Positions 1-64,000 of a DNA stretch of 64,000 nucleotides are shown here, in pieces. A program made the translations under genes and the position numbers. The stretch is from the NCBI GenBank assembly GCA_030432565.1, contig JAUIGV010000007.1, positions 1 through 64,000 of the forward strand. The letters run 5' to 3'. The notes under the pieces were generated by a model. It saw nothing but the letters and a program-made list of their open reading frames with translations, did not search any database and was not told the DNA's origin. Position 1 is the first letter of the stretch. Every line of letters starts with the position of its first letter. Source of the stretch: Verrucomicrobiia bacterium. Lineage in GTDB: Bacteria > Verrucomicrobiota > Verrucomicrobiia > Verrucomicrobiales > Akkermansiaceae.

Positions 1-3000
1 TCGCTGTTGCCAATGCTGTTGTTGTTCTCCGTTTCCTGTTGGCCGCTTCCCACTGGCGCGAGGGTCACCCGGAAGCGATACTCGCGATTGTAGTGTGCAT
101 TCCACGGCGAAACCTCCACGAAATAGGTCCCGTCACGCGGAATGATGACCTGTCCGCTCTGGTTCACCGAACCTCCATTGACACTCGCCAGGTTCGTCCC
201 AACCTCATCATAGAGGATGTACCTGAGACTCGCGCCGTCGATCACGCTCGTATCCGACGCCAGATTCACCCGTTGTCCCGCCTTCGCGGTAAAGCTGAAC
301 CAGTCACGATCGACATTACTCGAGAGGAAACCTCGACCGTATCCGTGCTGCAGGCCTGTCGCAACGTTGCTGTCATCCGCCACCAGAAGCGCCCGAGGAC
401 GTCCCCGATACACCCGCAGGGCATCGTTGTTCTCATCACTCACCAGGAGGTCGGCGATCCCGTCTCCATCAAGATCCGCAAGATCCGCACCATAAGCCTG
501 GAAGGGATTACGACGGCTCGCCGAGAACCCAATCACGCCATCCGCCCGGTTTTGCAACAGGGAGGTTTGCTCATATCCGGAGATCAAAATATCCGGCCAA
601 CCATCACCGGTGTAGTCCGCCACTTTCTGGAAGAAGAAGCTCCGCCCCGCCAAATCAATATTGATCCGATCGCCAAAGGTCCCGTCTCCCAGACCCGGAT
701 AGATCGAGTAGTCGCTCGCGCTGAAGGACCCCTGGGTCACCCCGAGATCCATCGCACCGTCCTGATCAAAGTCTGCCATCGCAACACTGCTGGGTGACCA
801 ACCCGATGGAAAATCGTAAAACGCCGGAGCTCCAAAGCTTCCGTCTCCCGCTCCCAATAGAACGACAATTCGTTCGCTGTTTAAATCATCTCCCAAGACC
901 AGATCCGCAAAGGTGTCATTGTTGAGATCCCCCGCCGCCACACCGTATGGACGACTCACCGGATCGGTCTCGGCAATCTTGCTTTCCGGCAGGAAACCTC
1001 CGCTGCCATCGCTCAAAATCAACGAAACATTGCGGCTTCCATAGTTGCCCACCGCAAGATCCGGCCAGGTGTCACCATTAAAGTCTTCGGTCACCACCAC
1101 GAGGGGGTCATCCCCCACCAAAATCTCGGATTGCACAAAGCTCAATGCGCCCGGAGTCGAGGTGTTCGTCAACACCACCAGCTTGTCACCACTGCGCGCC
1201 GCCGCCACAATGTCGGTGAGACCATCCTTATCGAGATCCACCAGGGTCACTCCCCAGATGTCTCCGCCTCCGCTTGGGAACTCCAGGGCCGTTCCGAAGC
1301 TGCCATCGCCATTGCCGGGATGCACGTTGACCCGGTCTCCGCTGCCACGGTGGCCCGTCACCGCATCGATGTTTCCATCGCCGTCGAGATCCGCCGCTTC
1401 CAGCGCAAATGGCGCATCCGAAATCGCCGTCACCTGATTGCCATCACTAAACGATCCATCAAAAACATCCCCCTCCACATTCAAAGACAAGGTATCCGCC
1501 GTATCTCGGTTGTTGCCCAAGCCGCTTTCGATAGTGAACCCACCGGGCGATGAAACGACAAAATCTTTGGTGTAAGGTGCCGGGACGGTATTCCCCGCCA
1601 AATCTGCGAGAGTTGTGCTCACCTGAATCCGGTAACTACCGGACTCCAGAATCCGGCCATCCAAACCAAAGACCGCGCGGTGATCAGGGAGATATCGTAA
1701 AAAGGTAAGCGGAATCGTCTCATCATCGCCGGTTCCCAACAAGCCATCGGTGCCAGCCGCGATCAAAGAAGTAGCGCCAATCAACGATGCTTGATCCACT
1801 CTTTCGCTGAAACGAATCGAAAACTCACGATAAATTGCCGATAGCGTAAAAGGAGTCACAGGCTCATACCGCTCGATTTCAAAACTACCCGGAGCACTTC
1901 GCCGATAACTTGAAGCCACACCATTCCGGATTGCTTCCTGATATTCATCTGCCGGAGGTCGCACCGTCACGCGGACTGCACCTAGCTCGCCTGGATAAAG
2001 AATCCCGGCGTGCACCGCAGCCGCGGCAATGCTTGAGTCATCCGAATAGAGATCAATCCCTCGAAGGGTTCCAGAACTTGAGCCTTTGACCGTATAGAGA
2101 AATTCACTCCCGTCGTTCCCCCTTTGCGCCACCATGTTACCCGGCGCCTGGCTGGTCCCATCAAAAATGTAGTTGTTAAAAGGAGTGAGGGCAGAGTCCA
2201 AAACCACAGGCACCTGGAGATCGGTCACGGTCGCAGTGATCAGATAGGTCGACCCAATCCCGGCTTGGCTCAGTTCAGAAATATCAGCTCCGGCCAATGC
2301 CTGTCGTGTCACGCCACCTGACATCGTCCCGTCCAGACCGTTCGCAGTAGAATCGGTAACAGTGGTTCCGCTAGCCTCTTCAAATTGATAATATGCGACC
2401 AAACCAGCTTCGTTCCCCACGAGCGTCGTCGCCATCCCGGCCTCAATCTCAGCCGCGCTGCGGGCCGTATTCCAGACTCGAAATTCATCAATCGCTCCGG
2501 TAAAATTGCCGGCATATCCATCACCGATCAAAAAGTCTTTGGCACCGGCAACTGCGGGCGAAATTGAGACATTCCGGGCTTGTGCCAGCTTGCCGTCAAA
2601 ATACCACCGAACCTGACTGGGACTGCCACCAAAATCACGAACGACGGCCACATGGGTCCACTCTCTCCGTCTTAGAGTTGCTCCACTGGGATTGGTCTCG
2701 TAGCTATTGGCGTCACCTCCCGAATTCCCATAGAAATAGTTCAAAATTCCGCTTGTCTCCAGCGTGACAGTTCCCTCCCCGCCGTAGGCTTTTTCAAACG
2801 GATTCTCGCGGCGATCAATTGCGTCCGCTCTCATCCAAAATTCGATTGTTTGATCGCCGGTGATCTGGAGAGCATTCGGATTCCCCAAATTGACCACCCC
2901 GTCACTCCCATCAAAAACGAGATGGTTTCCACTCACCCCCGGCGTTTTCAACGAGACCGAATACTCACCAGCCTCTGGAACAAGAAAATTGAGACTCCCG

Positions 3001-3674
3001 CCGCTTGCAGTTGCCACCGGGGTAATCTCGCCGCTTTTAAAAACTGCAAGTTGAAGAGAACCCGGATCAAGCGACGAGGCCGCTGGAGCCTGCACATTGA
3101 CCGTAATCTGTTGCCCTCCCACCAGAGAACCGAGCTCCATGACATCAGAATTCCGACCAAGCACCCCGGCAAGTTTCAATTGAATACTCCCCCCTTGAGA
3201 GACCGCTGCCCCCTGGTCTCCAAGGCCCGGCAAATCATTCCGCTCAGTCTCAAGAGCAACTCCACGCCCCAGCAAAATCTGAGCTTCGAAAGCGCTTGGG
3301 GCCGCGTTCGAGTAGAAAACCAAAACGTATGTACTGGGAGCGCCAATACTAAAGTTCTCCATCACAAGCCTTCCATCTGCATCCCCCACAACTTCAGTCA
3401 CCACCACACCATCACCATCCAACAGCCTCAACCGGGGCGAACTTCCTGCCCGCAGACTTGTCTGCATCTTAACGGTTAGTCTGTCCTGAGCGACTGCGTT
3501 AAAGAAATATTGAACGCCATTTGCCAAACCAGCACTTGAATAACTGTCACTCACCTGGGCAGAACGAAGCCCCGAAGAAGATGGCGATTCCTGGAGATTT
3601 AGCGCGGTCTGCCCCGATAGATAGACACAAGAAAAACAGGCGCTCAGAATCAAAAATACTGATAGACTTTTCAT
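1..3674 (-). CDS. Giant LamG / FG-GAP repeat surface protein (partial, C-terminus off the left edge)
   Basis: The frame is open from an ATG at 3672-3674 to the window edge, giving at least 1,224 residues. The N-terminus is a short signal peptide that also contains L-S-A-C at residues 10-13, so it could be a lipoprotein. A PPC-like beta domain is followed by a LamG (concanavalin-like) domain at about residues 245-455 (key words IEFWMRADAI and AYYQFEEASG), then an Ig-like 'big' region. Between about 755 and 1085 there are seven FG-GAP/VCBS calcium-binding words such as DLDGDGNIDAVTG and DYTGDGWPDILIS, which predict a beta-propeller. A second PPC-like domain lies near 1130-1205. Proteins of this build in Verrucomicrobiota and Planctomycetota are exported and usually presumed to bind glycans or other surfaces. 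The substrate is unknown. The C-terminal anchor, if there is one, is outside the window. Confidence 0.85.
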   Translation of the reverse strand, partial: MKSLSVFLILSACFSCVYLSGQTALNLQESPSSSGLRSAQVSDSYSSAGLANGVQYFFNAVAQDRLTVKMQTSLRAGSSPRLRLLDGDGVVVTEVVGDADGRLVMENFSIGAPSTYVLVFYSNAAPSAFEAQILLGRGVALETERNDLPGLGDQGAAVSQGGSIQLKLAGVLGRNSDVMELGSLVGGQQITVNVQAPAASSLDPGSLQLAVFKSGEITPVATASGGSLNFLVPEAGEYSVSLKTPGVSGNHLVFDGSDGVVNLGNPNALQITGDQTIEFWMRADAIDRRENPFEKAYGGEGTVTLETSGILNYFYGNSGGDANSYETNPSGATLRRREWTHVAVVRDFGGSPSQVRWYFDGKLAQARNVSISPAVAGAKDFLIGDGYAGNFTGAIDEFRVWNTARSAAEIEAGMATTLVGNEAGLVAYYQFEEASGTTVTDSTANGLDGTMSGGVTRQALAGADISELSQAGIGSTYLITATVTDLQVPVVLDSALTPFNNYIFDGTSQAPGNMVAQRGNDGSEFLYTVKGSSSGTLRGIDLYSDDSSIAAAAVHAGILYPGELGAVRVTVRPPADEYQEAIRNGVASSYRRSAPGSFEIERYEPVTPFTLSAIYREFSIRFSERVDQASLIGATSLIAAGTDGLLGTGDDETIPLTFLRYLPDHRAVFGLDGRILESGSYRIQVSTTLADLAGNTVPAPYTKDFVVSSPGGFTIESGLGNNRDTADTLSLNVEGDVFDGSFSDGNQVTAISDAPFALEAADLDGDGNIDAVTGHRGSGDRVNVHPGNGDGSFGTALEFPSGGGDIWGVTLVDLDKDGLTDIVAAARSGDKLVVLTNTSTPGALSFVQSEILVGDDPLVVVTEDFNGDTWPDLAVGNYGSRNVSLILSDGSGGFLPESKIAETDPVSRPYGVAAGDLNNDTFADLVLGDDLNSERIVVLLGAGDGSFGAPAFYDFPSGWSPSSVAMADFDQDGAMDLGVTQGSFSASDYSIYPGLGDGTFGDRINIDLAGRSFFFQKVADYTGDGWPDILISGYEQTSLLQNRADGVIGFSASRRNPFQAYGADLADLDGDGIADLLVSDENNDALRVYRGRPRALLVADDSNVATGLQHGYGRGFLSSNVDRDWFSFTAKAGQRVNLASDTSVIDGASLRYILYDEVGTNLASVNGGSVNQSGQVIIPRDGTYFVEVSPWNAHYNREYRFRVTLAPVGSGQQETENNNSIGNS

Positions 3675-3762
3675 GGAAAATTTCACTTTGTCGATGCTTG
3701 CCTCGCTTTCACACAGCAAACGTCTCGATATATAACGCAGACTAGAAAAATTTACTTTGTCG
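3675..3762. repeat. Imperfect direct repeat upstream of the LamG/FG-GAP gene
   Basis: Two copies of a near-identical word, gaaaatttcactttgtcg at 3676-3693 and gaaaaatttactttgtcg at 3745-3762, lie 69 bases apart just before the minus-strand start codon. The nearer copy covers the translation start region. They could be paired binding sites for a regulator of the surface-protein gene. Nothing else supports that, and AT-rich repeats of this size can arise by chance. Confidence 0.3.
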
Positions 3763-3991
3763 TCAAACCATTATTCCAACGGCAAAGAACCGATGATTGG
3801 AATTCTCTGCAACTCCAAAAACCGAAACCCAATTAGCGTTATTCGTTATATTCCCAAGTTTCATCATGGTTTCCTGCGAGAAAATCCCCCTAGGAAATCC
3901 AATCACCCCCTCTGCTTCCCAGAAGACGACTTCCACCTGCAATTTTCGCTCCCCGCAAATGCCAAATGCCCCTTCTATTCTAGCCACCTCC

Positions 3992-4020
3992 GAAATTTCT
4001 CACAAGCAGTGAGAAATTTC
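3992..4020. repeat. Perfect 12-bp inverted repeat, possible operator
   Basis: The arms gaaatttctcac (3992-4003) and gtgagaaatttc (4009-4020) are exact reverse complements separated by five bases (aagca). The stem is AT-rich and has no adjacent T-run, so it does not look like an intrinsic terminator. A dyad of this length fits the binding site of a dimeric repressor. It lies about 275 bases upstream of fdhD and just upstream of the unassigned minus-strand frame starting at 3987. The structure is certain; the regulatory role is inferred. Confidence 0.55.
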
Positions 4021-4295
4021 ATCAATTGCATTAGTTTTCTTAATAAATCGGTTGGATCTAATTCTATCAGAAAATGCCTATGATCTTCAGTCCGCGATAG
4101 TCCATTACAAAAGCATTCGAGCTACTGACGTCGACGGCCTCGGTGGATCCCGCCCTCCTCGTCCAACGATTTCCAAACTCAAGGCTGGATCACAATTTCT
4201 CCCAAAGCAGTTGAACCCGGTTCAGTTGGGAGCTGAGCCGTTCATTTCAGGCTTTCAGGGCGTGAATCTCGTACAAAGTTTGGTATGGTCCCAAC

Positions 4296-5066
4296 ATGCC
4301 CAAATCTTCTCTCACCTGTCAGATCACGAAATGGTCTGGCGGCGCTGAAACAATCAACGATGATATCGTTGCCGTTGAGGAACCTTTGCAGGTCGTCGTC
4401 GATGGCCGACCGCTCGCCGTTCTCATGAGAACTCCGGGCGACGACGAAGTCCTCGTGATGGGATTTCTCCTCACCGAAGGCATCATTGAATCCGCCTCTC
4501 AAGTTCGACGCATCGATCTTGAGGCCCGCGACAACCACGCCATGGTTTTCCTCATCGATGAACACGAGTGCGACTGGGAACGCCTCACCCGCCACCTCTT
4601 CTCGGCTTCCTCCTGCGGCCTCTGCGGAAAAACCACCGTCGACGCCATCTTGCAAAGTCATCCGCCCATCGAGCACAAACCCGACTTCGATCCCGCCGTC
4701 ATTCAAGCCGCCCCCGACATCATGCGTGCCGCCCAAGCGAACTTCGATTCCACCGGCGGGATCCACGCCTCGGGAATTTTTTCTCAAGAGGGAGAACTCC
4801 TCGTCCTCCGCGAAGACATCGGCAGGCACAACGCCCTTGATAAAGTCATCGGTGAAGGCCTCATGAAGGCGATCGATTTCTCGCACTGCTTCCTCCTCGT
4901 CTCCGGACGCATCTCCTTCGAACTCATGCAAAAAGCCGTTGCCGCACGCCTTCCCCTCGTTGCCGGAATTTCAGCACCTTCATCGCTGGCGGTGAGCTTT
5001 GCCAAGACTTCAAATCAATCTCTCATCGGCTTCCTCCGCCCGCCCACCATGAATATCTACCACTAA
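4296..5066 (+). CDS. fdhD: FdhD, sulfurtransferase for formate dehydrogenase maturation
   Basis: This 256-residue protein matches FdhD, which passes sulfur from a cysteine desulfurase to the molybdenum cofactor and is needed for active formate dehydrogenase. The conserved C-x-x-C is present as SSCGLCGK (Cys107 and Cys110). Other family words are EEPLQVVVDG near the N-terminus, DEVLVMGFLLTEGI, and REDIGRHNALDKVIG followed by LVSGRISFE in the C-terminal half. The length is normal for the family. No formate dehydrogenase gene lies in the window, so the client enzyme must be encoded elsewhere. The gene ends 13 bases before the next one, but the neighbours are functionally unrelated. Confidence 0.95.
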   Translation: MPKSSLTCQITKWSGGAETINDDIVAVEEPLQVVVDGRPLAVLMRTPGDDEVLVMGFLLTEGIIESASQVRRIDLEARDNHAMVFLIDEHECDWERLTRHLFSASSCGLCGKTTVDAILQSHPPIEHKPDFDPAVIQAAPDIMRAAQANFDSTGGIHASGIFSQEGELLVLREDIGRHNALDKVIGEGLMKAIDFSHCFLLVSGRISFELMQKAVAARLPLVAGISAPSSLAVSFAKTSNQSLIGFLRPPTMNIYH

Positions 5067-5079
5067 CCACTCTCTCAAA

Positions 5080-5766
5080 ATGCCACGATTCCTCATCTTC
5101 TTCACCCTTCTCTCACAACTTCTTTTCAACCAAGCAGCTCTTGGGCAACAGCGTGAAGTTCTCTCCCAACGGGTCTACGTCCTGGCTGGATACATTCCTG
5201 AATTCTTCGTCACTTTAAGTGGTGATCCTGATCCGTTTGCAGAACCTGAGGATGACCCCTTCGAAACAAACGATGAGACAGCAGACCCTCAGCGCAAAAC
5301 AATCATTGATTATCTTCGGATCAATGGAATCGGCCCGAAAAAGGTTGAATATCATCCCGAATATAACGCTTTGGTCCTCACTGACACACCAGATAACCTA
5401 AAGCTTTATGATGTTCTAATTCAGGGGCTTTTCCGTCCGGATTCAATGCTTCAAGCCATCCAAAAAGCAAAGCAGATGATCAAAGACAAAACCAATTTTG
5501 AAAGAGATGACACACTCGCTAGAATTGTGATTCTTGAGGACACAACCTTGCGCGCCTTTCAGGGAGAAATTGAGCGTCTCAAGCGTGAAATAGAACAAAA
5601 TCTCCCTAAATTTAAAGATGAGAGTGCTAAAGCAAAGAAGCACTTGGAACTCGCGAAACGCTACCGCCAGAAAGCAATCGCGCTCTACCTTGACAGCCTC
5701 GAAAAACAACACGCCTTGGTCGAAGCATGGAAGGCCGAAAGCGAAGCCCTTAAAAAGAAGGAATAA
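5080..5766 (+). CDS. Exported protein with a secretin N-domain-like segment and C-terminal coiled coil
   Basis: A 228-residue protein with a clear signal peptide (hydrophobic stretch in residues 4-20, cleavage near ALGQ). A linker rich in D, P, F and E carries the words DPFAEP and DPFETND. It is followed by TIIDYLRINGI and then YHPEYNALVLTDTPDNLKL, which resembles the short N-module preceding the secretin domain in verrucomicrobial secretin-like proteins. The last 80 residues are highly charged and helical, probably a coiled coil. No secretin core is present. It sits 80 bases upstream of the VIT/vWA gene and is probably co-transcribed with it. The function is unknown; a periplasmic scaffold or partner is a guess. 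Confidence 0.7.
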   Translation: MPRFLIFFTLLSQLLFNQAALGQQREVLSQRVYVLAGYIPEFFVTLSGDPDPFAEPEDDPFETNDETADPQRKTIIDYLRINGIGPKKVEYHPEYNALVLTDTPDNLKLYDVLIQGLFRPDSMLQAIQKAKQMIKDKTNFERDDTLARIVILEDTTLRAFQGEIERLKREIEQNLPKFKDESAKAKKHLELAKRYRQKAIALYLDSLEKQHALVEAWKAESEALKKKE

Positions 5767-5846
5767 CGAGATCGAGAGACAAATCCTCCTAATTTTCACA
5801 TTGGGATCATGAAGCATTCACAAACCCGAACCACCTTATCACCACG

Positions 5847-7763
5847 ATGAAACGAGCCCTGCCACTTCTAGCCCTCCTGATCTCCCTTGCCTTTGGCTCG
5901 GAACGATCCCCCTATTTCGAAATCCACGGAGATCACGACATCGATTGCTTCCCCCTCAAGTCATCACACTCCGAGGTCACCATCGTCGGCCCCATCGCGC
6001 GGATCATCCTCACCCAGACTTACACCAACGATGGCGACAAGCCCATCGATGCGACCTACCTCTTTCCCTCGTCCTCCGGCGCTGCCGTTCATGGCATGAC
6101 GATGAAAATCGGAGACCGCACCATCAAGGCGGAGATTCAGGAAAAACAGAAAGCGCGCGAGACCTTCGAGAAAGCCAAGAAAGAAAAAAAGTCTGCCTCC
6201 CTTCTCACCCAAAAGCGTCCCAACGTTTTTTCCATGGAAGTGGCCACCATTCTTCCGGGCGACGAACTGACGCTCACTCTCAATTACAGCGAGATCCTGA
6301 AACCCAATTCCGGCGCCTACGAATTCCTTATCCCCACTGCCATCGGCCCCCGTTATCGCGAAGGAGCCACCGCACCGAAGACCGTCGACAACCCTTTCCT
6401 GTCAGAAGGACAAAAAACGCTCACTCGTTTCTCGGTCAACGTCAGCCTGACCAGTCCGCTTCCCATCCAAAACCTCGCCTGTCCGAGTCACGACCAAGCC
6501 ACGATCAACTTCACCAGCAAGACCTCGGCATCCCTTGAGCTGAAGGCAGCCCAACCCGATCGTGATTTTATCGTCCGCTACCAATTAGCCGGGAAGAAAA
6601 TCCTGAGCGGCCTCCTGACCCACAGGGGAAACGACGAAAACACCTTCCTCCTCCAACTTGAGCCGCCCCGGGAAGTCCGGCCCAAGGACATTCCAGAGCG
6701 CGACTTCATCTTCGTCATTGACGTCTCCGGTTCGATGAAAGGCTTCCCGCTCAATCTTGCCAAGGACCTCTTCAAAGGGCTCGCCGAAGAACTCCGCCCC
6801 GAGGACAGCTTCAACATGCTCCTTTTCGCTGGAGCCAACAAAGTCCTCTCCGGCAAATCACTGCAAGCCAATGAGGCCAACATCGACCGCGCCCTCAACT
6901 TCCTGAACAGCACTGATGGCACCGGAGGAACCCGCCTCCTGAATGCTCTCGAGGAAGCTCTCGAACTTCCGCACGATCGCGATCGCTCCCGCTCGCTGGT
7001 GCTCATTTCCGACGGCTACATCGATGCAGAAACCGAAGTCTTTGACCTCATCAAAAACAATGCAAATGGCACCAACATTTTCCCACTTGGCGTTGGGTCC
7101 AGTGTCAATCGGCACCTCCTCGAAGGTCTCAGCCACTTCGCCGGCCGCGATCATTTTATCGTGACACATTCCACCGAGTGCGATGCCGCTGTGACACGGT
7201 TTAAAAACATTATTTCCACTCCGGTTCTGACCAACATTCAAATCACTTCGGAAGGCACCACTTTGAGCGACCTCCTGCCAGCACGCCAGCCCGACCTCTT
7301 TTTCGGCCAACCGCTTTCACTCGTCGGAAAATGGAAAGGCGCCGGAACCATTATCATGACCGGAACCGCCGGAAACGGAGAAAAGGTCACCCGGAGTTTT
7401 GAGATTCACGAATCATCCGCACAAGCTGCTCTCCCCATCCTCTGGGCAAGAAGCAAAGTCAGGGAACTTTCCGATTTCGCCCAACTCACCGGCCGTGATG
7501 CCGAGAAAAAAGAAGTCACCGAACTCGGGCTTAAATACCAACTTCTCACTCCCTTCACCTCCTTCGTTGCAGTTGCCGATGAAATCCGCGAAGTCAATGG
7601 CCGGAGCTATCCGGTGAAGCAGGCCAAGCCTCTGCCCCAGGGTGTTTCGAACTCTGCAAAAGGCAGCGGTTCATCCTCGTCTGGCTCCGTTCCGGAACCA
7701 TCGTCAGGACTCCTCCTTCTCTTGGTTGGAGCTCTGGCCCTGACTCTCCGTATCCGCAGCTAG
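5847..7763 (+). CDS. VIT / von Willebrand factor A protein with PEP-CTERM sorting signal
   Basis: This 638-residue protein starts with a signal peptide, then a VIT domain (about residues 25-170) of the inter-alpha-trypsin inhibitor type. A vWA domain (about 285-460) follows with an intact MIDAS start, IDVSGSMKG, and the later SDGYID word. A Ser/Gly-rich linker leads to a C-terminal VPEPSSG, a hydrophobic helix and a basic end (RIRS), which is a PEP-CTERM sorting signal. Such tails are cut and processed by exosortases, and the next gene 31 bases downstream is an exosortase. The protein is therefore probably a dedicated surface or exported substrate, with the vWA domain binding a metal-dependent protein partner. 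Confidence 0.9.
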   Translation: MKRALPLLALLISLAFGSERSPYFEIHGDHDIDCFPLKSSHSEVTIVGPIARIILTQTYTNDGDKPIDATYLFPSSSGAAVHGMTMKIGDRTIKAEIQEKQKARETFEKAKKEKKSASLLTQKRPNVFSMEVATILPGDELTLTLNYSEILKPNSGAYEFLIPTAIGPRYREGATAPKTVDNPFLSEGQKTLTRFSVNVSLTSPLPIQNLACPSHDQATINFTSKTSASLELKAAQPDRDFIVRYQLAGKKILSGLLTHRGNDENTFLLQLEPPREVRPKDIPERDFIFVIDVSGSMKGFPLNLAKDLFKGLAEELRPEDSFNMLLFAGANKVLSGKSLQANEANIDRALNFLNSTDGTGGTRLLNALEEALELPHDRDRSRSLVLISDGYIDAETEVFDLIKNNANGTNIFPLGVGSSVNRHLLEGLSHFAGRDHFIVTHSTECDAAVTRFKNIISTPVLTNIQITSEGTTLSDLLPARQPDLFFGQPLSLVGKWKGAGTIIMTGTAGNGEKVTRSFEIHESSAQAALPILWARSKVRELSDFAQLTGRDAEKKEVTELGLKYQLLTPFTSFVAVADEIREVNGRSYPVKQAKPLPQGVSNSAKGSGSSSSGSVPEPSSGLLLLLVGALALTLRIRS

Positions 7764-7794
7764 TTCGCTCACTTGGATTCCCGCCTACCGCAGC

Positions 7795-9093
7795 ATGAAT
7801 ACCCGGAGAATTACGATCACTCTCGTCCTGGCGATCGCCTTCGCTCCGGTCGTCCTCTGGTATTTCGACCGCCTGAGCGATGGAGGCGGCGAACCACTTG
7901 GCCTCATCGCTTTGGCAACCGCGCTGGGCCTGGCCGTTAAAGATCGCAACCCGGCAAATCCTCGTTGCGCGGAAATCGCCATCATTGTTTACGGGCTCGG
8001 CTTCTTCTTTTTGCCCCCGCTACTCCGGGCCATCCCGGCGCTTGTCACCATCGCATTTTTGACCGGAATGCATCACCGGGCCGGACAAGTGGCGCTTCTC
8101 CTTCTTTCCCTTCCGATTCAGGCGTCGCTGGACTTCTTCCTCGGCTTTCCCTTCCGGCTGGTCACAGCCGAGGGAGCACAGACTATTCTTAATACCATGG
8201 GTCTCTCGGTGGAACGACTGGGTGTGCAACTTTCACTTGAAGGCGCAATCGTTTCGGTTGACCCACCCTGCAGCGGTCTGCAGATGCTTTGGGCCACCGG
8301 TTTTCTAACTGCGGTTCTCTCGGCTCTCTTCAAGCTTAGCTACCTCCGAGCAATCTTCCTGGGCTTCACCGCCCTTCTTTTCTGCCTTCTCTCGAACATC
8401 CTGCGAGCTACTTTTTTGGTCTTTCCAGAAGCCGGTCTTCTCTCGATCCCGGACATGGCTCACGAGGGAATGGGACTTCTCATTTTCGCTCTCGGGAGTC
8501 TCTGTATCGTGAGCTTGTCACGAAGACTTCAGGCGAAGAAACTTTTATCCCGTGATAGCCACCAGTCCCTGCCAGCCCGACTTCTGGCCACCACTTTGGG
8601 AGTCTCGTTGATCACCTTGGTTCCGGCCAAAATAGCGGGGCGTTCCAAATCCACTCACTTCCCCACCCTCACCGAATATCGTGGATTGCCAGTCGAGGAG
8701 ATCCCGCTGAGCTCACGTGAAAAGACTTTTGCCAAAGACTTCCCGGGAAAGCTCAGAGTTTATCGAGTTGGAAATGACTCCCTCATTGTGAGGCACGTGA
8801 CAAGAGCGACCCGCATGCTCCACCCAAGTTACCACTGCCTCAAGGCAGAAGGGTTCTCCATCAGCAACAGCGGGTTGAAAACCGACCACGATGGACACCC
8901 CGCTTCCACCTATCATGCCAGCCTGAACAATGAAAAATACCTCGTTACGGAAACCATCAAATCCTGCGACGACAGCCGCCACTGGAGCGACGTCTCGGCG
9001 TGGTATTGGCATGCCCTTTTCAATCCGAACTCCGGCCCTTGGGTCGCAGAGACACGACTCACCCCCATCAGTCCCGAATCCTCCAACAGATAA
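7795..9093 (+). CDS. Exosortase with fused C-terminal EpsI-like domain
   Basis: A 432-residue protein. The first 240 residues are a multi-pass exosortase/archaeosortase domain with the catalytic triad visible: Cys159 in DPPCSGLQ, Arg204 in NILRAT and His223 in AHEGMG. The remaining 190 residues form an exported domain with HPSYHCLKAEGFSI and a Trp-rich WYWHALF word, resembling the EpsI/DUF3485 domain that accompanies many exosortases as a separate or fused partner. Exosortases recognise PEP-CTERM tails, cut before the membrane helix and probably transfer the protein to a surface glycan or lipid. The VIT/vWA protein immediately upstream is the obvious substrate. I cannot assign a specific Xrt subtype. 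Confidence 0.9.
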   Translation: MNTRRITITLVLAIAFAPVVLWYFDRLSDGGGEPLGLIALATALGLAVKDRNPANPRCAEIAIIVYGLGFFFLPPLLRAIPALVTIAFLTGMHHRAGQVALLLLSLPIQASLDFFLGFPFRLVTAEGAQTILNTMGLSVERLGVQLSLEGAIVSVDPPCSGLQMLWATGFLTAVLSALFKLSYLRAIFLGFTALLFCLLSNILRATFLVFPEAGLLSIPDMAHEGMGLLIFALGSLCIVSLSRRLQAKKLLSRDSHQSLPARLLATTLGVSLITLVPAKIAGRSKSTHFPTLTEYRGLPVEEIPLSSREKTFAKDFPGKLRVYRVGNDSLIVRHVTRATRMLHPSYHCLKAEGFSISNSGLKTDHDGHPASTYHASLNNEKYLVTETIKSCDDSRHWSDVSAWYWHALFNPNSGPWVAETRLTPISPESSNR

Positions 9094-9095
9094 TC

Positions 9096-9890
9096 ATGAA
9101 CGAACCACCACCTATACCAAAAGCGGAATCCGTTGAACCTCAAACCGACACATCATTTAGCTCGGTTTTCGAAGGACTTCTCAAATCGCCAAAAGGCCTC
9201 ATTGCCGGAATCACCGATAGCAAAACACCAGGCAATTTCACCTCAAAACTTCTGATTCTCGCTCTTGTTGGCTTCGTCATCTTTGGCGTCACGATGGGCA
9301 GTTTTTCATTTCATGAACAACTCTGGGCCGCCCCGCTAAAAACCGTCCTTGGCCTCACTTTCAGCACCATTATCTGCCTCCCAAGCCTCTATGTTTTCTC
9401 GGCCCTGACCGGCACCTCACTTGGCATCAAGCAAATCATTCAGGGGATGGCAGGAACTCTGGCACTGATCGGCGCGCTCCTCCTCGGTTTCACCCCTGTT
9501 CTTTGGGTTTTCTCACAATCAACGACTTCAGAAGTTTTCTTCGGATTTCTCGTTCTCGCCACCTGGTTGATCGCCCTCTTTTTCGGTACCGGCTTTCTTC
9601 TGAAAATGCTCGAACAATCCGGAACCAAGAACAAAGCACCCCTGCGTGTGTGGATCGGGATCTTCCTACTCGTGACCATACAAATGTCGACCACTTTGCG
9701 ACCTCTCATTGGTCGCTCGGATTCGATATTTACTACCGAGAAACGATTTTTTCTTGAGCACTGGGGTATGACCATGAACGGACCTTCCCGCAGTAGCCGG
9801 GCAAGCGAGGGGATTCCGGTCCAACCCGATGACAAAGAGGCGGAAGAAAAACGCGGAGCTTCAAAAAAGAACCCTTTTCTCGAAGACTAG
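9096..9890 (+). CDS. Membrane protein of the exosortase cassette, function unknown
   Basis: I place the start at the ATG two bases after the exosortase stop, giving 264 residues. An in-frame ATG at 9000 would overlap the exosortase gene by 94 bases. The protein has a hydrophilic, Pro-rich N-terminus, then about five membrane segments between residues 50 and 210 (for example LLILALVGFVIFGVTMGSF and GTLALIGALLLGFTPVLWVF), and a charged C-terminal tail ending KKNPFLED. The layout recalls Yip1-like small membrane proteins, but I do not recognise the family. Near-zero spacing suggests co-translation with the exosortase. Its stop codon shares CTAG (9887-9890) with that of the convergent Nudix gene. 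Confidence 0.75.
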   Translation: MNEPPPIPKAESVEPQTDTSFSSVFEGLLKSPKGLIAGITDSKTPGNFTSKLLILALVGFVIFGVTMGSFSFHEQLWAAPLKTVLGLTFSTIICLPSLYVFSALTGTSLGIKQIIQGMAGTLALIGALLLGFTPVLWVFSQSTTSEVFFGFLVLATWLIALFFGTGFLLKMLEQSGTKNKAPLRVWIGIFLLVTIQMSTTLRPLIGRSDSIFTTEKRFFLEHWGMTMNGPSRSSRASEGIPVQPDDKEAEEKRGASKKNPFLED

Positions 9891-10420
9891 ATCACGGAAT
9901 AGCCCCGCCAGCGGGAGCTTGAATCTTCGCCAAAGGCAAGATCATGCGCGATGATTTTTTCCTCTGTGAAAAGAAATTTCCCGTCAAAGCTCTCGCCATT
10001 GAGCGCCTGCCTCAGCCAGTAGGAATCATCCTCCCACATTCTTTCGAAGGGAATCTCGTCAATCTCACACCAATATGGATTCGCCTCCTTTGTCGCGGTC
10101 GGGGTTCCCGTGAATTTGGTGGCAGTATAAACGTGACAGTGAATATCGGGCAAGTCGGACATTGCAAACCAAAGCTCACCCCGTTTGACAGGATTCAGGC
10201 AGGTAATGTGCAGCTCTTCCTGACACTCCCTGATCACACCCTGCTCTGGCGTTTCACCAGGTTCAATCTTCCCGCCGGGACCATTGATTTTCCCCTGGCC
10301 GATTCCAGTCAATTTTTCGATCAAGAGAACCCGGCTTCCTTGATGAATAAACATCAAAGTTGCATGGAGGTCCGGATTCCAGTTCGGCCAGTCGGGTATT
10401 TCGATCTCAGGATTGGGCAT
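9887..10420 (-). CDS. Nudix hydrolase, MTH1/MutT-like
   Basis: The start is set at the ATG at 10418-10420, giving 177 residues and a 14-base overlap with the end of gcvP. A longer frame reaching 10567 would lie inside gcvP. The Nudix box is present as [12 protein letters not shown] then [12 protein letters not shown], with the REx2EE core intact; the usual final Gly is His. The segment [13 protein letters not shown] and the 8-oxo-dGTPase-like layout resemble MTH1/NUDT1, which remove oxidised purine nucleotides. The gene is the last of the glycine cleavage operon by position, but a metabolic link is not obvious. Substrate assignment is only probable. Confidence 0.85.
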
Positions 10421-13187
10421 AAGCTTCGACAGAGTCGCAGGTGCATACGAGGTTGCGGTCTCCATGGACATTGTCAACCCTGCCCACGACCGGCCAGAAC
10501 TTGTGTCGCCTGAGGCGGGCCGCCGGGAAAGCGGCTTTTTCACGGGAATATGGGTGAGCCCAATCATCAGCCATCACCATCTCAGCGGTGTGCGGAGCAT
10601 TCTTAAGCAGGTTGTCCCTGGCGTCAGCGGTACCCCGGGCCACTTCCTCAATTTCATCATAAATAGACAACATGGCATCGCAGAAACGATCGAGCTCTTC
10701 ACGGGATTCCGATTCGGTCGGCTCGATCATGAGCGTTCCCGCAACCGGCCAACTCATGGTTGGCGCGTGAAAGCCGTAGTCGATGAGGCGTTTGGCAACA
10801 TCCTCAACCGTGACTCCGCTGCGTGCGGCAATCGGGCGGATGTCAATGATGCACTCGTGGGCCACCAAACCATCTCGACCGGTATAAAGGATGGGATAGG
10901 ATTCGCGCAAACGATGCGCAATGTAATTGGCATTCAGAATTGCCACTCCACTCGCTTCCTTGAGACCGGCCGAGCCCATCATCGCGATATACATCCACGA
11001 AATCACATTGATGGATGCGCTTCCATAAGGGGCCGCGCAAACAACGTTTTGAGTTGATTCGAAGAGCCCGTGACCCGGGAGAAATTTCACCAAATGCGGA
11101 GCCACTCCAATTGGTCCGACACCAGGCCCGCCTCCTCCATGGGGAATGCAGAAGGTCTTGTGCAAGTTGAGGTGACAAACGTCGGCCCCAATCATGCCCG
11201 GGTTGGTGAGGCAAACCTGCGCGTTCATATTGGCACCGTCCATGTAAACCTGGCCACCGGCGTCGTGAATCTCCGCACAAATTTCTTCAATCCCGACTTC
11301 AAAAACTCCGTGGGTCGAAGGATAGGTCACCATAAGAGCACCCAAGGCATCGCGGTGGGTCGCGATCTTGGCCGAAAGATCAGCCCGATCAATATTCCCT
11401 TCCTCGTCACAAGTCACTGCGACCACTTTGAAACCCGTCATGACCGCCGACGCCGGATTGGTGCCGTGAGCCGAGGTTGGGATCAAACAGACATTCCGGT
11501 CGGTGTCACCATTCTCAAGATGATAGGAACGGATCGCCAGGAGCCCGGCATACTCACCCTGCGAACCCGCGTTGGGCTGAAGTGAAACGGCCGCAAAGCC
11601 TGTGATTTTCGCGAGCCAATCGGCCAGTTGATCGAGCATGGCCCGATACCCCCTGCTCTGACTCTCCGGAACAAAAGGATGCATCATGGAAACCTCAGGC
11701 CAGCTTACCGGCATCATTTCGGCGGCGGCATTGAGTTTCATGGTGCAGGAGCCCAGTGGAATCATGGACTCGTTGAGGGCAAGGTCCCGCTTCTCGAGAC
11801 GACTCAGGTAGCGCATCATTTCGGTCTCGCTCCGATAGAGTTGGAAAACCTCCTGGGTCATAAACTCGCTCTCACGCGGCATTGCCACAGCATCCTGCTC
11901 AGCGGCCGGGGACACTCCAAAAACCGCAGCAATCGCGTCCAGGTCATTTTCCGTGGTGGTTTCATCCAAGGAGATTCCAATCCTGCCGTCTCCGAAATCA
12001 CGGAAGTTGTATCCCGCCTCACGGGCTTTCTCCAACAAAGCATCGTCAGCCTCAAGAGTGAGAGTGTCAAAGTACGAAGAGTTAACGACATTGGGCAAGA
12101 CCTTTGCCAATCGTGAAGTCAGACCATGGACACGGGTCGCGATCTTCTCAAGACCATCCGGACCGTGGTAAACGCCGTACATTGACGCCATGACCGCCAG
12201 GAGAACCTGGGCAGTGCAAATATTCGAAGTCGCCTTGTCCCGACGAATGTGTTGTTCGCGGGTCTGAAGTGAAAGCCGATAAGCGGGATTCCCCTGCGAA
12301 TCGAGCGAGACTCCGATCAGGCGCCCCGGGATTTTGCGCTTCAGTTTATCGACACAGGAAATAAACGCGGCATGCGGTCCGCCAAAGCCAAGGGGAACTC
12401 CAAACCTCTGGCTGGAACCCACACAAATATCAGCTCCCATCGCTCCGGGCTCTTTGAGCACACAAAGCGCCAGGAGATCGGCGGCCACAGTCAGAAGGCC
12501 GCGGGCTTCGTGAACCTTGGCTGAAAAATCGGTAAAATTCCGCACATTTCCCAGAGTCGAGGGATACTGAACAAGCGCACCAAAAAAACCTTCCGCAGGC
12601 GAAAATTCATCGATCGAGCCGACCTCGACAGTCACGCCCAGAGGCTCGGCCCGGGTCCGGACCACCTCAATCGTCTGCGGGTGGCATTCCTCATCCACCC
12701 AAAAGACAGAACCACGCGGGTTCATGGTCAGGGAAAGGCTCATTGCCTCGGCTGCGGCAGTGGCCTCATCGAGCAAGGAAGCATTGGCGACATCAAGACC
12801 CGTCAGGTCCACCACCATGGTTTGAAAGTTCAAAAGTGCTTCCAGCCGACCTTGGGAAATCTCCGGTTGATACGGAGTGTAAGCGGTATACCAGCCGGGA
12901 TTCTCGAGAATATTTCGCTGAATCACCGGAGGCGTGATTGTCCCGTAATACCCCTGCCCGATCAGTGATTTGAGAAGAACATTGTCTGAAAACGTCTCCT
13001 TCAGTTGCTTGAGGGCCCCGGCTTCGGAAAGTGCCTCCGGGAGTTCCGGACCTTCTTCCCACTGAATTTTATCGGGGACGACTTTGTCGACCAACGCTTC
13101 GAGGCTGTCGTAGCCAATCGCGTCGAGGAGTTCCTGCCGTGAATGATCCCACGGCCCGATATGGCGTTTGGCAAATGGAGCGCTCAT
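10407..13187 (-). CDS. gcvP: Glycine dehydrogenase (decarboxylating), P-protein
   Basis: At 926 residues this is a full-length single-chain P-protein of the glycine cleavage system. It decarboxylates glycine with pyridoxal phosphate and passes the aminomethyl group to the lipoylated H-protein. Family words include RHIGPWDH at the start, [18 protein letters not shown], and the PLP-lysine region [16 protein letters not shown] near residue 670. The N- and C-terminal halves are the usual tandem aminotransferase folds. It begins 8 bases after gcvH ends, and the order gcvT-gcvH-gcvP fits one transcript read leftwards. Confidence 0.97.
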
Positions 13188-13195
13188 TTCAGAAC

Positions 13196-13570
13196 TCAGG
13201 AAACCATCCCGGTGTAGGAAGCCGCGTCCATGAGATCATTCACCTGATCAGGACTACTCACCCGAATTTTGAAGATCCAACCGGTATCGTATGGATCCGT
13301 ATTGATCTTGGCCGGATCAACAACCAGATCGGTGTTGACCTCAATGATTTCACCGGCAATCGGCGCGTAGATGTCGCTCGCGGCCTTTACACTTTCAACG
13401 ACCGCAATTGGCGATCCTTTATCGATATCCCCCAAGTCGGGTAATTCGACGAAAACCACGTCGCTCAGTTCCTCCTGGGCGTGGTCGGTGATTCCAATGG
13501 TGGCGATATCGCCTTGAAGGCGAACCCACTCGTGATCGCGGGTGTAGTGAAGGTCGGCAGGAGCTGTCAT
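13196..13570 (-). CDS. gcvH: Glycine cleavage system H-protein (lipoyl carrier)
   Basis: A 124-residue lipoyl-domain protein of normal length. It shuttles the aminomethyl intermediate between P-, T- and L-proteins on a lipoylated lysine. That lysine is Lys62 in [13 protein letters not shown]. The N-terminal [11 protein letters not shown] and [19 protein letters not shown] are characteristic. It lies between gcvT (28 bases) and gcvP (8 bases). The L-protein (lipoamide dehydrogenase) and lipoylation enzymes are not in the window. Confidence 0.97.
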
Positions 13571-13598
13571 AACGGAAGTCGCTTGTGTTTAATTTGAA

Positions 13599-14681
13599 TT
13601 ATTTTTGATAGAAAGGCTTTTTTGCCACCCGGGCAGAAATTTTACGCCCGCGAACTTCGATGAAAACCTTGGTGTTCACTTTGGCACGGTCGGTGGGAAG
13701 GTAAGCCAGAGCGATTCCCTCGCCCAGTGTCGGAGAAAGTCCGCCGGAGGTCAGCACTCCGAGAGGTTCTCCATTCTCATCGACAACGGTATATCCGGGC
13801 CGGGGTGGAGCTGCGCGTTCGGTGATTTTGATCGCCATCAAACGCTCGCCCAATCCCTCTTCCTTTTGCCGGGCTAGAACTTCAGATCCCACAAATTGCC
13901 CCTTTTTAAGGGAGACGAAGAATCCCAACCCGGCCTCCAGAGGAGTCCTTTCCTCCGTCAAATCCGAGCCATTCAGCGGATAGCACATTTCCAGCCGCAA
14001 GCTGTCGCGGGCCCCCAACCCACATGGCTTCACCTTCTCCTCAAGGAGCGCATTCCACCAAAAGGCGGCATCACGCGCCGGGCAAAAGAGTTCGAAGCCA
14101 TCCTCGCCGGTGTAACCGGTCCGACAAATCACAATGCGCCGACCTTCATGCTGGAGATCATCGACCCCATTTCGAGTTGGAAGGGTCCGACCGTCTGTGA
14201 TCGCCGAGAAAACCTCGGGCGCTTGCGCCCCTTGAATGGCCAAACCGGCCCACTCGGAGCTTTCATCACGAAGAGTCACGCCATCTGCCAGGTGTTCGCC
14301 AAGCCAAGCGACATCCTTTTCCACACACGAGGCATTCACCACCAGGAGAAAATCAGTCTCGCCAAGACGATAGAGAATCAGATCATCGATCACTCCCCCT
14401 TTTTCATTGAGCATGAAAGTATAGTGAGCGTTCCCCACTGTGAGATCGGCGACATCATTGGTGAGCATCTTGTTCAGCCAGGCTGCCGCCCCCTCACCTT
14501 CGACAAAGACCTGTCCCATGTGGGAAATATCGAAAACGCCGCAGGAGTCGCGAACGTATTGGTGCTCTTCAATGATCGATGAATACATTACCGGCATCTC
14601 CCAACCCGCGAAAGGGACCATCCGACCTCCCAGCTCCCGGTGTTCCTGATCAAGGGGAGATAATTTCAAAACTTCGCTCAT
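13599..14681 (-). CDS. gcvT: Aminomethyltransferase, glycine cleavage T-protein
   Basis: A 360-residue T-protein that transfers the methylene group from the H-protein to tetrahydrofolate and releases ammonia. Diagnostic words are MVPFAGWEMPVMY near the N-terminus, GVFDISHMGQV, RTGYTGEDGFELF and CGLGARDSLRLEM. It is the first gene of the gcvT-gcvH-gcvP operon. Only 66 bases separate its start from the divergent rhomboid-like gene, too little for a glycine riboswitch, and none was seen. Regulation is therefore not evident from the sequence. Confidence 0.96.
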   Translation of the reverse strand: MSEVLKLSPLDQEHRELGGRMVPFAGWEMPVMYSSIIEEHQYVRDSCGVFDISHMGQVFVEGEGAAAWLNKMLTNDVADLTVGNAHYTFMLNEKGGVIDDLILYRLGETDFLLVVNASCVEKDVAWLGEHLADGVTLRDESSEWAGLAIQGAQAPEVFSAITDGRTLPTRNGVDDLQHEGRRIVICRTGYTGEDGFELFCPARDAAFWWNALLEEKVKPCGLGARDSLRLEMCYPLNGSDLTEERTPLEAGLGFFVSLKKGQFVGSEVLARQKEEGLGERLMAIKITERAAPPRPGYTVVDENGEPLGVLTSGGLSPTLGEGIALAYLPTDRAKVNTKVFIEVRGRKISARVAKKPFYQK

Positions 14682-14747
14682 GCCGCGACTGTGTGAGCGG
14701 GGATGGAGCTTGTCAACATGCTGATCTGCGGGTTTCCTTGATCACCG

Positions 14748-15575
14748 ATGGCACTGAACGCAAATTTGGAAAAAAACTTCTCATGGCTGGCATTCCCCGG
14801 CCTCATTCGCGCTATTGTCATGCTGCAATGCGTCGTCTTTTTGGTCATTTTAATCAACAAAGAGACTGCGGGTTACTTCATGGTGACACCCGAAGGCATC
14901 GGAAAGGGCGAGTATTGGCGGCTCATCTCCTGGCTCTTCTATCCCTTTATCGATCCCCGCGGCTATAGCCCCGTTCTGGGCACTTTCTTCATGTTCATCA
15001 TTCTGAAAATTTCCTTTCTATTTAGTGATTCGCTTGAAAATGCCTGGGGCGAAATTCGGACCTCATTCTATATTTATGGCACGATCATCTGCCAGGCTCT
15101 GACCCTTTACCTCTCGGCCATCGGAGTTTTTCCGGGAATCTTCCTGGGCAACCAGATGTTTTACTTCGCCTTGTTCTTCGCATTCGCGACTCTTTTCCCT
15201 CACGTCGAATTCCTCCTCTTCTTCGTTCTCCCGGTAAAGGTTTGGATTTTTGCGGCCATTCTCCTGGCGACCATTGTTTTCTCGTGCCTCGCCTATCCAC
15301 TCCTCTTCCTGGCTTATGGCCTGGCGTTTCTTCCCTACCTCGTTTGGGCCATCCCGAGGCTCTGGAACTGGCGGAAATACCAAAGCCAACTCAATACCAG
15401 GCGGGTGAAATACCAATCGCAGCATAAAGGCAGCGAGGCCCGGACACTTCATCGCTGCGCCGTTTGTGAACGGACCGAGGTCAGTAATCCTGAACTCAAC
15501 TTCCGCGTCGCCGAAAATGGAGAAGAGTATTGTCTGGACCATCTCGATGATGATGGCAAACCTGCGGCCCCATGA
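14748..15575 (+). CDS. Rhomboid-like membrane protein with C-terminal zinc-ribbon motif, probably inactive
   Basis: A 275-residue protein with about six membrane segments between residues 15 and 205. The early EYWRLISWLFYPF resembles the L1-loop WR/tryptophan region of rhomboid and Derlin folds. I find neither the catalytic GxSG serine motif nor a matching membrane His, so it is probably a pseudoprotease. The cytosolic tail carries a Cys-x2-Cys (RCAVCERTE) and a later Cys in EYCLDHLDDD, likely a small metal-binding ribbon. The stop codon overlaps the hisI start (ATGA), so the two are translationally coupled. The functional link to histidine synthesis is unclear. Confidence 0.75.
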   Translation: MALNANLEKNFSWLAFPGLIRAIVMLQCVVFLVILINKETAGYFMVTPEGIGKGEYWRLISWLFYPFIDPRGYSPVLGTFFMFIILKISFLFSDSLENAWGEIRTSFYIYGTIICQALTLYLSAIGVFPGIFLGNQMFYFALFFAFATLFPHVEFLLFFVLPVKVWIFAAILLATIVFSCLAYPLLFLAYGLAFLPYLVWAIPRLWNWRKYQSQLNTRRVKYQSQHKGSEARTLHRCAVCERTEVSNPELNFRVAENGEEYCLDHLDDDGKPAAP

Positions 15576-16024
15576 GTGAGCTGAAGTTCTCCCCCCGCCC
15601 CGATAAAAAGGAACTCGACGAAACCCTCGCCTTTGCGCCCAGGTTCGATGACAACGGCCTCATCGCGGCCATGGCCATCGATCATAAGACACGCGAGCCT
15701 CTCATGCTGGCCTACATGAACGAGGACTCGCTGAAGATGACCATCGAAAAGGGTGAAGCGGTTTACTATTCGCGGTCCCGCCAAGAGATTTGGCACAAGG
15801 GCGCGACTTCCGGACACACCCAAAAAATCCACGAAATCCGCACGGACTGTGATCAGGATGCTCTCATTCTCTATGTCACCCAGCAGGGAGCCGGCGCTTG
15901 TCACACCGGTCGTCGATCCTGCTTTTACCGTGCGGTGAGCTTCCCACAAAACAACCCGGTCGATCTCGATTTCGTGGATGACGAAAGAACCTTTGATCCG
16001 GACTCTGTTTACGGAGACAAGTAA
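15572..16024 (+). CDS. hisI: Phosphoribosyl-AMP cyclohydrolase (HisI domain)
   Basis: A 150-residue enzyme for the third step of histidine biosynthesis, opening the purine ring of phosphoribosyl-AMP. Signature words are MLAYMNEDSL, SRSRQEIWHKGATSGH, the metal-binding TDCDQDALI (Asp92, Cys93, Asp94) and ACHTGRRSCFY with Cys110 and Cys117. There is no HisE pyrophosphatase domain, so that activity is encoded elsewhere. Its ATG overlaps the stop of the upstream membrane-protein gene by four bases. Confidence 0.96.
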   Translation: MSELKFSPRPDKKELDETLAFAPRFDDNGLIAAMAIDHKTREPLMLAYMNEDSLKMTIEKGEAVYYSRSRQEIWHKGATSGHTQKIHEIRTDCDQDALILYVTQQGAGACHTGRRSCFYRAVSFPQNNPVDLDFVDDERTFDPDSVYGDK

Positions 16025-16026
16025 GC

Positions 16027-16055
16027 AAAAAGGGCGCCACGAAATCGCAGCGCCC
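16027..16055 (-). terminator. Probable intrinsic terminator of the giant protein gene
   Basis: Read on the minus strand, the arms GGGCGC (16055-16050) and GCGCCC (16037-16032) form a 6-bp GC stem with a 12-base loop, directly followed by TTTTT (16031-16027). It lies 11 bases past the stop codon of the 2,107-residue protein. On the plus strand no T-run follows, so it probably stops only leftward transcription. Confidence 0.6.
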
Positions 16056-16065
16056 CACACCATCG

Positions 16066-19000
16066 CTACCGTTGCGGAATCGACGCCTCAAGCACGGTCG
16101 CTCCGTGCTCTTCGCTCATCACGAGGACACTGAACTTGCGAACCTCGCCCAACCCGGTTGAACTCACGCTGGCATAATCAAACTTGCCCCGAAGATCAGT
16201 ATAGCCGTCTTTGAAGAATTTCACTCCATCAGCGGTGTCCGCGTAGACCTTCACGTAGACCTTAGGAAGAGGCTTACCGGTCTTCTCGTGGCGAACGGTG
16301 AGCAAGCCCATCGAGTCGCTGAGAATCGTTTTTAACTCATTTGCGTAGACCGCGGTCGAGGTCGTCTTGCCACCGCCAATCACCTCAACAATGACGTTGC
16401 TTGCCTGGTATTCGGCAGGGAGCGTGAAGATCTTCGATCCTTTTTGGCCCTGAAGCTTCATCTTCATCGATTTGTTTGGCTGAATGATCGCAAAGCGCGA
16501 AGTATCGCTCGAAACAAAGGGATTGGTACTAAACAAGAACTCCAGATCCATCTCGTAATAATTGACAGTCACCTCCGGAACATTCTGGAAATCGAGGGTG
16601 GCTTTGACACCCTCCACTTCGAGGGCCAGTGAGGGCTCGCGTGCGGCGGCCAACTGTTGTTCCTGTTCGCGATTCCCGTCTTCAATCACCTCCGGGCCGG
16701 CTCCCTCCACCTCCTTAATTTGGGCTGTCAAATCAGCGAAACGATTGCGCCAACGATCAACCGGATATTTCTCGTACTTCGCAGCCAAACGGCGGGCCTT
16801 GGGCAGATCGGCTTCGTAGAATGCAGCGTAAGCCTGGAAGTAATCATACTGCATTTTCGTCTTCAGTTTCGCTGGATTAACCTGCTTCAAATGAGCCAGG
16901 GCCTCGGCCACCCGGTCCTGAAGGAACAGGTAGTAAGTCGTAGCCAGGTGATCGAGATCATCGAGTTGCTTCTTCTGGCTGAGGACCCGGAGGAATTGCG
17001 CATACTGCTCCCGGACCACGGGGTTAAGAATCCGATTTTCGCCACCGAGAGCATGGGCCCGGTTGTTGATGAGCGGCTTGTATTCCAAATGCTCAAAACG
17101 GCGACGATTGATGGGATCAACCGTGATCAAATCACACGAAAGCGCCACCCCGCATTGATCAAGGAAACGCTCCTGCATCAGAAGCAACTGGGCGATCCCC
17201 TCCTTGTGATTGTGCGCAACAGAATACTCCTGAATGGCCGAGTGGTAGAGGCCGCGCAGATTCAAGATCTCCAGAGCCTTGAGGAAGAATTCGCCGTCTT
17301 CACGACAACGCCATGCCATCTTGGTGAGATCAATTGCATGCAGGTTTTGAGTCTCAAGAAACTTGAGAACATCGGCTTCTTCACCCCACTGGCTGATCCA
17401 GGCCCAAGATGTCTGGTCGACAGTCGTGGGCTTGTCCACGACATTGAAAGTGAGCCCATCGGCATGAGCAATCACTTCCCCGGACTTCGACAAATGAGCC
17501 GGATAAACCGGGAACTGTCCGGACGCCGGGAAGTAGAAGGCGATCTCAAGGCGGTGGGTCGCATAAGGTTCAAGCTGCACCGGCTTGGATTCGGTGGTTC
17601 GCAGTCCCCGGACCGCAATTGCCCCCTTTGGGATCTGTGAAAGAATATCGAGCCGCTGGCGCGCGCTGGTCGGATTGGTGACGACTACCTGGGATCCGTA
17701 AACCACCCCACGGACAAACTCCCCAGTGACGAATTTATCGACCTTTTGTCCGTCTTCCATGCGGTAACGATCATTGAGCTGGAAGTAACTCTGGCTCACC
17801 AAAAGCGGCGGGCGATTCTCGGCCATGCCGGCCTCCTTGACCTCGCGATGGAAAAACAAGGCGTTCCCTCCAGCGGTAAAATCAAGAGCACCTTCTTTGA
17901 TTTCGTCCTTATGCTTTGGAGCCTCAAAGGGAAGGTCGAGGAAAGCCAGGGCGAACATCATTTCCGCAAAGCTTCCGGTCACTTCACCCAAATGTCGTGA
18001 ACCGAAACCAGGACCACCCCCGTGTTTCGCAAGATCCAGCCAGAAGCGATTCTCAGCGACGAGTTGGTAAACCTGTTCGTTTTGACGGAGATGGAAGTAA
18101 TTATTCTCGGCCCACTCCTTGGTGGGTTCAAGGGCACGAAAGAGCTGGTCGACCTCTTTCAATTTTTTCGACAACTCAACGCCAAACGGATCAATTCCGG
18201 CTCCGGGCTTTCGACTGAGAGCCCGACTCTTGCTCTTGACTTCTTTTAAGGCGGATACCTGCTTCTCAAGCTGTTCGAGCTCCATCTTCATTTCGGCTTC
18301 CGGGGCTTCATTTGCCGGCGCCGCAGGAGCATTATCACCCAGAGAATAGAAACTATTTGACCGAAGCCCTTTCCTGTTCTGAAGGGCGGTTGTCAACTTG
18401 ACCCCGGCATAGGTGTTGCCAAAGGCGCCACCTGCCAAGGCTGCTCCGAACCACTGCTTGGTCAGATCAAGATTTGGAGGACGAAGTGCCAGCCTGTTTT
18501 CGAGATCCAAACCAAGTGCCGCCATCCGCTTCCCATCGGATTGCGCGAGGAGAATTCGCTCCACGACATTGAGCCGGGCATATTCGAAAAACTGAAAATA
18601 CTTGTTCAGGGGATTCCCGAGAAGAAAGTCGTCCATGAAGGTCAGGTCCTTCTTGCTGGCCAGATGTGGAAGAACCACCTCTTTGAAAAAGACCGGATCT
18701 TTCCGCGAAACAAAAAAGCTCAATTCATGACAGGCATACTTCGAGTATTTGGATCGCTTCTCTTCCCTGGTCAACGCGTCCCATTCCGTAACAAAGGAAA
18801 ACTCCCTCAATGTCTCATCATTCTTGAGGGTCAAAAAGTAGCGGTAGACCGCGCCCAGATGATCATAGACTTCAAAGTCCGAATTCAAAAGGTCAGGAAT
18901 TCTCAATGAGTCTCCTTTCTTCAAAAGGGTGACCTGCTCCTGTTCGGTAAAGTGACGCTTGGGATCGAGCGCGTTACTCAGGAGCCGTAGATCACGGATC

Positions 19001-22000
19001 CTGGTTTTCGCATCTGCCAGCGAAACACTGCGGTATGTGGAGCCATCCGGATCCACCAAAAGAACGTGAACATGCTGACGGTCCCCAAAGGCATCGATCT
19101 TAATACTGATTCGACCATTCTTGTCGGGAACCAAATTGGGAATGACAACGGGATCTCTCCCCAGAAATTCGTATGATGACGAACCGATGGACCTCGCCAC
19201 ACTTTCTTTTTTCTTGGCCCGGGAATTCCGGGAAGCGGCCGGCGCGGTAGCCGGAACCGGCCGGCGATCAAAGCGATCTCCTGCCTCCAACATTTCTTTT
19301 CCGGACTCGGTATCGCGAACAGCCCATGGGTTAAGGAGAATTTCAGGCCGCTCAAGCATGTTTCCAACAAATTTTCGGGCATAACGACGCTCTAAGATAT
19401 ACCGCAATTCATCACCCAAACTACGTCCACTGATATAAAGGCTCGGAAGATAGCGGGCGAAGCCCGTGCGAAGCCCGGCACGCTGGGAAGCTCCAAGAGC
19501 AGCAAACGGATCGTTCCCCGGAAGGAATCTTGTGCCAATTACATGCACACGGGTCAGGGGATCCAACCCCGTCACATCAATCTCCAGAGTCTTGTCATTC
19601 GCCTCCACCGATTTCAAATGCGAAGCCTGTCTTGTCGGCAGCTCCAGCATGCGTGCCGGGTTAAAAAGGTAGCCTTCGGAGATCTGACCATCACCAACCA
19701 ATACCTTCATTGTTTGAGAAGAGGCTTTCAGAATCAGGCGGTAGTCGCCTGCCGGGAGAGGCGCCACCAGATAACCATCGACCAGCTTGAGCCGGGCAAA
19801 TTCGTCGGCAACAAATCCCCCTGACCGGTAGGAATAGAAAGCCACTTCGCGGCGATTCAGGGAGCCCACAAATGGCACTTTGAGTTCTTGTTTATCGGAC
19901 AGGGTGACGAGATCCACTTGGTCACGACGGTCGTTCTCCAAAGACCAAGCCCGGGACTGACCACTCGCAGCCTCTACCGTTACGCTTTCAATCCCGGTGA
20001 GAGGTCCAAGATCGACACTTCCCCTTTCGGTGGTCTTCAGAGTCGCCTTTCGCTGATTTTTAAAATGGCGGTGATTTATCGTCACATTGAGATTTTGTCC
20101 GTCGAGGGGCTCGGCATTTCGGCCAAAAAACTCAACGCGATACCTGCCGTCGATTTTGCTCAAGTAGAGATCTCCGACGACATCACCTTTGAGAACTTCG
20201 TTCACCTTAAAAGACCGTGAATCCGTTAGTTCCACAAGTCTGCCTCCTTCACTGGCAATCTTCATTTTCACCCGGAGAGTCGCTACGAGATTGGTGAGGC
20301 GATCGGGCACTCTGAATTCGTGGACAAACTCGCGATCGCTCAAGAGCTTGATATCTTCGACGCTCATACTTGCGGGAAGTCCGTCCAGATCGGTTGAACT
20401 GAACTCCAGAGAAGCACTCTCGATCTCTGAGAGCGATATCGTTTGCCCGGCAACCTCAAGAGTCGGACGAAGAATCAAACGCCCTCTTCCGCCAGTGCGG
20501 AGGGACTCTTGATCGAGGTGCATTCCGGCCGTAATTTGATAAGCCTCTCCAGGTTGGACCAGCCTGGCCATCGTCGCGTAACCGGCTGAGTCTTGAATCA
20601 CCACAGATCGAGTCCCGGGATTACCGGAAAAAGGAATGACCAGGCGACCGGTCCCGTCAGTTTCATATCGGGTCTTCCCAAGCCAAAGCGCCGCTCCTTT
20701 CAGGGCTTGGTTGGCCTCGTCAAGAATCGTAACCAGCTCTCCCTGCGGGATGGTGCGATGAATCAGCCCAAGGGCTCCTTTGCGGATCACAGCCCGGCTG
20801 CTTTTACCGCCTCCGATAAATTCAACCACCCACAGACCTCGGCGATTGGGAATTGATGCCAGCTTAAATTCCCTTTCCGTCTTAAGTTGCGGTGCCACAT
20901 CGAACTCATGAACCTCGCGAAAGTTTGCCACCAAGCCATCGAGGTCAATGTCGGTACTAACTTCATTCCCAAGACTCCGGTAATAATTCAGGGTGTTGAT
21001 CTCAAAAACCTTCACAATGAGATTCGGCACATTTTTGAGATGCATCTTCAAGCTCACCGCATCGCCAATGGCATGGGTCTCCTGATTGGTGGGATCAAAC
21101 TCAATGTCCACGCGGTCTTTCAGAGCCTGGAATTCAGACGGGGTGAGAAGGGCGGCCCAGTCTGATGGCTTTCCAACTCCCTTGGTGATCTTGGCCTCGG
21201 CAAAGACACGGCGAAGCCAGCCCTCGCCCAGATAAGGCGCGAACTTTGCGGTGTCCGGATCATCCTCCAGAAACTTTAAAAGGTAAGCCCTCACCAAGTC
21301 CTCGTCGCTTCCTTGCACCGAAGGAAGAGTAGTCACTTTCCGGTAATCCTGTCCGAGATCTGCGGGATGACGCCAGAGAGCCGGCTCCTCGTCACGCCAC
21401 TTGGGATTCAAATAGCTGACATTCCGGGGAAGAGCGAGATACTGCAAAAACCGTTTCTCATTCTCTTTCCCTTGGGCCCGGTCATGCATGAGCCGTTGAT
21501 AAAGAAGGTGGGCCTTTAAGGAATTGAAGGCAGGAGGCAAGGTCACCACAAATTTTTCTGCACGAGTCAGATAAGCTTCGCGAACCTCCGCTGAAGCAGC
21601 CATCGACTCATCGGCATTTGGCAGAAGCCGGGTCAGGTAGGTCTCCACAAAAGCAGCCGAATTGATCACATCATTTTTCAGTGCAAGAAGCTCTTCAAGT
21701 TGAGCCTTCGTCAACAAACGATGAATCCCAAACTCCCCAAACCCCTTGCTTTCCTTGCTTTTGAGATCGGTGTGAACCAGTGAAACCAACCCCGGCAAAT
21801 CCGGAGTTGAAGCCCGGGCAAGAAGATCCCGCACTTCTGAAGGCGTCAATTTGGGATTCCCTTCCAGAAATTTGTAAAATGCCGACGGCTGAAGATTCTG
21901 AAGCGAGCTCGACCCTCTCAAGGCGTCATCCAGAAACGCCTTCCACGAAACCAAATTTTGATCCAAAACGGCAGGATACTTGGCCTCCCGGGCCTTCCCT

Positions 22001-22389
22001 TCCTGCTGGTGATTCAGGGTCAAACCCATTTCCCGGCGGAGGTAGGCCAGGGTCGCTTTCGGGTCATCGGAATACCGGATCAGGGCTTCACGATGCTCGA
22101 TCTGCTGGCGCCGGCCGGAATTACGAAAGCGATTTTTCCATTCCTCGAGAATCCGATTGAGCTCCTTGAGATTCCTCTCATTCTGAAAATGCAGGGCGTG
22201 ATAGTAATAGTATTCCTCGGTTCCGGGAATCAGAAGCTGCAGCGCCTTCTCCCGGTCGGCAGTGAGAGCAAAATCTTCAACAAATCCAACCTCCTGCTGC
22301 GCCACGACGCTGAAACTGGCCAAAATCGAAACGCCAAGCGCAACAATCCAGCGACAGCATGGTTGTGATAAATCAATGGTCTTCTTCAT
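16066..22389 (-). CDS. Very large exported protein with macroglobulin-like beta domains and an internal duplication
   Basis: I start at the ATG at 22387-22389, which gives a proper signal peptide (hydrophobic WIVALGVSILASFSVVA then QQ) and 2,107 residues. Long beta-rich stretches resemble MG-type domains of alpha-2-macroglobulin-like proteins (for example HVHVLLVDPDGSTYRSVSL). There is no thioester CGEQ. A module near residues 435-535 (NVPNLIVKVFEI ... VEFIGGGKSSRAVI) recurs near 1920-2010 (NVPEVTVNYYEM ... VEVIGGGKTTSTAVY), indicating internal duplication. A helical, TPR-like stretch precedes the second copy. The words NDPFAAL and GIDPFGVEL share a D-P-F motif with other exported proteins here. 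It lies 138 bases downstream of the PVC dehydrogenase gene. The function is unknown; protease trapping or envelope structure are possibilities. Confidence 0.7.
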   Translation of the reverse strand: MKKTIDLSQPCCRWIVALGVSILASFSVVAQQEVGFVEDFALTADREKALQLLIPGTEEYYYYHALHFQNERNLKELNRILEEWKNRFRNSGRRQQIEHREALIRYSDDPKATLAYLRREMGLTLNHQQEGKAREAKYPAVLDQNLVSWKAFLDDALRGSSSLQNLQPSAFYKFLEGNPKLTPSEVRDLLARASTPDLPGLVSLVHTDLKSKESKGFGEFGIHRLLTKAQLEELLALKNDVINSAAFVETYLTRLLPNADESMAASAEVREAYLTRAEKFVVTLPPAFNSLKAHLLYQRLMHDRAQGKENEKRFLQYLALPRNVSYLNPKWRDEEPALWRHPADLGQDYRKVTTLPSVQGSDEDLVRAYLLKFLEDDPDTAKFAPYLGEGWLRRVFAEAKITKGVGKPSDWAALLTPSEFQALKDRVDIEFDPTNQETHAIGDAVSLKMHLKNVPNLIVKVFEINTLNYYRSLGNEVSTDIDLDGLVANFREVHEFDVAPQLKTEREFKLASIPNRRGLWVVEFIGGGKSSRAVIRKGALGLIHRTIPQGELVTILDEANQALKGAALWLGKTRYETDGTGRLVIPFSGNPGTRSVVIQDSAGYATMARLVQPGEAYQITAGMHLDQESLRTGGRGRLILRPTLEVAGQTISLSEIESASLEFSSTDLDGLPASMSVEDIKLLSDREFVHEFRVPDRLTNLVATLRVKMKIASEGGRLVELTDSRSFKVNEVLKGDVVGDLYLSKIDGRYRVEFFGRNAEPLDGQNLNVTINHRHFKNQRKATLKTTERGSVDLGPLTGIESVTVEAASGQSRAWSLENDRRDQVDLVTLSDKQELKVPFVGSLNRREVAFYSYRSGGFVADEFARLKLVDGYLVAPLPAGDYRLILKASSQTMKVLVGDGQISEGYLFNPARMLELPTRQASHLKSVEANDKTLEIDVTGLDPLTRVHVIGTRFLPGNDPFAALGASQRAGLRTGFARYLPSLYISGRSLGDELRYILERRYARKFVGNMLERPEILLNPWAVRDTESGKEMLEAGDRFDRRPVPATAPAASRNSRAKKKESVARSIGSSSYEFLGRDPVVIPNLVPDKNGRISIKIDAFGDRQHVHVLLVDPDGSTYRSVSLADAKTRIRDLRLLSNALDPKRHFTEQEQVTLLKKGDSLRIPDLLNSDFEVYDHLGAVYRYFLTLKNDETLREFSFVTEWDALTREEKRSKYSKYACHELSFFVSRKDPVFFKEVVLPHLASKKDLTFMDDFLLGNPLNKYFQFFEYARLNVVERILLAQSDGKRMAALGLDLENRLALRPPNLDLTKQWFGAALAGGAFGNTYAGVKLTTALQNRKGLRSNSFYSLGDNAPAAPANEAPEAEMKMELEQLEKQVSALKEVKSKSRALSRKPGAGIDPFGVELSKKLKEVDQLFRALEPTKEWAENNYFHLRQNEQVYQLVAENRFWLDLAKHGGGPGFGSRHLGEVTGSFAEMMFALAFLDLPFEAPKHKDEIKEGALDFTAGGNALFFHREVKEAGMAENRPPLLVSQSYFQLNDRYRMEDGQKVDKFVTGEFVRGVVYGSQVVVTNPTSARQRLDILSQIPKGAIAVRGLRTTESKPVQLEPYATHRLEIAFYFPASGQFPVYPAHLSKSGEVIAHADGLTFNVVDKPTTVDQTSWAWISQWGEEADVLKFLETQNLHAIDLTKMAWRCREDGEFFLKALEILNLRGLYHSAIQEYSVAHNHKEGIAQLLLMQERFLDQCGVALSCDLITVDPINRRRFEHLEYKPLINNRAHALGGENRILNPVVREQYAQFLRVLSQKKQLDDLDHLATTYYLFLQDRVAEALAHLKQVNPAKLKTKMQYDYFQAYAAFYEADLPKARRLAAKYEKYPVDRWRNRFADLTAQIKEVEGAGPEVIEDGNREQEQQLAAAREPSLALEVEGVKATLDFQNVPEVTVNYYEMDLEFLFSTNPFVSSDTSRFAIIQPNKSMKMKLQGQKGSKIFTLPAEYQASNVIVEVIGGGKTTSTAVYANELKTILSDSMGLLTVRHEKTGKPLPKVYVKVYADTADGVKFFKDGYTDLRGKFDYASVSSTGLGEVRKFSVLVMSEEHGATVLEASIPQR

Positions 22390-22527
22390 AAGTGGTATCT
22401 CTGGCAAGGCTGTCCAGCCGGATACCGGAATCGGCAACAGGCTGGAAAGCAGTTTTCCTATTGATAAGGAAACGCCAGACGACAACTTCTTGGAAGAAAA
22501 TCCGCCTTTTTTTGAATCAGGAGAAGA

Positions 22528-25500
22528 TCAACGGTAAATGCGGCTTTTTGAGTCACCGCCTGACATCAGATACCCCATGAGATCCTTGAGTTCACTTGGA
22601 TTGAGAGAATTGATCAATCCGGCCGGCATCTGGGAATTGCTGGTCTGCTTCACCGACTTTACCTGATCGACCGTGGTCAGGAATGGCTCGCCGGAATGAC
22701 CTGCGGGATAGATTGAAACGTCTTTTCCATTTCGAACATACAGCCCCTGCTTTTGGGTCCCATCCGCCAACAAAATATCGAACATGCTGTATTGATCGGA
22801 GACATCCTTGTTAGGGTTAATGATGGCCTCAAGAACGTAGCTGGTATCAAACTTGTTGGGAATGCTGCTCAGATCAGGGCCGATGTCCCCCCCCAGCCCG
22901 CCAAGCCGATGACAAGCGCCGCAGCTGACTGAGAAATACAAGCTGCGGCCATTCTGAAAACTTGCTCCTTTAAGGGACTTCACATGCTTCCCCGCCGACT
23001 CGAGCGTGTATTGCCGACCGGGCCCCTGCGGAGGCTTGATCTCAAAGTCCGGGACCGGGTTAAAACTCTCTCCGGAAATATCAGCCAAAGCCGAACGATG
23101 CTCGTTGCTCATCTGCGACAAATGCAGGTCTCGAATGTTGGCGAGGAATCCCGGGAAGCTTGCCCCTCCTGAGCCTTTTCCGGCTTCATTCAGCAATTCA
23201 ATGCAGGCTTTGCGTTGCTCCAAGGTCCAGCCGTTCTGAACGTTCGAAAGCATCAAAACATAATAGACTTCGCGCGAGGGAGGCGGATTATCGAGAAAGC
23301 CCTTGATGGACGCACCGTAACTTGGATTCCGTGCTGCGATGGCAGCCCAATCCGGGACGATTGTTTCTGGGCGATTCTTGATCAAAGCAATCGTCTTGGC
23401 GACGACCTCGGGAGACTGCAGGTAAGTCAAAACACGAATCAGTTCAGTATTTAAATCGGCGTTGTCCGCAGGCAGCTCGCGCTCAAGAACATTCAAGATC
23501 ATCTCGCGTTGTATTTCTGAAGGACGGTCCATGCGAATAAAGGTCAGCGACAGGGCACGAAGAAATCCCAGCTTCTGAGACAGTGGGAGGCTGGCAAAAG
23601 GGATCCTCCCCAAAGTATTGAAGACAAGAGATTGTTGTTCGGCAGACCCGCTTCGAGCGAGCGCCACACAGGCCGTGATCATCGTTTGGTGGGAACTCAC
23701 TCCGTTAAGCCTTTCGATCCAGGTTTCAACCGGCTGCGACTCGACTGCCACCCTTGCAGCATGACGGAGAAATCGATCTTCCGACCCCAGATAGGGCCAG
23801 GCCATCTCGACGGCTGATGAATCCACCACTCCGTGAAAATTTTCCAACTGCCGCGCCAACTGCCGCGCCTTGGTCGGATCCAGAGCCGGAGCGGGCTCTG
23901 TTGATTCCTTGCCGGTGTAACGCACACGATACATCGCAGACTGGGTTCCCCGCCCTCCCACTAAAAAGTAAAGATGACCGTCCTTACCCACTGCGGCATC
24001 AGTGAGAGGAAGGGCAGACCGGGAGAGAAAATTCTCACGGGTGCCAACATACCCCGCTCCTTCTTGCTTGAGGTGAATCGCCCAGATCGTTCCGAAAGTC
24101 CAATCGAAGGCATAGAGAGCCCGCTGATATTTGACCGGAAATTTGGTTCCCGTTCCCGAAAGCAAACCCGTCGGAGATCCAGGTCCGATCTCAACCACCG
24201 GAGGAAGGCTGTCCTCGTAATAATTGGGCCACTTACCGGTGCCCGAGCGCCAACCGTAGTCGGAACCGCTGACCGAAAAATTAATTCGAGTGGGACGATA
24301 CCAATGACTGCCGACATCCCATTCCATATCGGCATCGTAGATAAAAAGATCGGCGGCGGAATTCAGCGCGATATCATAGGCGTTACGCATTCCGATACTG
24401 TGAAGGTCGTGCGTCTTGCTTTGGGGATCATACCGGCTGATCCAACCTCCCGGAGCAAGGCGCCCGCGTGCGTGCCCCCGGGCGTCCCAGAGACGGGGTA
24501 AAAGATGATCCTCACTCCACGATTGCACCCGCTTTCGAGTGATCGAATCTTGGGGCGGAATGGGGGCGTGGTTTCCACCCACCACATAGAGTTGTTTGCC
24601 AGACTCATCCGGAATCACCGCGTGATTTCCGTGCTCGCCACCCCCGTTGTTCGAGGGCTGTTTTTCGGCCTGATCCGGCAGGCCGTCGCCATTTGAATCA
24701 ATCACCCGGTAGAGCGCCCCACCGTTACGGTGAAACCAGAGGCTTCCTTGAAACCAGGTTAGCCCCTGGGCTCCGGACAAAATCTGATCCGAACCGGCTT
24801 CGGTGACTCTCAATGGAGTAACCACTGTCCCACCGTCACTAACGACGATTCGAAAGAGCCCCTTCCCACCCTGGTCGGTGGCGTAAAAACTTCCATCCGG
24901 AGCAACGCAAAGGGAAACCCATGAGCCCTGCTCGCCCTTGGGAACGGTGTAAAGGAGCTCAGCCTCGAATCCCTCTGCAATTTGAAATTCATCAGGCTCG
25001 GCCGCCTTGTCCGGGGCCTTCTCACCCGGAATCCCCCACGGTTGCACTCCAAGCTTTCCAAGCGTTTTCAATTTGGCGTTCCAATCCGAATCATCGAACC
25101 CCGGCTTCTCCCAACCATCAGCGGCCTCCAGCGATAACTTCCAATCCTCACCCGAGACAACCTCCCAATTCTTCCCGTCCGCCATTTCAACCTTCAGTTT
25201 AAACACGAAGGCCGCGACCCCGCCTTTGTTTTGCGCCTTTACCGCAATTTGGTTGCGACCCTTTTTCAAGAGCGACTTCGCCTTGGCGACCAACAGTGGT
25301 TGCTGCCAATCCGGCACCTTGCCGATCGCCTTGCCATTGACCCACACGGTCGCCCTGTTGTCGCAGGTCGTGTAAAGCGAGGCCGATTTCACATCGCCGG
25401 TAATCTCAAACTGATGACGCAAATAGATCGGCTCATCATTTGTCTTGTCAGCCCGCCAAACCCATTGAGCGGCACTGGATTTCGAGGGCTTGGCCTCGGT

Positions 25501-25569
25501 CGTTTGAAATGACCCGAAAACGGAACAAATCGCAAATGCGAACAGGACGGGCTTGCGTGCAAATTTCAT
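22528..25569 (-). CDS. PVC-type membrane-bound dehydrogenase with C-terminal CxxCH heme domain
   Basis: A 1,013-residue exported protein. After the signal peptide comes a sugar-binding-like beta domain (about 30-180, with TTCDNRATVWVNGKAIG). A glucose/sorbosone-dehydrogenase-like propeller follows (about 190-550, with SVSGSDYGWRSGTGKW), then helical HEAT-like repeats (about 560-850). The C-terminal heme domain has Cys883-Cys886-His887 in SCGACHRLGGLGGDIGPDL. This matches the putative membrane-bound dehydrogenase and heme-binding families expanded in Planctomycetota and Verrucomicrobiota. They are thought to oxidise sugars or polysaccharide products in the periplasm and pass electrons to cytochromes. 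The substrate is unknown. Confidence 0.9.
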   Translation of the reverse strand: MKFARKPVLFAFAICSVFGSFQTTEAKPSKSSAAQWVWRADKTNDEPIYLRHQFEITGDVKSASLYTTCDNRATVWVNGKAIGKVPDWQQPLLVAKAKSLLKKGRNQIAVKAQNKGGVAAFVFKLKVEMADGKNWEVVSGEDWKLSLEAADGWEKPGFDDSDWNAKLKTLGKLGVQPWGIPGEKAPDKAAEPDEFQIAEGFEAELLYTVPKGEQGSWVSLCVAPDGSFYATDQGGKGLFRIVVSDGGTVVTPLRVTEAGSDQILSGAQGLTWFQGSLWFHRNGGALYRVIDSNGDGLPDQAEKQPSNNGGGEHGNHAVIPDESGKQLYVVGGNHAPIPPQDSITRKRVQSWSEDHLLPRLWDARGHARGRLAPGGWISRYDPQSKTHDLHSIGMRNAYDIALNSAADLFIYDADMEWDVGSHWYRPTRINFSVSGSDYGWRSGTGKWPNYYEDSLPPVVEIGPGSPTGLLSGTGTKFPVKYQRALYAFDWTFGTIWAIHLKQEGAGYVGTRENFLSRSALPLTDAAVGKDGHLYFLVGGRGTQSAMYRVRYTGKESTEPAPALDPTKARQLARQLENFHGVVDSSAVEMAWPYLGSEDRFLRHAARVAVESQPVETWIERLNGVSSHQTMITACVALARSGSAEQQSLVFNTLGRIPFASLPLSQKLGFLRALSLTFIRMDRPSEIQREMILNVLERELPADNADLNTELIRVLTYLQSPEVVAKTIALIKNRPETIVPDWAAIAARNPSYGASIKGFLDNPPPSREVYYVLMLSNVQNGWTLEQRKACIELLNEAGKGSGGASFPGFLANIRDLHLSQMSNEHRSALADISGESFNPVPDFEIKPPQGPGRQYTLESAGKHVKSLKGASFQNGRSLYFSVSCGACHRLGGLGGDIGPDLSSIPNKFDTSYVLEAIINPNKDVSDQYSMFDILLADGTQKQGLYVRNGKDVSIYPAGHSGEPFLTTVDQVKSVKQTSNSQMPAGLINSLNPSELKDLMGYLMSGGDSKSRIYR

Positions 25570-25652
25570 AGGTTGGATGGTTGAGGGTTATCCCGGAGAG
25601 CATTCCGCGAATCGCGCGGGATGAACATCTCAAAATGACCTCAAGTTGACTT

Positions 25653-26411
25653 TCAGCAACTCGAATCCCGACCGGAAACACGGGACAAGGCATCTGCAAA
25701 TTTCGCCGAAGGCCCGGACAACTCGCGACCGTCGATCGAAGCCACTGGCCTCAGCCGTCTCAGGGCATTGCTGAGCCAAATTTCATCAACACTGTCCAAA
25801 ACCTCCATCGGCCACTCTCCTTCTTGCACCTCCAGATGTCGCACGACCTCTTGGCGCATCACTCCAGGAAGACAACCGGTCTTTAGCGAAGGGGTGTGAA
25901 GGACTCCGTCTTTCACAAAAAAGAGGTTGGAGATACAGGCCTCGCAAATTTCCCCCCGGGTGTTGGGCCGGATCACTTCATCAAAGCCGGACTCGCGCAG
26001 CAGGATCATATTCTCCGCGTATGAAGTGCTCTTAACTTGTGCCAACGGGCTCCGCTCGTTGACCGGATATGATGAAGTCACGACATGAATTTCGCCCCCT
26101 TCTTCCGGCAATGGCTCAGCGGAAATCAAACACCCCTCGCCCAAGGTCACCCTCACTCTCGCGGACTCCAAATGGTTCGCCGCAATCACTCTGCGTATCG
26201 TATCGAGAAGAACGGCCCGCCCGGGAACCACCAACCCAAGTTTTTTGGCCGAAGAGCACAGTCTCGCATGATGCTGAGTCCAGAGACATGGCTCGCCACC
26301 CTCGGCCCGGATGGTCTCGAAGGCGCCCTCGCCGCGCAGAAACACAGCATCCGAGACGGGAAGCGAAAACTCCCCGCCCTCGATCAGCCGGTCATTCCAG
26401 GAGACGATCAT
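25653..26411 (-). CDS. Class IV PLP aminotransferase / 4-amino-4-deoxychorismate lyase-like
   Basis: A 252-residue member of the fold-type IV aminotransferase family. The ATG at 26409-26411 is preferred over a GTG at 26429 because AGAGGTG stands a few bases upstream, one of very few good ribosome-binding sites in this window. Conserved features are DRLIEGGEFSLPVSD, FLRGEGAFETIR, a candidate PLP lysine in VKSTSYAENMIL and the ISNLFFVKDG/TGCLPGVMRQEV cofactor-phosphate region. The length and GEGAFET word point to aminodeoxychorismate lyase (folate) or D-amino-acid transaminase rather than a branched-chain enzyme. The exact substrate is not decided by sequence reading. Confidence 0.85.
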   Translation of the reverse strand: MIVSWNDRLIEGGEFSLPVSDAVFLRGEGAFETIRAEGGEPCLWTQHHARLCSSAKKLGLVVPGRAVLLDTIRRVIAANHLESARVRVTLGEGCLISAEPLPEEGGEIHVVTSSYPVNERSPLAQVKSTSYAENMILLRESGFDEVIRPNTRGEICEACISNLFFVKDGVLHTPSLKTGCLPGVMRQEVVRHLEVQEGEWPMEVLDSVDEIWLSNALRRLRPVASIDGRELSGPSAKFADALSRVSGRDSSC

Positions 26412-26450
26412 CGACACCTCTTTAGCCACCGTTTAAGAACTCAACAAGCC

Positions 26451-27059
26451 TTGAACTTCCTCGCCCACTTCCATCTCGCACGGCCTACCGACGGATCCCG
26501 CGTAGGTGCACTGCTCGGTGACTTTGTTCGCGGCACTCCGCAAAGCCTGCGGGCCCGGTTGCCATCCGAGCTGGTCGAGGGGATCGTCCTCCACCGGGCC
26601 ATCGACCACTTCACCGACAGCCACGAAATTTTCCTCAGAACGAAAAAGCTCCTCAGCCCACCGAGAAGGCGCTTTGCGGGGATCATCGTCGACATTTTCT
26701 TTGACCACCTTCTGGCGCAAATGTGGTCTGAATACTCCAAGGTCCCTCTCCGCAAATTCATCGCCGAAATGTATCGGACCCTCGAACGCCGGGACGACTG
26801 GCTCACACCTGAAGTCAGCGCCATCATTGGACGAATGCAAAAGGAGAATTGGCTGGGGACCTACGGCACTATTTCTGGTCTCGCCCTAACCTTTCGCAGG
26901 GTCAGTCAGCGCCGGGCTTTCCTCGCTCCACTGGTGGGAGCCGAAGATGACCTAACCAGCCACTATCAATCTTTCACGACCGCTTTTCAAAGCTTCTATC
27001 CCGAGGTGATCTCGTTCGCTGCCGGGGAAAACCCGGGTGGCGCGTTGAGCTCGCCATAG
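26451..27059 (+). CDS. acpH: Acyl-carrier-protein phosphodiesterase (DUF479/AcpH)
   Basis: The family begins with the word LNFLAHFHLA, so I start at the TTG at 26451, giving 202 residues, close to E. coli AcpH. The in-frame upstream extension to 26085 lies antisense to the aminotransferase and is not homologous. AcpH removes the 4'-phosphopantetheine arm from holo-ACP and belongs to the HD-like phosphohydrolases. Supporting words are GALLGDFVRGTP, VLHRAIDHFTDSH and VDIFFDHLLA. The start is only 39 bases from the divergent aminotransferase start. The 3' end overlaps the convergent Cys-cluster gene by 64 bases. Confidence 0.88.
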   Translation: MNFLAHFHLARPTDGSRVGALLGDFVRGTPQSLRARLPSELVEGIVLHRAIDHFTDSHEIFLRTKKLLSPPRRRFAGIIVDIFFDHLLAQMWSEYSKVPLRKFIAEMYRTLERRDDWLTPEVSAIIGRMQKENWLGTYGTISGLALTFRRVSQRRAFLAPLVGAEDDLTSHYQSFTTAFQSFYPEVISFAAGENPGGALSSP

Positions 27060-27640
27060 AAATCCCGCCCCGAGATTGCCCCGAGCATTTCGAGCTCCAT
27101 CCTAAGCGATTCTCGTGCAGGCCGGGCCGAGGCCACCGATTTTCCGCACGGCGTAAAAGTCGCGAAGCGAGCTTTATCTCCCTTCCGGGAAAGCAAGGTC
27201 AGCATTGGCCGGTCGCCTTCATTCTTCAAAATCAGCGGATGCATCCAGCAGGAAGTGGGTTTGTAAAACCAAGGATGCCTTCCCTCTTCCACTGCGCGAA
27301 GCTGCCAACGGCAGCGGTGTTGAGCATCCAGAAAAACACAGCGGGTTTTGGGAAAGTGGTCCGGGAAATCATCGGCAAGCTGATCTGATGACGCTTCAAC
27401 CGTCTCAGTCTTAAAACGGCCATCCTCAAGCTTAACGACTCCCTCGCTTTCCCGGCTTAAAACATCGGCTTCCTCAGGCGACAAAATCACCCCGTCGTGG
27501 CAGCAGGTCGCACGACACACCGCCAGTTCACAAATCGGCAACGGTATTTCAAACGCGCCATGGTCAACGGCGGCCTCGGCTAACGATGAGGCCAGTCCCC
27601 GAACCGTGTCTCGAAATATCGTGGTCGGTTCCAGAGGCAA
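26996..27640 (-). CDS. Cysteine-cluster protein (DUF3109/YkgJ-like)
   Basis: A 214-residue cytosolic protein with a set of conserved cysteines: CELAVCRATCCHDGVILS near residues 37-54, CVFLDAQHRCRW in the middle, then TSCWMHPL and a later CGKS. This pattern (CCxxG...E, then CxF...C, then KPxSCxxxP) is that of the DUF3109/YkgJ group, thought to bind zinc or an iron-sulfur cluster. The biochemical role is unknown. It lies 12 bases downstream of a small lipoprotein gene on the same strand and may be the tail of that transcript. The last 64 bases are antisense to acpH. Confidence 0.75.
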   Translation of the reverse strand: MPLEPTTIFRDTVRGLASSLAEAAVDHGAFEIPLPICELAVCRATCCHDGVILSPEEADVLSRESEGVVKLEDGRFKTETVEASSDQLADDFPDHFPKTRCVFLDAQHRCRWQLRAVEEGRHPWFYKPTSCWMHPLILKNEGDRPMLTLLSRKGDKARFATFTPCGKSVASARPARESLRMELEMLGAISGRDFYGELNAPPGFSPAANEITSG

Positions 27641-27652
27641 AATCAGAAGAGT

Positions 27653-27868
27653 TTACTCGCCGGAATCGGCGTCTTTCTTCTCGTTTCCACCTTCGGGCTT
27701 GGAATGCCCACCTTCCTTCTTGTGCTCCGAATCGTCACCATGCTCACCGTGGGCGGGAAAAAGGTTGATGGTATCGCTGGACTTCGGAGGATCGGATTCC
27801 CACTCGTGACGCTCGCAAGAACACAGACCAAGAGCGACAAGCGCTGTAAGAACCGAGAAAAGTTTCAT
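27653..27868 (-). CDS. Small His/Lys/Glu-rich lipoprotein
   Basis: From the ATG at 27866-27868 this gives 71 residues. A short signal peptide (MKLFSVLTALVALG) ends in L-C-S-C, an acceptable lipobox. The mature part is very hydrophilic, rich in His, Glu, Lys, Asp and Gly (HGEHGDD, HKKEGGHSKPEGG), and may be unstructured or metal-binding. A longer frame to 27994 would overlap the DUF58 gene and adds no signal. It lies 58 bases after the DUF58 gene and 12 before the Cys-cluster gene on the same strand. No homology is recognised. Confidence 0.65.
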   Translation of the reverse strand: MKLFSVLTALVALGLCSCERHEWESDPPKSSDTINLFPAHGEHGDDSEHKKEGGHSKPEGGNEKKDADSGE

Positions 27869-27926
27869 GACGCCCGTTGGATAGTCGAGGCTGATGAAAA
27901 TGGCAACCCCGCTTTTTACCCGAAAC

Positions 27927-29231
27927 CTAGATAATCTGGCGGGTATCGAGATAGGCGTTTGCCAGGGCGATCGGGAATTGCTGCGCCGTTTCATCGAGAG
28001 TCACGATGCCGTCAGCCCTGAGAGTTGCGAGCACGGCCTCCCGCTCGGCCGCGTAGTCGTGGGCAGCCAGGTAACCCAGCGCATCCTCAAAGCTCGTCAA
28101 ACCCTTGTCCATCATCTCCCCAATCCCCATTTCACGAAGACTCGCCAGCACCACCACGTGCTTCTGACGAAGCTTCCTCAGGGGCTCACGGAGTTCATCG
28201 GAATCCTCCCCGCGTAAATTGGTCATAACAACGACCATCGAGCGCCGCTGTTGGTGCTTGAGCAGTCGTTCGGCTGCCTCGGCGAAATCGCTCGGAAACG
28301 GGGAGGTTTCGTAATCGTAAAGGTGATTAAGCACCGTAGTCATCGCGCTGGCACCCTTGACGGGCGGGAGCCAGCGATCGGTTCCGCCGAAGCTGAGAAT
28401 GCCAACCTGATCTCCCTGGCGCAATGCCACGTAGGAAAGGAGAAGCATCGAATTCAAACAGTGATCAAACTGGCTGATCTCGCCGTCGATCGTCCGCATC
28501 CGGCGACCGCAATCGAGCATCAGAATCACCGATTGATCCAACTGCTCCTGAAAATCTCGGCTGATCAGACTCTGTCGTTTGGAACTGGCCTTCCAGTCGA
28601 TCTGGGAAAGAGAATCGCCCATTTGATAATCACGAAGCTGGTGGAAATCACGGCTCAGGCCCGTTCGGTTTTTTCGGATAATCCCGGTGTGTTCCTGTCG
28701 ATGAGCCATTGCCATCAAGGCGTAACTCAGAACCGGTTGGTAGTTGGGATACACTTTGACAGTGCCCTCATCACCCACTTTGACCAGCCTTGACCAGAAC
28801 CCCAGCAAGGAAGTCATAAGGACATGGGTCTTCCCAAAATCGATTTCACCCCGCTCGGGAAGAATTATAGGGTAGTTTAGATCAAGATAGCCTCTCCCCT
28901 TGATCCAGCCACGCCATGGGAAGGCCTCGCATTCACAATGGCTCGGAATACCATCGAACACCCCGACATGAAGAGGTCGAGGGGCAGGGTTGATGATTCG
29001 TAACTTCACCTCGCTCTCGATCCCTACCGCCATGCGCCCGGGAAGGGTTCGCTCCACCCGGGGTGGTTTGAAGACGAACGCCACAAGCGCATCGAACAAG
29101 ACGACAAGCGCCAGAATTCCGCCCATGATCCCCCACCACCCGGAAACCGGAGGATACAAGGAACCCGCCAATCCCATGAAGGTCCAGAGGATCAGGAGTG
29201 CAATAAGGGCACGCGTGGGGCGAAGTGGCAT
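27927..29231 (-). CDS. DUF58 domain protein (MoxR-associated)
   Basis: A 434-residue protein with two N-terminal membrane helices (about 8-52), a beta domain, and the DUF58 signature RDYQMGDSLSQIDWKAS at about 200-216, followed by a vWA-like fold (ILMLDCGRRM). DUF58 proteins are nearly always encoded next to MoxR AAA+ ATPases and are thought to act with them in assembling metal-containing or envelope complexes. Here it starts 9 bases after the MoxR gene ends, within a six-gene series of overlapping or nearly touching genes. Confidence 0.92.
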   Translation of the reverse strand: MPLRPTRALIALLILWTFMGLAGSLYPPVSGWWGIMGGILALVVLFDALVAFVFKPPRVERTLPGRMAVGIESEVKLRIINPAPRPLHVGVFDGIPSHCECEAFPWRGWIKGRGYLDLNYPIILPERGEIDFGKTHVLMTSLLGFWSRLVKVGDEGTVKVYPNYQPVLSYALMAMAHRQEHTGIIRKNRTGLSRDFHQLRDYQMGDSLSQIDWKASSKRQSLISRDFQEQLDQSVILMLDCGRRMRTIDGEISQFDHCLNSMLLLSYVALRQGDQVGILSFGGTDRWLPPVKGASAMTTVLNHLYDYETSPFPSDFAEAAERLLKHQQRRSMVVVMTNLRGEDSDELREPLRKLRQKHVVVLASLREMGIGEMMDKGLTSFEDALGYLAAHDYAAEREAVLATLRADGIVTLDETAQQFPIALANAYLDTRQII

Positions 29232-29240
29232 GACAAAAGG

Positions 29241-30275
29241 CTAGATCCGCGGAGCGACCACGGTCTCAAGAGAAGAGCTCAGAAGGTCGTCAACGTTTTG
29301 ACCGCTAATCGCGACTTCCGGAGCAACCTGAACACGGTGACGGAAGACCGGCAGCGAAGCCTGCTTGATGTCATCGGGCATGACGTAATCGCGACCGCCC
29401 ATGATGGCGTAGGCTTTGGCAACCTGTACGAGACTGATTGCACCGCGCGTTCCAGCCCCCAAACTCATGCCGTGGGCCTCGCGGGTATGACGGGTCAGCC
29501 GCAAGGCGTAATCGATGACTTCGGGAACCACCTTCACCATCGCGGTCAGGCGTTGGGCTTCGATAATCGTGGCCGAATCGCAGACCTGCTCGACGCGGCG
29601 AGGGTCCAGCCCCTTGGCGCCGGGAGCGGACGTTACCGCCGAAACCACCTGGAGTTCTTCGGCCATGGTCGGGTAATCGATGATCACCTTCATGAGAAAA
29701 CGGTCCAACTGAGCTTCGGGAAGCGGATAGGTTCCCTCCTGCTCAATGGGGTTCTGCGTTGCAAAGCACATAAATGGAGGAGCGACCGGCAGTGATTGCC
29801 CATCAATCGTCACCTGCTGTTCCTGCATTACCTCGAGAAGCGCGGCCTGGGTTTTGGCAGGGGCCCGGTTAATCTCATCCGCCAAAAGAAGATTCGTGAA
29901 AACGGGACCACGTCGGGTTTGGAACGACTGGCTCTTCATATCGAACAACGTAAAGCCGGTGATATCCGAAGGCATCATATCCGGAGTAAACTGAAGACGC
30001 CCGAATTCACCGCCAAAGGTGCTCGCAAGCGCCAAAACCATGTGGGTCTTGCCAAGACCGGGCTTACCTTCCAGAAGAACGTGTCCCCCGGCCAGGAGAG
30101 CAGCGATAATCTGATTCACCGTATCGCTTTGGCCATAGACCACCTTTTGGATCTCGGAGCGCAGGCTATCGGTCAGACGGCTCACTCCGCCGAGATCAGG
30201 AGTTACTTCCGCCGGACTTTCCACTGGAGCGGGAGTCTCCGGTGCGGGTTGGGAATAGGGATCATTTTCTGTCAT
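29241..30275 (-). CDS. MoxR-family AAA+ ATPase
   Basis: A 344-residue AAA+ chaperone-like ATPase. Walker A is GKPGLGKT (residues 70-77), Walker B is LLADEINRAP, and QFTPDMMPSDITGFTLFD, TQNPIEQEGTYPLPEAQLDRF and the C-terminal lid follow the MoxR pattern. The first 30 residues are a Pro/Glu-rich tail specific to this protein. MoxR ATPases remodel or assemble protein complexes together with vWA or DUF58 partners. Its ATG overlaps the stop of the DUF4350 gene by four bases. Confidence 0.95.
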   Translation of the reverse strand: MTENDPYSQPAPETPAPVESPAEVTPDLGGVSRLTDSLRSEIQKVVYGQSDTVNQIIAALLAGGHVLLEGKPGLGKTHMVLALASTFGGEFGRLQFTPDMMPSDITGFTLFDMKSQSFQTRRGPVFTNLLLADEINRAPAKTQAALLEVMQEQQVTIDGQSLPVAPPFMCFATQNPIEQEGTYPLPEAQLDRFLMKVIIDYPTMAEELQVVSAVTSAPGAKGLDPRRVEQVCDSATIIEAQRLTAMVKVVPEVIDYALRLTRHTREAHGMSLGAGTRGAISLVQVAKAYAIMGGRDYVMPDDIKQASLPVFRHRVQVAPEVAISGQNVDDLLSSSLETVVAPRI

Positions 30276-31423
30276 CGTTTCAAAAGAGCTTGGAGTTTTT
30301 GTGCCACTCTCACGAGATGGCCGGGATCTTTGGGAGGATCAATGGTGAGAGCTTCGGCCACGTCAGCGCGTGTCAAACCGGACTGTTCAGCCAAACGATC
30401 GTAAAGGGTTTCAGGATCTCCCTGGTTTTCTTTTTCAAGCTGAGCCTGAAGTGGGCGCAGGAGATGTTCAAGTTGACCCGTTCGCCATAGGAACCGGGCC
30501 GAAGTGGTGAGCGCCTTGCCGTAGGGTTGTCGCTTGATCGCGTTATCACGGAGGATGGGGCCAAAGCGCGGAACGCGCATCCAGAGCCAGGCGAAAAGCA
30601 AAATAAATCCGCCAATCACGACCATTCGGCCTTCCTTCCAAATCAGCCCGAAGAACGAGGTCGTCGAACCGTAAAGAAAGACAATTTTGCCGCCCCCACC
30701 ATATTCCCCGGCCAAATGATCCAGGAATCCAGCGTGATCTGCGCGCGCCAGATAAGGATTCCGAAATGGTCTGGCGTGCGCGAGCACCATCACTTCACCG
30801 GCTCCATAGCTCCTCCCCACCATGCGGGAACTCCCGTCGTTATCGGAAATCCAATCCCAGCCATTCTCAATCTCCAGACCGACCTCACCTTCAAACTCAA
30901 GATGGTGCCCGCCCCACTCTTCCCTGGTTTTTACCAGCTCCCAAAATCGGGAGAGATGCCCTTCGCGGTCTGAATCCTCCTCCGCAGGTTGATAGGAGTA
31001 ATAAGTCGAGGAGATCTCCAGCTGATCAAAGACGTGGTCCAAACCGGTGAAATCCCCCTTTTCGGGAGCGCCCATTCCGGAATCAGGTGTCGTAAAGTCG
31101 TTCCTCTCAGGCTCTCCACCTTCGACCGTAAGGACAAGATTTCCACCATTGGCGACCCAATCCAATACCCGGATCCCCATCCCCTTCGTCTGGAGAAACG
31201 ACCCCGGCATAATAATCACCCGCGTTTCAAAATCGTAATTCGACCACGTCCGCGAGCTTTCGACATCCCACCCCTGCTGATCGAGATACTTCTCAGCGGC
31301 GAGGTATGGATTGACGCGGGCCTGCCCGGTGTAGCCCAGAGGTATTTCACCCACTTTGCGACGGTCTCCCTTCTGATCGCAACCCGCCAACAAGAAAAGA
31401 CTGATGAGAACAAACCACCTCAT
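30272..31423 (-). CDS. DUF4350 membrane lipoprotein
   Basis: The start at the ATG 31421-31423 overlaps the DUF4129 stop by four bases and gives 383 residues. It opens with MRWFVLISLFLLAGC, a classic lipobox signal; a longer frame to 31459 would hide it. A Rossmann-like exported region (about 20-235, with VIIMPGSFLQTKGMGIRVLD) is followed by one membrane helix (MVVIGGFILLFAWLWM) and a C-terminal cytosolic helical domain. This is the usual DUF4350 architecture found between DUF4129 and MoxR genes. The function is unknown. Confidence 0.85.
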   Translation of the reverse strand: MRWFVLISLFLLAGCDQKGDRRKVGEIPLGYTGQARVNPYLAAEKYLDQQGWDVESSRTWSNYDFETRVIIMPGSFLQTKGMGIRVLDWVANGGNLVLTVEGGEPERNDFTTPDSGMGAPEKGDFTGLDHVFDQLEISSTYYSYQPAEEDSDREGHLSRFWELVKTREEWGGHHLEFEGEVGLEIENGWDWISDNDGSSRMVGRSYGAGEVMVLAHARPFRNPYLARADHAGFLDHLAGEYGGGGKIVFLYGSTTSFFGLIWKEGRMVVIGGFILLFAWLWMRVPRFGPILRDNAIKRQPYGKALTTSARFLWRTGQLEHLLRPLQAQLEKENQGDPETLYDRLAEQSGLTRADVAEALTIDPPKDPGHLVRVAQKLQALLKR

Positions 31424-32952
31424 GGCCTCCTCCTTTCCTGGAACGGCCAGTTGCTCCAAAGCTCATGAATTGTCTCCTCGTTGGGACGGCGACGCGCGTA
31501 GGCCTGCGAAATCCAGGCATTGGTCAAAAGTTTGAAGTAAGAAGCATTTGCGACCTCTCCCTTGGAAGAGACCCTGCGCAGGCAATCCATCTCGGTATCA
31601 CTCTCCTCGATCTCCACCAACTGACGGGTTACGAGAGAAGAAATGGCTCCCCGATAAAGAAGTCCAAGAGCCTCCTGATACTGCCCGTCCTCCCAAAGCT
31701 TGCGAGCCTCCGCAAGCAGATTAGAGGGCAGATTTTCGGGTTCCACATTCATTCCCGCGATGGTGGTTACCTTCTTGCGTTCCTCTGCGGACTCCTTGGC
31801 ACCGCCTCTGAAAGCGTGCAGATTATTGACAATCACCCAGATCAATCCAGCAATGGCGGCAATGACGATAACCCAAAAAAGAAGATGCCCGATCCCTGCA
31901 AAAGCTCCGGGATTCACACTGGAACTCGAGTCGCTCACCGAGTCGCGGGACTCACTCTCCTCTTCTTCATAAATCTCACGGGTGCGCACCTCGAATTCCT
32001 CCTGTTCCAAGACCCGCCGAGCCTCTTGGTTGGCTTCCACCCGCGTCGATGAACCCAGGATCATCAGCCCAAAAAAAATGAGCCCCAGCCTTTGTCCCAG
32101 GCCTTTAAACTTAAGCTCAATGTCCCACCCTTCGGTCCAGGTTCGTGTGTTCACATAAAGTCCGAATCCAGCTCCGGTGTAAAACCAGGCCACGACGGAA
32201 ACCGCATTCAAATAGAATACTCCAAACACGACCCACATCCAATTGGGAAGTAAGTCGGAATCCCCTTCAAAAAACGCCTCCCAGGTCAAAAACTGGTCCA
32301 CTTCCACACCCTCCGGCAACATCATGAGAGCGAAATACACCTGACTTCCACAGAGGAGAATCTCCATCAAAAGACAAATGAAAGTCAGCCCCACCGCCGA
32401 GCTCGCACTGCGATACGAGAGGATCTGATAACGGGCCTTGTAGCGTGCGCCCTCCAATCCTTCCAGATAACGAATTGGTAACACCAAAGACCGGGTCAAC
32501 GGCGAACGGTAAAACAAAAGCCCGATCACGACACACCAGTAGAGCACCGCGAAACCTGCCTTCGCGCTCACATCTTCACCGTCATCCGAATGGAGAAACC
32601 AGCCAATGGCGGTCAGAATCAACCCGATCAGAACCAGTCCCTTGTTTTTATTCAACTCCTTCGGAAGCACCTTCATGGTCTCCCGCCAGGTTGGATGTTC
32701 CCCAAAAAGACTCCGGCTCAGAGGATGAAGCGCGACACGTTCCCAAATCGGCTTCAACCACCAAATCAGAAACATGCCCCAGCCCACCGATTGATAGCAG
32801 ATTACCAAAATTAGAATTCCAAGCGGAAACACCGAGGCCATCCAACCCTTGAGGAGTGACATGGCATGCTCGCCCGTCAAACGAACCCCCAGGTCAATGG
32901 CTTCCCACTGGGTACGGGGCCGGATCTCCGCCGTCACTTTTTCAAGCTCCAC
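31420..32952 (-). CDS. DUF4129 multi-pass membrane protein
   Basis: A 510-residue protein with several membrane helices in the first 320 residues and another near 360-380, separated by an acidic, Ser-rich loop (EEEESESRDSVSDSSSS). The C-terminal cytosolic part (LLAEARKLWEDGQYQEALGLLYRGAI) is the DUF4129 domain, commonly transglutaminase- or MoxR-associated. It overlaps the SpoIIM gene by 11 bases upstream and the DUF4350 gene by four downstream. The role is not established; the gene order suggests a membrane complex served by the MoxR ATPase. Confidence 0.85.
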   Translation of the reverse strand: MELEKVTAEIRPRTQWEAIDLGVRLTGEHAMSLLKGWMASVFPLGILILVICYQSVGWGMFLIWWLKPIWERVALHPLSRSLFGEHPTWRETMKVLPKELNKNKGLVLIGLILTAIGWFLHSDDGEDVSAKAGFAVLYWCVVIGLLFYRSPLTRSLVLPIRYLEGLEGARYKARYQILSYRSASSAVGLTFICLLMEILLCGSQVYFALMMLPEGVEVDQFLTWEAFFEGDSDLLPNWMWVVFGVFYLNAVSVVAWFYTGAGFGLYVNTRTWTEGWDIELKFKGLGQRLGLIFFGLMILGSSTRVEANQEARRVLEQEEFEVRTREIYEEEESESRDSVSDSSSSVNPGAFAGIGHLLFWVIVIAAIAGLIWVIVNNLHAFRGGAKESAEERKKVTTIAGMNVEPENLPSNLLAEARKLWEDGQYQEALGLLYRGAISSLVTRQLVEIEESDTEMDCLRRVSSKGEVANASYFKLLTNAWISQAYARRRPNEETIHELWSNWPFQERRRP

Positions 32953-33910
32953 GATACCCCCTCCCTACAAAAACAAAGTAAAGAAGGTGCAGAACCCAAA
33001 AAGCAATTCCCACCGTGTATTTGATGTTGGCAGCAATCGGCTGGGCCGACCAAAACCCCTCCACCACCGCCGCAAGGGCAGTCATGCACGCTCCACCGAT
33101 AAGTAGGGGAAGTCCGTCCCGACCGGCGCGCGTCAACGCATCGCCCCGGCTCAATTGGCCGGGAGCCAACAGAGCGAAGCCCATTTTCAAGCCGGCCATT
33201 CCGACCACCAGCATTCCCAGAAGCTCGAACGAGGAATGCCCCGCCACAAATCTCCAAAGCAGTTCCGGCTCCCCGGCATACTCCACATACCCGACCACCG
33301 CTCCAAAATAAAGTCCGTTGTAGATTAGAAAAAAGAGAGTCCCGATTCCAAAAAAGATTCCTCCCGCAAACAGCCGGAAATCAATCCCCACATTGTTGTT
33401 AATGTAGTGGGCGAACATCATAAAATTCGACCCGTGTTCTTGTCGAAGGTGCTCCACACTGTCGGCATCCTTGCCATACATGCCCTCAATACTGGACATC
33501 GCCTCCGCTCCCAATAGAGCTTGCACCCATTCGATCTCCTTGTCCGCAGACCACCACATCGCAAAAAAGGGCAACCAAAATACAAACGATACCACTGCAA
33601 AAAGTTTCCACTCACGACGAAAGGCCGCGGGAAAGGCGCCCAGAAAAAAACGAATTGCCCCTTCACCAAATGCGCCCCTCTTGCGATGAATCTGGCGATA
33701 ACCTCGAATCGCCAAACCATTCAAGCGATCACAAATCCGATGCCCGAACATGCGATACTGTGCCAAGGACAGATCGTAGCATATTTTACGAAATCGCGAC
33801 GGAACCTTGTGACCATCCAGAGTTGGCTTCTTGCTTTCCGAACTCGCCAATTGCAATTCGAAGGTCTGCCATTCGGAGGCATTCTTGTTTTCAAATTCCT
33901 GTCGATTCAT
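32942..33910 (-). CDS. SpoIIM-like (stage II sporulation protein M family) membrane protein
   Basis: I start at the ATG 33908-33910, overlapping the RDD stop by four bases, giving 322 residues. A longer frame to 34027 lies within the RDD gene. An N-terminal cytosolic helical segment is followed by about five membrane helices, with the family words NNNVGIDFRLFAGGIFFGIG and VAGHSSFELLGMLVVGMAGLKMG split across them. SpoIIM relatives occur in many non-sporulating bacteria, typically beside RDD and MoxR/DUF58 genes. There is no sign of sporulation genes here, so the family name does not imply sporulation. Confidence 0.9.
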   Translation of the reverse strand: MNRQEFENKNASEWQTFELQLASSESKKPTLDGHKVPSRFRKICYDLSLAQYRMFGHRICDRLNGLAIRGYRQIHRKRGAFGEGAIRFFLGAFPAAFRREWKLFAVVSFVFWLPFFAMWWSADKEIEWVQALLGAEAMSSIEGMYGKDADSVEHLRQEHGSNFMMFAHYINNNVGIDFRLFAGGIFFGIGTLFFLIYNGLYFGAVVGYVEYAGEPELLWRFVAGHSSFELLGMLVVGMAGLKMGFALLAPGQLSRGDALTRAGRDGLPLLIGGACMTALAAVVEGFWSAQPIAANIKYTVGIAFWVLHLLYFVFVGRGYRGA

Positions 33911-34617
33911 CGTTGTTCCTCCAGCCAGTGTGCCATTCCCATGAGTTTTGAAACGCCCTTGGGCCCGACTTCGCCTGTCATTTTTTCGAGATGATTGGCC
34001 AACTCCATCCGACGCGCTTCGGACCATCCGCCGCTTCGGTAACGAAAAGAAAGAACCGCCGCCTCCTCTTCCCGGCTCAGGGTCAAATTAACCGGAACCT
34101 TTTCCAACGGAGGAGGCCCCGGGATGACCGGGTCGATGCGAGGCTTCGAATAAACCACAAGAGTCCCCGCCGCCAGATCTCCCAGCCTTTGGAATCGCGG
34201 ATTGAAAAACACGATCAGCGGCGCAAACGGGATCAGCAACTCCACCCCCCTGATGAAGTTTCGGATCATCGAAGCGCCCATCGTAATTCCTCCTCCGGCT
34301 TCATTGACGACCCGCAATCCGAACGCCCTCTTGCCGATTGTCGCCCCCCAAGGGCTAATCTCGAAGAACACATGGTAGAACCACCAGATCAAAAAGAAAG
34401 AGAGGAGGAAAATCCCTTGCGAAACGTTTCCCCCCATGACCGGGAAGATCAGATTAAAGCCAACATTCAAAATCATAAGGGCAATCATTTCGATCACCAG
34501 ATCAAGGATCCACGCGATCAGGCGCAAAAAAGGCCCTGCAGTCCGGAGATGAATCTCCATCCCCTCGGCGAGTTCCACCGTCTGGAGTGTGTCGATACGC
34601 CGTTTGGGACCTGCCAT
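33907..34617 (-). CDS. RDD family membrane protein
   Basis: A 236-residue protein whose core (about 25-165) is an RDD domain with membrane helices and the family words RLIAWILDLVIE, SPWGATIGKRAFGLRVV and NPRFQRLGDLAAGTLVV. A C-terminal cytosolic extension of about 70 residues is helical. RDD proteins are poorly understood; transport or assembly roles have been proposed. It is the first gene of the RDD-SpoIIM-DUF4129-DUF4350-MoxR-DUF58 series, and the promoter probably lies in the 50 bases before it. Confidence 0.9.
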   Translation of the reverse strand: MAGPKRRIDTLQTVELAEGMEIHLRTAGPFLRLIAWILDLVIEMIALMILNVGFNLIFPVMGGNVSQGIFLLSFFLIWWFYHVFFEISPWGATIGKRAFGLRVVNEAGGGITMGASMIRNFIRGVELLIPFAPLIVFFNPRFQRLGDLAAGTLVVYSKPRIDPVIPGPPPLEKVPVNLTLSREEEAAVLSFRYRSGGWSEARRMELANHLEKMTGEVGPKGVSKLMGMAHWLEEQR

Positions 34618-34667
34618 CTGAACTTCAACAAAAGCTAACGGGCCAAAACCGGAGGTAAAGCTCCCAT

Positions 34668-35522
34668 TTAGTCGGGAAAGACAATGGCCCTCTTACCATC
34701 GATAATCGTGCGGTCATGAACATGGTAGCGGATCCCCCGCGCAAGGGCCGACCTCTCGCAATCGCGACCCAGACGAACCAAATCAAGCACACTGTGGTGG
34801 TGCTGAACCCGCTCAACCTCCTGCTCGATAATTGGCCCGGCATCGAGCTCCCCGGTCACGTAGTGACAGGTCGCGCCAATAAACTTCACTCCGCGTTCAT
34901 AAGCCTGCCGGTAGGGGTTGGCCCCGATGAAAGCTGGAAGAAAGCTGTGATGAATATTAATCATCCTACCGCTGTATTTCTCACACATCCACGGCGGCAT
35001 GATCTGCATAAACCGGGCCAACACCACCAACTCCACATCCTGATCGACAAGCAATGATTCGATTTCCCGAAACCCGGTTTCCTTGTCCTCCTCCATTTCG
35101 ATGTGATGGAAGGGCAGCCCCGCGTTCTCGGCAATCTTCTGACAATCCGCACGATTCCCAATCACCGAAGTGATCTCAATCGGCATCTCGCCAAGTTTGG
35201 TGCGCCAAAGAATCTCGTTCAGGCAGTGATCGGTCTTGGTCACCAAAACCGCCGTCCGCATTTTGTAGGGTAGCCGACGAAAATGCCAATCAGCCTTGAT
35301 GGCCCTCCCCAACACCTCAAAGCTCGCGATGAAATCCTCAATCGGAACCTCAAGGCTCCCGGTATCGATCTCGAGGCGGGCATAAAAGACGCCGCGCTTT
35401 TGCTCAATGAACTGGTTAAACTCAACCAGGTTTGCACTGAATTCTGAAGCATGACTGGCGATCCGCGCCACCAAGCCATGTTTGTCGGGACAAGTGAGTT
35501 TAAGAATGAGACCTTCGCGCAT
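34668..35522 (-). CDS. purU: Formyltetrahydrofolate deformylase
   Basis: Starting at the ATG 35520-35522 the protein has 284 residues, as expected for PurU (E. coli 280). An N-terminal ACT domain (LKLTCPDKHGLVARI) is followed by a formyltransferase fold with the catalytic region INIHHSFLPAF and GATCHYVTGELDAGPII. The enzyme hydrolyses 10-formyl-THF to formate and THF and so balances one-carbon pools. That fits loosely with the glycine cleavage operon in the same window, though the genes are 20 kb apart. Confidence 0.96.
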   Translation of the reverse strand: MREGLILKLTCPDKHGLVARIASHASEFSANLVEFNQFIEQKRGVFYARLEIDTGSLEVPIEDFIASFEVLGRAIKADWHFRRLPYKMRTAVLVTKTDHCLNEILWRTKLGEMPIEITSVIGNRADCQKIAENAGLPFHHIEMEEDKETGFREIESLLVDQDVELVVLARFMQIMPPWMCEKYSGRMINIHHSFLPAFIGANPYRQAYERGVKFIGATCHYVTGELDAGPIIEQEVERVQHHHSVLDLVRLGRDCERSALARGIRYHVHDRTIIDGKRAIVFPD

Positions 35523-35657
35523 GGGCGCTCCATGCACCAATGCCCTCAAAAACTCAAGCCAGACAACTGGAAACCGACTGCACAGACTTCTTCCGCCCAC
35601 GCCATCTACTGCCCGGCAAGGCGGAACACCGTGTTCCAACTCATCAAGCTCAACTCA

Positions 35658-36551
35658 TCAAGCAAACCCCTTCACATGCGCCTTGGCGATCGCAAGGAAA
35701 TCCTCCACCACTCCTTTCGGCCGCCCCTGATACATCGCCCCGATCACCAACGGGGGAAAGTCTTTCAGCACCAGCGGCTTCACCCCTTTTGGAGAGGGTA
35801 AGCCCGGGATGAAGATTCCAATTCCCACTCCAAATCCCCGCCCCACAAAATCACGCACCACATCGGTCGAGTTCACCTCCACCGAGACCGGCCAATTCAC
35901 TTCGTTCCGATCAAACTCCTTCTGGAAAAGTTGCTGTAAAACTTCGTTGGGAGGCAGACCAATCAAGGGCTCCTTGCCGATCAATCCCGTCTTTGAATAA
36001 GGATCTTTTTCCACGTAATCCTTCCAGGACTTGGCTCTTGATTTTGAAGGAACCCAGAGAACGGTGGGAATTTTCAACAAAGGCTCGCTCTTCAAGCCCT
36101 CCGACATTTTGCCGCCAATCACCCCGATTGCGACATCAGCCTGCTGCGAAGTAACAAGCCCATGAACGTCCGACGGTGCCACCTCGCGCAGAGACAACTT
36201 TAGATTGGGCTCCTTCTTCTTTAGCGTTTCCAGGCAATCAGGAAGATGATTCCTCAGCGCCGATGCAGTCGCAGCGAGCCGCAAATGCCGGCCTTCCTCA
36301 CCCCGCAACTTTTCCTCCAGTTCTCCCAGTCGGGAAAAAAACGGGTAAATATAATCGTACAGCTCCTCCCCCGCCGGAGTGAGTGCGAAGGGACGGCGAT
36401 TGAATAACTTGACTCCAAGCTTCTCCTCCAACTGGAGGATTTGGCCACTCACCGCCGGTTGTTGAATCCCGTAAGGCATCTTTCGCACCGCAGCGGTGAT
36501 CCCTTCAAACTTTGCCACGAAGTAAAACAGCTCAAGGTGATGGATGTTCAT
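35658..36551 (-). CDS. LysR-type transcriptional regulator
   Basis: A 297-residue regulator from the ATG at 36549-36551. The winged helix-turn-helix is at the N-terminus (HHLELFYFVAKFEGITAA, then QQPAVSGQILQLEEKLGV and FNRRPFALTPAG), followed by a substrate-binding domain of the usual two-lobed type. It is divergent from the DUF2339 gene with a 97-base gap and lies 135 bases upstream of purU on the same strand, so either could be a target. The effector is unknown. Confidence 0.93.
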   Translation of the reverse strand: MNIHHLELFYFVAKFEGITAAVRKMPYGIQQPAVSGQILQLEEKLGVKLFNRRPFALTPAGEELYDYIYPFFSRLGELEEKLRGEEGRHLRLAATASALRNHLPDCLETLKKKEPNLKLSLREVAPSDVHGLVTSQQADVAIGVIGGKMSEGLKSEPLLKIPTVLWVPSKSRAKSWKDYVEKDPYSKTGLIGKEPLIGLPPNEVLQQLFQKEFDRNEVNWPVSVEVNSTDVVRDFVGRGFGVGIGIFIPGLPSPKGVKPLVLKDFPPLVIGAMYQGRPKGVVEDFLAIAKAHVKGFA

Positions 36552-36648
36552 TGGTGCAAAGTCTACCCAGGCCATTCATCATTTCAATCAATGTTTTCAA
36601 ACGAGATATCAATGCGACAAAAATCTTCATCCCTGCCATTCTCCAGCC

Positions 36649-39297
36649 ATGAACCCACTGGCTGACCGCGTTTCCTCCGTTGAGTGCGAACTTTCTCAAC
36701 TCCAGGCCACTGCCAAACGATTGGCTGATACCGTCTCGGGCTTGAAAAAAGAAGTCATGAAGGAGGAGCTTGCCGATGCTCCTGCCCAAACCATCCCCCC
36801 CAAAGCGACACCTCCACCCTTGCCGAAAGAAATCCCCGCAAGCATCGCCCCCGAGCCAAGGGAGATTGCCATCGAAGAAATCGACATCAAGCCCCCGGTT
36901 CCGGCACGGGTCCGGGAAAAAACCGCAGGGCTGGAAATGCAACTCGGACGCGTTTGGTCCGTTCGCCTCGGTATCGTTCTTCTTACCACCGGTTTCGTAT
37001 TCCTCAGCCGATACACCTACGATGCCTTCATTCATAATCTCGGCCCCGGAATTCGCCTCACCCTAATGTATCTTCTTTCCTTCCTCCTCACCGGAGCCGG
37101 CCTTTTTTGCGAACGCTGGAAAGAGAACCTTAAGAACTATGGCCGCATCGTTGCCGCCGGAGGTCTCGCCGCCTTTTATTACTGCGGATTCGCGGCACAC
37201 AATGTCGAGGCGCTCAAAGTCATCGACAGTCCCGTGATCGCTTCGGTCGTCCTCACCATCAGCGCCGGAATCTTTTGCGCGATCTCTCTCTGGCGCGAAT
37301 CTCGTCTTATGCTGAGCACCAGCCTCGCACTCGCTTTCTACAGTGTATCGGTCAACCCCATCGGCTGGATGGCATGTTTTTCATCCGTTGTTTTGGCAGC
37401 CTTCGGCGTGGCCATGATGATTCGCCATCGCTGGATGGAAGTGGGATTTCTGGTATTGATTGGCAGCTACCTGTCCTTCATTTGGTGGCAATTTGCCATT
37501 GCCCAAAACACCAGTGAATCAACTCATTGGTTCCTCGTGGGATACTGGGTTTTATTTACGATCGCCGCCTGGGTCCCCCAGCGAGACATGAATGACAACA
37601 CTCATGTCCTCTTCAGCGGAATCAACAATAGCGCCTTCTTCCTGCTGTTCTCATCCCGCCCCGTGATCGGGCAATGGATGGAAAACCATTGGATCTTTTG
37701 CTTTGCTTTTGGAGGCGCCCTCCTCGCGATCTCAGCTTTGTCAAAAAACAACTATCCGGAACGCTCGCGTCTTGTCCACCTCGTGAAAGGGATCGGTCTC
37801 ATCACGCTTGGCTTGGCCCTTCTGCTGGATGGACATCAACTCTTCGTCGCCTTCCTCATCGAAGCCCTCGTCCTCATGGCCTTGAATTTGAAACATCCGC
37901 ACCATCTCACAAAATCAGTATCATGGATCGTGGGCATCTTGTCTTGTCTTACACTCTCCCACATCGAACTCTCCGGGGTCCATCCTATCATCTGGCTGTT
38001 CGCAGCCCTCGCGTGGCTCACCCTCGGCAACATCCATCGATGGACCGAGCGAAGAGAGATTGACGGAACCTTCCACCCGGGAGGGATCGGAGCTTCCATC
38101 ATCTCGCTTGCGCTACTCATCTTTGGCCTCATGGCAGATTGGGAAAAATCCGACCTTTCCCTGACCATCGCTCTCGCCGGAATGATCGCCACCGGTCTGG
38201 TCATCCTCAAACTTCCCCGACTTCACCTCTTCGACACCCTCTCGGTCTTCTCAGTCGCTGGATTCCTGGCTCTCGTGAACCTCCTCACGACACCCGGCGT
38301 CACCATCAATCTTCAATTGCTTGGCGCGGCCATTGCGCTCCTGAGCTCAATTCCTCCTGCAATCGCGTGCCGTTTCATCGATAAAAAAGAGATCTCACAA
38401 GGTCTTCACATTTATTCAGGCGGATTCCTGGGGCTCTCCCTTGCCTTCTTCTGGCAAGCTCTTGTCGCAAGCAACCTCCCCGAGCTGACTATCGTGGCCA
38501 TCGTCCTTGCGATCCCGGTCGCCGGAACCATAGTCGCCCGCTTCACCGGATTACTGGCCCATATTCTTGTTCCATTCCTGATGTATCTCTGCCTGCTCAA
38601 ATTGCTTCCGATTAGCGATGGCGCGCTCCTTCTCGGATTTTTCACGACGGCCGGACACTTTGCCCTCGCAAAATCCAGCCGGGAATTGGAACAGGACACA
38701 GTCATTGAATCCTGCCTGTTCGTCTTGGCAGCGCTCTTCTGGGGAGCTTTCCTGTCGCAACTTACATCCCCTGCCCTCCCTCTTACAATCACTGCGATCG
38801 CGCTTTTGCTCACCACCGGCTACTTCGGCAAACGCCTCGTCATTCCAATTGCCGCATCTTACTACGTCTCGGGGCTTGCTGCAGCCTTTTGGAACGGCTC
38901 CTCCTTTGAAATCTATCTCTGTCTCGCCCTAACGCTTACCCTTCACTTATACCGCGCCTTTAAGGAATCGACCGACAAGCTGCCATGGATCGCGGTTCCC
39001 TCCCTTCTCGCGCTTTGGACACAAATCACCATCGATGCAGACCCTCTGCCCTTTGCCGCAATCTGGGCTGCCAGCGGCACCATCATGCTCGTCACCGGGC
39101 TCTTCCTGAAAAGCCGCTGCTTCCGGCTCATCGGCCTGATCATTCTGGCCGCCAGCCTGGGGCACCTTATGTTAATCGACCTTGTCAAACTTGACCCTCT
39201 TCCACGGATTCTGAGCTTCATGACCCTCGGAGCCGGACTTCTTGGCCTCGGTTTTGTTTACAATCGCTGGCAAGATCGCTTGAAACAAATCCTTTAG
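36649..39297 (+). CDS. DUF2339 multi-pass membrane protein
   Basis: Starting at the ATG 36649-36651 the protein has 882 residues. The first 75 residues form a coiled coil (VECELSQLQATAKRLADTV) and a Pro-rich linker. GLEMQLGRVWSVRLGIVLL then starts a long series of more than 20 predicted membrane helices with short loops, the hallmark of DUF2339. The first helices carry the family's conserved FLSRYTYD. The function of this family is unknown; a channel or envelope role is assumed. The start at 36544 seen in a longer frame overlaps the divergent LysR gene. Confidence 0.88.
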   Translation: MNPLADRVSSVECELSQLQATAKRLADTVSGLKKEVMKEELADAPAQTIPPKATPPPLPKEIPASIAPEPREIAIEEIDIKPPVPARVREKTAGLEMQLGRVWSVRLGIVLLTTGFVFLSRYTYDAFIHNLGPGIRLTLMYLLSFLLTGAGLFCERWKENLKNYGRIVAAGGLAAFYYCGFAAHNVEALKVIDSPVIASVVLTISAGIFCAISLWRESRLMLSTSLALAFYSVSVNPIGWMACFSSVVLAAFGVAMMIRHRWMEVGFLVLIGSYLSFIWWQFAIAQNTSESTHWFLVGYWVLFTIAAWVPQRDMNDNTHVLFSGINNSAFFLLFSSRPVIGQWMENHWIFCFAFGGALLAISALSKNNYPERSRLVHLVKGIGLITLGLALLLDGHQLFVAFLIEALVLMALNLKHPHHLTKSVSWIVGILSCLTLSHIELSGVHPIIWLFAALAWLTLGNIHRWTERREIDGTFHPGGIGASIISLALLIFGLMADWEKSDLSLTIALAGMIATGLVILKLPRLHLFDTLSVFSVAGFLALVNLLTTPGVTINLQLLGAAIALLSSIPPAIACRFIDKKEISQGLHIYSGGFLGLSLAFFWQALVASNLPELTIVAIVLAIPVAGTIVARFTGLLAHILVPFLMYLCLLKLLPISDGALLLGFFTTAGHFALAKSSRELEQDTVIESCLFVLAALFWGAFLSQLTSPALPLTITAIALLLTTGYFGKRLVIPIAASYYVSGLAAAFWNGSSFEIYLCLALTLTLHLYRAFKESTDKLPWIAVPSLLALWTQITIDADPLPFAAIWAASGTIMLVTGLFLKSRCFRLIGLIILAASLGHLMLIDLVKLDPLPRILSFMTLGAGLLGLGFVYNRWQDRLKQIL

Positions 39298-39314
39298 CGG
39301 AAAAGATCCCTGCC

Positions 39315-39767
39315 ATGCGAGTTGTTCTGCAAAGAGTCAGTGAAGCTTCCGTCACGGTTGAGGGAGAGAAAATCTCGGAGATCGGAAACGGCTTCCTCAT
39401 CCTGCTTGGAATCGAGTCCGCCGACGATCAAAGCGATATCGATTGGTTGGTACGAAAAATCATCAACATGAGAATCTTCGACGATAAAGACGGAAAAATG
39501 AACCTTTCGCTTCAGGATAAAAATGGCGAAGCCCTCGTCGTCAGCCAATTCACCCTTCACGCCTCTACGAAAAAAGGAAACCGCCCCAGCTTCATCAAAG
39601 CCGCCCGTCCCGAACTCTCGGAACCGCTTTATGAATCATTCTGCGAAAGCTTCTCGCGAGAACTCGGGCGACAGGTTGGGAGAGGATCCTTCGGAGCCAT
39701 GATGAACGTCGCCCTCATCAACGACGGGCCCGTCACCATCAAAATGGACTCAAGGGCCCGCGAATAA
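39315..39767 (+). CDS. dtd: D-aminoacyl-tRNA deacylase
   Basis: A 150-residue Dtd that removes D-amino acids (and glycine from mischarged tRNA-Ala) from tRNAs. The N-terminus MRVVLQRVSEASVTV, the catalytic SQFTLHA (77-83) and FGAMMNVALINDGPVT with the cross-subunit GP element (138-139) are all intact. It begins 17 bases after the DUF2339 gene and ends one base before the convergent gene at 39769. Confidence 0.97.
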   Translation: MRVVLQRVSEASVTVEGEKISEIGNGFLILLGIESADDQSDIDWLVRKIINMRIFDDKDGKMNLSLQDKNGEALVVSQFTLHASTKKGNRPSFIKAARPELSEPLYESFCESFSRELGRQVGRGSFGAMMNVALINDGPVTIKMDSRARE

Positions 39768-39768
39768 C

Positions 39769-40779
39769 TCACTCCTTCAAGCGAACCGAGGTCCCGCAAT
39801 AGATACAGCGGAACCAGTGGAAAAGGAGCAACTGAATACTGGTTGGGAGGATGTATCCCAAAAGCGGGATGTGGTGGGCTTTGGGATTCCGCCGACAAGA
39901 CTTCTGCTGAAAGATTGGCTGCCCGCAAACCCGGCATTTTACGGGGCGCGCGAACAAAAAATACATCAACCCGAAAACTACAAAAGCCGCAGGCACTGCC
40001 GCAGACCAAATCACGAGCGGGTGATAATCTTTAAAGAGCAAAAGCGCTCCCCCCGCCAGGAATGAAAGCGGGAGCAAAAGAATCGTCAGCACACTTAGAA
40101 AAGCGCCAAACTTCACCCTTCCCGGCTGGGGATGCAGAACACCACGAATGTAGCCTCTCGAGTGCATTTTCTTACCGGCATTGATTTCCGGGGTAGCCGT
40201 CTTGCGAATATCGAAACCCGCATTCCGCTGCAAGGGTTCCACCTTCGCTCTTTCCGGCTCCGAAGTGGACTCCTGTGAAGCCTTGGTCACGCGAGAAGTC
40301 TTCGGAGCGATTTCGCGAACGGTCGCCTTAATCTCAGCAGGCTCCGTATTGATATTCCTAACCTCCTCAACATAGAGATCCCTCTCTTCAAGAAATTCGT
40401 CCATCACCGGGACATCACCAACTCCGATCTCATGCTTGAGAATGCTTTCCTTGCTCACCGGATAGGCTGACAAAACCTCAATCGGAACCAGCTCAACCAC
40501 CTCATCGAGCCGTGTCACCAGCGGAGGCCCCAATTCACCGAGCCGATTTCGGGCCCCCTCAATCCAACCAATCAGTTGATCCAGATCCGGTAGTTGCTCC
40601 ACCAGCTCGAGATGCGAATTCGCGTGCTCGATTTCCTCCAGCAAACTCCCCGGATCGCTTTGCGCAAGCACTGAACAAGTTTCGACACCAACCGCTCCGA
40701 GCAGTTCCGCCCCATCTTCGCTGATACCTTGAATTTCTAGTAAATCGCCCACCTGCTTGTCTCTGAAGAAAATAAACAC
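39769..40779 (-). CDS. Helix-hairpin-helix (DUF4332-like), two-helix membrane protein with zinc ribbon
   Basis: A 336-residue protein from a GTG at 40777-40779; a GTG at 40752 is an equally possible start. The N-terminal 90 residues look like paired helix-hairpin-helix motifs of the DUF4332 type (LLEIQGISEDGAELLGAVGV). A charged, low-complexity linker follows, then two membrane helices (about 225-275) and two Cys pairs, KCRVCGQPIF and FRCIYCGTSV, with an intervening Cys, forming a probable zinc ribbon. It lies between dtd (convergent) and valS, whose stop codon is 32 bases beyond its start region. The function is unknown. Confidence 0.7.
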   Translation of the reverse strand: MFIFFRDKQVGDLLEIQGISEDGAELLGAVGVETCSVLAQSDPGSLLEEIEHANSHLELVEQLPDLDQLIGWIEGARNRLGELGPPLVTRLDEVVELVPIEVLSAYPVSKESILKHEIGVGDVPVMDEFLEERDLYVEEVRNINTEPAEIKATVREIAPKTSRVTKASQESTSEPERAKVEPLQRNAGFDIRKTATPEINAGKKMHSRGYIRGVLHPQPGRVKFGAFLSVLTILLLPLSFLAGGALLLFKDYHPLVIWSAAVPAAFVVFGLMYFLFARPVKCRVCGQPIFQQKSCRRNPKAHHIPLLGYILPTSIQLLLFHWFRCIYCGTSVRLKE

Positions 40780-40811
40780 GATTCGAGCCGCGGCTCCAAC
40801 CTAAGTTTTGT

Positions 40812-43508
<2,697 letters not shown>

Positions 43509-43657
43509 CGCGCGGGATGAGTAGCCGACTCCCTCCCCCCAAGCAAGCACTACGGAGCCCGGACTTTGGTCCAAGCCCCCTCAACCCCGCCTGCTCCAGT
43601 CCAACATCTGGAAATCGCCCTTCTCATTTCCGTTCAAATTGGCATCCTCAAGACATC

Positions 43658-45388
43658 GTGCGATTCCTCCTTGTCCTTCTCTCCGCCCTCCCTCTCTCCG
43701 CCCAAACTCCCGCCCGAAACTACTTCTTTGGCGACTCCCTCTCCGATACAGGAAACATCGCCAGCATCCTCGGCACCCTCGGCCCCGGATATCCACACGG
43801 CAGTTTCACCAATGGCCCGACCTGGGTCAAATACTTCGATCCCAACGCCAAACTCCTGCTCGAGAGCCTTTCTGCAGAAAGCCAGTTTGTAGACCTTGAT
43901 GGCTCGGTCGACCTCTCGGCCGGCGGTGCCACCACCAGCACCGTCCTCAACCAACAAATCCAAACCCTTTTTCTCCCTGCCACCGTCGACTACAGCTCAA
44001 ATCCAAACGACCGCGCCTTTCTCTGGGCCGGAGGCAACGACTTCCTCCCGCTCTTTGAATCCGACACACCCCTCGATCCCGGCGGAGTCGCCACCACCAC
44101 AGCCAGCGCACTCGAAAACCTAACCAATTCGGTCGCCGCCCTCGATGCCTCCGGACTCCCCAACATTGCCATCATCTCCCAAACCAACCTTGGACTCTCT
44201 CCTCGTGGCGCCGGTCTTCGTGAACAAGGAGCCTCGATCATCAACTCCTTCAATTCCCGGCTCAAGGAAGACCTCCGCCATCTCCCTCTCTCCGCCAATC
44301 TCATCTGGATCGACTCCGACGCCTTCCTTAACGACGCCATTGCTAATCCCAACTCCTACAATTTCATCAACACCACCGATCCCATCGCCCCCCGGGCCTC
44401 CGCCGGAATCCCCTCCACCATCCCCGTCGAGGAACAATCCGGCTACCTCTTCTACGACGACATTCACCCCAGCACCGCTGCCCACGAGCAATTGGCCCGC
44501 TTCGTCGCCAACCACCTCGCCCTCTCGTCCGAAGCCTCCGATCTTTTTCTCGTCACCGATTCCGCCCTCGCTCTCGATGACAACTTCGGCTTTGAAAAGA
44601 CCAAGCTCACCGTCGGCCAGAGCGATTTCGCCTTCTCCGGTTTCTACTCCGAAAATGAAATCGGCCAAACCCGCCGCCAAACCACCGGCGTCAGATCCGA
44701 CCTCGATTATGCCCTGACCAACAAGCTCCTGATCGGCGGAGAATTTTTCTACGCAGACGGAGAGGCAGGCCGTTCCGAACTTCAATCGATGGGCTTCGGC
44801 ATCGACGCCGCCTATCGTGGCAACTTCAAAAACCGTCCCGGCCTCCAGTGGGAAACCGGCCTCGGAGCCGGTCTGAGCTGGGGACAAATGACCCGCGACT
44901 ACCAAATCGGCACCTTCGAAGCCGAGAGCGACCAGGAAGCCTCAGTCTTCACCGCCCACGCCGCCATCCGCAACATCGACTGGAAAATTGACTCCGTGCC
45001 CGCCCGATGGGAAGTCGGCCTCAAACAACGCTTCGTCCGCCTCAGCGAATCAGAAGAATCCGGTGCCACCAGCCTCAACCTCGGCTACGAAACCGAAACC
45101 CTCACCACCACCATCGCCAACATCGAACTCGGCTTCGCCCTCCGTCCCACCCTCGATCTCGAATTCGCTCTCAACCCTGTCCTCACCCACTCGGGCGGCG
45201 AAATCACCGCCAAACAAGTCGGTGGCCTCGCTACCTTCACCTCGGCCGACGACTCCGGTTACGACATCCACACCGCCCGGGCCTCCTTGATTTACCGCCC
45301 CGACGACTCCACCTCGATCTCAGCAGGAATCATCACCGGCCAAGACAATCTCTGGTCCGCCAACCTAGGCTTCGGCCTCCAATTCTAA
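43658..45388 (+). CDS. GDSL esterase/lipase autotransporter
   Basis: From a GTG at 43658 the protein has 576 residues and a signal peptide (MRFLLVLLSALPLSAQ). An SGNH/GDSL hydrolase passenger follows with the nucleophile Ser27 in FFGDSLSDTGN, the block III word WAGGNDF and the Asp-His pair in YDDIHPS. The last 250 residues alternate in short amphipathic strands and end LGFGLQF with a terminal Phe, as in a type V autotransporter beta-barrel. The layout matches EstA/ApeE-type surface esterases. An in-frame ATG at 43517 would put 47 unrelated residues before the signal peptide. Confidence 0.9.
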   Translation: MRFLLVLLSALPLSAQTPARNYFFGDSLSDTGNIASILGTLGPGYPHGSFTNGPTWVKYFDPNAKLLLESLSAESQFVDLDGSVDLSAGGATTSTVLNQQIQTLFLPATVDYSSNPNDRAFLWAGGNDFLPLFESDTPLDPGGVATTTASALENLTNSVAALDASGLPNIAIISQTNLGLSPRGAGLREQGASIINSFNSRLKEDLRHLPLSANLIWIDSDAFLNDAIANPNSYNFINTTDPIAPRASAGIPSTIPVEEQSGYLFYDDIHPSTAAHEQLARFVANHLALSSEASDLFLVTDSALALDDNFGFEKTKLTVGQSDFAFSGFYSENEIGQTRRQTTGVRSDLDYALTNKLLIGGEFFYADGEAGRSELQSMGFGIDAAYRGNFKNRPGLQWETGLGAGLSWGQMTRDYQIGTFEAESDQEASVFTAHAAIRNIDWKIDSVPARWEVGLKQRFVRLSESEESGATSLNLGYETETLTTTIANIELGFALRPTLDLEFALNPVLTHSGGEITAKQVGGLATFTSADDSGYDIHTARASLIYRPDDSTSISAGIITGQDNLWSANLGFGLQF

Positions 45389-45532
45389 GGACCACGCCCT
45401 GCTACGGATCAAAGCCACCCCCGGACAAGCTACCGCGGTTTTCCCTGAAAATCCGCCAAAACCCAACTTTCCCAAATTCCGTAGTTGGCTCCCTTGCCCC
45501 GAGAATTCTAAGGTTCCTTCACACAATCCAAA

Positions 45533-48500
45533 ATGGCCACTCAACAAAAACTCCTCGTCGCCAATCGTGGCGAAATCGCCATCCGCGTCTTCCGTGCCGC
45601 CACCGAACTGAACATCCCCACCGTCGCCATTTACGCCGAAGAGGACCGCTTCTCCCGCCATCGCTTTAAAGCCGACGAAGCCTACCAACTCGATGCCTCC
45701 AAAGGCCCCGTTGGCGCTTACCTCGACTACGAAGGCATCGTAGCCCTTGCCAAATCCAAAGGCGTCACTCTCATCCACCCCGGTTACGGATTTCTCTCGG
45801 AAAATGCCGACTTTGCCCGCGCCTGCGCCCGCGAAGGAATCACCTTTATCGGACCCTCCGCCGACCTTCTCGGCTCGATGGGCGACAAAACCGCGGCCCG
45901 TGCCCAGGCCATCGCCGCCAAGGTCCCGGTCCTCCCAGGCACCGATGACGCCATCTCGGATCCCGATCAGGCCCTCACCGTCGCGCACGAAGTCGGCTTC
46001 CCCCTCATCATCAAAGCGGCCTTCGGTGGTGGCGGTCGCGGCATGCGCATCGTCGAAAAACCCTCCGAACTCCAAGCCCGCCTAAAGGAAGCCCAGGAAG
46101 AAGCCCTAAACGCTTTTGGTAACGACGCTGTCTTCCTGGAGCGCTACATCAAGCGCGCCAAGCACATCGAAGTCCAAATCCTCGGCGACCAGCACGGCAA
46201 TGTCGTTCACCTTCACGAACGCGATTGCTCGGTCCAACGCCGATACCAAAAAGTTGTCGAGATCGCCCCCTCAATCGACCTCGAAGGAGACCTCCGCAAC
46301 GAACTCTGCCTCTCCGCCGCCAATCTCGCCAAGTCCATCGGCTACGACAATGCCGGCACCGTCGAGTTCCTCTATGACATGGATTCCAAGGAGTGGTTTT
46401 TCATCGAGATGAACCCCCGCATCCAGGTCGAGCACACCGTCACCGAGTGCGTCACCGGCATCGACCTCGTCCGATCACAAATCCTCGTGGCCCAGGGCAA
46501 AAAACTTCACGAACCTGAAATCGGCATCCCCGCGCAGGCGGACATTCCCTGCAACGGCTTCGCCATTCAGTGCCGGATCACCACCGAAGACCCCGAAAAA
46601 GGCTTTGCACCCGACTACGGTCGCATCACCAACTACCGTTCTGCCGCCGGGTTTGGCATCCGACTCGATTCCGGAAATGGCGACGCCGGAGCCGTAATCA
46701 CTCCGTATTACGACTCCATGCTCGTCAAGCTCACCGCCACCGGCCGTGACTTCGAGACCGCCTGCCAACGCATGGACCGCGCCCTCCGCGAATTCCGTAT
46801 CCGTGGCGTGAAAACAAACATCCCTTTCCTCGAAAACGTGATCGAGGATCCCACCTTCCGTGCGGGCGATGCCCACACCAAACTCATCGACTCCCAACCG
46901 AGTCTCTTCGAATTCGTCCCAAAACGCGACCGCGCCACCAAACTCCTCAACTACCTCTCCGACCTCACCGTCAACGGAAACCCCGGAGCCAAAAACTGGC
47001 GCCCCGCCAAACCCTTCGCCCAACCAAGAATCCCGAGTAGCTCGCCCGTCCGCGAAGCCACGGGGTCCCGGGAAATCCTTCTCGAACAAGGACCGGAAAA
47101 ATTTTCCGAATGGATCAAGCAGACCAAAAGACTGTTGGTCACCGACACCACGATGCGCGACGCCCACCAGTCGCTCATCGCCACCCGCATGCGCACCTTC
47201 GACATGCTCAACATCGCCGAAGCCTACGCCAAGCGCACTCCCGACCTCTTCTCGATGGAAATGTGGGGCGGCGCCACCTTCGACACCGCGATGCGTTTCC
47301 TCAAGGAGGACCCGTGGGACCGCCTCCGCGAACTCCGCGAGCGCATTCCCAATATTTGCTTCCAGATGCTCTTCCGCGGGTCGAATGCCGTCGGCTACTC
47401 CAACTATCCCGATAACGTCGTCGCCGGATTCGTGAAGCACGCTGCCGACTCCGGCATGGACATCTTCCGCATCTTCGACTCCCTCAACTACCTGCCCAAC
47501 ATGCAGGTCGCCATGGAAGCGGTCCGCGAGCACGGCAAGTCCGTCTGTGAAGCCGCCGTCTGCTACACCGGCGACATCACCAACCCCGACCGCGCCAAAT
47601 ATCCCCTGAAATACTACGTCGATAAGGCCAGGGAGTTGGAGAAGATGGGAGCCCATATTCTCTGCATCAAAGACATGGCCGGCCTCTGCCACCCCGCCGC
47701 CATCACCAAGCTCGTCTCAACACTCAAGGAAGAGGTCGGCATCCCGATTCACTTCCACACCCACGACACCTCGGGCCTCAACGCCGCCTCCATCATGTCG
47801 GCTGCCGACGCTGGCGTCGACATCGCCGACATGGCCCTCGCCTCGATGTCCGGATCAACTTCGCAACCCAACCTCAACTCGGTTTGCGCCGCCATGAAAG
47901 GCCACGAGCGTAATCCCGGTCTCGACGTTGAAACCCTCAACGAGTTTTCCGACTACTGGGAGGAAATCCTCACCCACTACGAGCCCTTCTACTCCGCTCC
48001 CCGCAGCGGCACTGCCGAAGTCTATCTCCACGAAATGCCCGGCGGCCAATACACCAACCTCAAGGAACAAGCCAACGGGATGGGCCTCGGCCACCGCTGG
48101 CAGGAGATCGCCCACACCTATGCCGATGTGAACCAACTCTTCGGCGACATCGTCAAGGTCACCCCGTCCTCCAAGGTGGTCGGTGATATGACGATGCTCC
48201 TCGTCACCCAAAACCTCAAAACCGAAGACCTCCTCAATGGCAGGTCCCCCAACCTCGACTTCCCGGAGTCCGTCATCGACATGCTCGCCGGAGGCCTCGG
48301 CCAACCCGACGGCGGCTGGCCCAAGGAGATTCAAAAACTAGTCCTCGGCGACAAGGTCCCGGTCACCGTGCGCCCGGGAGATCTTGCCCCCCCTTGCGAC
48401 CTCGAGGAAACCAAACAACAGGTCAGCGGGCAACTGGGCCGTCCCGCCAGCGACGATGATCTCTACAGCCATCTCATGTATCCCCAGGTCTTCGCCGACT

Positions 48501-48979
48501 ATCAGGAGTCACTGAAGAATTTCGACCGCCTCACCGTCCTGCCCACTCCCTCGTTCTTCTATGGCCTGCAAGTTGGCGAGGAAGTCCACGTCGACATCGG
48601 CCCCGGAAAAACCCTCTTCATCAAGCTGATCTCGATTGGCGAAGCCGATGGTGAAGGACGACGAACCCTCTTCTTCGAACTCAACGGCATGCCTCGCGAA
48701 ACCGTCGTCGTTGACAAGGCTCTCGGCAAAGAAGCTGTCGCCAACCTCAAAGGCGAACCCGGCAACCCCAAGCACATCAGCGCTCCGCTCCCGGGCATGA
48801 TCAGCGAAGTCGCCGTAAAAGCCGGCGACGAAGTGAAAGAAGGCGACAAGCTCGTTGTCATCGAAGCCATGAAAATGCTCACCACCGTCAGCGCCCCGGC
48901 AGATGGCACCGTGGGAGAAATCCTGCTGGCAAAAGGCAAGGCGGCGGATACCGGCGACCTTCTCGTAACCTTCTCCTAA
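45533..48979 (+). CDS. pyc: Pyruvate carboxylase
   Basis: A full-length 1,148-residue single-chain pyruvate carboxylase. The biotin carboxylase with ATP-grasp occupies about 1-455 (LLVANRGEIAIRVFRA, AFGGGGRGMRIV, EMNPRIQVEHTVTE). The carboxyltransferase TIM barrel starts near 535 (TDTTMRDAHQSLIATRMR), then the conserved PYC/allosteric region, and the biotinyl domain with Lys1114 in VIEAMKMLT. It makes oxaloacetate from pyruvate and bicarbonate, an anaplerotic reaction. The gene is strongly biased to C-ending codons, as often seen in highly expressed genes. Its leader (45389-45532) shows no recognised riboswitch. Confidence 0.97.
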   Translation: MATQQKLLVANRGEIAIRVFRAATELNIPTVAIYAEEDRFSRHRFKADEAYQLDASKGPVGAYLDYEGIVALAKSKGVTLIHPGYGFLSENADFARACAREGITFIGPSADLLGSMGDKTAARAQAIAAKVPVLPGTDDAISDPDQALTVAHEVGFPLIIKAAFGGGGRGMRIVEKPSELQARLKEAQEEALNAFGNDAVFLERYIKRAKHIEVQILGDQHGNVVHLHERDCSVQRRYQKVVEIAPSIDLEGDLRNELCLSAANLAKSIGYDNAGTVEFLYDMDSKEWFFIEMNPRIQVEHTVTECVTGIDLVRSQILVAQGKKLHEPEIGIPAQADIPCNGFAIQCRITTEDPEKGFAPDYGRITNYRSAAGFGIRLDSGNGDAGAVITPYYDSMLVKLTATGRDFETACQRMDRALREFRIRGVKTNIPFLENVIEDPTFRAGDAHTKLIDSQPSLFEFVPKRDRATKLLNYLSDLTVNGNPGAKNWRPAKPFAQPRIPSSSPVREATGSREILLEQGPEKFSEWIKQTKRLLVTDTTMRDAHQSLIATRMRTFDMLNIAEAYAKRTPDLFSMEMWGGATFDTAMRFLKEDPWDRLRELRERIPNICFQMLFRGSNAVGYSNYPDNVVAGFVKHAADSGMDIFRIFDSLNYLPNMQVAMEAVREHGKSVCEAAVCYTGDITNPDRAKYPLKYYVDKARELEKMGAHILCIKDMAGLCHPAAITKLVSTLKEEVGIPIHFHTHDTSGLNAASIMSAADAGVDIADMALASMSGSTSQPNLNSVCAAMKGHERNPGLDVETLNEFSDYWEEILTHYEPFYSAPRSGTAEVYLHEMPGGQYTNLKEQANGMGLGHRWQEIAHTYADVNQLFGDIVKVTPSSKVVGDMTMLLVTQNLKTEDLLNGRSPNLDFPESVIDMLAGGLGQPDGGWPKEIQKLVLGDKVPVTVRPGDLAPPCDLEETKQQVSGQLGRPASDDDLYSHLMYPQVFADYQESLKNFDRLTVLPTPSFFYGLQVGEEVHVDIGPGKTLFIKLISIGEADGEGRRTLFFELNGMPRETVVVDKALGKEAVANLKGEPGNPKHISAPLPGMISEVAVKAGDEVKEGDKLVVIEAMKMLTTVSAPADGTVGEILLAKGKAADTGDLLVTFS

Positions 48980-48997
48980 AATCCTCTGTATCCTCAA

Positions 48998-49684
48998 ATG
49001 AAATCGATCCTTATCCTCAGCTTTGCTCTCGTGGGCATTGTTCAGTCTGCAACCGCCCAGGAAGCACACAAAGCCGAAACGCACCCGGCCCTCCTGGCCC
49101 TGATCACATGGGCCGAAGCCCACAAAAATGGTAAAACAACTCCGGACCAGGAGATTTTCTTACCAAACGACCTCAAAGCGCTAAAGGAGGAAATGGGGAA
49201 TCCCAAGGCAGATGTAAAAGGGAAGTTGAGTCAAGCGGTCCTCGAGGACCAAGCAAAGCTCTCGTTTAAAAGCGACGCAAAGGTGGCCGGGACAGGTGTT
49301 ATTTTCATGAAGGACACACCTGTATTCCCAATGGCCCTCAAAAATAAACGCTGGCTCTACGACCCGAAAGGGGCGGAAAAGTTGATGGCGAAGAAAAAGA
49401 TATCAGGTGCAAAACGGGACATGGCCAGTTTGATCTCGTCACTTCAACAATATCGTAATCTGGCAGGACACTACCCTTCAGAGAAGCAAGGGCTCCGCGC
49501 TCTCTTAACGAAGCCGACCACGCCGCCTCGTCCCCGGAAATGGGTAAAAATGATGGGAAGCGCCAAATCGCTCAATGATCCATGGGGGAATCCCTACCGG
49601 TACAAGCTCTTGAAGGACGGCCCCGTCATTACATCCCTTGGCCCTGATGGAAAGGCCGGCGATGACGATGTCTCATCCAAGTAG
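48998..49684 (+). CDS. Exported protein with a type II secretion GspG-like C-terminal domain
   Basis: A 228-residue protein with an ordinary signal peptide (MKSILILSFALVGIVQSATA). The first half is unrecognised and Lys-rich. The last 85 residues read like the globular core of the major pseudopilin GspG: ISSLQQYRNLAGHYPSEKQG, LRALLTKPTTPPR, NDPWGNPYRYK and a C-terminal GPDGKAGDDDV, matching the calcium-binding end of GspG. The prepilin leader and hydrophobic N-terminal helix are absent, so it cannot polymerise like a pseudopilin. It follows pyc by 18 bases. The role is unknown. Confidence 0.75.
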   Translation: MKSILILSFALVGIVQSATAQEAHKAETHPALLALITWAEAHKNGKTTPDQEIFLPNDLKALKEEMGNPKADVKGKLSQAVLEDQAKLSFKSDAKVAGTGVIFMKDTPVFPMALKNKRWLYDPKGAEKLMAKKKISGAKRDMASLISSLQQYRNLAGHYPSEKQGLRALLTKPTTPPRPRKWVKMMGSAKSLNDPWGNPYRYKLLKDGPVITSLGPDGKAGDDDVSSK

Positions 49685-49895
49685 AATGCCCCCGAAACCC
49701 CGCCCGGAGGAGGACATTCCAGATAGTCAATGGCAGCGCAAGGCACGAGCAACGCTCTGGTTTTTGCCGCGGTAGAAATCGAGGGCGTTGAAAGCGCAAT
49801 TTCATTTCCAACCAAACCTTGCCCCGCACAATCACCCAACATTTGGATCACACCCTCGGCACCCCGAATTCCCTGCGACCGGACCATCGAGGGCC

Positions 49896-52181
49896 TCACT
49901 TTGCTTTCCCCGTCAGGTAAAGATTCCGTTTGGACGATTGCAGGACCAGCGGGTAGATGCAGTTCAGCAGATCATCCTCGCCCATGTAGGGAGCTCCCAT
50001 ATGCGGAGTGGTGAAATGCAATCCATAGCCCGGCTCCCATGCGAGGGAAAACCACCAGCGATAGTTCTCGATCACCTCCTGATAAAATTCAGGTGCGGCC
50101 AAACTGAGTCCCATCAATCCCCAGGCTCCACCGGGCTCTCCGTAAGCGTGGCTGTTGCGGATCCATGGATGGCGCTCCCGCATGATTTTGGCCAGCGCTG
50201 GCTTCACGCGGGGCTTCTCACTACGAAGATGAGCGGCAATCAAATAGAGACCACTTCGCGACCAAAACTCCCCAAGATCCCGATAAGACCCATTGTAACC
50301 CATCGCTCCATGCCCTCCTTTCTCAGGATCCGACCAGGAGTGCATCATGTAGGGATCAAGCAGCTCCCAAATTTGAGATTCAACACCACAGTCTTTCGTC
50401 AATGCTTCACCCACGAGAAGATGCAGGGCCGGCGCGACGAGCGACTTATTGTCATACGGAAGTCCCGATGGCCCGTGACCAAGAGCAGGCATCCCCCATT
50501 TACAAATATGCTGTCCGGCCACGGCCCAATCCCGCGCTTCCCGGATCGGCTTCAGGACGCGTTGATCACCGGTGTGAAGATGCCACTCCCCAAAAAGTGT
50601 CATCATATAACCCGCCGACCAAAAGCCGAGATTCCCATGCTTTTCAGGTTCGGGAAATTGCGCCAAAGCCCAATCGATCGCTTTTTTGACACGGCGCCGA
50701 TGCTTGGGCTCACCCGTCGCCAACATCGCAAGCGAAGCAAACATGGTCCGCTTGATATCTCCGGACCATGATCCATCTTCGCGTTGATTATTCTCAAGCC
50801 ATTCAATCATATCTTCGAGCAAAGCCGCCGCCTCGGGATCGGTGGCAGGATTCATCGTCGTGAACGCCTTGCTTCGACCAAAGACATGGTCCAGAAATTC
50901 GATCTTCCCCTCTCGGAGAACAGTCAGGGAAACTTTGCCGCTTCCACTTTTTAAAGCCTCTTCACTCGCCGTGCCAAGAACCGCTTCATGACTGTTTGCC
51001 AACCACTCCCAACCGGGATCGAGGTTATTGATCGGGAGAGGACGCCCTTCGACAGCCACGATGGCATCACCCACTTTGAGTCCAGCCTTTGACGCCGGAG
51101 AACCTTTCCGAACATCCATGACCGTGAGGACAGTCTGCTCATGCTCGGTCAGGGCATCAAACCCAAGAAGGCCCGCGCCCAATTTGTCGGGCCCCTGACC
51201 TCCATTGGAGCGGCCAAAGAGCTTGCTGCTTGGCTCCTTGTTGATTCTACAAAAAGAAGGCTGCCCGATCACAACCGGCTCGCCGGCCCCTCCTTTGATC
51301 CGAACGCCAAACCGCTTCCCGACTAAAGCCGCCATGAGGGGCTCGGGGATTTCGAGCCAAATCCTCTCGCGCGCGGGAGAAGCTCCGGTCTCCTTTTCGG
51401 CAAGTTGAATTCCTAGCGGCGTGATCTCACCGCAGGTCCCAAATCCTCCGCCGCTCCAATCACTCTCAATGACAAAACGAAAGGCCGTCACGCCAAGCGG
51501 CTTCTCAAATTTCACCTCCAGGGCCTTTCGCTCATTCGCGACCGAAGCCTGCTCACTCGTCCCCTCGTGGACCAGCTCCCAGTCTCCACCCCCATTTTGA
51601 ACCTCTATGCGATACGATTTCGCGACCCCATTGGTGAAACCTCCCTGACGCGGAAGATATCGAACCCCCTCGAGCGATTGGACTTCTGAAAAACGCAAGC
51701 CGAGCCAGTGGGGAGCAGGAGTCTTTTCTCCACTATACCTCGAGTGCCACGAAGTTTCAGGATCGCCATCGAAAGCAAGCAGAGCTGCCGCCCCCGGCTG
51801 TTCGGATGAAGAAATGACCGACCAGGGGTCCTGGGGAGCATTTCCGGAAACAGCGGCATTTGAACTTGCAAAGATTTTCCCGCTGGCCGGATCGAAAGCC
51901 TCCAGCGTGACCTTCCCTTCCCCGTTCCCGATGGTCCCGTGCAACCCAAGTGAAACAATTCCGCGCCAACCTTCGGCAATCTGCTGTTCCTTGACACCAA
52001 GCGCCGGCACCTCCAGCGGAATCATCGTTTCCTCTCCTTCCATCAAGAGAGCCCCCTGCTCATTGCCGGGCAAAGACCAGGGTTGCTTCGCTACCAGCGG
52101 AGCCACCGGAAGAACGGTTCCGGAAACCTCCAACGATAAAACCAGGGCGAAAACAACGAGGGGCATGAGATGGTATTTCAT
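49896..52181 (-). CDS. Exported discoidin-PDZ-alpha/alpha toroid protein (DUF6288-like)
   Basis: From the ATG at 52179-52181 it has 761 residues and a signal peptide. A discoidin (F5/8 type C) domain spans about 125-270 (LLAFDGDPETSWHSRYSG, SLEGVRYLPRQGGFTNG). A PDZ domain follows near 350-450 (VRKGSPASKAGLKVGDAIVA), then an alpha/alpha toroid resembling prenyltransferase/squalene-cyclase repeats (WLENNQREDGSWSGD, HGAMGYNGSYRDLGEFWSR). This combination is known from uncharacterised PVC proteins. Binding of surface glycans through the discoidin domain is likely; no catalytic residues are recognised. A longer frame to 52313 adds 44 residues before the signal peptide and is rejected. Confidence 0.75.
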   Translation of the reverse strand: MKYHLMPLVVFALVLSLEVSGTVLPVAPLVAKQPWSLPGNEQGALLMEGEETMIPLEVPALGVKEQQIAEGWRGIVSLGLHGTIGNGEGKVTLEAFDPASGKIFASSNAAVSGNAPQDPWSVISSSEQPGAAALLAFDGDPETSWHSRYSGEKTPAPHWLGLRFSEVQSLEGVRYLPRQGGFTNGVAKSYRIEVQNGGGDWELVHEGTSEQASVANERKALEVKFEKPLGVTAFRFVIESDWSGGGFGTCGEITPLGIQLAEKETGASPARERIWLEIPEPLMAALVGKRFGVRIKGGAGEPVVIGQPSFCRINKEPSSKLFGRSNGGQGPDKLGAGLLGFDALTEHEQTVLTVMDVRKGSPASKAGLKVGDAIVAVEGRPLPINNLDPGWEWLANSHEAVLGTASEEALKSGSGKVSLTVLREGKIEFLDHVFGRSKAFTTMNPATDPEAAALLEDMIEWLENNQREDGSWSGDIKRTMFASLAMLATGEPKHRRRVKKAIDWALAQFPEPEKHGNLGFWSAGYMMTLFGEWHLHTGDQRVLKPIREARDWAVAGQHICKWGMPALGHGPSGLPYDNKSLVAPALHLLVGEALTKDCGVESQIWELLDPYMMHSWSDPEKGGHGAMGYNGSYRDLGEFWSRSGLYLIAAHLRSEKPRVKPALAKIMRERHPWIRNSHAYGEPGGAWGLMGLSLAAPEFYQEVIENYRWWFSLAWEPGYGLHFTTPHMGAPYMGEDDLLNCIYPLVLQSSKRNLYLTGKAK

Positions 52182-52407
52182 GAAAAAAAGACTTAATGGC
52201 CGGAGGCAGACAATTGTCTGAAACAAGTTATTTTCAAGGAAACAGATGGCGGACCGACCAACGGCTCGGTCCCACCAGTTGCTTTTCCTGTTCACCCCAC
52301 TGCGATTGCGCAAGATCCCACTGCCTGAGGGCTCAAATCAGATCCCCATCCCGCGATCAGAGACACCTGCACTTGCGGGATGGCCCTCGCGGGATTACAG
52401 ACGACCT

Positions 52408-53631
52408 GTGAGTGCGCTCGACCCCTATCAGATTCGGTCTGACTTCCCCATCCTCAACCAAGAGATCAACGGGAAGCCCCTCGTCTATCTCGACAACGCC
52501 GCGACCTCTCAAACCCCGCTCTGCGTCCTCGATTCCTCTAGGAATTATTACGAAAAAATCAATTCCAACATCCACCGCGGCGTTCACAGACTCTCGCAGG
52601 CCGCCACGGCCGCGCACGAAGCCGCGCGGGAAACCATCGCGAAGCACCTCAATGCCTCACGCCCAGAAGAGATCATCTTTACCTCCGGCACCACCGATTC
52701 CGTCAACCTCGTCGCTTCCGCTCTGGGACGATCCGACCTCCTCAAGTCCCGAGACGAAATCATCATCTCCGGTTTGGAGCACCATTCCAACACTGTTCCT
52801 TGGCAAATGCTTTGTGAACGACTGGGAATAACTCTGAAGATCATTCCAGTCCTAGATGACGGCACGCTTGACCTTGAGGCCTACGACAAACTTCTCTCGG
52901 AGAAAACAAAACTGGTTTCCGTAAACCACGTCTCAAACGCATTCGGCACCGTGAACAACGTTGTTCACATTTGTTCCCAAGCGAAGAAGTTTGGCGCCCT
53001 CACATTCATCGACGGCGCCCAATCAATTCCTCACTTCTCTATTGATTTGCAGTCTTTTGGTTGTGATTTTTATGCTTTTTCAGGACACAAGGTTTATGGA
53101 CCAACCGGGATCGGAATCCTCTTCGGAAAACACGATCTGCTCTGTGAATTACCACCCTCGCGAGGTGGTGGCGAGATGATCAAGGAGGTGACTTTCGAGA
53201 AAACCACCTACAACGATCCTCCGTTCAAGTTCGAAGCCGGGACTCCAAATATCGATGGCGGTATCGCTCTGGCAGCCGCTTTCGACTATGTGAATAACTT
53301 GGGCATAACCAATATCGCGGATCATGAGACTCTCCTCATCCGGCGCGCGGCAAAGATTCTTGAGGATCTCGATGGCATCACTCTTTACGGACCGGATGAC
53401 CGCGCCGGGGCCCTTTCATTCAACTTCGAGGGGATCCATCACTACGATCTCGGCACTCTGCTTGATCAGATGGGCTTCGCGCTTCGGACCGGACACCATT
53501 GCTGCCAACCACTCATGGCCCGTTTTGGTATGACGGGCACCCTCCGCGCTTCTTTCGCCGCTTACAATACACTGGAAGAGGTCGAGTCTCTCGGCAAATC
53601 CCTCGAGAAAGCTCTCATGATGCTGCGTTGA
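52408..53631 (+). CDS. sufS: Cysteine desulfurase, SufS type
   Basis: Starting at the GTG 52408 the protein has 407 residues, the normal SufS length; a frame from 52246 adds 54 unrelated residues. The PLP lysine is Lys228 in FSGHKVYGPTGIG, and the catalytic cysteine is Cys365 in RTGHHCCQP. SufS takes sulfur from cysteine and passes it to SufE for Fe-S cluster assembly. The sufE gene follows 40 bases downstream. The SufBCD scaffold genes are not in the window. SufS or a related desulfurase could also supply FdhD. Confidence 0.96.
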   Translation: MSALDPYQIRSDFPILNQEINGKPLVYLDNAATSQTPLCVLDSSRNYYEKINSNIHRGVHRLSQAATAAHEAARETIAKHLNASRPEEIIFTSGTTDSVNLVASALGRSDLLKSRDEIIISGLEHHSNTVPWQMLCERLGITLKIIPVLDDGTLDLEAYDKLLSEKTKLVSVNHVSNAFGTVNNVVHICSQAKKFGALTFIDGAQSIPHFSIDLQSFGCDFYAFSGHKVYGPTGIGILFGKHDLLCELPPSRGGGEMIKEVTFEKTTYNDPPFKFEAGTPNIDGGIALAAAFDYVNNLGITNIADHETLLIRRAAKILEDLDGITLYGPDDRAGALSFNFEGIHHYDLGTLLDQMGFALRTGHHCCQPLMARFGMTGTLRASFAAYNTLEEVESLGKSLEKALMMLR

Positions 53632-53671
53632 TTCCATTGCGTTTCGAGGAATCCACGATTATGGATCTCCC

Positions 53672-54088
53672 GTGACCATTACCGAGAAACAACAGGAACT
53701 CCTCGACGAACTCGATCTGTTTCAAGATTGGACCGAGCGCTACGAATACGTCATCAGCCTTGGCAAGAAACTCGCTCCGATGGACGAGGCTTTGCAAACT
53801 TCTGATCGCCTCATCAAGGGTTGCCAATCACAGGTCTGGCTCGATTCTTCATCGGAAAATGGGAAAATGTGCTACCTCGCCGATTCGGACTCCGTCATCA
53901 CCAAAGGCATGATCGCACTTTTCGTTCGCGTTCTCGATGGTGAATCGCCTGAAGACGTTCTCACCGCAGATCTTTCCTTCATCGACAAGACTGGCCTCAA
54001 AGAGCACCTCGCCCCCACCCGGGCCAATGCCCTCACCTTGATGGCGGCCGAAATGAAAAAAGGAGCGCTCATCGCCACCCAAGGATAG
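53672..54088 (+). CDS. sufE: SufE sulfur acceptor protein
   Basis: A 138-residue SufE from a GTG at 53672. The active Cys51 lies in DRLIKGCQSQVWL, at the same position as in E. coli SufE, and FQDWTERYEYVISLGKKL and GMIALFVRVLDG are family words. It accepts persulfide from SufS, encoded just upstream, and delivers it to the scaffold. The two genes clearly form one transcription unit, with the PdeM-like gene seven bases further on probably included. Confidence 0.96.
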   Translation: MTITEKQQELLDELDLFQDWTERYEYVISLGKKLAPMDEALQTSDRLIKGCQSQVWLDSSSENGKMCYLADSDSVITKGMIALFVRVLDGESPEDVLTADLSFIDKTGLKEHLAPTRANALTLMAAEMKKGALIATQG

Positions 54089-54094
54089 TCTCTC

Positions 54095-54757
54095 ATGGAA
54101 ATTTCCCTCGGTGCGACCAAGGCAAAACTCCTTCCTGGTCGCGCCGTTTTTCTGCCTGATTCCGGGTCGCTGGTTGTGGCCGACTTGCATCTGGGAAAGG
54201 CGGCGACTTTTCGCAAGCGCGGACTCGCCATCCCGGAGGGCTCCAACGCTTCCGACCTGAGCCGACTGCATGGCTTGATCAATCAAGAGAAGCCAAAACA
54301 GCTCGTGATTGCCGGAGATCTTTTTCATTCCGCCGATGGCCTCGGTAGATCCACGATTGAATCGTTTCAGGACTGGCTTGAGCAACTAACCCTGCCCGTG
54401 ATTCTCACGGAGGGAAATCACGACCGACGCTCCTGGTTTGAGCGTCACAAATTCCCAATCGAAGTTACTCCCGAACTGGAGGAGGGAGATTTGATCATCA
54501 CCCATGATCCCGCCGATCTTCCGAACGGACAACCGGGCATAGCAGGTCACCTCCATCCCGGTGTCCGCGTTAAGGAATCACCAAGACAATCAATTCGCGT
54601 TGCAGGCTTCTTTCTCCGGGACGCCAAGCACCTCATCCTGCCCGCCTTCTCGGAATTCACCGGAATCCATCCCCTGAAAGTCAGCGGAGAGGACCAATTT
54701 TTTGCCGAGATTAATGACAAGATCGCAGAGATTCCAGTTGGGTTGATCCGGGCGTGA
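54095..54757 (+). CDS. Calcineurin-like phosphoesterase, PdeM-like
   Basis: A 220-residue metallophosphoesterase with all five metal-binding words: VADLHLGK, IAGDLFHS, GNHDRR, THDP and AGHLHPG. The length and the DLHLGKAATFRKRGLAIP stretch match the PdeM (ligase-associated DNA damage response) group. The usual partners (LigD-like ligase, exonuclease and helicase) are not nearby, so a DNA-repair role is not supported by context. It follows sufE by six bases. Confidence 0.85.
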   Translation: MEISLGATKAKLLPGRAVFLPDSGSLVVADLHLGKAATFRKRGLAIPEGSNASDLSRLHGLINQEKPKQLVIAGDLFHSADGLGRSTIESFQDWLEQLTLPVILTEGNHDRRSWFERHKFPIEVTPELEEGDLIITHDPADLPNGQPGIAGHLHPGVRVKESPRQSIRVAGFFLRDAKHLILPAFSEFTGIHPLKVSGEDQFFAEINDKIAEIPVGLIRA

Positions 54758-54809
54758 GCATGTTTTCCTCTCGACGCAGAACGAGAAATCAGGTGTCTTC
54801 GTCATACCT

Positions 54810-55559
54810 ATGAATCCTAAAATGTTGGCACTGGCGTTTTCGTCATTGCTTCTCGGGACCCCGGCAACGCGGTCACAAACCGATCCTTTTGCTCAGGAGG
54901 CTCCCGAAACGCCTCCACGCATGGTCCGGGTGCAAGCCGAGTTTATCGAAATGCCCCATGCCACCTACACTCGCTTGATGGCCACGCCCCGGACCTCTTC
55001 CAATGACACCGCGCTCCGTGCCGAATGCGCCAAACTGATTAAGGCGGGCGAAGCACAGATCATCGAATCTCTGAGCGTCAATACCCTCCCCGGCCAGAGC
55101 TCCACCGCGGAGAACATTCACGAATTGATCTATCCCACGGAATACGAGCCACCCGGGCCACCTATCAATATTCCAAACGACGCCGAACGGCCGGCCAAAG
55201 TCCACGTCGGAGGGCCACCACGACCTCCTGTCGCTTTCGATACCAAGAACGTAGGATCAAACTTCGAAGTGGAAGCCCAAATTGACGCCTTTTATCCCAT
55301 CGTGGAACTCCGCTTCACCCCACACATCGTTGCCCACGCAGCCACAGATATCTGGAGCGTTTGGAAAAAGAACGGCGTTACCGTGGAAACCTCCATGCCG
55401 CGTTTTTACATTCTCAGCGTCAAAACCGGCGTCACGGTAGTTTCCGGACAACCTCACATGGTCGCCGGACTCTCACCTAAAAGCGAAGATGGCTGGATGA
55501 CAAGCTCGCGCAAAGTCATGACCTTCATTCGCGCCGACATCATCACCTTCGGCAAATAA
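54810..55559 (+). CDS. Exported secretin-core-like protein, copy 1 of 3
   Basis: A 249-residue protein with a signal peptide ending near TRSQ, then TDPFAQEAPE. The body follows the beta-sheet core of verrucomicrobial secretin domains: VRVQAEFIEMPHATYTRLM, ELIYPTEYEPPG, FDTKNVGSNFEVEAQID (compare 'vrdvGv.LeV.P'), ELRFTPHIV and VKTGVTVVSGQPHMVAGL. The VPxLGDIPxLGxLF lip motif of true secretins and the N-domains are missing, so it cannot be a complete channel. Two paralogues follow immediately. The function is unknown; a soluble or envelope partner built from a secretin fold is inferred. Confidence 0.75.
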   Translation: MNPKMLALAFSSLLLGTPATRSQTDPFAQEAPETPPRMVRVQAEFIEMPHATYTRLMATPRTSSNDTALRAECAKLIKAGEAQIIESLSVNTLPGQSSTAENIHELIYPTEYEPPGPPINIPNDAERPAKVHVGGPPRPPVAFDTKNVGSNFEVEAQIDAFYPIVELRFTPHIVAHAATDIWSVWKKNGVTVETSMPRFYILSVKTGVTVVSGQPHMVAGLSPKSEDGWMTSSRKVMTFIRADIITFGK

Positions 55560-55597
55560 ATCTCCCCCAGAAACAAAACACCTAAAACCCAAATCCT

Positions 55598-56350
55598 ATG
55601 AAATCAACCATCGTCACTCTTGCTGTCTTCGCCAGCATTCTCTTCACCCTCTTCACTCACTCCCAAACGGCCACCGAAGAATTCGATCCGCTCGGAGAAA
55701 TCAACGACCTTCCCAAAATGATCCGGGTGCAGGCCGAGTTCATCGAGATGCCGCATGAAACCTACACCGGGCTCATGTCGAAACCCCGCACCAGCGGGAA
55801 CGACTCCGACCTGAGGGCCGAGTGCGCCAAGCTCGTGAAAGCGGGCGATGCCGGTATCCTCGAGACGATGTGCGTCACCGCCCTGCCAGGACAATCGGCC
55901 ACCACGGAATCGATTTCCGAATTCATCTACCCCACCGAATACGAGCCAGGCGAACTCCCCAACGAAATCAACGGCGAAGCTGTCAATGGTGACCATCCCA
56001 TTGGATCTCCTCCCACCCCCAGCGCGTTCGACACAAAAAACACTGGCTCCACCTTCGAGGTCGAAGCCCAGATCGATGCCAATGAAAGCATTGTTGAACT
56101 CCGCTTCACCCCGACTCTGGTTTACCTGACCGACATCGTAAACTGGGGAGCCGAGAAGGCGGTGGGCGCGGCCGGGCCTGTCGAAATGCCCACCTTTTAT
56201 GTTCTTTCGGTCAAGACCGGAACCACTTTGGTTACCGGACAACCATCCATGGTCGCCGCCCTCTCACCCAAAGACGAAAAAGGCAACACCGATCCTTCCC
56301 GGAAGGTCATGGTCTTCATTCGCGCCGACATCCTGACGGTCGGTAAATAG
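55598..56350 (+). CDS. Exported secretin-core-like protein, copy 2 of 3
   Basis: A 250-residue paralogue of copy 1, 38 bases downstream. It keeps the signal peptide, the linker FDPLGEIND in place of DPFA, IRVQAEFIEMPHETYTGLM, EFIYPTEYEPGE, FDTKNTGSTFEVEAQID, ELRFTPTLV and VKTGTTLVTGQPSMVAALSP. It is closest to copy 1 in the middle and to copy 3 at the end (KDEKGNTDPSRKVMVFIRAD). Conservation of structure with changed surface residues suggests the copies are retained for different partners or assemble together. Confidence 0.75.
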   Translation: MKSTIVTLAVFASILFTLFTHSQTATEEFDPLGEINDLPKMIRVQAEFIEMPHETYTGLMSKPRTSGNDSDLRAECAKLVKAGDAGILETMCVTALPGQSATTESISEFIYPTEYEPGELPNEINGEAVNGDHPIGSPPTPSAFDTKNTGSTFEVEAQIDANESIVELRFTPTLVYLTDIVNWGAEKAVGAAGPVEMPTFYVLSVKTGTTLVTGQPSMVAALSPKDEKGNTDPSRKVMVFIRADILTVGK

Positions 56351-56373
56351 ATCGCTTTCACAACAGTCACCTC

Positions 56374-57135
56374 ATGACACTGAAAGCCTTCGCCAAGGCG
56401 CTCGTTCTTGGGCTCTTGATGACTTGCGGCATTCGCTCGCAGATCGACCCCTTCGCCGAAAATCCCGGAGCAAAAAAAACCACCCAGCAAATTAGGTTGC
56501 AGGTTGAGTTCATCGAAATGCCGCACGGCACCTTCACCGAACTCATGAGTGCGCCCCGTTCCTCGGCAAACGACACCGATCTTCGGGCCCGATGCGCGGA
56601 ACTCATCAAGTCCGATGAAGCAAGGATCATCGAGTCCCTCTGCGGCAACTCCCCACCGGGGCTGCATAGTTCGATCGAATCGATCTCCGAATTCATTTAC
56701 CCCACTTCCTTGGACCCTCCGGAACTCCCCAACAAAACCGCTCCGGACACCCCACCACTGCCCAAGCCGGTATGGCCACCGGCCCTTACTCCGACACCGG
56801 CCGCATTCGAAACCCGCATCCTGGGATCCACCCTGGAATGGGAAGCACAAATCATGGACCACCTCCAGCTTCCCGTGGTTGACCTCCGGATCAATCCCCG
56901 AATCGAATACCATGTCGGGAAACACCTCTGGCACACCTCGGGTCGCGATGACGTCCACCTCGAATTCTCAACCCCACGATTTTACACTCTGACCACCTCT
57001 ACCGGCACTTCGGTTGTCGCCGGCCAGGCACACATGATCGCCGCCCTATCGCCACAAGACGAAAAAGGCAACACCGACCTCTCGCGCAAGATCATGCTCT
57101 TCGTCCGCGCCGACATCCTGACCACAAAACCATAG
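56374..57135 (+). CDS. Exported secretin-core-like protein, copy 3 of 3
   Basis: The most divergent of the three paralogues, 253 residues, 23 bases after copy 2. It has IDPFAENPGAKK after the signal peptide, IRLQVEFIEMPHGTFTELM, EFIYPTSLDPPELP, FETRILGSTLEWEAQIMD and TSTGTSVVAGQAHMIAALSP. The NVG motif is replaced by ILG, and the strand following it is longer. It lies 13 bases before the VIT/SLBB fusion gene, so all four are probably one operon. Confidence 0.75.
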   Translation: MTLKAFAKALVLGLLMTCGIRSQIDPFAENPGAKKTTQQIRLQVEFIEMPHGTFTELMSAPRSSANDTDLRARCAELIKSDEARIIESLCGNSPPGLHSSIESISEFIYPTSLDPPELPNKTAPDTPPLPKPVWPPALTPTPAAFETRILGSTLEWEAQIMDHLQLPVVDLRINPRIEYHVGKHLWHTSGRDDVHLEFSTPRFYTLTTSTGTSVVAGQAHMIAALSPQDEKGNTDLSRKIMLFVRADILTTKP

Positions 57136-57148
57136 TCCGCCAATCGCC

Positions 57149-60100
57149 ATGATCCTCCCGCCAATGCGCCCTCTCATAAGTTTCTTCGTCATCCTTTTTG
57201 CCAATCTTTGCGCTTCCGAACGCTCCGCCCCGGAACTCACCGTGCAAGGACCGCGGGGCGAACGAGCCCCTCTCTCGATCGCCTCCTTTGAAACCAACAC
57301 CGTTTTCTTCGAAGACCTCGCCGAAACAACGATCACGGTCACCTTTTTAAATCCATCCAAACGCGCGATTGAAGGAGAATTCGCAATGCCACTTCCACCC
57401 GGAGCCACGGTCTCGGGTTACGCTCTCGATGTGAATGGCAGGATGCGTGAAAGCTCGGTAGTCGAAAAAGAACGAGCGCGCTTTGCCTACGAATCAATCA
57501 AGCGTCAGATGATTGACCCCGGATTTATCGAACGCGAAGAAGGGAATCTCTACCGCACCAAAATCTTCCCCATCCCTGCAGAGGGAACCAAGGCCGTTCG
57601 ACTATCCTACTGCGAAATCATCAACCCGAAGGAAGGCCACTACGACTACCACCTTCCACTTCCGGAAGTCAGCACTTCCTCCTGCAAGCTCGTGTTTGAA
57701 CATCTTGAAGGGAAAGCGCTCACTTTCCGGAATCCGGATCAACTCGCGTTCAGGAATGAAAGCCCCGGCTTCTATCGGGCCGATGCCGACAAGCAACAAC
57801 TCCCTCCGGGGCTTGTTGTCCGCCTCCCCAGACCAGCGAGCCCCGGTCTCATCAAAGCGGGTAACTATTTCTACTTCCGGAAAGCTGCAGAGGAAATAGA
57901 ACCACCTCTTATCCCGAACGATGCCAGGGCCATTCAAATTGTCTGGGATTGCTCTGAATCCGGGCGCCTGCGGAACCATGCAAGAGAGTTCGCCTTTCTT
58001 GAAAACCTCTTCCAACAGCAACCAAACCTGCAGGTGAAACTCACTCTTCTCCACCTTGAAACCTCTCCCGGAGGAGACTTCGTCATCAAAAATGGCAACT
58101 GGGTAAAGCTGAAGGAAGTCCTCTCAAAGATCTTTTACGACGGAGCCAATGACCTCGCCGCCATCACCTGCCAAAACCTGCCCACTCTCGTCTTTAGTGA
58201 TGGTCATTCCCACTTTTCTTTCCTCCGAAAAAATTGGAGCTCTCCCGTGACTCTCATCGATAGCCTTGGCAAGGCCTCTTCCTACTGGCGGCAACAGGCA
58301 TGGTTAAGCGGTGGCACCACGATTGACCTTGGCAGTCAACAAGATCGCAAACCCCCGAAAAACCCAGTGCGCAATTTCTCGTTCCAGAGAGCCGAAGAAA
58401 AGATCCCTTCAAACATTGAAGGCCGCAGCATCAATGAACCCCGCATCATAAAACTGATCTCAACTCTATGGGCTCAGAAGAAGCTCAACGAACTCGAAGC
58501 CGAATTTACCCCGCCCCCCCAAAGAATCATCGCTCATTGCAAAAAATATCATCTCGTCAGCAACTTCACCTCGCTCATCGTTCTCGAGCGATTCTCGGAC
58601 TACGTCCGCTACCGCATCCCGCCGCCCGAACCCGACCTCCTGAAACGATACCAGAATGAGATTGCCCGAAATTCAGATCGAACCCGGATCAAGGATCGAA
58701 TCTCCGATATCTGGAAATGGCGCAAAGCGTGGCACGCGACCTATTTCCCATGGCAGGAACGGCTCCTCGTCCCCGCAGTCCGACGCATGACAATTTGGAA
58801 AAAGGCTCTGGAAAGAACATTTACACCCGACGAACTCAACCCGACTGTTAGAACAACCATCACCAATCTTGAAAAAGAAATCAGCACCCTCTTCAAAGCA
58901 CGCCGTGAGAAGCCATTCGCAACCGACGAGGAATATCGCAATTGGTTAAAGAAGCTCGGAGCCACTTCCAAAAGCATTCAAAAGATTCACTCCATCACCG
59001 CCGGAGTGATCACCCCGGAGAAGAAAATGGCAGTCGCGGTCAATGGCATGGTGGAAGATCCCGGCAAGATCGTCTCCGAGACTGACCTCACTCTCCTCGA
59101 AGCAATCAAAAAAGCAGGAGGAATCTCAAAATTCGGATCAGGCTCCCGGATCTCGATCTATCGAGGAGCAAAAAAAACCACTTATAATACCCTCAGCAAA
59201 AACTATCGGGACATCCCGCTGCAACCGGGCGACCTCATCGTGGTGGAACAAGAAGAACAGATTTGGGACGATTCGGTCGATCCCTTCTCATCAAGCACAG
59301 ATTTAACGAGACGCTCTACGAGTCATGCCGACGAACCGCCGATCGTAGAAAACACAAGCGGCGATTCGTTTGGCAGCGCGGGCGGCGAATCCGATCCCTT
59401 CGGCAGCGCCCCACCCAAAAAGAAGGGTGAAAAGATCACTTTCAGCAAAACTCCTCCCGCCCCTGGAATGGCTCTCAACCTGATCAAGAATTCCGTGGAA
59501 GGCGGAAAATCACCGGAAGCAGCCTACAAAGACCTCCGTCTCAAAGACCGTTACTCGGACGAATTCTATCTCAATCTCGCGGACATCTTTTTCCAAAAAA
59601 AGGAACCGGCACTGGCCAGGCGCGTGCTCTCAAACCTGATTGAGAATCCCACCCCCAGACCAGCCGCCTATCGCAAATGGGCCTATCTTCTTGCCAAACA
59701 TTCCGACTGGAATGGGGCCAGAAAGACCCTGGAAGCCATCGCAAGTCACTACCCGGACGATCAGACGATCTCCCTCGATCTCGCCTGGATCAATGAGCGG
59801 CTCAAAGCAAAGCCCGTTCGCAAAAAACATCTCACGGAAGCGATTAATTCATTCGATCCAAACCAACAGGACACCCAAAATCTGGCCGAACTGGCAGTCG
59901 TGGAATTACGTAAATTGACGGAGCAACCCGCCCTCCCGCTCGACCTCCGCATCATCATTTCCTCCGCTTCCGGACAGGACCTAAACCTGCGCATCGAAGA
60001 ACCCAGCGGCACCGTCTCTCATTTCCCGAATTGGCCAAGAGCCAGCGAGATCGGAGCCCGCTCCTATGAATCAGTCGGCGTAGCCGAATATGCCCTGCGC

Positions 60101-60280
60101 CAAGCGGTCCCCGGATCCTACAAGCTCACCTCCCGCAGCCAGGCTCCGCAAATCCTTCGCGTTCAGATCTATCGAAACTGGCGACGCCCCAACGAATCCC
60201 TCGAGACCGAAAAGATCATCCTCCTCCCCGGTTCCAGGTTGAATCAAGAAATTCTCACCTACGATTTTCAGCTCAAATAG
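57149..60280 (+). CDS. VIT / vWA-like / SLBB / TPR / DUF2135-like fusion protein
   Basis: A 1,043-residue exported protein (start at 57149, or at the ATG at 57164 directly before the signal sequence). A VIT domain (about 30-165) is followed by a degenerate vWA region that keeps DCSES (from Asp267) but lacks a clear TDG word. A helical stretch follows, then an SLBB beta-grasp domain near 627-695 (VAVNGMVEDPGKIV, YRDIPLQPGDLIVVEQ) as in Wza-type exporters. A low-complexity linker carries DPFSSS and DPFGSA. TPR-like helices and a C-terminal beta domain resembling DUF2135/YfaP (SGQDLNLRIEEPSGTVSHFP) complete the chain. No PEP-CTERM tail is present. It follows the three secretin-core paralogues and precedes an ECF sigma gene. 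The function is unknown. Confidence 0.78.
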   Translation: MILPPMRPLISFFVILFANLCASERSAPELTVQGPRGERAPLSIASFETNTVFFEDLAETTITVTFLNPSKRAIEGEFAMPLPPGATVSGYALDVNGRMRESSVVEKERARFAYESIKRQMIDPGFIEREEGNLYRTKIFPIPAEGTKAVRLSYCEIINPKEGHYDYHLPLPEVSTSSCKLVFEHLEGKALTFRNPDQLAFRNESPGFYRADADKQQLPPGLVVRLPRPASPGLIKAGNYFYFRKAAEEIEPPLIPNDARAIQIVWDCSESGRLRNHAREFAFLENLFQQQPNLQVKLTLLHLETSPGGDFVIKNGNWVKLKEVLSKIFYDGANDLAAITCQNLPTLVFSDGHSHFSFLRKNWSSPVTLIDSLGKASSYWRQQAWLSGGTTIDLGSQQDRKPPKNPVRNFSFQRAEEKIPSNIEGRSINEPRIIKLISTLWAQKKLNELEAEFTPPPQRIIAHCKKYHLVSNFTSLIVLERFSDYVRYRIPPPEPDLLKRYQNEIARNSDRTRIKDRISDIWKWRKAWHATYFPWQERLLVPAVRRMTIWKKALERTFTPDELNPTVRTTITNLEKEISTLFKARREKPFATDEEYRNWLKKLGATSKSIQKIHSITAGVITPEKKMAVAVNGMVEDPGKIVSETDLTLLEAIKKAGGISKFGSGSRISIYRGAKKTTYNTLSKNYRDIPLQPGDLIVVEQEEQIWDDSVDPFSSSTDLTRRSTSHADEPPIVENTSGDSFGSAGGESDPFGSAPPKKKGEKITFSKTPPAPGMALNLIKNSVEGGKSPEAAYKDLRLKDRYSDEFYLNLADIFFQKKEPALARRVLSNLIENPTPRPAAYRKWAYLLAKHSDWNGARKTLEAIASHYPDDQTISLDLAWINERLKAKPVRKKHLTEAINSFDPNQQDTQNLAELAVVELRKLTEQPALPLDLRIIISSASGQDLNLRIEEPSGTVSHFPNWPRASEIGARSYESVGVAEYALRQAVPGSYKLTSRSQAPQILRVQIYRNWRRPNESLETEKIILLPGSRLNQEILTYDFQLK

Positions 60281-60345
60281 GCTCCGGATCCGGAAAAATA
60301 TGGTCACACTTGCCGGCAAAAAGGACATACCCTCCCCAACCGGCC

Positions 60346-60885
60346 ATGTCTTCATCGCTTCCACCTGAATTCGAGACCATCGTCTCCGAAAATCACGCCA
60401 GCTTGCGCTTCTTCATCCGCTCGCTCGGCGTCACTCCGGGTTGGGTCGATGACTTCGCACAGGAATCATTTATTCTGCTCCTCAGGAAATGGGATGAACT
60501 TGAGCGCCACGATGAGATCGATTCATGGCTCAGGGCGACCGCAAAAAACCTTGTTCGGAACGAACTCAGGAAAACTTCCCGCCGCCCCCACCTCTTAAAC
60601 AAATATCTCACCACACTGGTCATGGAGCGGGACTCCGGTACTCCTGCCCCCGCCGAGTATGCGATCAGCATGGAAAACCAATCCGCCCTGCGGCACTGCC
60701 TCCAAACACTCACTACCAAGACCCGCGGAATGATCGAGCAACGCTACTTCGATGACAAAAATTCCAGCGAAATTGCGGCTGATCTTAAAATGAAGTCGAG
60801 CGCCGTTCGACGCGCACTCCTTCGTGCACGTGAAGCTCTCGCCACTTGCATTTCCCGTGAACAAAACAACCCGAGCAAGGCATGA
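60346..60885 (+). CDS. ECF sigma factor, Rhodopirellula/Verrucomicrobium family
   Basis: A 179-residue sigma-70 family factor from the ATG at 60346. Region 2 is visible as WVDDFAQESFILLLRKWDEL and IDSWLRATAKNLVRNELRK; region 4 as EIAADLKMKSSAVRRALLRA. This size and sequence type are typical of the expanded ECF group of planctomycetes and verrucomicrobia. Its stop overlaps the ATG of the FecR-domain gene by four bases, so sigma and regulator are co-translated. It probably controls a surface or polysaccharide-use regulon. Confidence 0.93.
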   Translation: MSSSLPPEFETIVSENHASLRFFIRSLGVTPGWVDDFAQESFILLLRKWDELERHDEIDSWLRATAKNLVRNELRKTSRRPHLLNKYLTTLVMERDSGTPAPAEYAISMENQSALRHCLQTLTTKTRGMIEQRYFDDKNSSEIAADLKMKSSAVRRALLRAREALATCISREQNNPSKA

Positions 60886-62300
60886 ACGACTCAGCTTTCG
60901 ATCATCTTATTTCGGCACTTTTTGACGAGGAAGCCACTCCGGAACAAGAGGCGCAGATCACCGAAAGTCTTAGCCATGATCCAGATTTCCGGGCGAGGTG
61001 CCTCCTCCATCTTGAGATGGATGCTCAACTGGCTAGTCTCCCTTCCCCCGAAGGTCGCGACCTGTTCATTGCCGATACGGTCGAACAAGCGGCAACCTTG
61101 AGCAACGAGCACAATAATCATTTTCTCAACCTCATCCGAAGAAAGGAACAAAACCGTCAGTTTCGCAGGCGAGCCATACTTGCAGCAGTCGGTATCGCAG
61201 CAGTCATCATTCTCGCGGTATTCCTGCAGCCACAGCTGGAGTCACCGCGCCAACCAGCTAAGCAGCCCGTCCTTGCCTCCATCACCCTATTCGAAAATGG
61301 CTCCAATCCGTCTTCCGACGCTCAAATCTCCGCGCCTGAAGTCATCAACTTGACCTCAGGGCGGGCCAAGATCCAATTCTCTTCAGGGTGTATCATCGCA
61401 CTGGAAGCTCCGGCTACCTTCTCGATCCTGGATGCCTTAACTGTCGAACTCAACAAGGGACGTCTCAATGGCTGGTGCCCGCCTTCCGCGCACGGTTTTC
61501 GCGTCATCACTCCGGAAGCTTCCCTCATCGACCTCGGCACCTCCTTCGGAGTAACTTTAAACGAAAATCACGAAGCCGAATTTGTAGTCTTTGATGGAAT
61601 GGTCGAGATCGAGAGAGGTAAACAAAAAACGATTCTCGAAAATGGTCAAAGCCTTTTTTTCAAGGAGGATCAGTCACTCATCAAAACCCCTCTCCAAGGG
61701 ACTCCCTACAAGCAGACCTGGCTCCTTGCGGAAGGGATTCTCTCCACCAGCGGAGCCGTCGCACCAGTCGACCCCGACACACCGGAAGGCATCGCCGGAC
61801 AACGGGACGACTTTCATGTTCTCGTCAGCCCGGAGAAGCGTCACGTTTCGCTCAACCGCCCCCTGCAAGCGGATCTGATCACCCCCGGCACCTTTGTTGC
61901 AGATCATTGGAATGCCAAAAAAAGTGTTACCCTTTCTTCCTCTGCTTCCACCGGAAGCCTGTCATCCTACCTTCTCCACGCCCGCGTCGAACGCCCCATC
62001 ACCAGCAAGACCGATCACGTGCATTATCAAGGATCCGTCACTTTTGCCGAACCCGTTATCGCCGTCATCGCCTCTCAAAACTTCATGAAGAAGTGTGACG
62101 ATCTTTTCGCGACCGGCCCCTGGAAACAAATCGAACTTCCGATCAATAACCGCGGTCTGGAAGGAAATCTCGAAGCCCCCGCTGACAGAGTCACTCTTTC
62201 ACCGGACCGACGCACCATCACCATCGACATCCACACCGGATACGGGATTGATGAACTCCGCGTCCTCACTCGCAGCACTTCCATTCTCGCTACTAACTAA
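60882..62300 (+). CDS. FecR-domain transmembrane regulator (anti-sigma partner)
   Basis: A 472-residue single-pass membrane protein. The cytosolic N-terminus (LISALFDEEATPEQEAQI, then SLSHDPDFRARCLLHLEMD) is the usual sigma-binding part in this group. The helix RRAILAAVGIAAVIILAVFL (about 98-117) crosses the membrane, and a FecR domain follows (VINLTSGRAKIQFSSG, ASLIDLGTSFGVTL, FDGMVEIERGK). The C-terminal 150 residues form an exported beta-rich domain that may sense a ligand. It is coupled to the ECF sigma gene by ATGA overlap and lies 12 bases before the sulfatase gene. Confidence 0.9.
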   Translation: MNDSAFDHLISALFDEEATPEQEAQITESLSHDPDFRARCLLHLEMDAQLASLPSPEGRDLFIADTVEQAATLSNEHNNHFLNLIRRKEQNRQFRRRAILAAVGIAAVIILAVFLQPQLESPRQPAKQPVLASITLFENGSNPSSDAQISAPEVINLTSGRAKIQFSSGCIIALEAPATFSILDALTVELNKGRLNGWCPPSAHGFRVITPEASLIDLGTSFGVTLNENHEAEFVVFDGMVEIERGKQKTILENGQSLFFKEDQSLIKTPLQGTPYKQTWLLAEGILSTSGAVAPVDPDTPEGIAGQRDDFHVLVSPEKRHVSLNRPLQADLITPGTFVADHWNAKKSVTLSSSASTGSLSSYLLHARVERPITSKTDHVHYQGSVTFAEPVIAVIASQNFMKKCDDLFATGPWKQIELPINNRGLEGNLEAPADRVTLSPDRRTITIDIHTGYGIDELRVLTRSTSILATN

Positions 62301-62312
62301 TCACCCTCCCCC

Positions 62313-64000
62313 ATGAGACAATCTCTCTTCGCCCTACTCCTCCTCATATTCCCGCTCCGGGCATCGGAGCGACCCAACGTTCTTCTCATCCTTGCCGACG
62401 ATCTGGGATTCTCGGATCTCTCCTGCTACGGAGGAGAAATCCCCACCCCCAACCTCGACCGACTCGCAAACGGAGGAGCCAAGTTCTCTTCCTTCTACAC
62501 CAGCGCCCGCTGCTGTCCATCCCGCGCTTCTCTGATGACCGGGATTCACCCGCACCAAGCCGGCATCGGCTCCTTCACCCACGCGAAACAACCTCCCGGT
62601 AAAGGGCTCGCTTATAAAGGAGCTCTCCTCCCCTCCTGCGCCACCCTGGCTGAAATACTTCTCGATGAAGGCTACTCCACCTGGATGGTCGGCAAGTGGC
62701 ACATGTCGCAACCCGGCCCCATCGGCCGAGGCTTCCAAAACTACTACGGCTACAAAAACTTCCTTGCCCACTCCGAGGATCAATGGACCCCCTCCAATTA
62801 TGTGCGCCTCCCCGAATCGATAAAACCCGAACTCCCCGTCAAAAACGACTTCTACGTCACCGACGTCTTCACCGATTACTCCCTCGAATTCCTCAAGCAG
62901 GCCCGCGCCCAAAAGGACAAACCATGGTTCCTCTACCTCGCCCACTCCTCGCCTCACTTTCCAATTCAAGCTCCAAAGGAATCCATCGACCGCCATGTGG
63001 AAACCTATCGCAAAGGCTGGGACGTTCTGCGACGCGAGCGCTTTGAACGTCAAAAGAAGCTCGGCCTCACTGACCCCGATGCCAAACTCCCGCCCCTTTC
63101 CGAAGTCCCGGTTGATCGCGAAGACATCGCGAATGGCTTCGCTGGAAAACCAAACCCCTCTTGGGATTCTCTCCCCGCCGACCGCCGCGAAGACCTCGCC
63201 CGCCGCATGGCCACCTTCGCAGCCATGGTCGAGCACGTTGACCAAGGCATCGCTCGTATCCTCGCCGACCTCGAACAAAATGGCGAACTCGACAACACCA
63301 TCATCGCTTTTCTCTCGGACAACGGGGCATGCTACGAATGGGGGCCGTTTGGGTTCGATGGTCGCTCCCGTCTCGGTAAAACCACTCTCCACTCCGGCGA
63401 TCAACTTGCCGCCATGGGACAGTCCGGCACCCATTCATCCTACGGTTCCGGCTGGGCCAATCTTGGCAACACCCCCCTCAGTATGTACAAGCATTTTTGC
63501 CATGAAGGAGGAATCGCTTCGCCTCTCATCCTCCACTGGCCCAATGGAATCGCCAAAAAGGAAGGCTACGTCAAAACACCCTCCCACCTCATGGACATCG
63601 TCCCCACGATCCTTAAAGCCACTGGAGCAAAATATCCCTCGGAACGAAACGGACACAAAATCACTCCCGTTGAAGGAACCTCTCTTCTCCCTGCAATCGA
63701 AAATCCCAGGGCAATTCCCGAACGCGTCCTCGCCTTTGAACATCAGGAAGCCCGTGGTCTTCGCAAAGGAGACTGGAAGCTGGTTTGGGGAAAACGTCAG
63801 CCCGACAAAATCACATGGGAACTTTACAACCTGGCCGAGGACCGCTCCGAACAAACAAACGTCGCTCAGAACTACGCCACCATCAAAGACCAGCTCGTAG
63901 AGGACTGGCACACCTGGGCCAAGCGCGTTCATGCTTCACCGCACCTCATGCCCGAACCTGGTTTCACCAAGAAGAACACCAAACCAGCCTCTCCCCAGAT
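62313..64000 (+). CDS. Arylsulfatase, formylglycine-dependent (partial, C-terminus off the right edge)
   Basis: The frame is open from the ATG at 62313 to the window edge, 562 residues so far. After the signal peptide, RPNVLLILADDLGFSDLSCY carries the metal-binding aspartates. CCPSRASLMTG contains the C-x-P-S-R motif, with Cys67 as the residue converted to formylglycine. GKWHMSQ, FLSDNGACYEWG and SPHFPIQ are further active-site words. Exported sulfatases in this phylum release sulfate from algal or host polysaccharides. Position behind the ECF/FecR pair suggests it belongs to their regulon. A maturing enzyme (anSME or FGE) is not in the window. Confidence 0.93.
   Translation, partial: MRQSLFALLLLIFPLRASERPNVLLILADDLGFSDLSCYGGEIPTPNLDRLANGGAKFSSFYTSARCCPSRASLMTGIHPHQAGIGSFTHAKQPPGKGLAYKGALLPSCATLAEILLDEGYSTWMVGKWHMSQPGPIGRGFQNYYGYKNFLAHSEDQWTPSNYVRLPESIKPELPVKNDFYVTDVFTDYSLEFLKQARAQKDKPWFLYLAHSSPHFPIQAPKESIDRHVETYRKGWDVLRRERFERQKKLGLTDPDAKLPPLSEVPVDREDIANGFAGKPNPSWDSLPADRREDLARRMATFAAMVEHVDQGIARILADLEQNGELDNTIIAFLSDNGACYEWGPFGFDGRSRLGKTTLHSGDQLAAMGQSGTHSSYGSGWANLGNTPLSMYKHFCHEGGIASPLILHWPNGIAKKEGYVKTPSHLMDIVPTILKATGAKYPSERNGHKITPVEGTSLLPAIENPRAIPERVLAFEHQEARGLRKGDWKLVWGKRQPDKITWELYNLAEDRSEQTNVAQNYATIKDQLVEDWHTWAKRVHASPHLMPEPGFTKKNTKPASPQ

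Follow-up and report, generated by a model that had tools for sequence, protein, structure and literature searches.

The gene at 57149..60280, on the forward strand of the 64,000-nucleotide stretch of DNA analysed here (the window), encodes an exported protein of 1043 residues, in which VIT, vWA, helical, SLBB, TPR and DUF2135-like parts follow one another in a single chain. One question then is whether such a combination is peculiar to one genome, and another is with which partners, and in which compartment of the envelope, the protein could operate. The initial annotation considered the fusion unusual and supposed that it might link adhesion at the surface to the binding of glycans or polymers.

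Domain architecture of the VIT-SLBB protein

The chain begins with a hydrophobic segment, the second ATG at 57164 being a possible alternative start. The VIT domain (residues 46-154; 57284..57610, forward strand) matches PF08487 (E 1.4e-22; 80.4 bits against a Pfam cut-off of 26.5), and a search of the organism's own genome places it at the same residues. No Pfam VWA family matches the protein at E<=1; in the predicted model, which is poor (mean pLDDT 56), residues 258-394 (57920..58330, forward strand) match the VWA domain of CLCA1 with Z 12.7, rmsd 2.7 Å and 128 aligned residues in VIA-align, such that, according to this model, a vWA fold follows the VIT domain as in ITIH-type proteins. For the whole chain, the top Foldseek match is inter-alpha-inhibitor heavy chain 1 (ITIH1, E 1.7e-11), at a TM-score of just 0.14/0.23. 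The SLBB domain (residues 629-699; 59033..59245, forward strand) sits in a variable linker slot and lies marginally over the Pfam cut-off of 27 with both PF22461 (residues 629-699, 29.6) and PF10531 (residues 629-675, 27.3); it is also recovered, with 34.9 bits, in a six-frame search of the own genome. A TPR stack at about residues 770-925 (59456..59923, forward strand) is indicated by the predicted model, where it extends over about 767-930, and by VIA-align matches to TPR proteins, while several Pfam TPR models match at about 838-887, all below their own cut-offs (for example TPR_14, 23.3 against 23.5). The C-terminal beta domain (residues 925-1043; 59921..60277, forward strand) is not matched by Pfam DUF2135 at E<=1 in this protein itself; it is homologous to the C-terminus of the Bacteroidota relatives (hhalign 98.7%, E 2.8e-16), and DUF2135 is matched by 14 of 32 family members (e.g. 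L044, E 1.1e-8). The domain list of the initial annotation thus stands, with VIT and SLBB both over their Pfam cut-offs, the vWA and TPR parts seen in the model and the C-terminus by hhalign. A link to alpha-2-macroglobulin via DUF2135 was found in none of the six large window ORFs scanned.

The succession of VIT domain and vWA fold is shared with the ITIH heavy chains and with bacterial VIT-vWA proteins, from which the protein differs by its SLBB, TPR and DUF2135-like parts. With TIGR03788, which describes sortase-target VIT proteins, it scores 64.2 bits against a cut-off of 551.65, and by reading it has neither a sortase or PEP-CTERM end nor any other C-terminal signal for sorting or anchoring, and it lacks a lipobox. 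Elsewhere in the window, 5847-7763 encodes a bacterial VIT-vWA protein of the TIGR03788 type or its kin. The likeness to export proteins of the Wza and PEP-CTERM types, which combine PF02563 with SLBB, resides in the one SLBB domain; unlike Wza-type exporters, the protein has a single SLBB and no match to the Poly_export domain PF02563 (Pfam, E<=1), and its score with TIGR03027 (NCBIfam) is below the cut-off (31.5 against 180 bits). Classical polysaccharide exporters are encoded separately in the same genome. With neither a sorting or anchor end nor a Poly_export match, the supposed connection between adhesion at the surface and the binding of glycans or polymers finds no support.

The vWA metal site (MIDAS) had been described as keeping D-x-S-x-S and seemingly lacking the later residues, a remark that is half right: D267-x-S269-x-S271 is kept and the metal-site Thr is replaced by Asn334, leaving the site (DxSxS, Thr, Asp) incomplete, but D351-G352 is still present. 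Counted over 54 relatives, this Thr is lost in 15 of the 21 members of the SLBB-type clade, which sets most of them apart from other VIT-vWA proteins, and retained by all 29 relatives that have no SLBB. Judged from these residues, the vWA of the SLBB-type clade would mostly be devoid of metal-dependent binding capacity.

The VIT-SLBB fusion is conserved and marks one clade within this order. Full-length colinear relatives with the same domain order occur in other genomes, with amino-acid identity to the window protein as low as 26%; by Pfam, SLBB is confirmed in some clade members and not in others, each of the two SLBB models matching 11 of 32 scanned proteins. Wider relatives retain the VIT, vWA, TPR and C-terminal parts, and the content of the linker slot differs by lineage: some have SLBB there and some other sequence, and one Bacteroidota relative has a TonB-receptor plug; no homology was found between the slot with SLBB and the Bacteroidota slot. 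The fusion called unusual therefore does exist, but as a conserved clade in which SLBB occupies a slot of lineage-dependent content. A single SLBB origin for both SLBB groups is compatible with the topology test (p-AU 0.634), the VIT tree being a quick tree with SH-aLRT support only, from which L083, L089 and L090 were left out.

Mini-secretins and their adjacency to the VIT gene

Upstream of the VIT gene and on the same, forward strand, three genes encode exported proteins of about 250 residues, which we term mini-secretins or minis: mini-secretin 1 (54810..55559, 249 residues), mini-secretin 2 (55598..56350, 250 residues) and mini-secretin 3 (56374..57135, 253 residues), the last ending 13 nt before the VIT gene. 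They match fragments of NF042912, the NCBIfam family of the Amuc_1098-type PilQ, with E 2.2e-14, 1.1e-22 and 8.1e-12 respectively, their scores of 52.5, 79.9 and 44.0 bits lying below the equivalog cut-off of 750. Mini-secretin 1 matches the mini-secretin profile, of which it is itself a row, at 9.7e-91. No Pfam family, including Secretin, matches any of the three at E<=1; homology to the full secretins emerges from hhalign, at 99.9% over 172 columns. For the model of mini-secretin 2, which was built on three sequences (pLDDT 67), the first 36 Foldseek matches in the PDB are all chains of secretin entries, and VIA-align gives Z 7.9-13.6 for 28 secretin entries against 4.8 for the next best. 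In all three chains only a short linker separates the signal segment from the first secretin strand, leaving no N-domains, and in the alignment the minis are without 70-90 residues of the full secretins, a gap which we take to be where the secretin gate hairpins lie. The KVPLLGDIPxxGxLF loop, present in 3/3 aligned full secretins, is likewise gapped in the minis.

This secretin-fold family is the constant genomic partner of the VIT-SLBB chain, and lies outside the single gene to which the initial annotation was confined. A search of 288 genomes from this order with the SLBB-type profile yields 20 genes whose match extends over the SLBB columns, and for 18 of these a mini-secretin match lies immediately upstream in the same orientation, with <=170 nt between the matches; the two others are G127, which begins at a contig edge, and G203, a partial match of unchecked neighbourhood. 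In the fetched loci, a mini lies upstream in 20/20 assessable members of the 21-member SLBB clade, L153-L156 having been fetched after the adjacency was already visible, so that 18/20 is the less biased count. For relatives without SLBB, an adjoining mini was seen in none of nine same-order loci and in none of 19 loci from Bacteroidota and Caldisericota, some of these loci having short flanks. A rule that SLBB implies minis is nevertheless rejected, because the divergent relatives L084-L087 carry SLBB without a neighbouring mini. Also rejected as a component of the module was the downstream pair of ECF sigma and FecR genes (60310-62300): in L058, the nearest relative, the VIT gene is directly followed by a gene of the sulfatase-type cluster.

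Co-variation of the minis with the primary secretin

According to PMC4960237, no outer-membrane protein of Akkermansia is more abundant than Amuc_1098, which has N-terminal TPRs and a C-terminal secretin domain. The organism considered here has Amuc_1098-type secretins over the family cut-off, which suggests that it belongs to the Verrucomicrobia. The minis align to the secretin domain of this PilQ type, from which they differ by their small size and by the absence of N-terminal TPRs, N-domains, gate region and KVPLLGDIP loop, and they co-vary with the primary copy of their lineage. In a set of 34 minis from 18 genomes and 30 secretins (minis of L070 and L156 left out, and further second secretin copies existing beyond the set), identity between minis and the primary PilQ-type secretin is 0.507 within and 0.416 between lineages. 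The excess is positive in 10/10 lineages (0/5000 permutations; 4/20000 when permuting inside families only), the lineage permutations not modelling the tree. The own-lineage copy is the best match of the minis in 8 of 10 lineages for PilQ; for the second secretin this holds in 2 of 9, and the signal with it is weak (61/5000 permutations; 5450/20000 within families). Since the only secretin recovered from G012 belongs to the second type, its minis do not enter the primary comparison, and G012 is also absent from the within-family test. Some of this signal could be of a general kind, since the second secretin gives a small excess not only with the minis but also with the primary secretin (1/5000 permutations). 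The conserved, co-varying columns of the minis are those of the barrel strands; numbered as in mini 2, the residues that co-vary are 99-102, 155-163, 169, 171 and 204-208. For the window, the own-lineage excess amounts to +0.17 and +0.19 in minis 1 and 2 and is near nil (+0.01) in mini 3; it is small (+0.02 to +0.05) in the four stand-alone minis of the same genome.

The idea that the minis arose repeatedly from the local PilQ is rejected because the 34 minis form one clade (support 100/99), in a tree holding 5 of the 12 fetched second-type secretins. Gene conversion between minis and PilQ is argued against by codon identities, which show no elevation (0.387 for mini-primary, 0.404 for mini-second and 0.449 for primary-second, the first exceeding the second in just 4 of 11 genomes), and by the serines common to window mini 2 and the PilQ core, 3/4 of which use unrelated codon families. 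At the DNA level, the minis share only short stretches (92, 107, 85 and 75 nt) of 72-80% identity with their own PilQ.

Possible roles in the outer membrane

The reading that we favour, with a probability of about 0.42, is that the genes at 54810-60280 constitute a module of the outer membrane that is accessory to the primary PilQ/Amuc_1098-type secretin of the cell, physically associated with it and possibly affecting pili or secretion. The three minis would be exported secretin-fold subunits sitting in, on or beside the PilQ barrel, most likely there because their strand residues track those of PilQ through the lineages, and the VIT-vWA-SLBB-TPR-DUF2135-like protein would be the periplasmic component that constantly shares their operon. 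Its SLBB could serve as a ring-building or ligand-binding module replacing the missing N-domains, and its TPR stack as a pilotin-like or assembly scaffold. The TPR pilotins PilF and TadD do have a TPR fold of similar size (PilF Z 12.2; TadD in the RcpA-TadD entry), but here the stack is part of a 1043-residue chain without a lipobox, and the promiscuity of the TPR matches, with PilF and TadD among many unrelated TPR proteins, speaks against a pilotin-like role. PilY1, which is not known to be a VIT-SLBB protein, shares with the latter, by description, a vWA domain. In PilY1-type proteins this domain is reported to be tied to type IV pili (PMC9210963). Against the accessory-module reading count the near-nil excess of window mini 3 and the many minis of the order that have no VIT gene beside them. 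A hetero-oligomeric secretin, in which gateless minis and PilQ form a mixed or stacked outer-membrane ring and the VIT-vWA-SLBB-TPR protein replaces the missing N-domain vault, appears rather unlikely; if it existed, subunit exchange could tune ring width, gating or cargo.

It is somewhat doubtful that the minis and the VIT-SLBB protein build an outer-membrane pore or ring of their own, apart from PilQ, with the PilQ-like residues reflecting a common assembly factor or partner. The conserved joining of secretin-fold subunits and an SLBB/TPR partner in one operon would suit such a pore, as would the generally known lining of the periplasmic rings of Wza-type exporters by SLBB domains, but the second secretin, which also needs assembly, hardly co-varies with the minis, and in the absence of a gate region and KVPLLGDIP loop a self-standing gated pore becomes less likely. 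Stand-alone minis adjoin other exported proteins, including a weak serpin-like family at 6 of the 16 stand-alone loci fetched, and, within the own genome, a two-component pair; these neighbours, together with the general knowledge that other VIT-vWA proteins occur at the surface or in plasma, favour minis that are secretin-derived periplasmic binding domains without a barrel, forming with the VIT-vWA-SLBB-TPR protein an envelope complex that binds, or protects against, outside proteins or glycans. We regard this as unlikely: a free binding domain would not explain conserved, co-varying barrel-strand columns, and the serpin-like partner is a lead from sequence comparison, its Pfam serpin matches (E 0.0012 to 0.3) being below cut-off in all 6 scanned of 7 proteins and serpins appearing in the PDB profile search at E 0.37-0.47 amid unrelated eRF1 chains at 0.35-0.69. 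Least probable of all is inheritance without common function, an old tandem family having simply stayed by the VIT gene in one clade; every case of adjacency indeed falls within one order and one clade of the VIT tree, but the adjacency persists through deep divergence (identity down to 26%) and several families of the order, and mini and VIT gene overlap by 4 bp in six loci while the surrounding genes are not conserved.

The co-change of minis and PilQ points to an outer-membrane assembly of a kind that we did not find described in the open-licence literature, where no description of the combinations VIT+SLBB, DUF2135+VIT, SLBB+von Willebrand or VIT+PEP-CTERM was found either. An accessory module of PilQ would assign a role to a bacterial VIT protein family of which we found no description in the same literature, and would account for the fact that the vWA metal site could decay. 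The re-tooling of envelope proteins is illustrated by the linker slot, which carries SLBB in one lineage and a TonB plug in another. The general picture of secretin rings is that of homo-oligomers in which every subunit is full-length; it would be altered by a conserved operon whose reduced secretin-domain products track PilQ and which also encodes a dedicated periplasmic partner.

The VIT protein, its metal site and its linker

The 1043-aa product of the VIT gene (57149-60280, +) begins, on reading of the ORF, with a hydrophobic segment and carries a VIT domain at residues 46-154 and an SLBB domain at residues 629-699, both above the curated Pfam cut-offs; the TPR matches (residues 838-887) lie under the cut-offs, and at E<=1 Pfam returned neither VWA nor DUF2135 for this protein. 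In the predicted model, residues 258-394 adopt a vWA fold (against CLCA1 VWA: Z 12.7, rmsd 2.7, 128 aligned), residues ~767-930 form a TPR stack, and the top whole-chain Foldseek match is inter-alpha-inhibitor heavy chain 1 (E 1.7e-11, TM-score 0.14/0.23). Because the mean pLDDT is just 56, these matches fix folds, not details. The fusion of VIT, vWA, SLBB, TPR and DUF2135-like elements reported in the initial annotation is confirmed. Its interpretation is supported in part: the domain list holds, but a connection between surface adhesion and glycan or polymer binding gains no support here. The window encodes a second, classical VIT-vWA protein (5847-7763, +; 638 aa) whose end matches PEP-CTERM weakly.

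In a quick tree of 54 rows, built on the VIT-vWA-helix columns, all 21 SLBB proteins from the group of the window protein make up one side of a branch (SH-aLRT 100) and four divergent SLBB proteins form a separate group; a tree that unites both groups is not rejected (p-AU 0.634). The vWA had been called degenerate: D267 is kept in 54/54 rows and the metal-site Thr is mostly lost in the SLBB groups (kept in 6/21 of the window's clade, 0/4 divergent proteins and 29/29 others; Fisher p 2.4e-8 for 6/21 vs 29/29, uncorrected for relatedness), but D351 persists in 18/21 of the clade and 33/33 of the rest. Since the Thr loss is confined to the SLBB-bearing groups, the degenerate vWA is a trait of those groups.

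The same domain order recurs elsewhere, full-length colinear relatives being present in further genomes of the order, in Bacteroidota and in one Caldisericaceae bin. Among 32 members scanned with Pfam, VIT was matched in 32, DUF2135 in 14 and each of two SLBB models in 11. The SLBB and Bacteroidota groups are homologous by hhalign in VIT (100%), vWA (99.9%), TPR (98.1%) and the C-terminal region (98.7%), but not in the linker (0.1%). CarbopepD_reg_2 and TonB Plug matched in 1/32, by reading the Flaviramulus protein (L040 7911-11216), which holds a SusC-type CarbopepD_reg and TonB Plug, without barrel, at the linker position of the window protein's SLBB; remnants occupy the same position in two Bacteroidota relatives (L041, L044), and by reading plug-like remnants are kept in Chryseobacterium proteins. 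Given this non-homology and content, the linker is a slot that takes different modules. A further SLBB-vWA fusion, 1177 aa with a YfbK-type vWA, occurs in the same family of genomes (L089 7841-11371).

Mini-secretins upstream of the VIT gene

Upstream of the VIT gene three exported proteins of ~250 aa lie in tandem (54810-57135; minis 1-3 at 54810-55559, 55598-56350 and 56374-57135, +). Pfam gave no family for any of them at E<=1, and in NCBIfam their sole match is to part of the Amuc_1098 secretin model (E 2.2e-14, 1.1e-22, 8.1e-12; 52.5, 79.9 and 44.0 bits vs a cut-off of 750). A mini profile aligned with three full secretins at 99.9% (hhalign, E 8.3e-32, 172 columns). For a mini 2 model (pLDDT 67) built on the three paralogs in the window, Foldseek places 1-36 are all chains of secretin entries, the best being PulD (E 4.8e-6), with low TM-scores of 0.27-0.36; in VIA-align, 28 secretin entries (Z 7.9-13.6, rmsd 3.6-6.8, 122-144 aligned) stand clear of the remaining entries (Z <=4.8). 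Three parts of a full secretin are missing from the minis: the whole region ahead of the secretin domain, the KVPLLGDIP loop and the 70-90 residues following the first secretin-domain strand, in which the gate hairpins are presumably located.

A search of 288 genomes of the order with the SLBB-type profile gave 20 genes whose match spans the SLBB columns (the window's gene appears in two pieces), and in 18/20 a mini lies directly upstream on the same strand with <=170 nt between matches; of the other two, one begins at a contig edge (G127) and one is a partial match whose upstream side is not part of the count (G203). Of the 21 clade members, 20 could be assessed on fetched loci, and a mini precedes the VIT gene in all 20; in six of these loci the two genes overlap by 4 bp. 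By hmmsearch (E<1e-3; some flanks short) minis were found in 0/9 same-order non-SLBB loci (L075-L082, L088), 0/4 divergent SLBB loci and 0/19 Bacteroidota/Caldisericaceae loci; L074 stands outside these counts. At the level of the phylum (337 genomes), the VIT family has matches at E<=1e-60 in 25 genomes from beyond the order, each limited to the N-terminal half (model position <=584), and minis at E<=1e-40 occur in 8/337, every one within the order.

Stand-alone minis, with no VIT gene next door, are frequent in the order. Some of them adjoin members of an exported protein family of ~360 aa whose C-terminal part resembles serpins weakly, under the cut-off (L141 7691-8767; L142 8726-9817; L143 13021-14427; L144 7530-8603, 10885-11985; L148 9188-10276; L152 9709-10773). 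In the own genome a histidine kinase and response regulator directly follow two stand-alone minis (contig C56, L127 7970-11724).

Elsewhere in the window, the stretch directly downstream of the VIT gene (60310-62300, +) encodes an ECF sigma factor and a protein whose FecR match falls slightly under cut-off, followed by a gene reading as sulfatase; the 805-aa ORF at 49896-52313 (-) combines F5/8 type C, PDZ and DUF6288 domains, and the 2139-aa ORF at 16066-22485 (-) matches no Pfam family at E<=0.01.

Co-variation of the minis with PilQ

A full Amuc_1098-type (PilQ-type) secretin scores over cut-off in all 19 SLBB-type genomes searched, and 17 of these carry two copies, a primary and a second. 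In the own genome, six consecutive ORFs of 460-536 aa share the second secretin's strand (contig C64, L135 7948-17119; no Pfam match at E<=0.01 in the one scanned). In a tree with 18 primary and 5 second secretins, the 34 VIT-side minis form one clade (100/99). Old paralogs evolving apart should not be more alike within than between lineages. Mini-primary identity is nevertheless 0.507 within vs 0.416 between lineages (positive 10/10; 0/5000 permutations), compared with 0.342 vs 0.326 for mini-second (61/5000) and 0.516 vs 0.490 for primary-second (1/5000). Counted per genome, the values are 0.488 vs 0.400 (0/2000) for mini-primary and 0.336 vs 0.337 for mini-second; permutation inside families only gives 4/20000 for the primary and 5450/20000 for the second secretin, and the best mini match is the own-lineage secretin in 8/10 lineages for the primary vs 2/9 for the second. 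Codon agreement at equal amino acids speaks against gene conversion: this is not raised for mini-primary (726/1878; mini-second 404/1001, primary-second 296/659), so conversion does not explain the co-variation.

The mini-primary excess falls largely in predicted strands, often at alternate residues (100/102, 156/158, 169/171, 204/206/208; a descriptive pattern). In the window genome it is carried by mini 1 (0.53 vs 0.36) and mini 2 (0.60 vs 0.41), with none in mini 3 (0.37 vs 0.36) and little in the four stand-alone minis.

A putative complex at the PilQ barrel

In Akkermansia, PilQ is the outer-membrane protein of highest abundance and bears TPRs of its own at the N-terminus (PMC4960237). 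None of the publication titles listed by the literature searches describes the four-gene module 54810-60280. Past adjacency, fold and co-variation, we infer that the minis would be placed in or on the PilQ barrel, and that the VIT-vWA-SLBB-TPR chain would be a periplasmic partner in complex with minis and PilQ; such a complex is the simplest account of the constant operon partner and of the minis' residue tracking of PilQ. The module is the more interesting object here.
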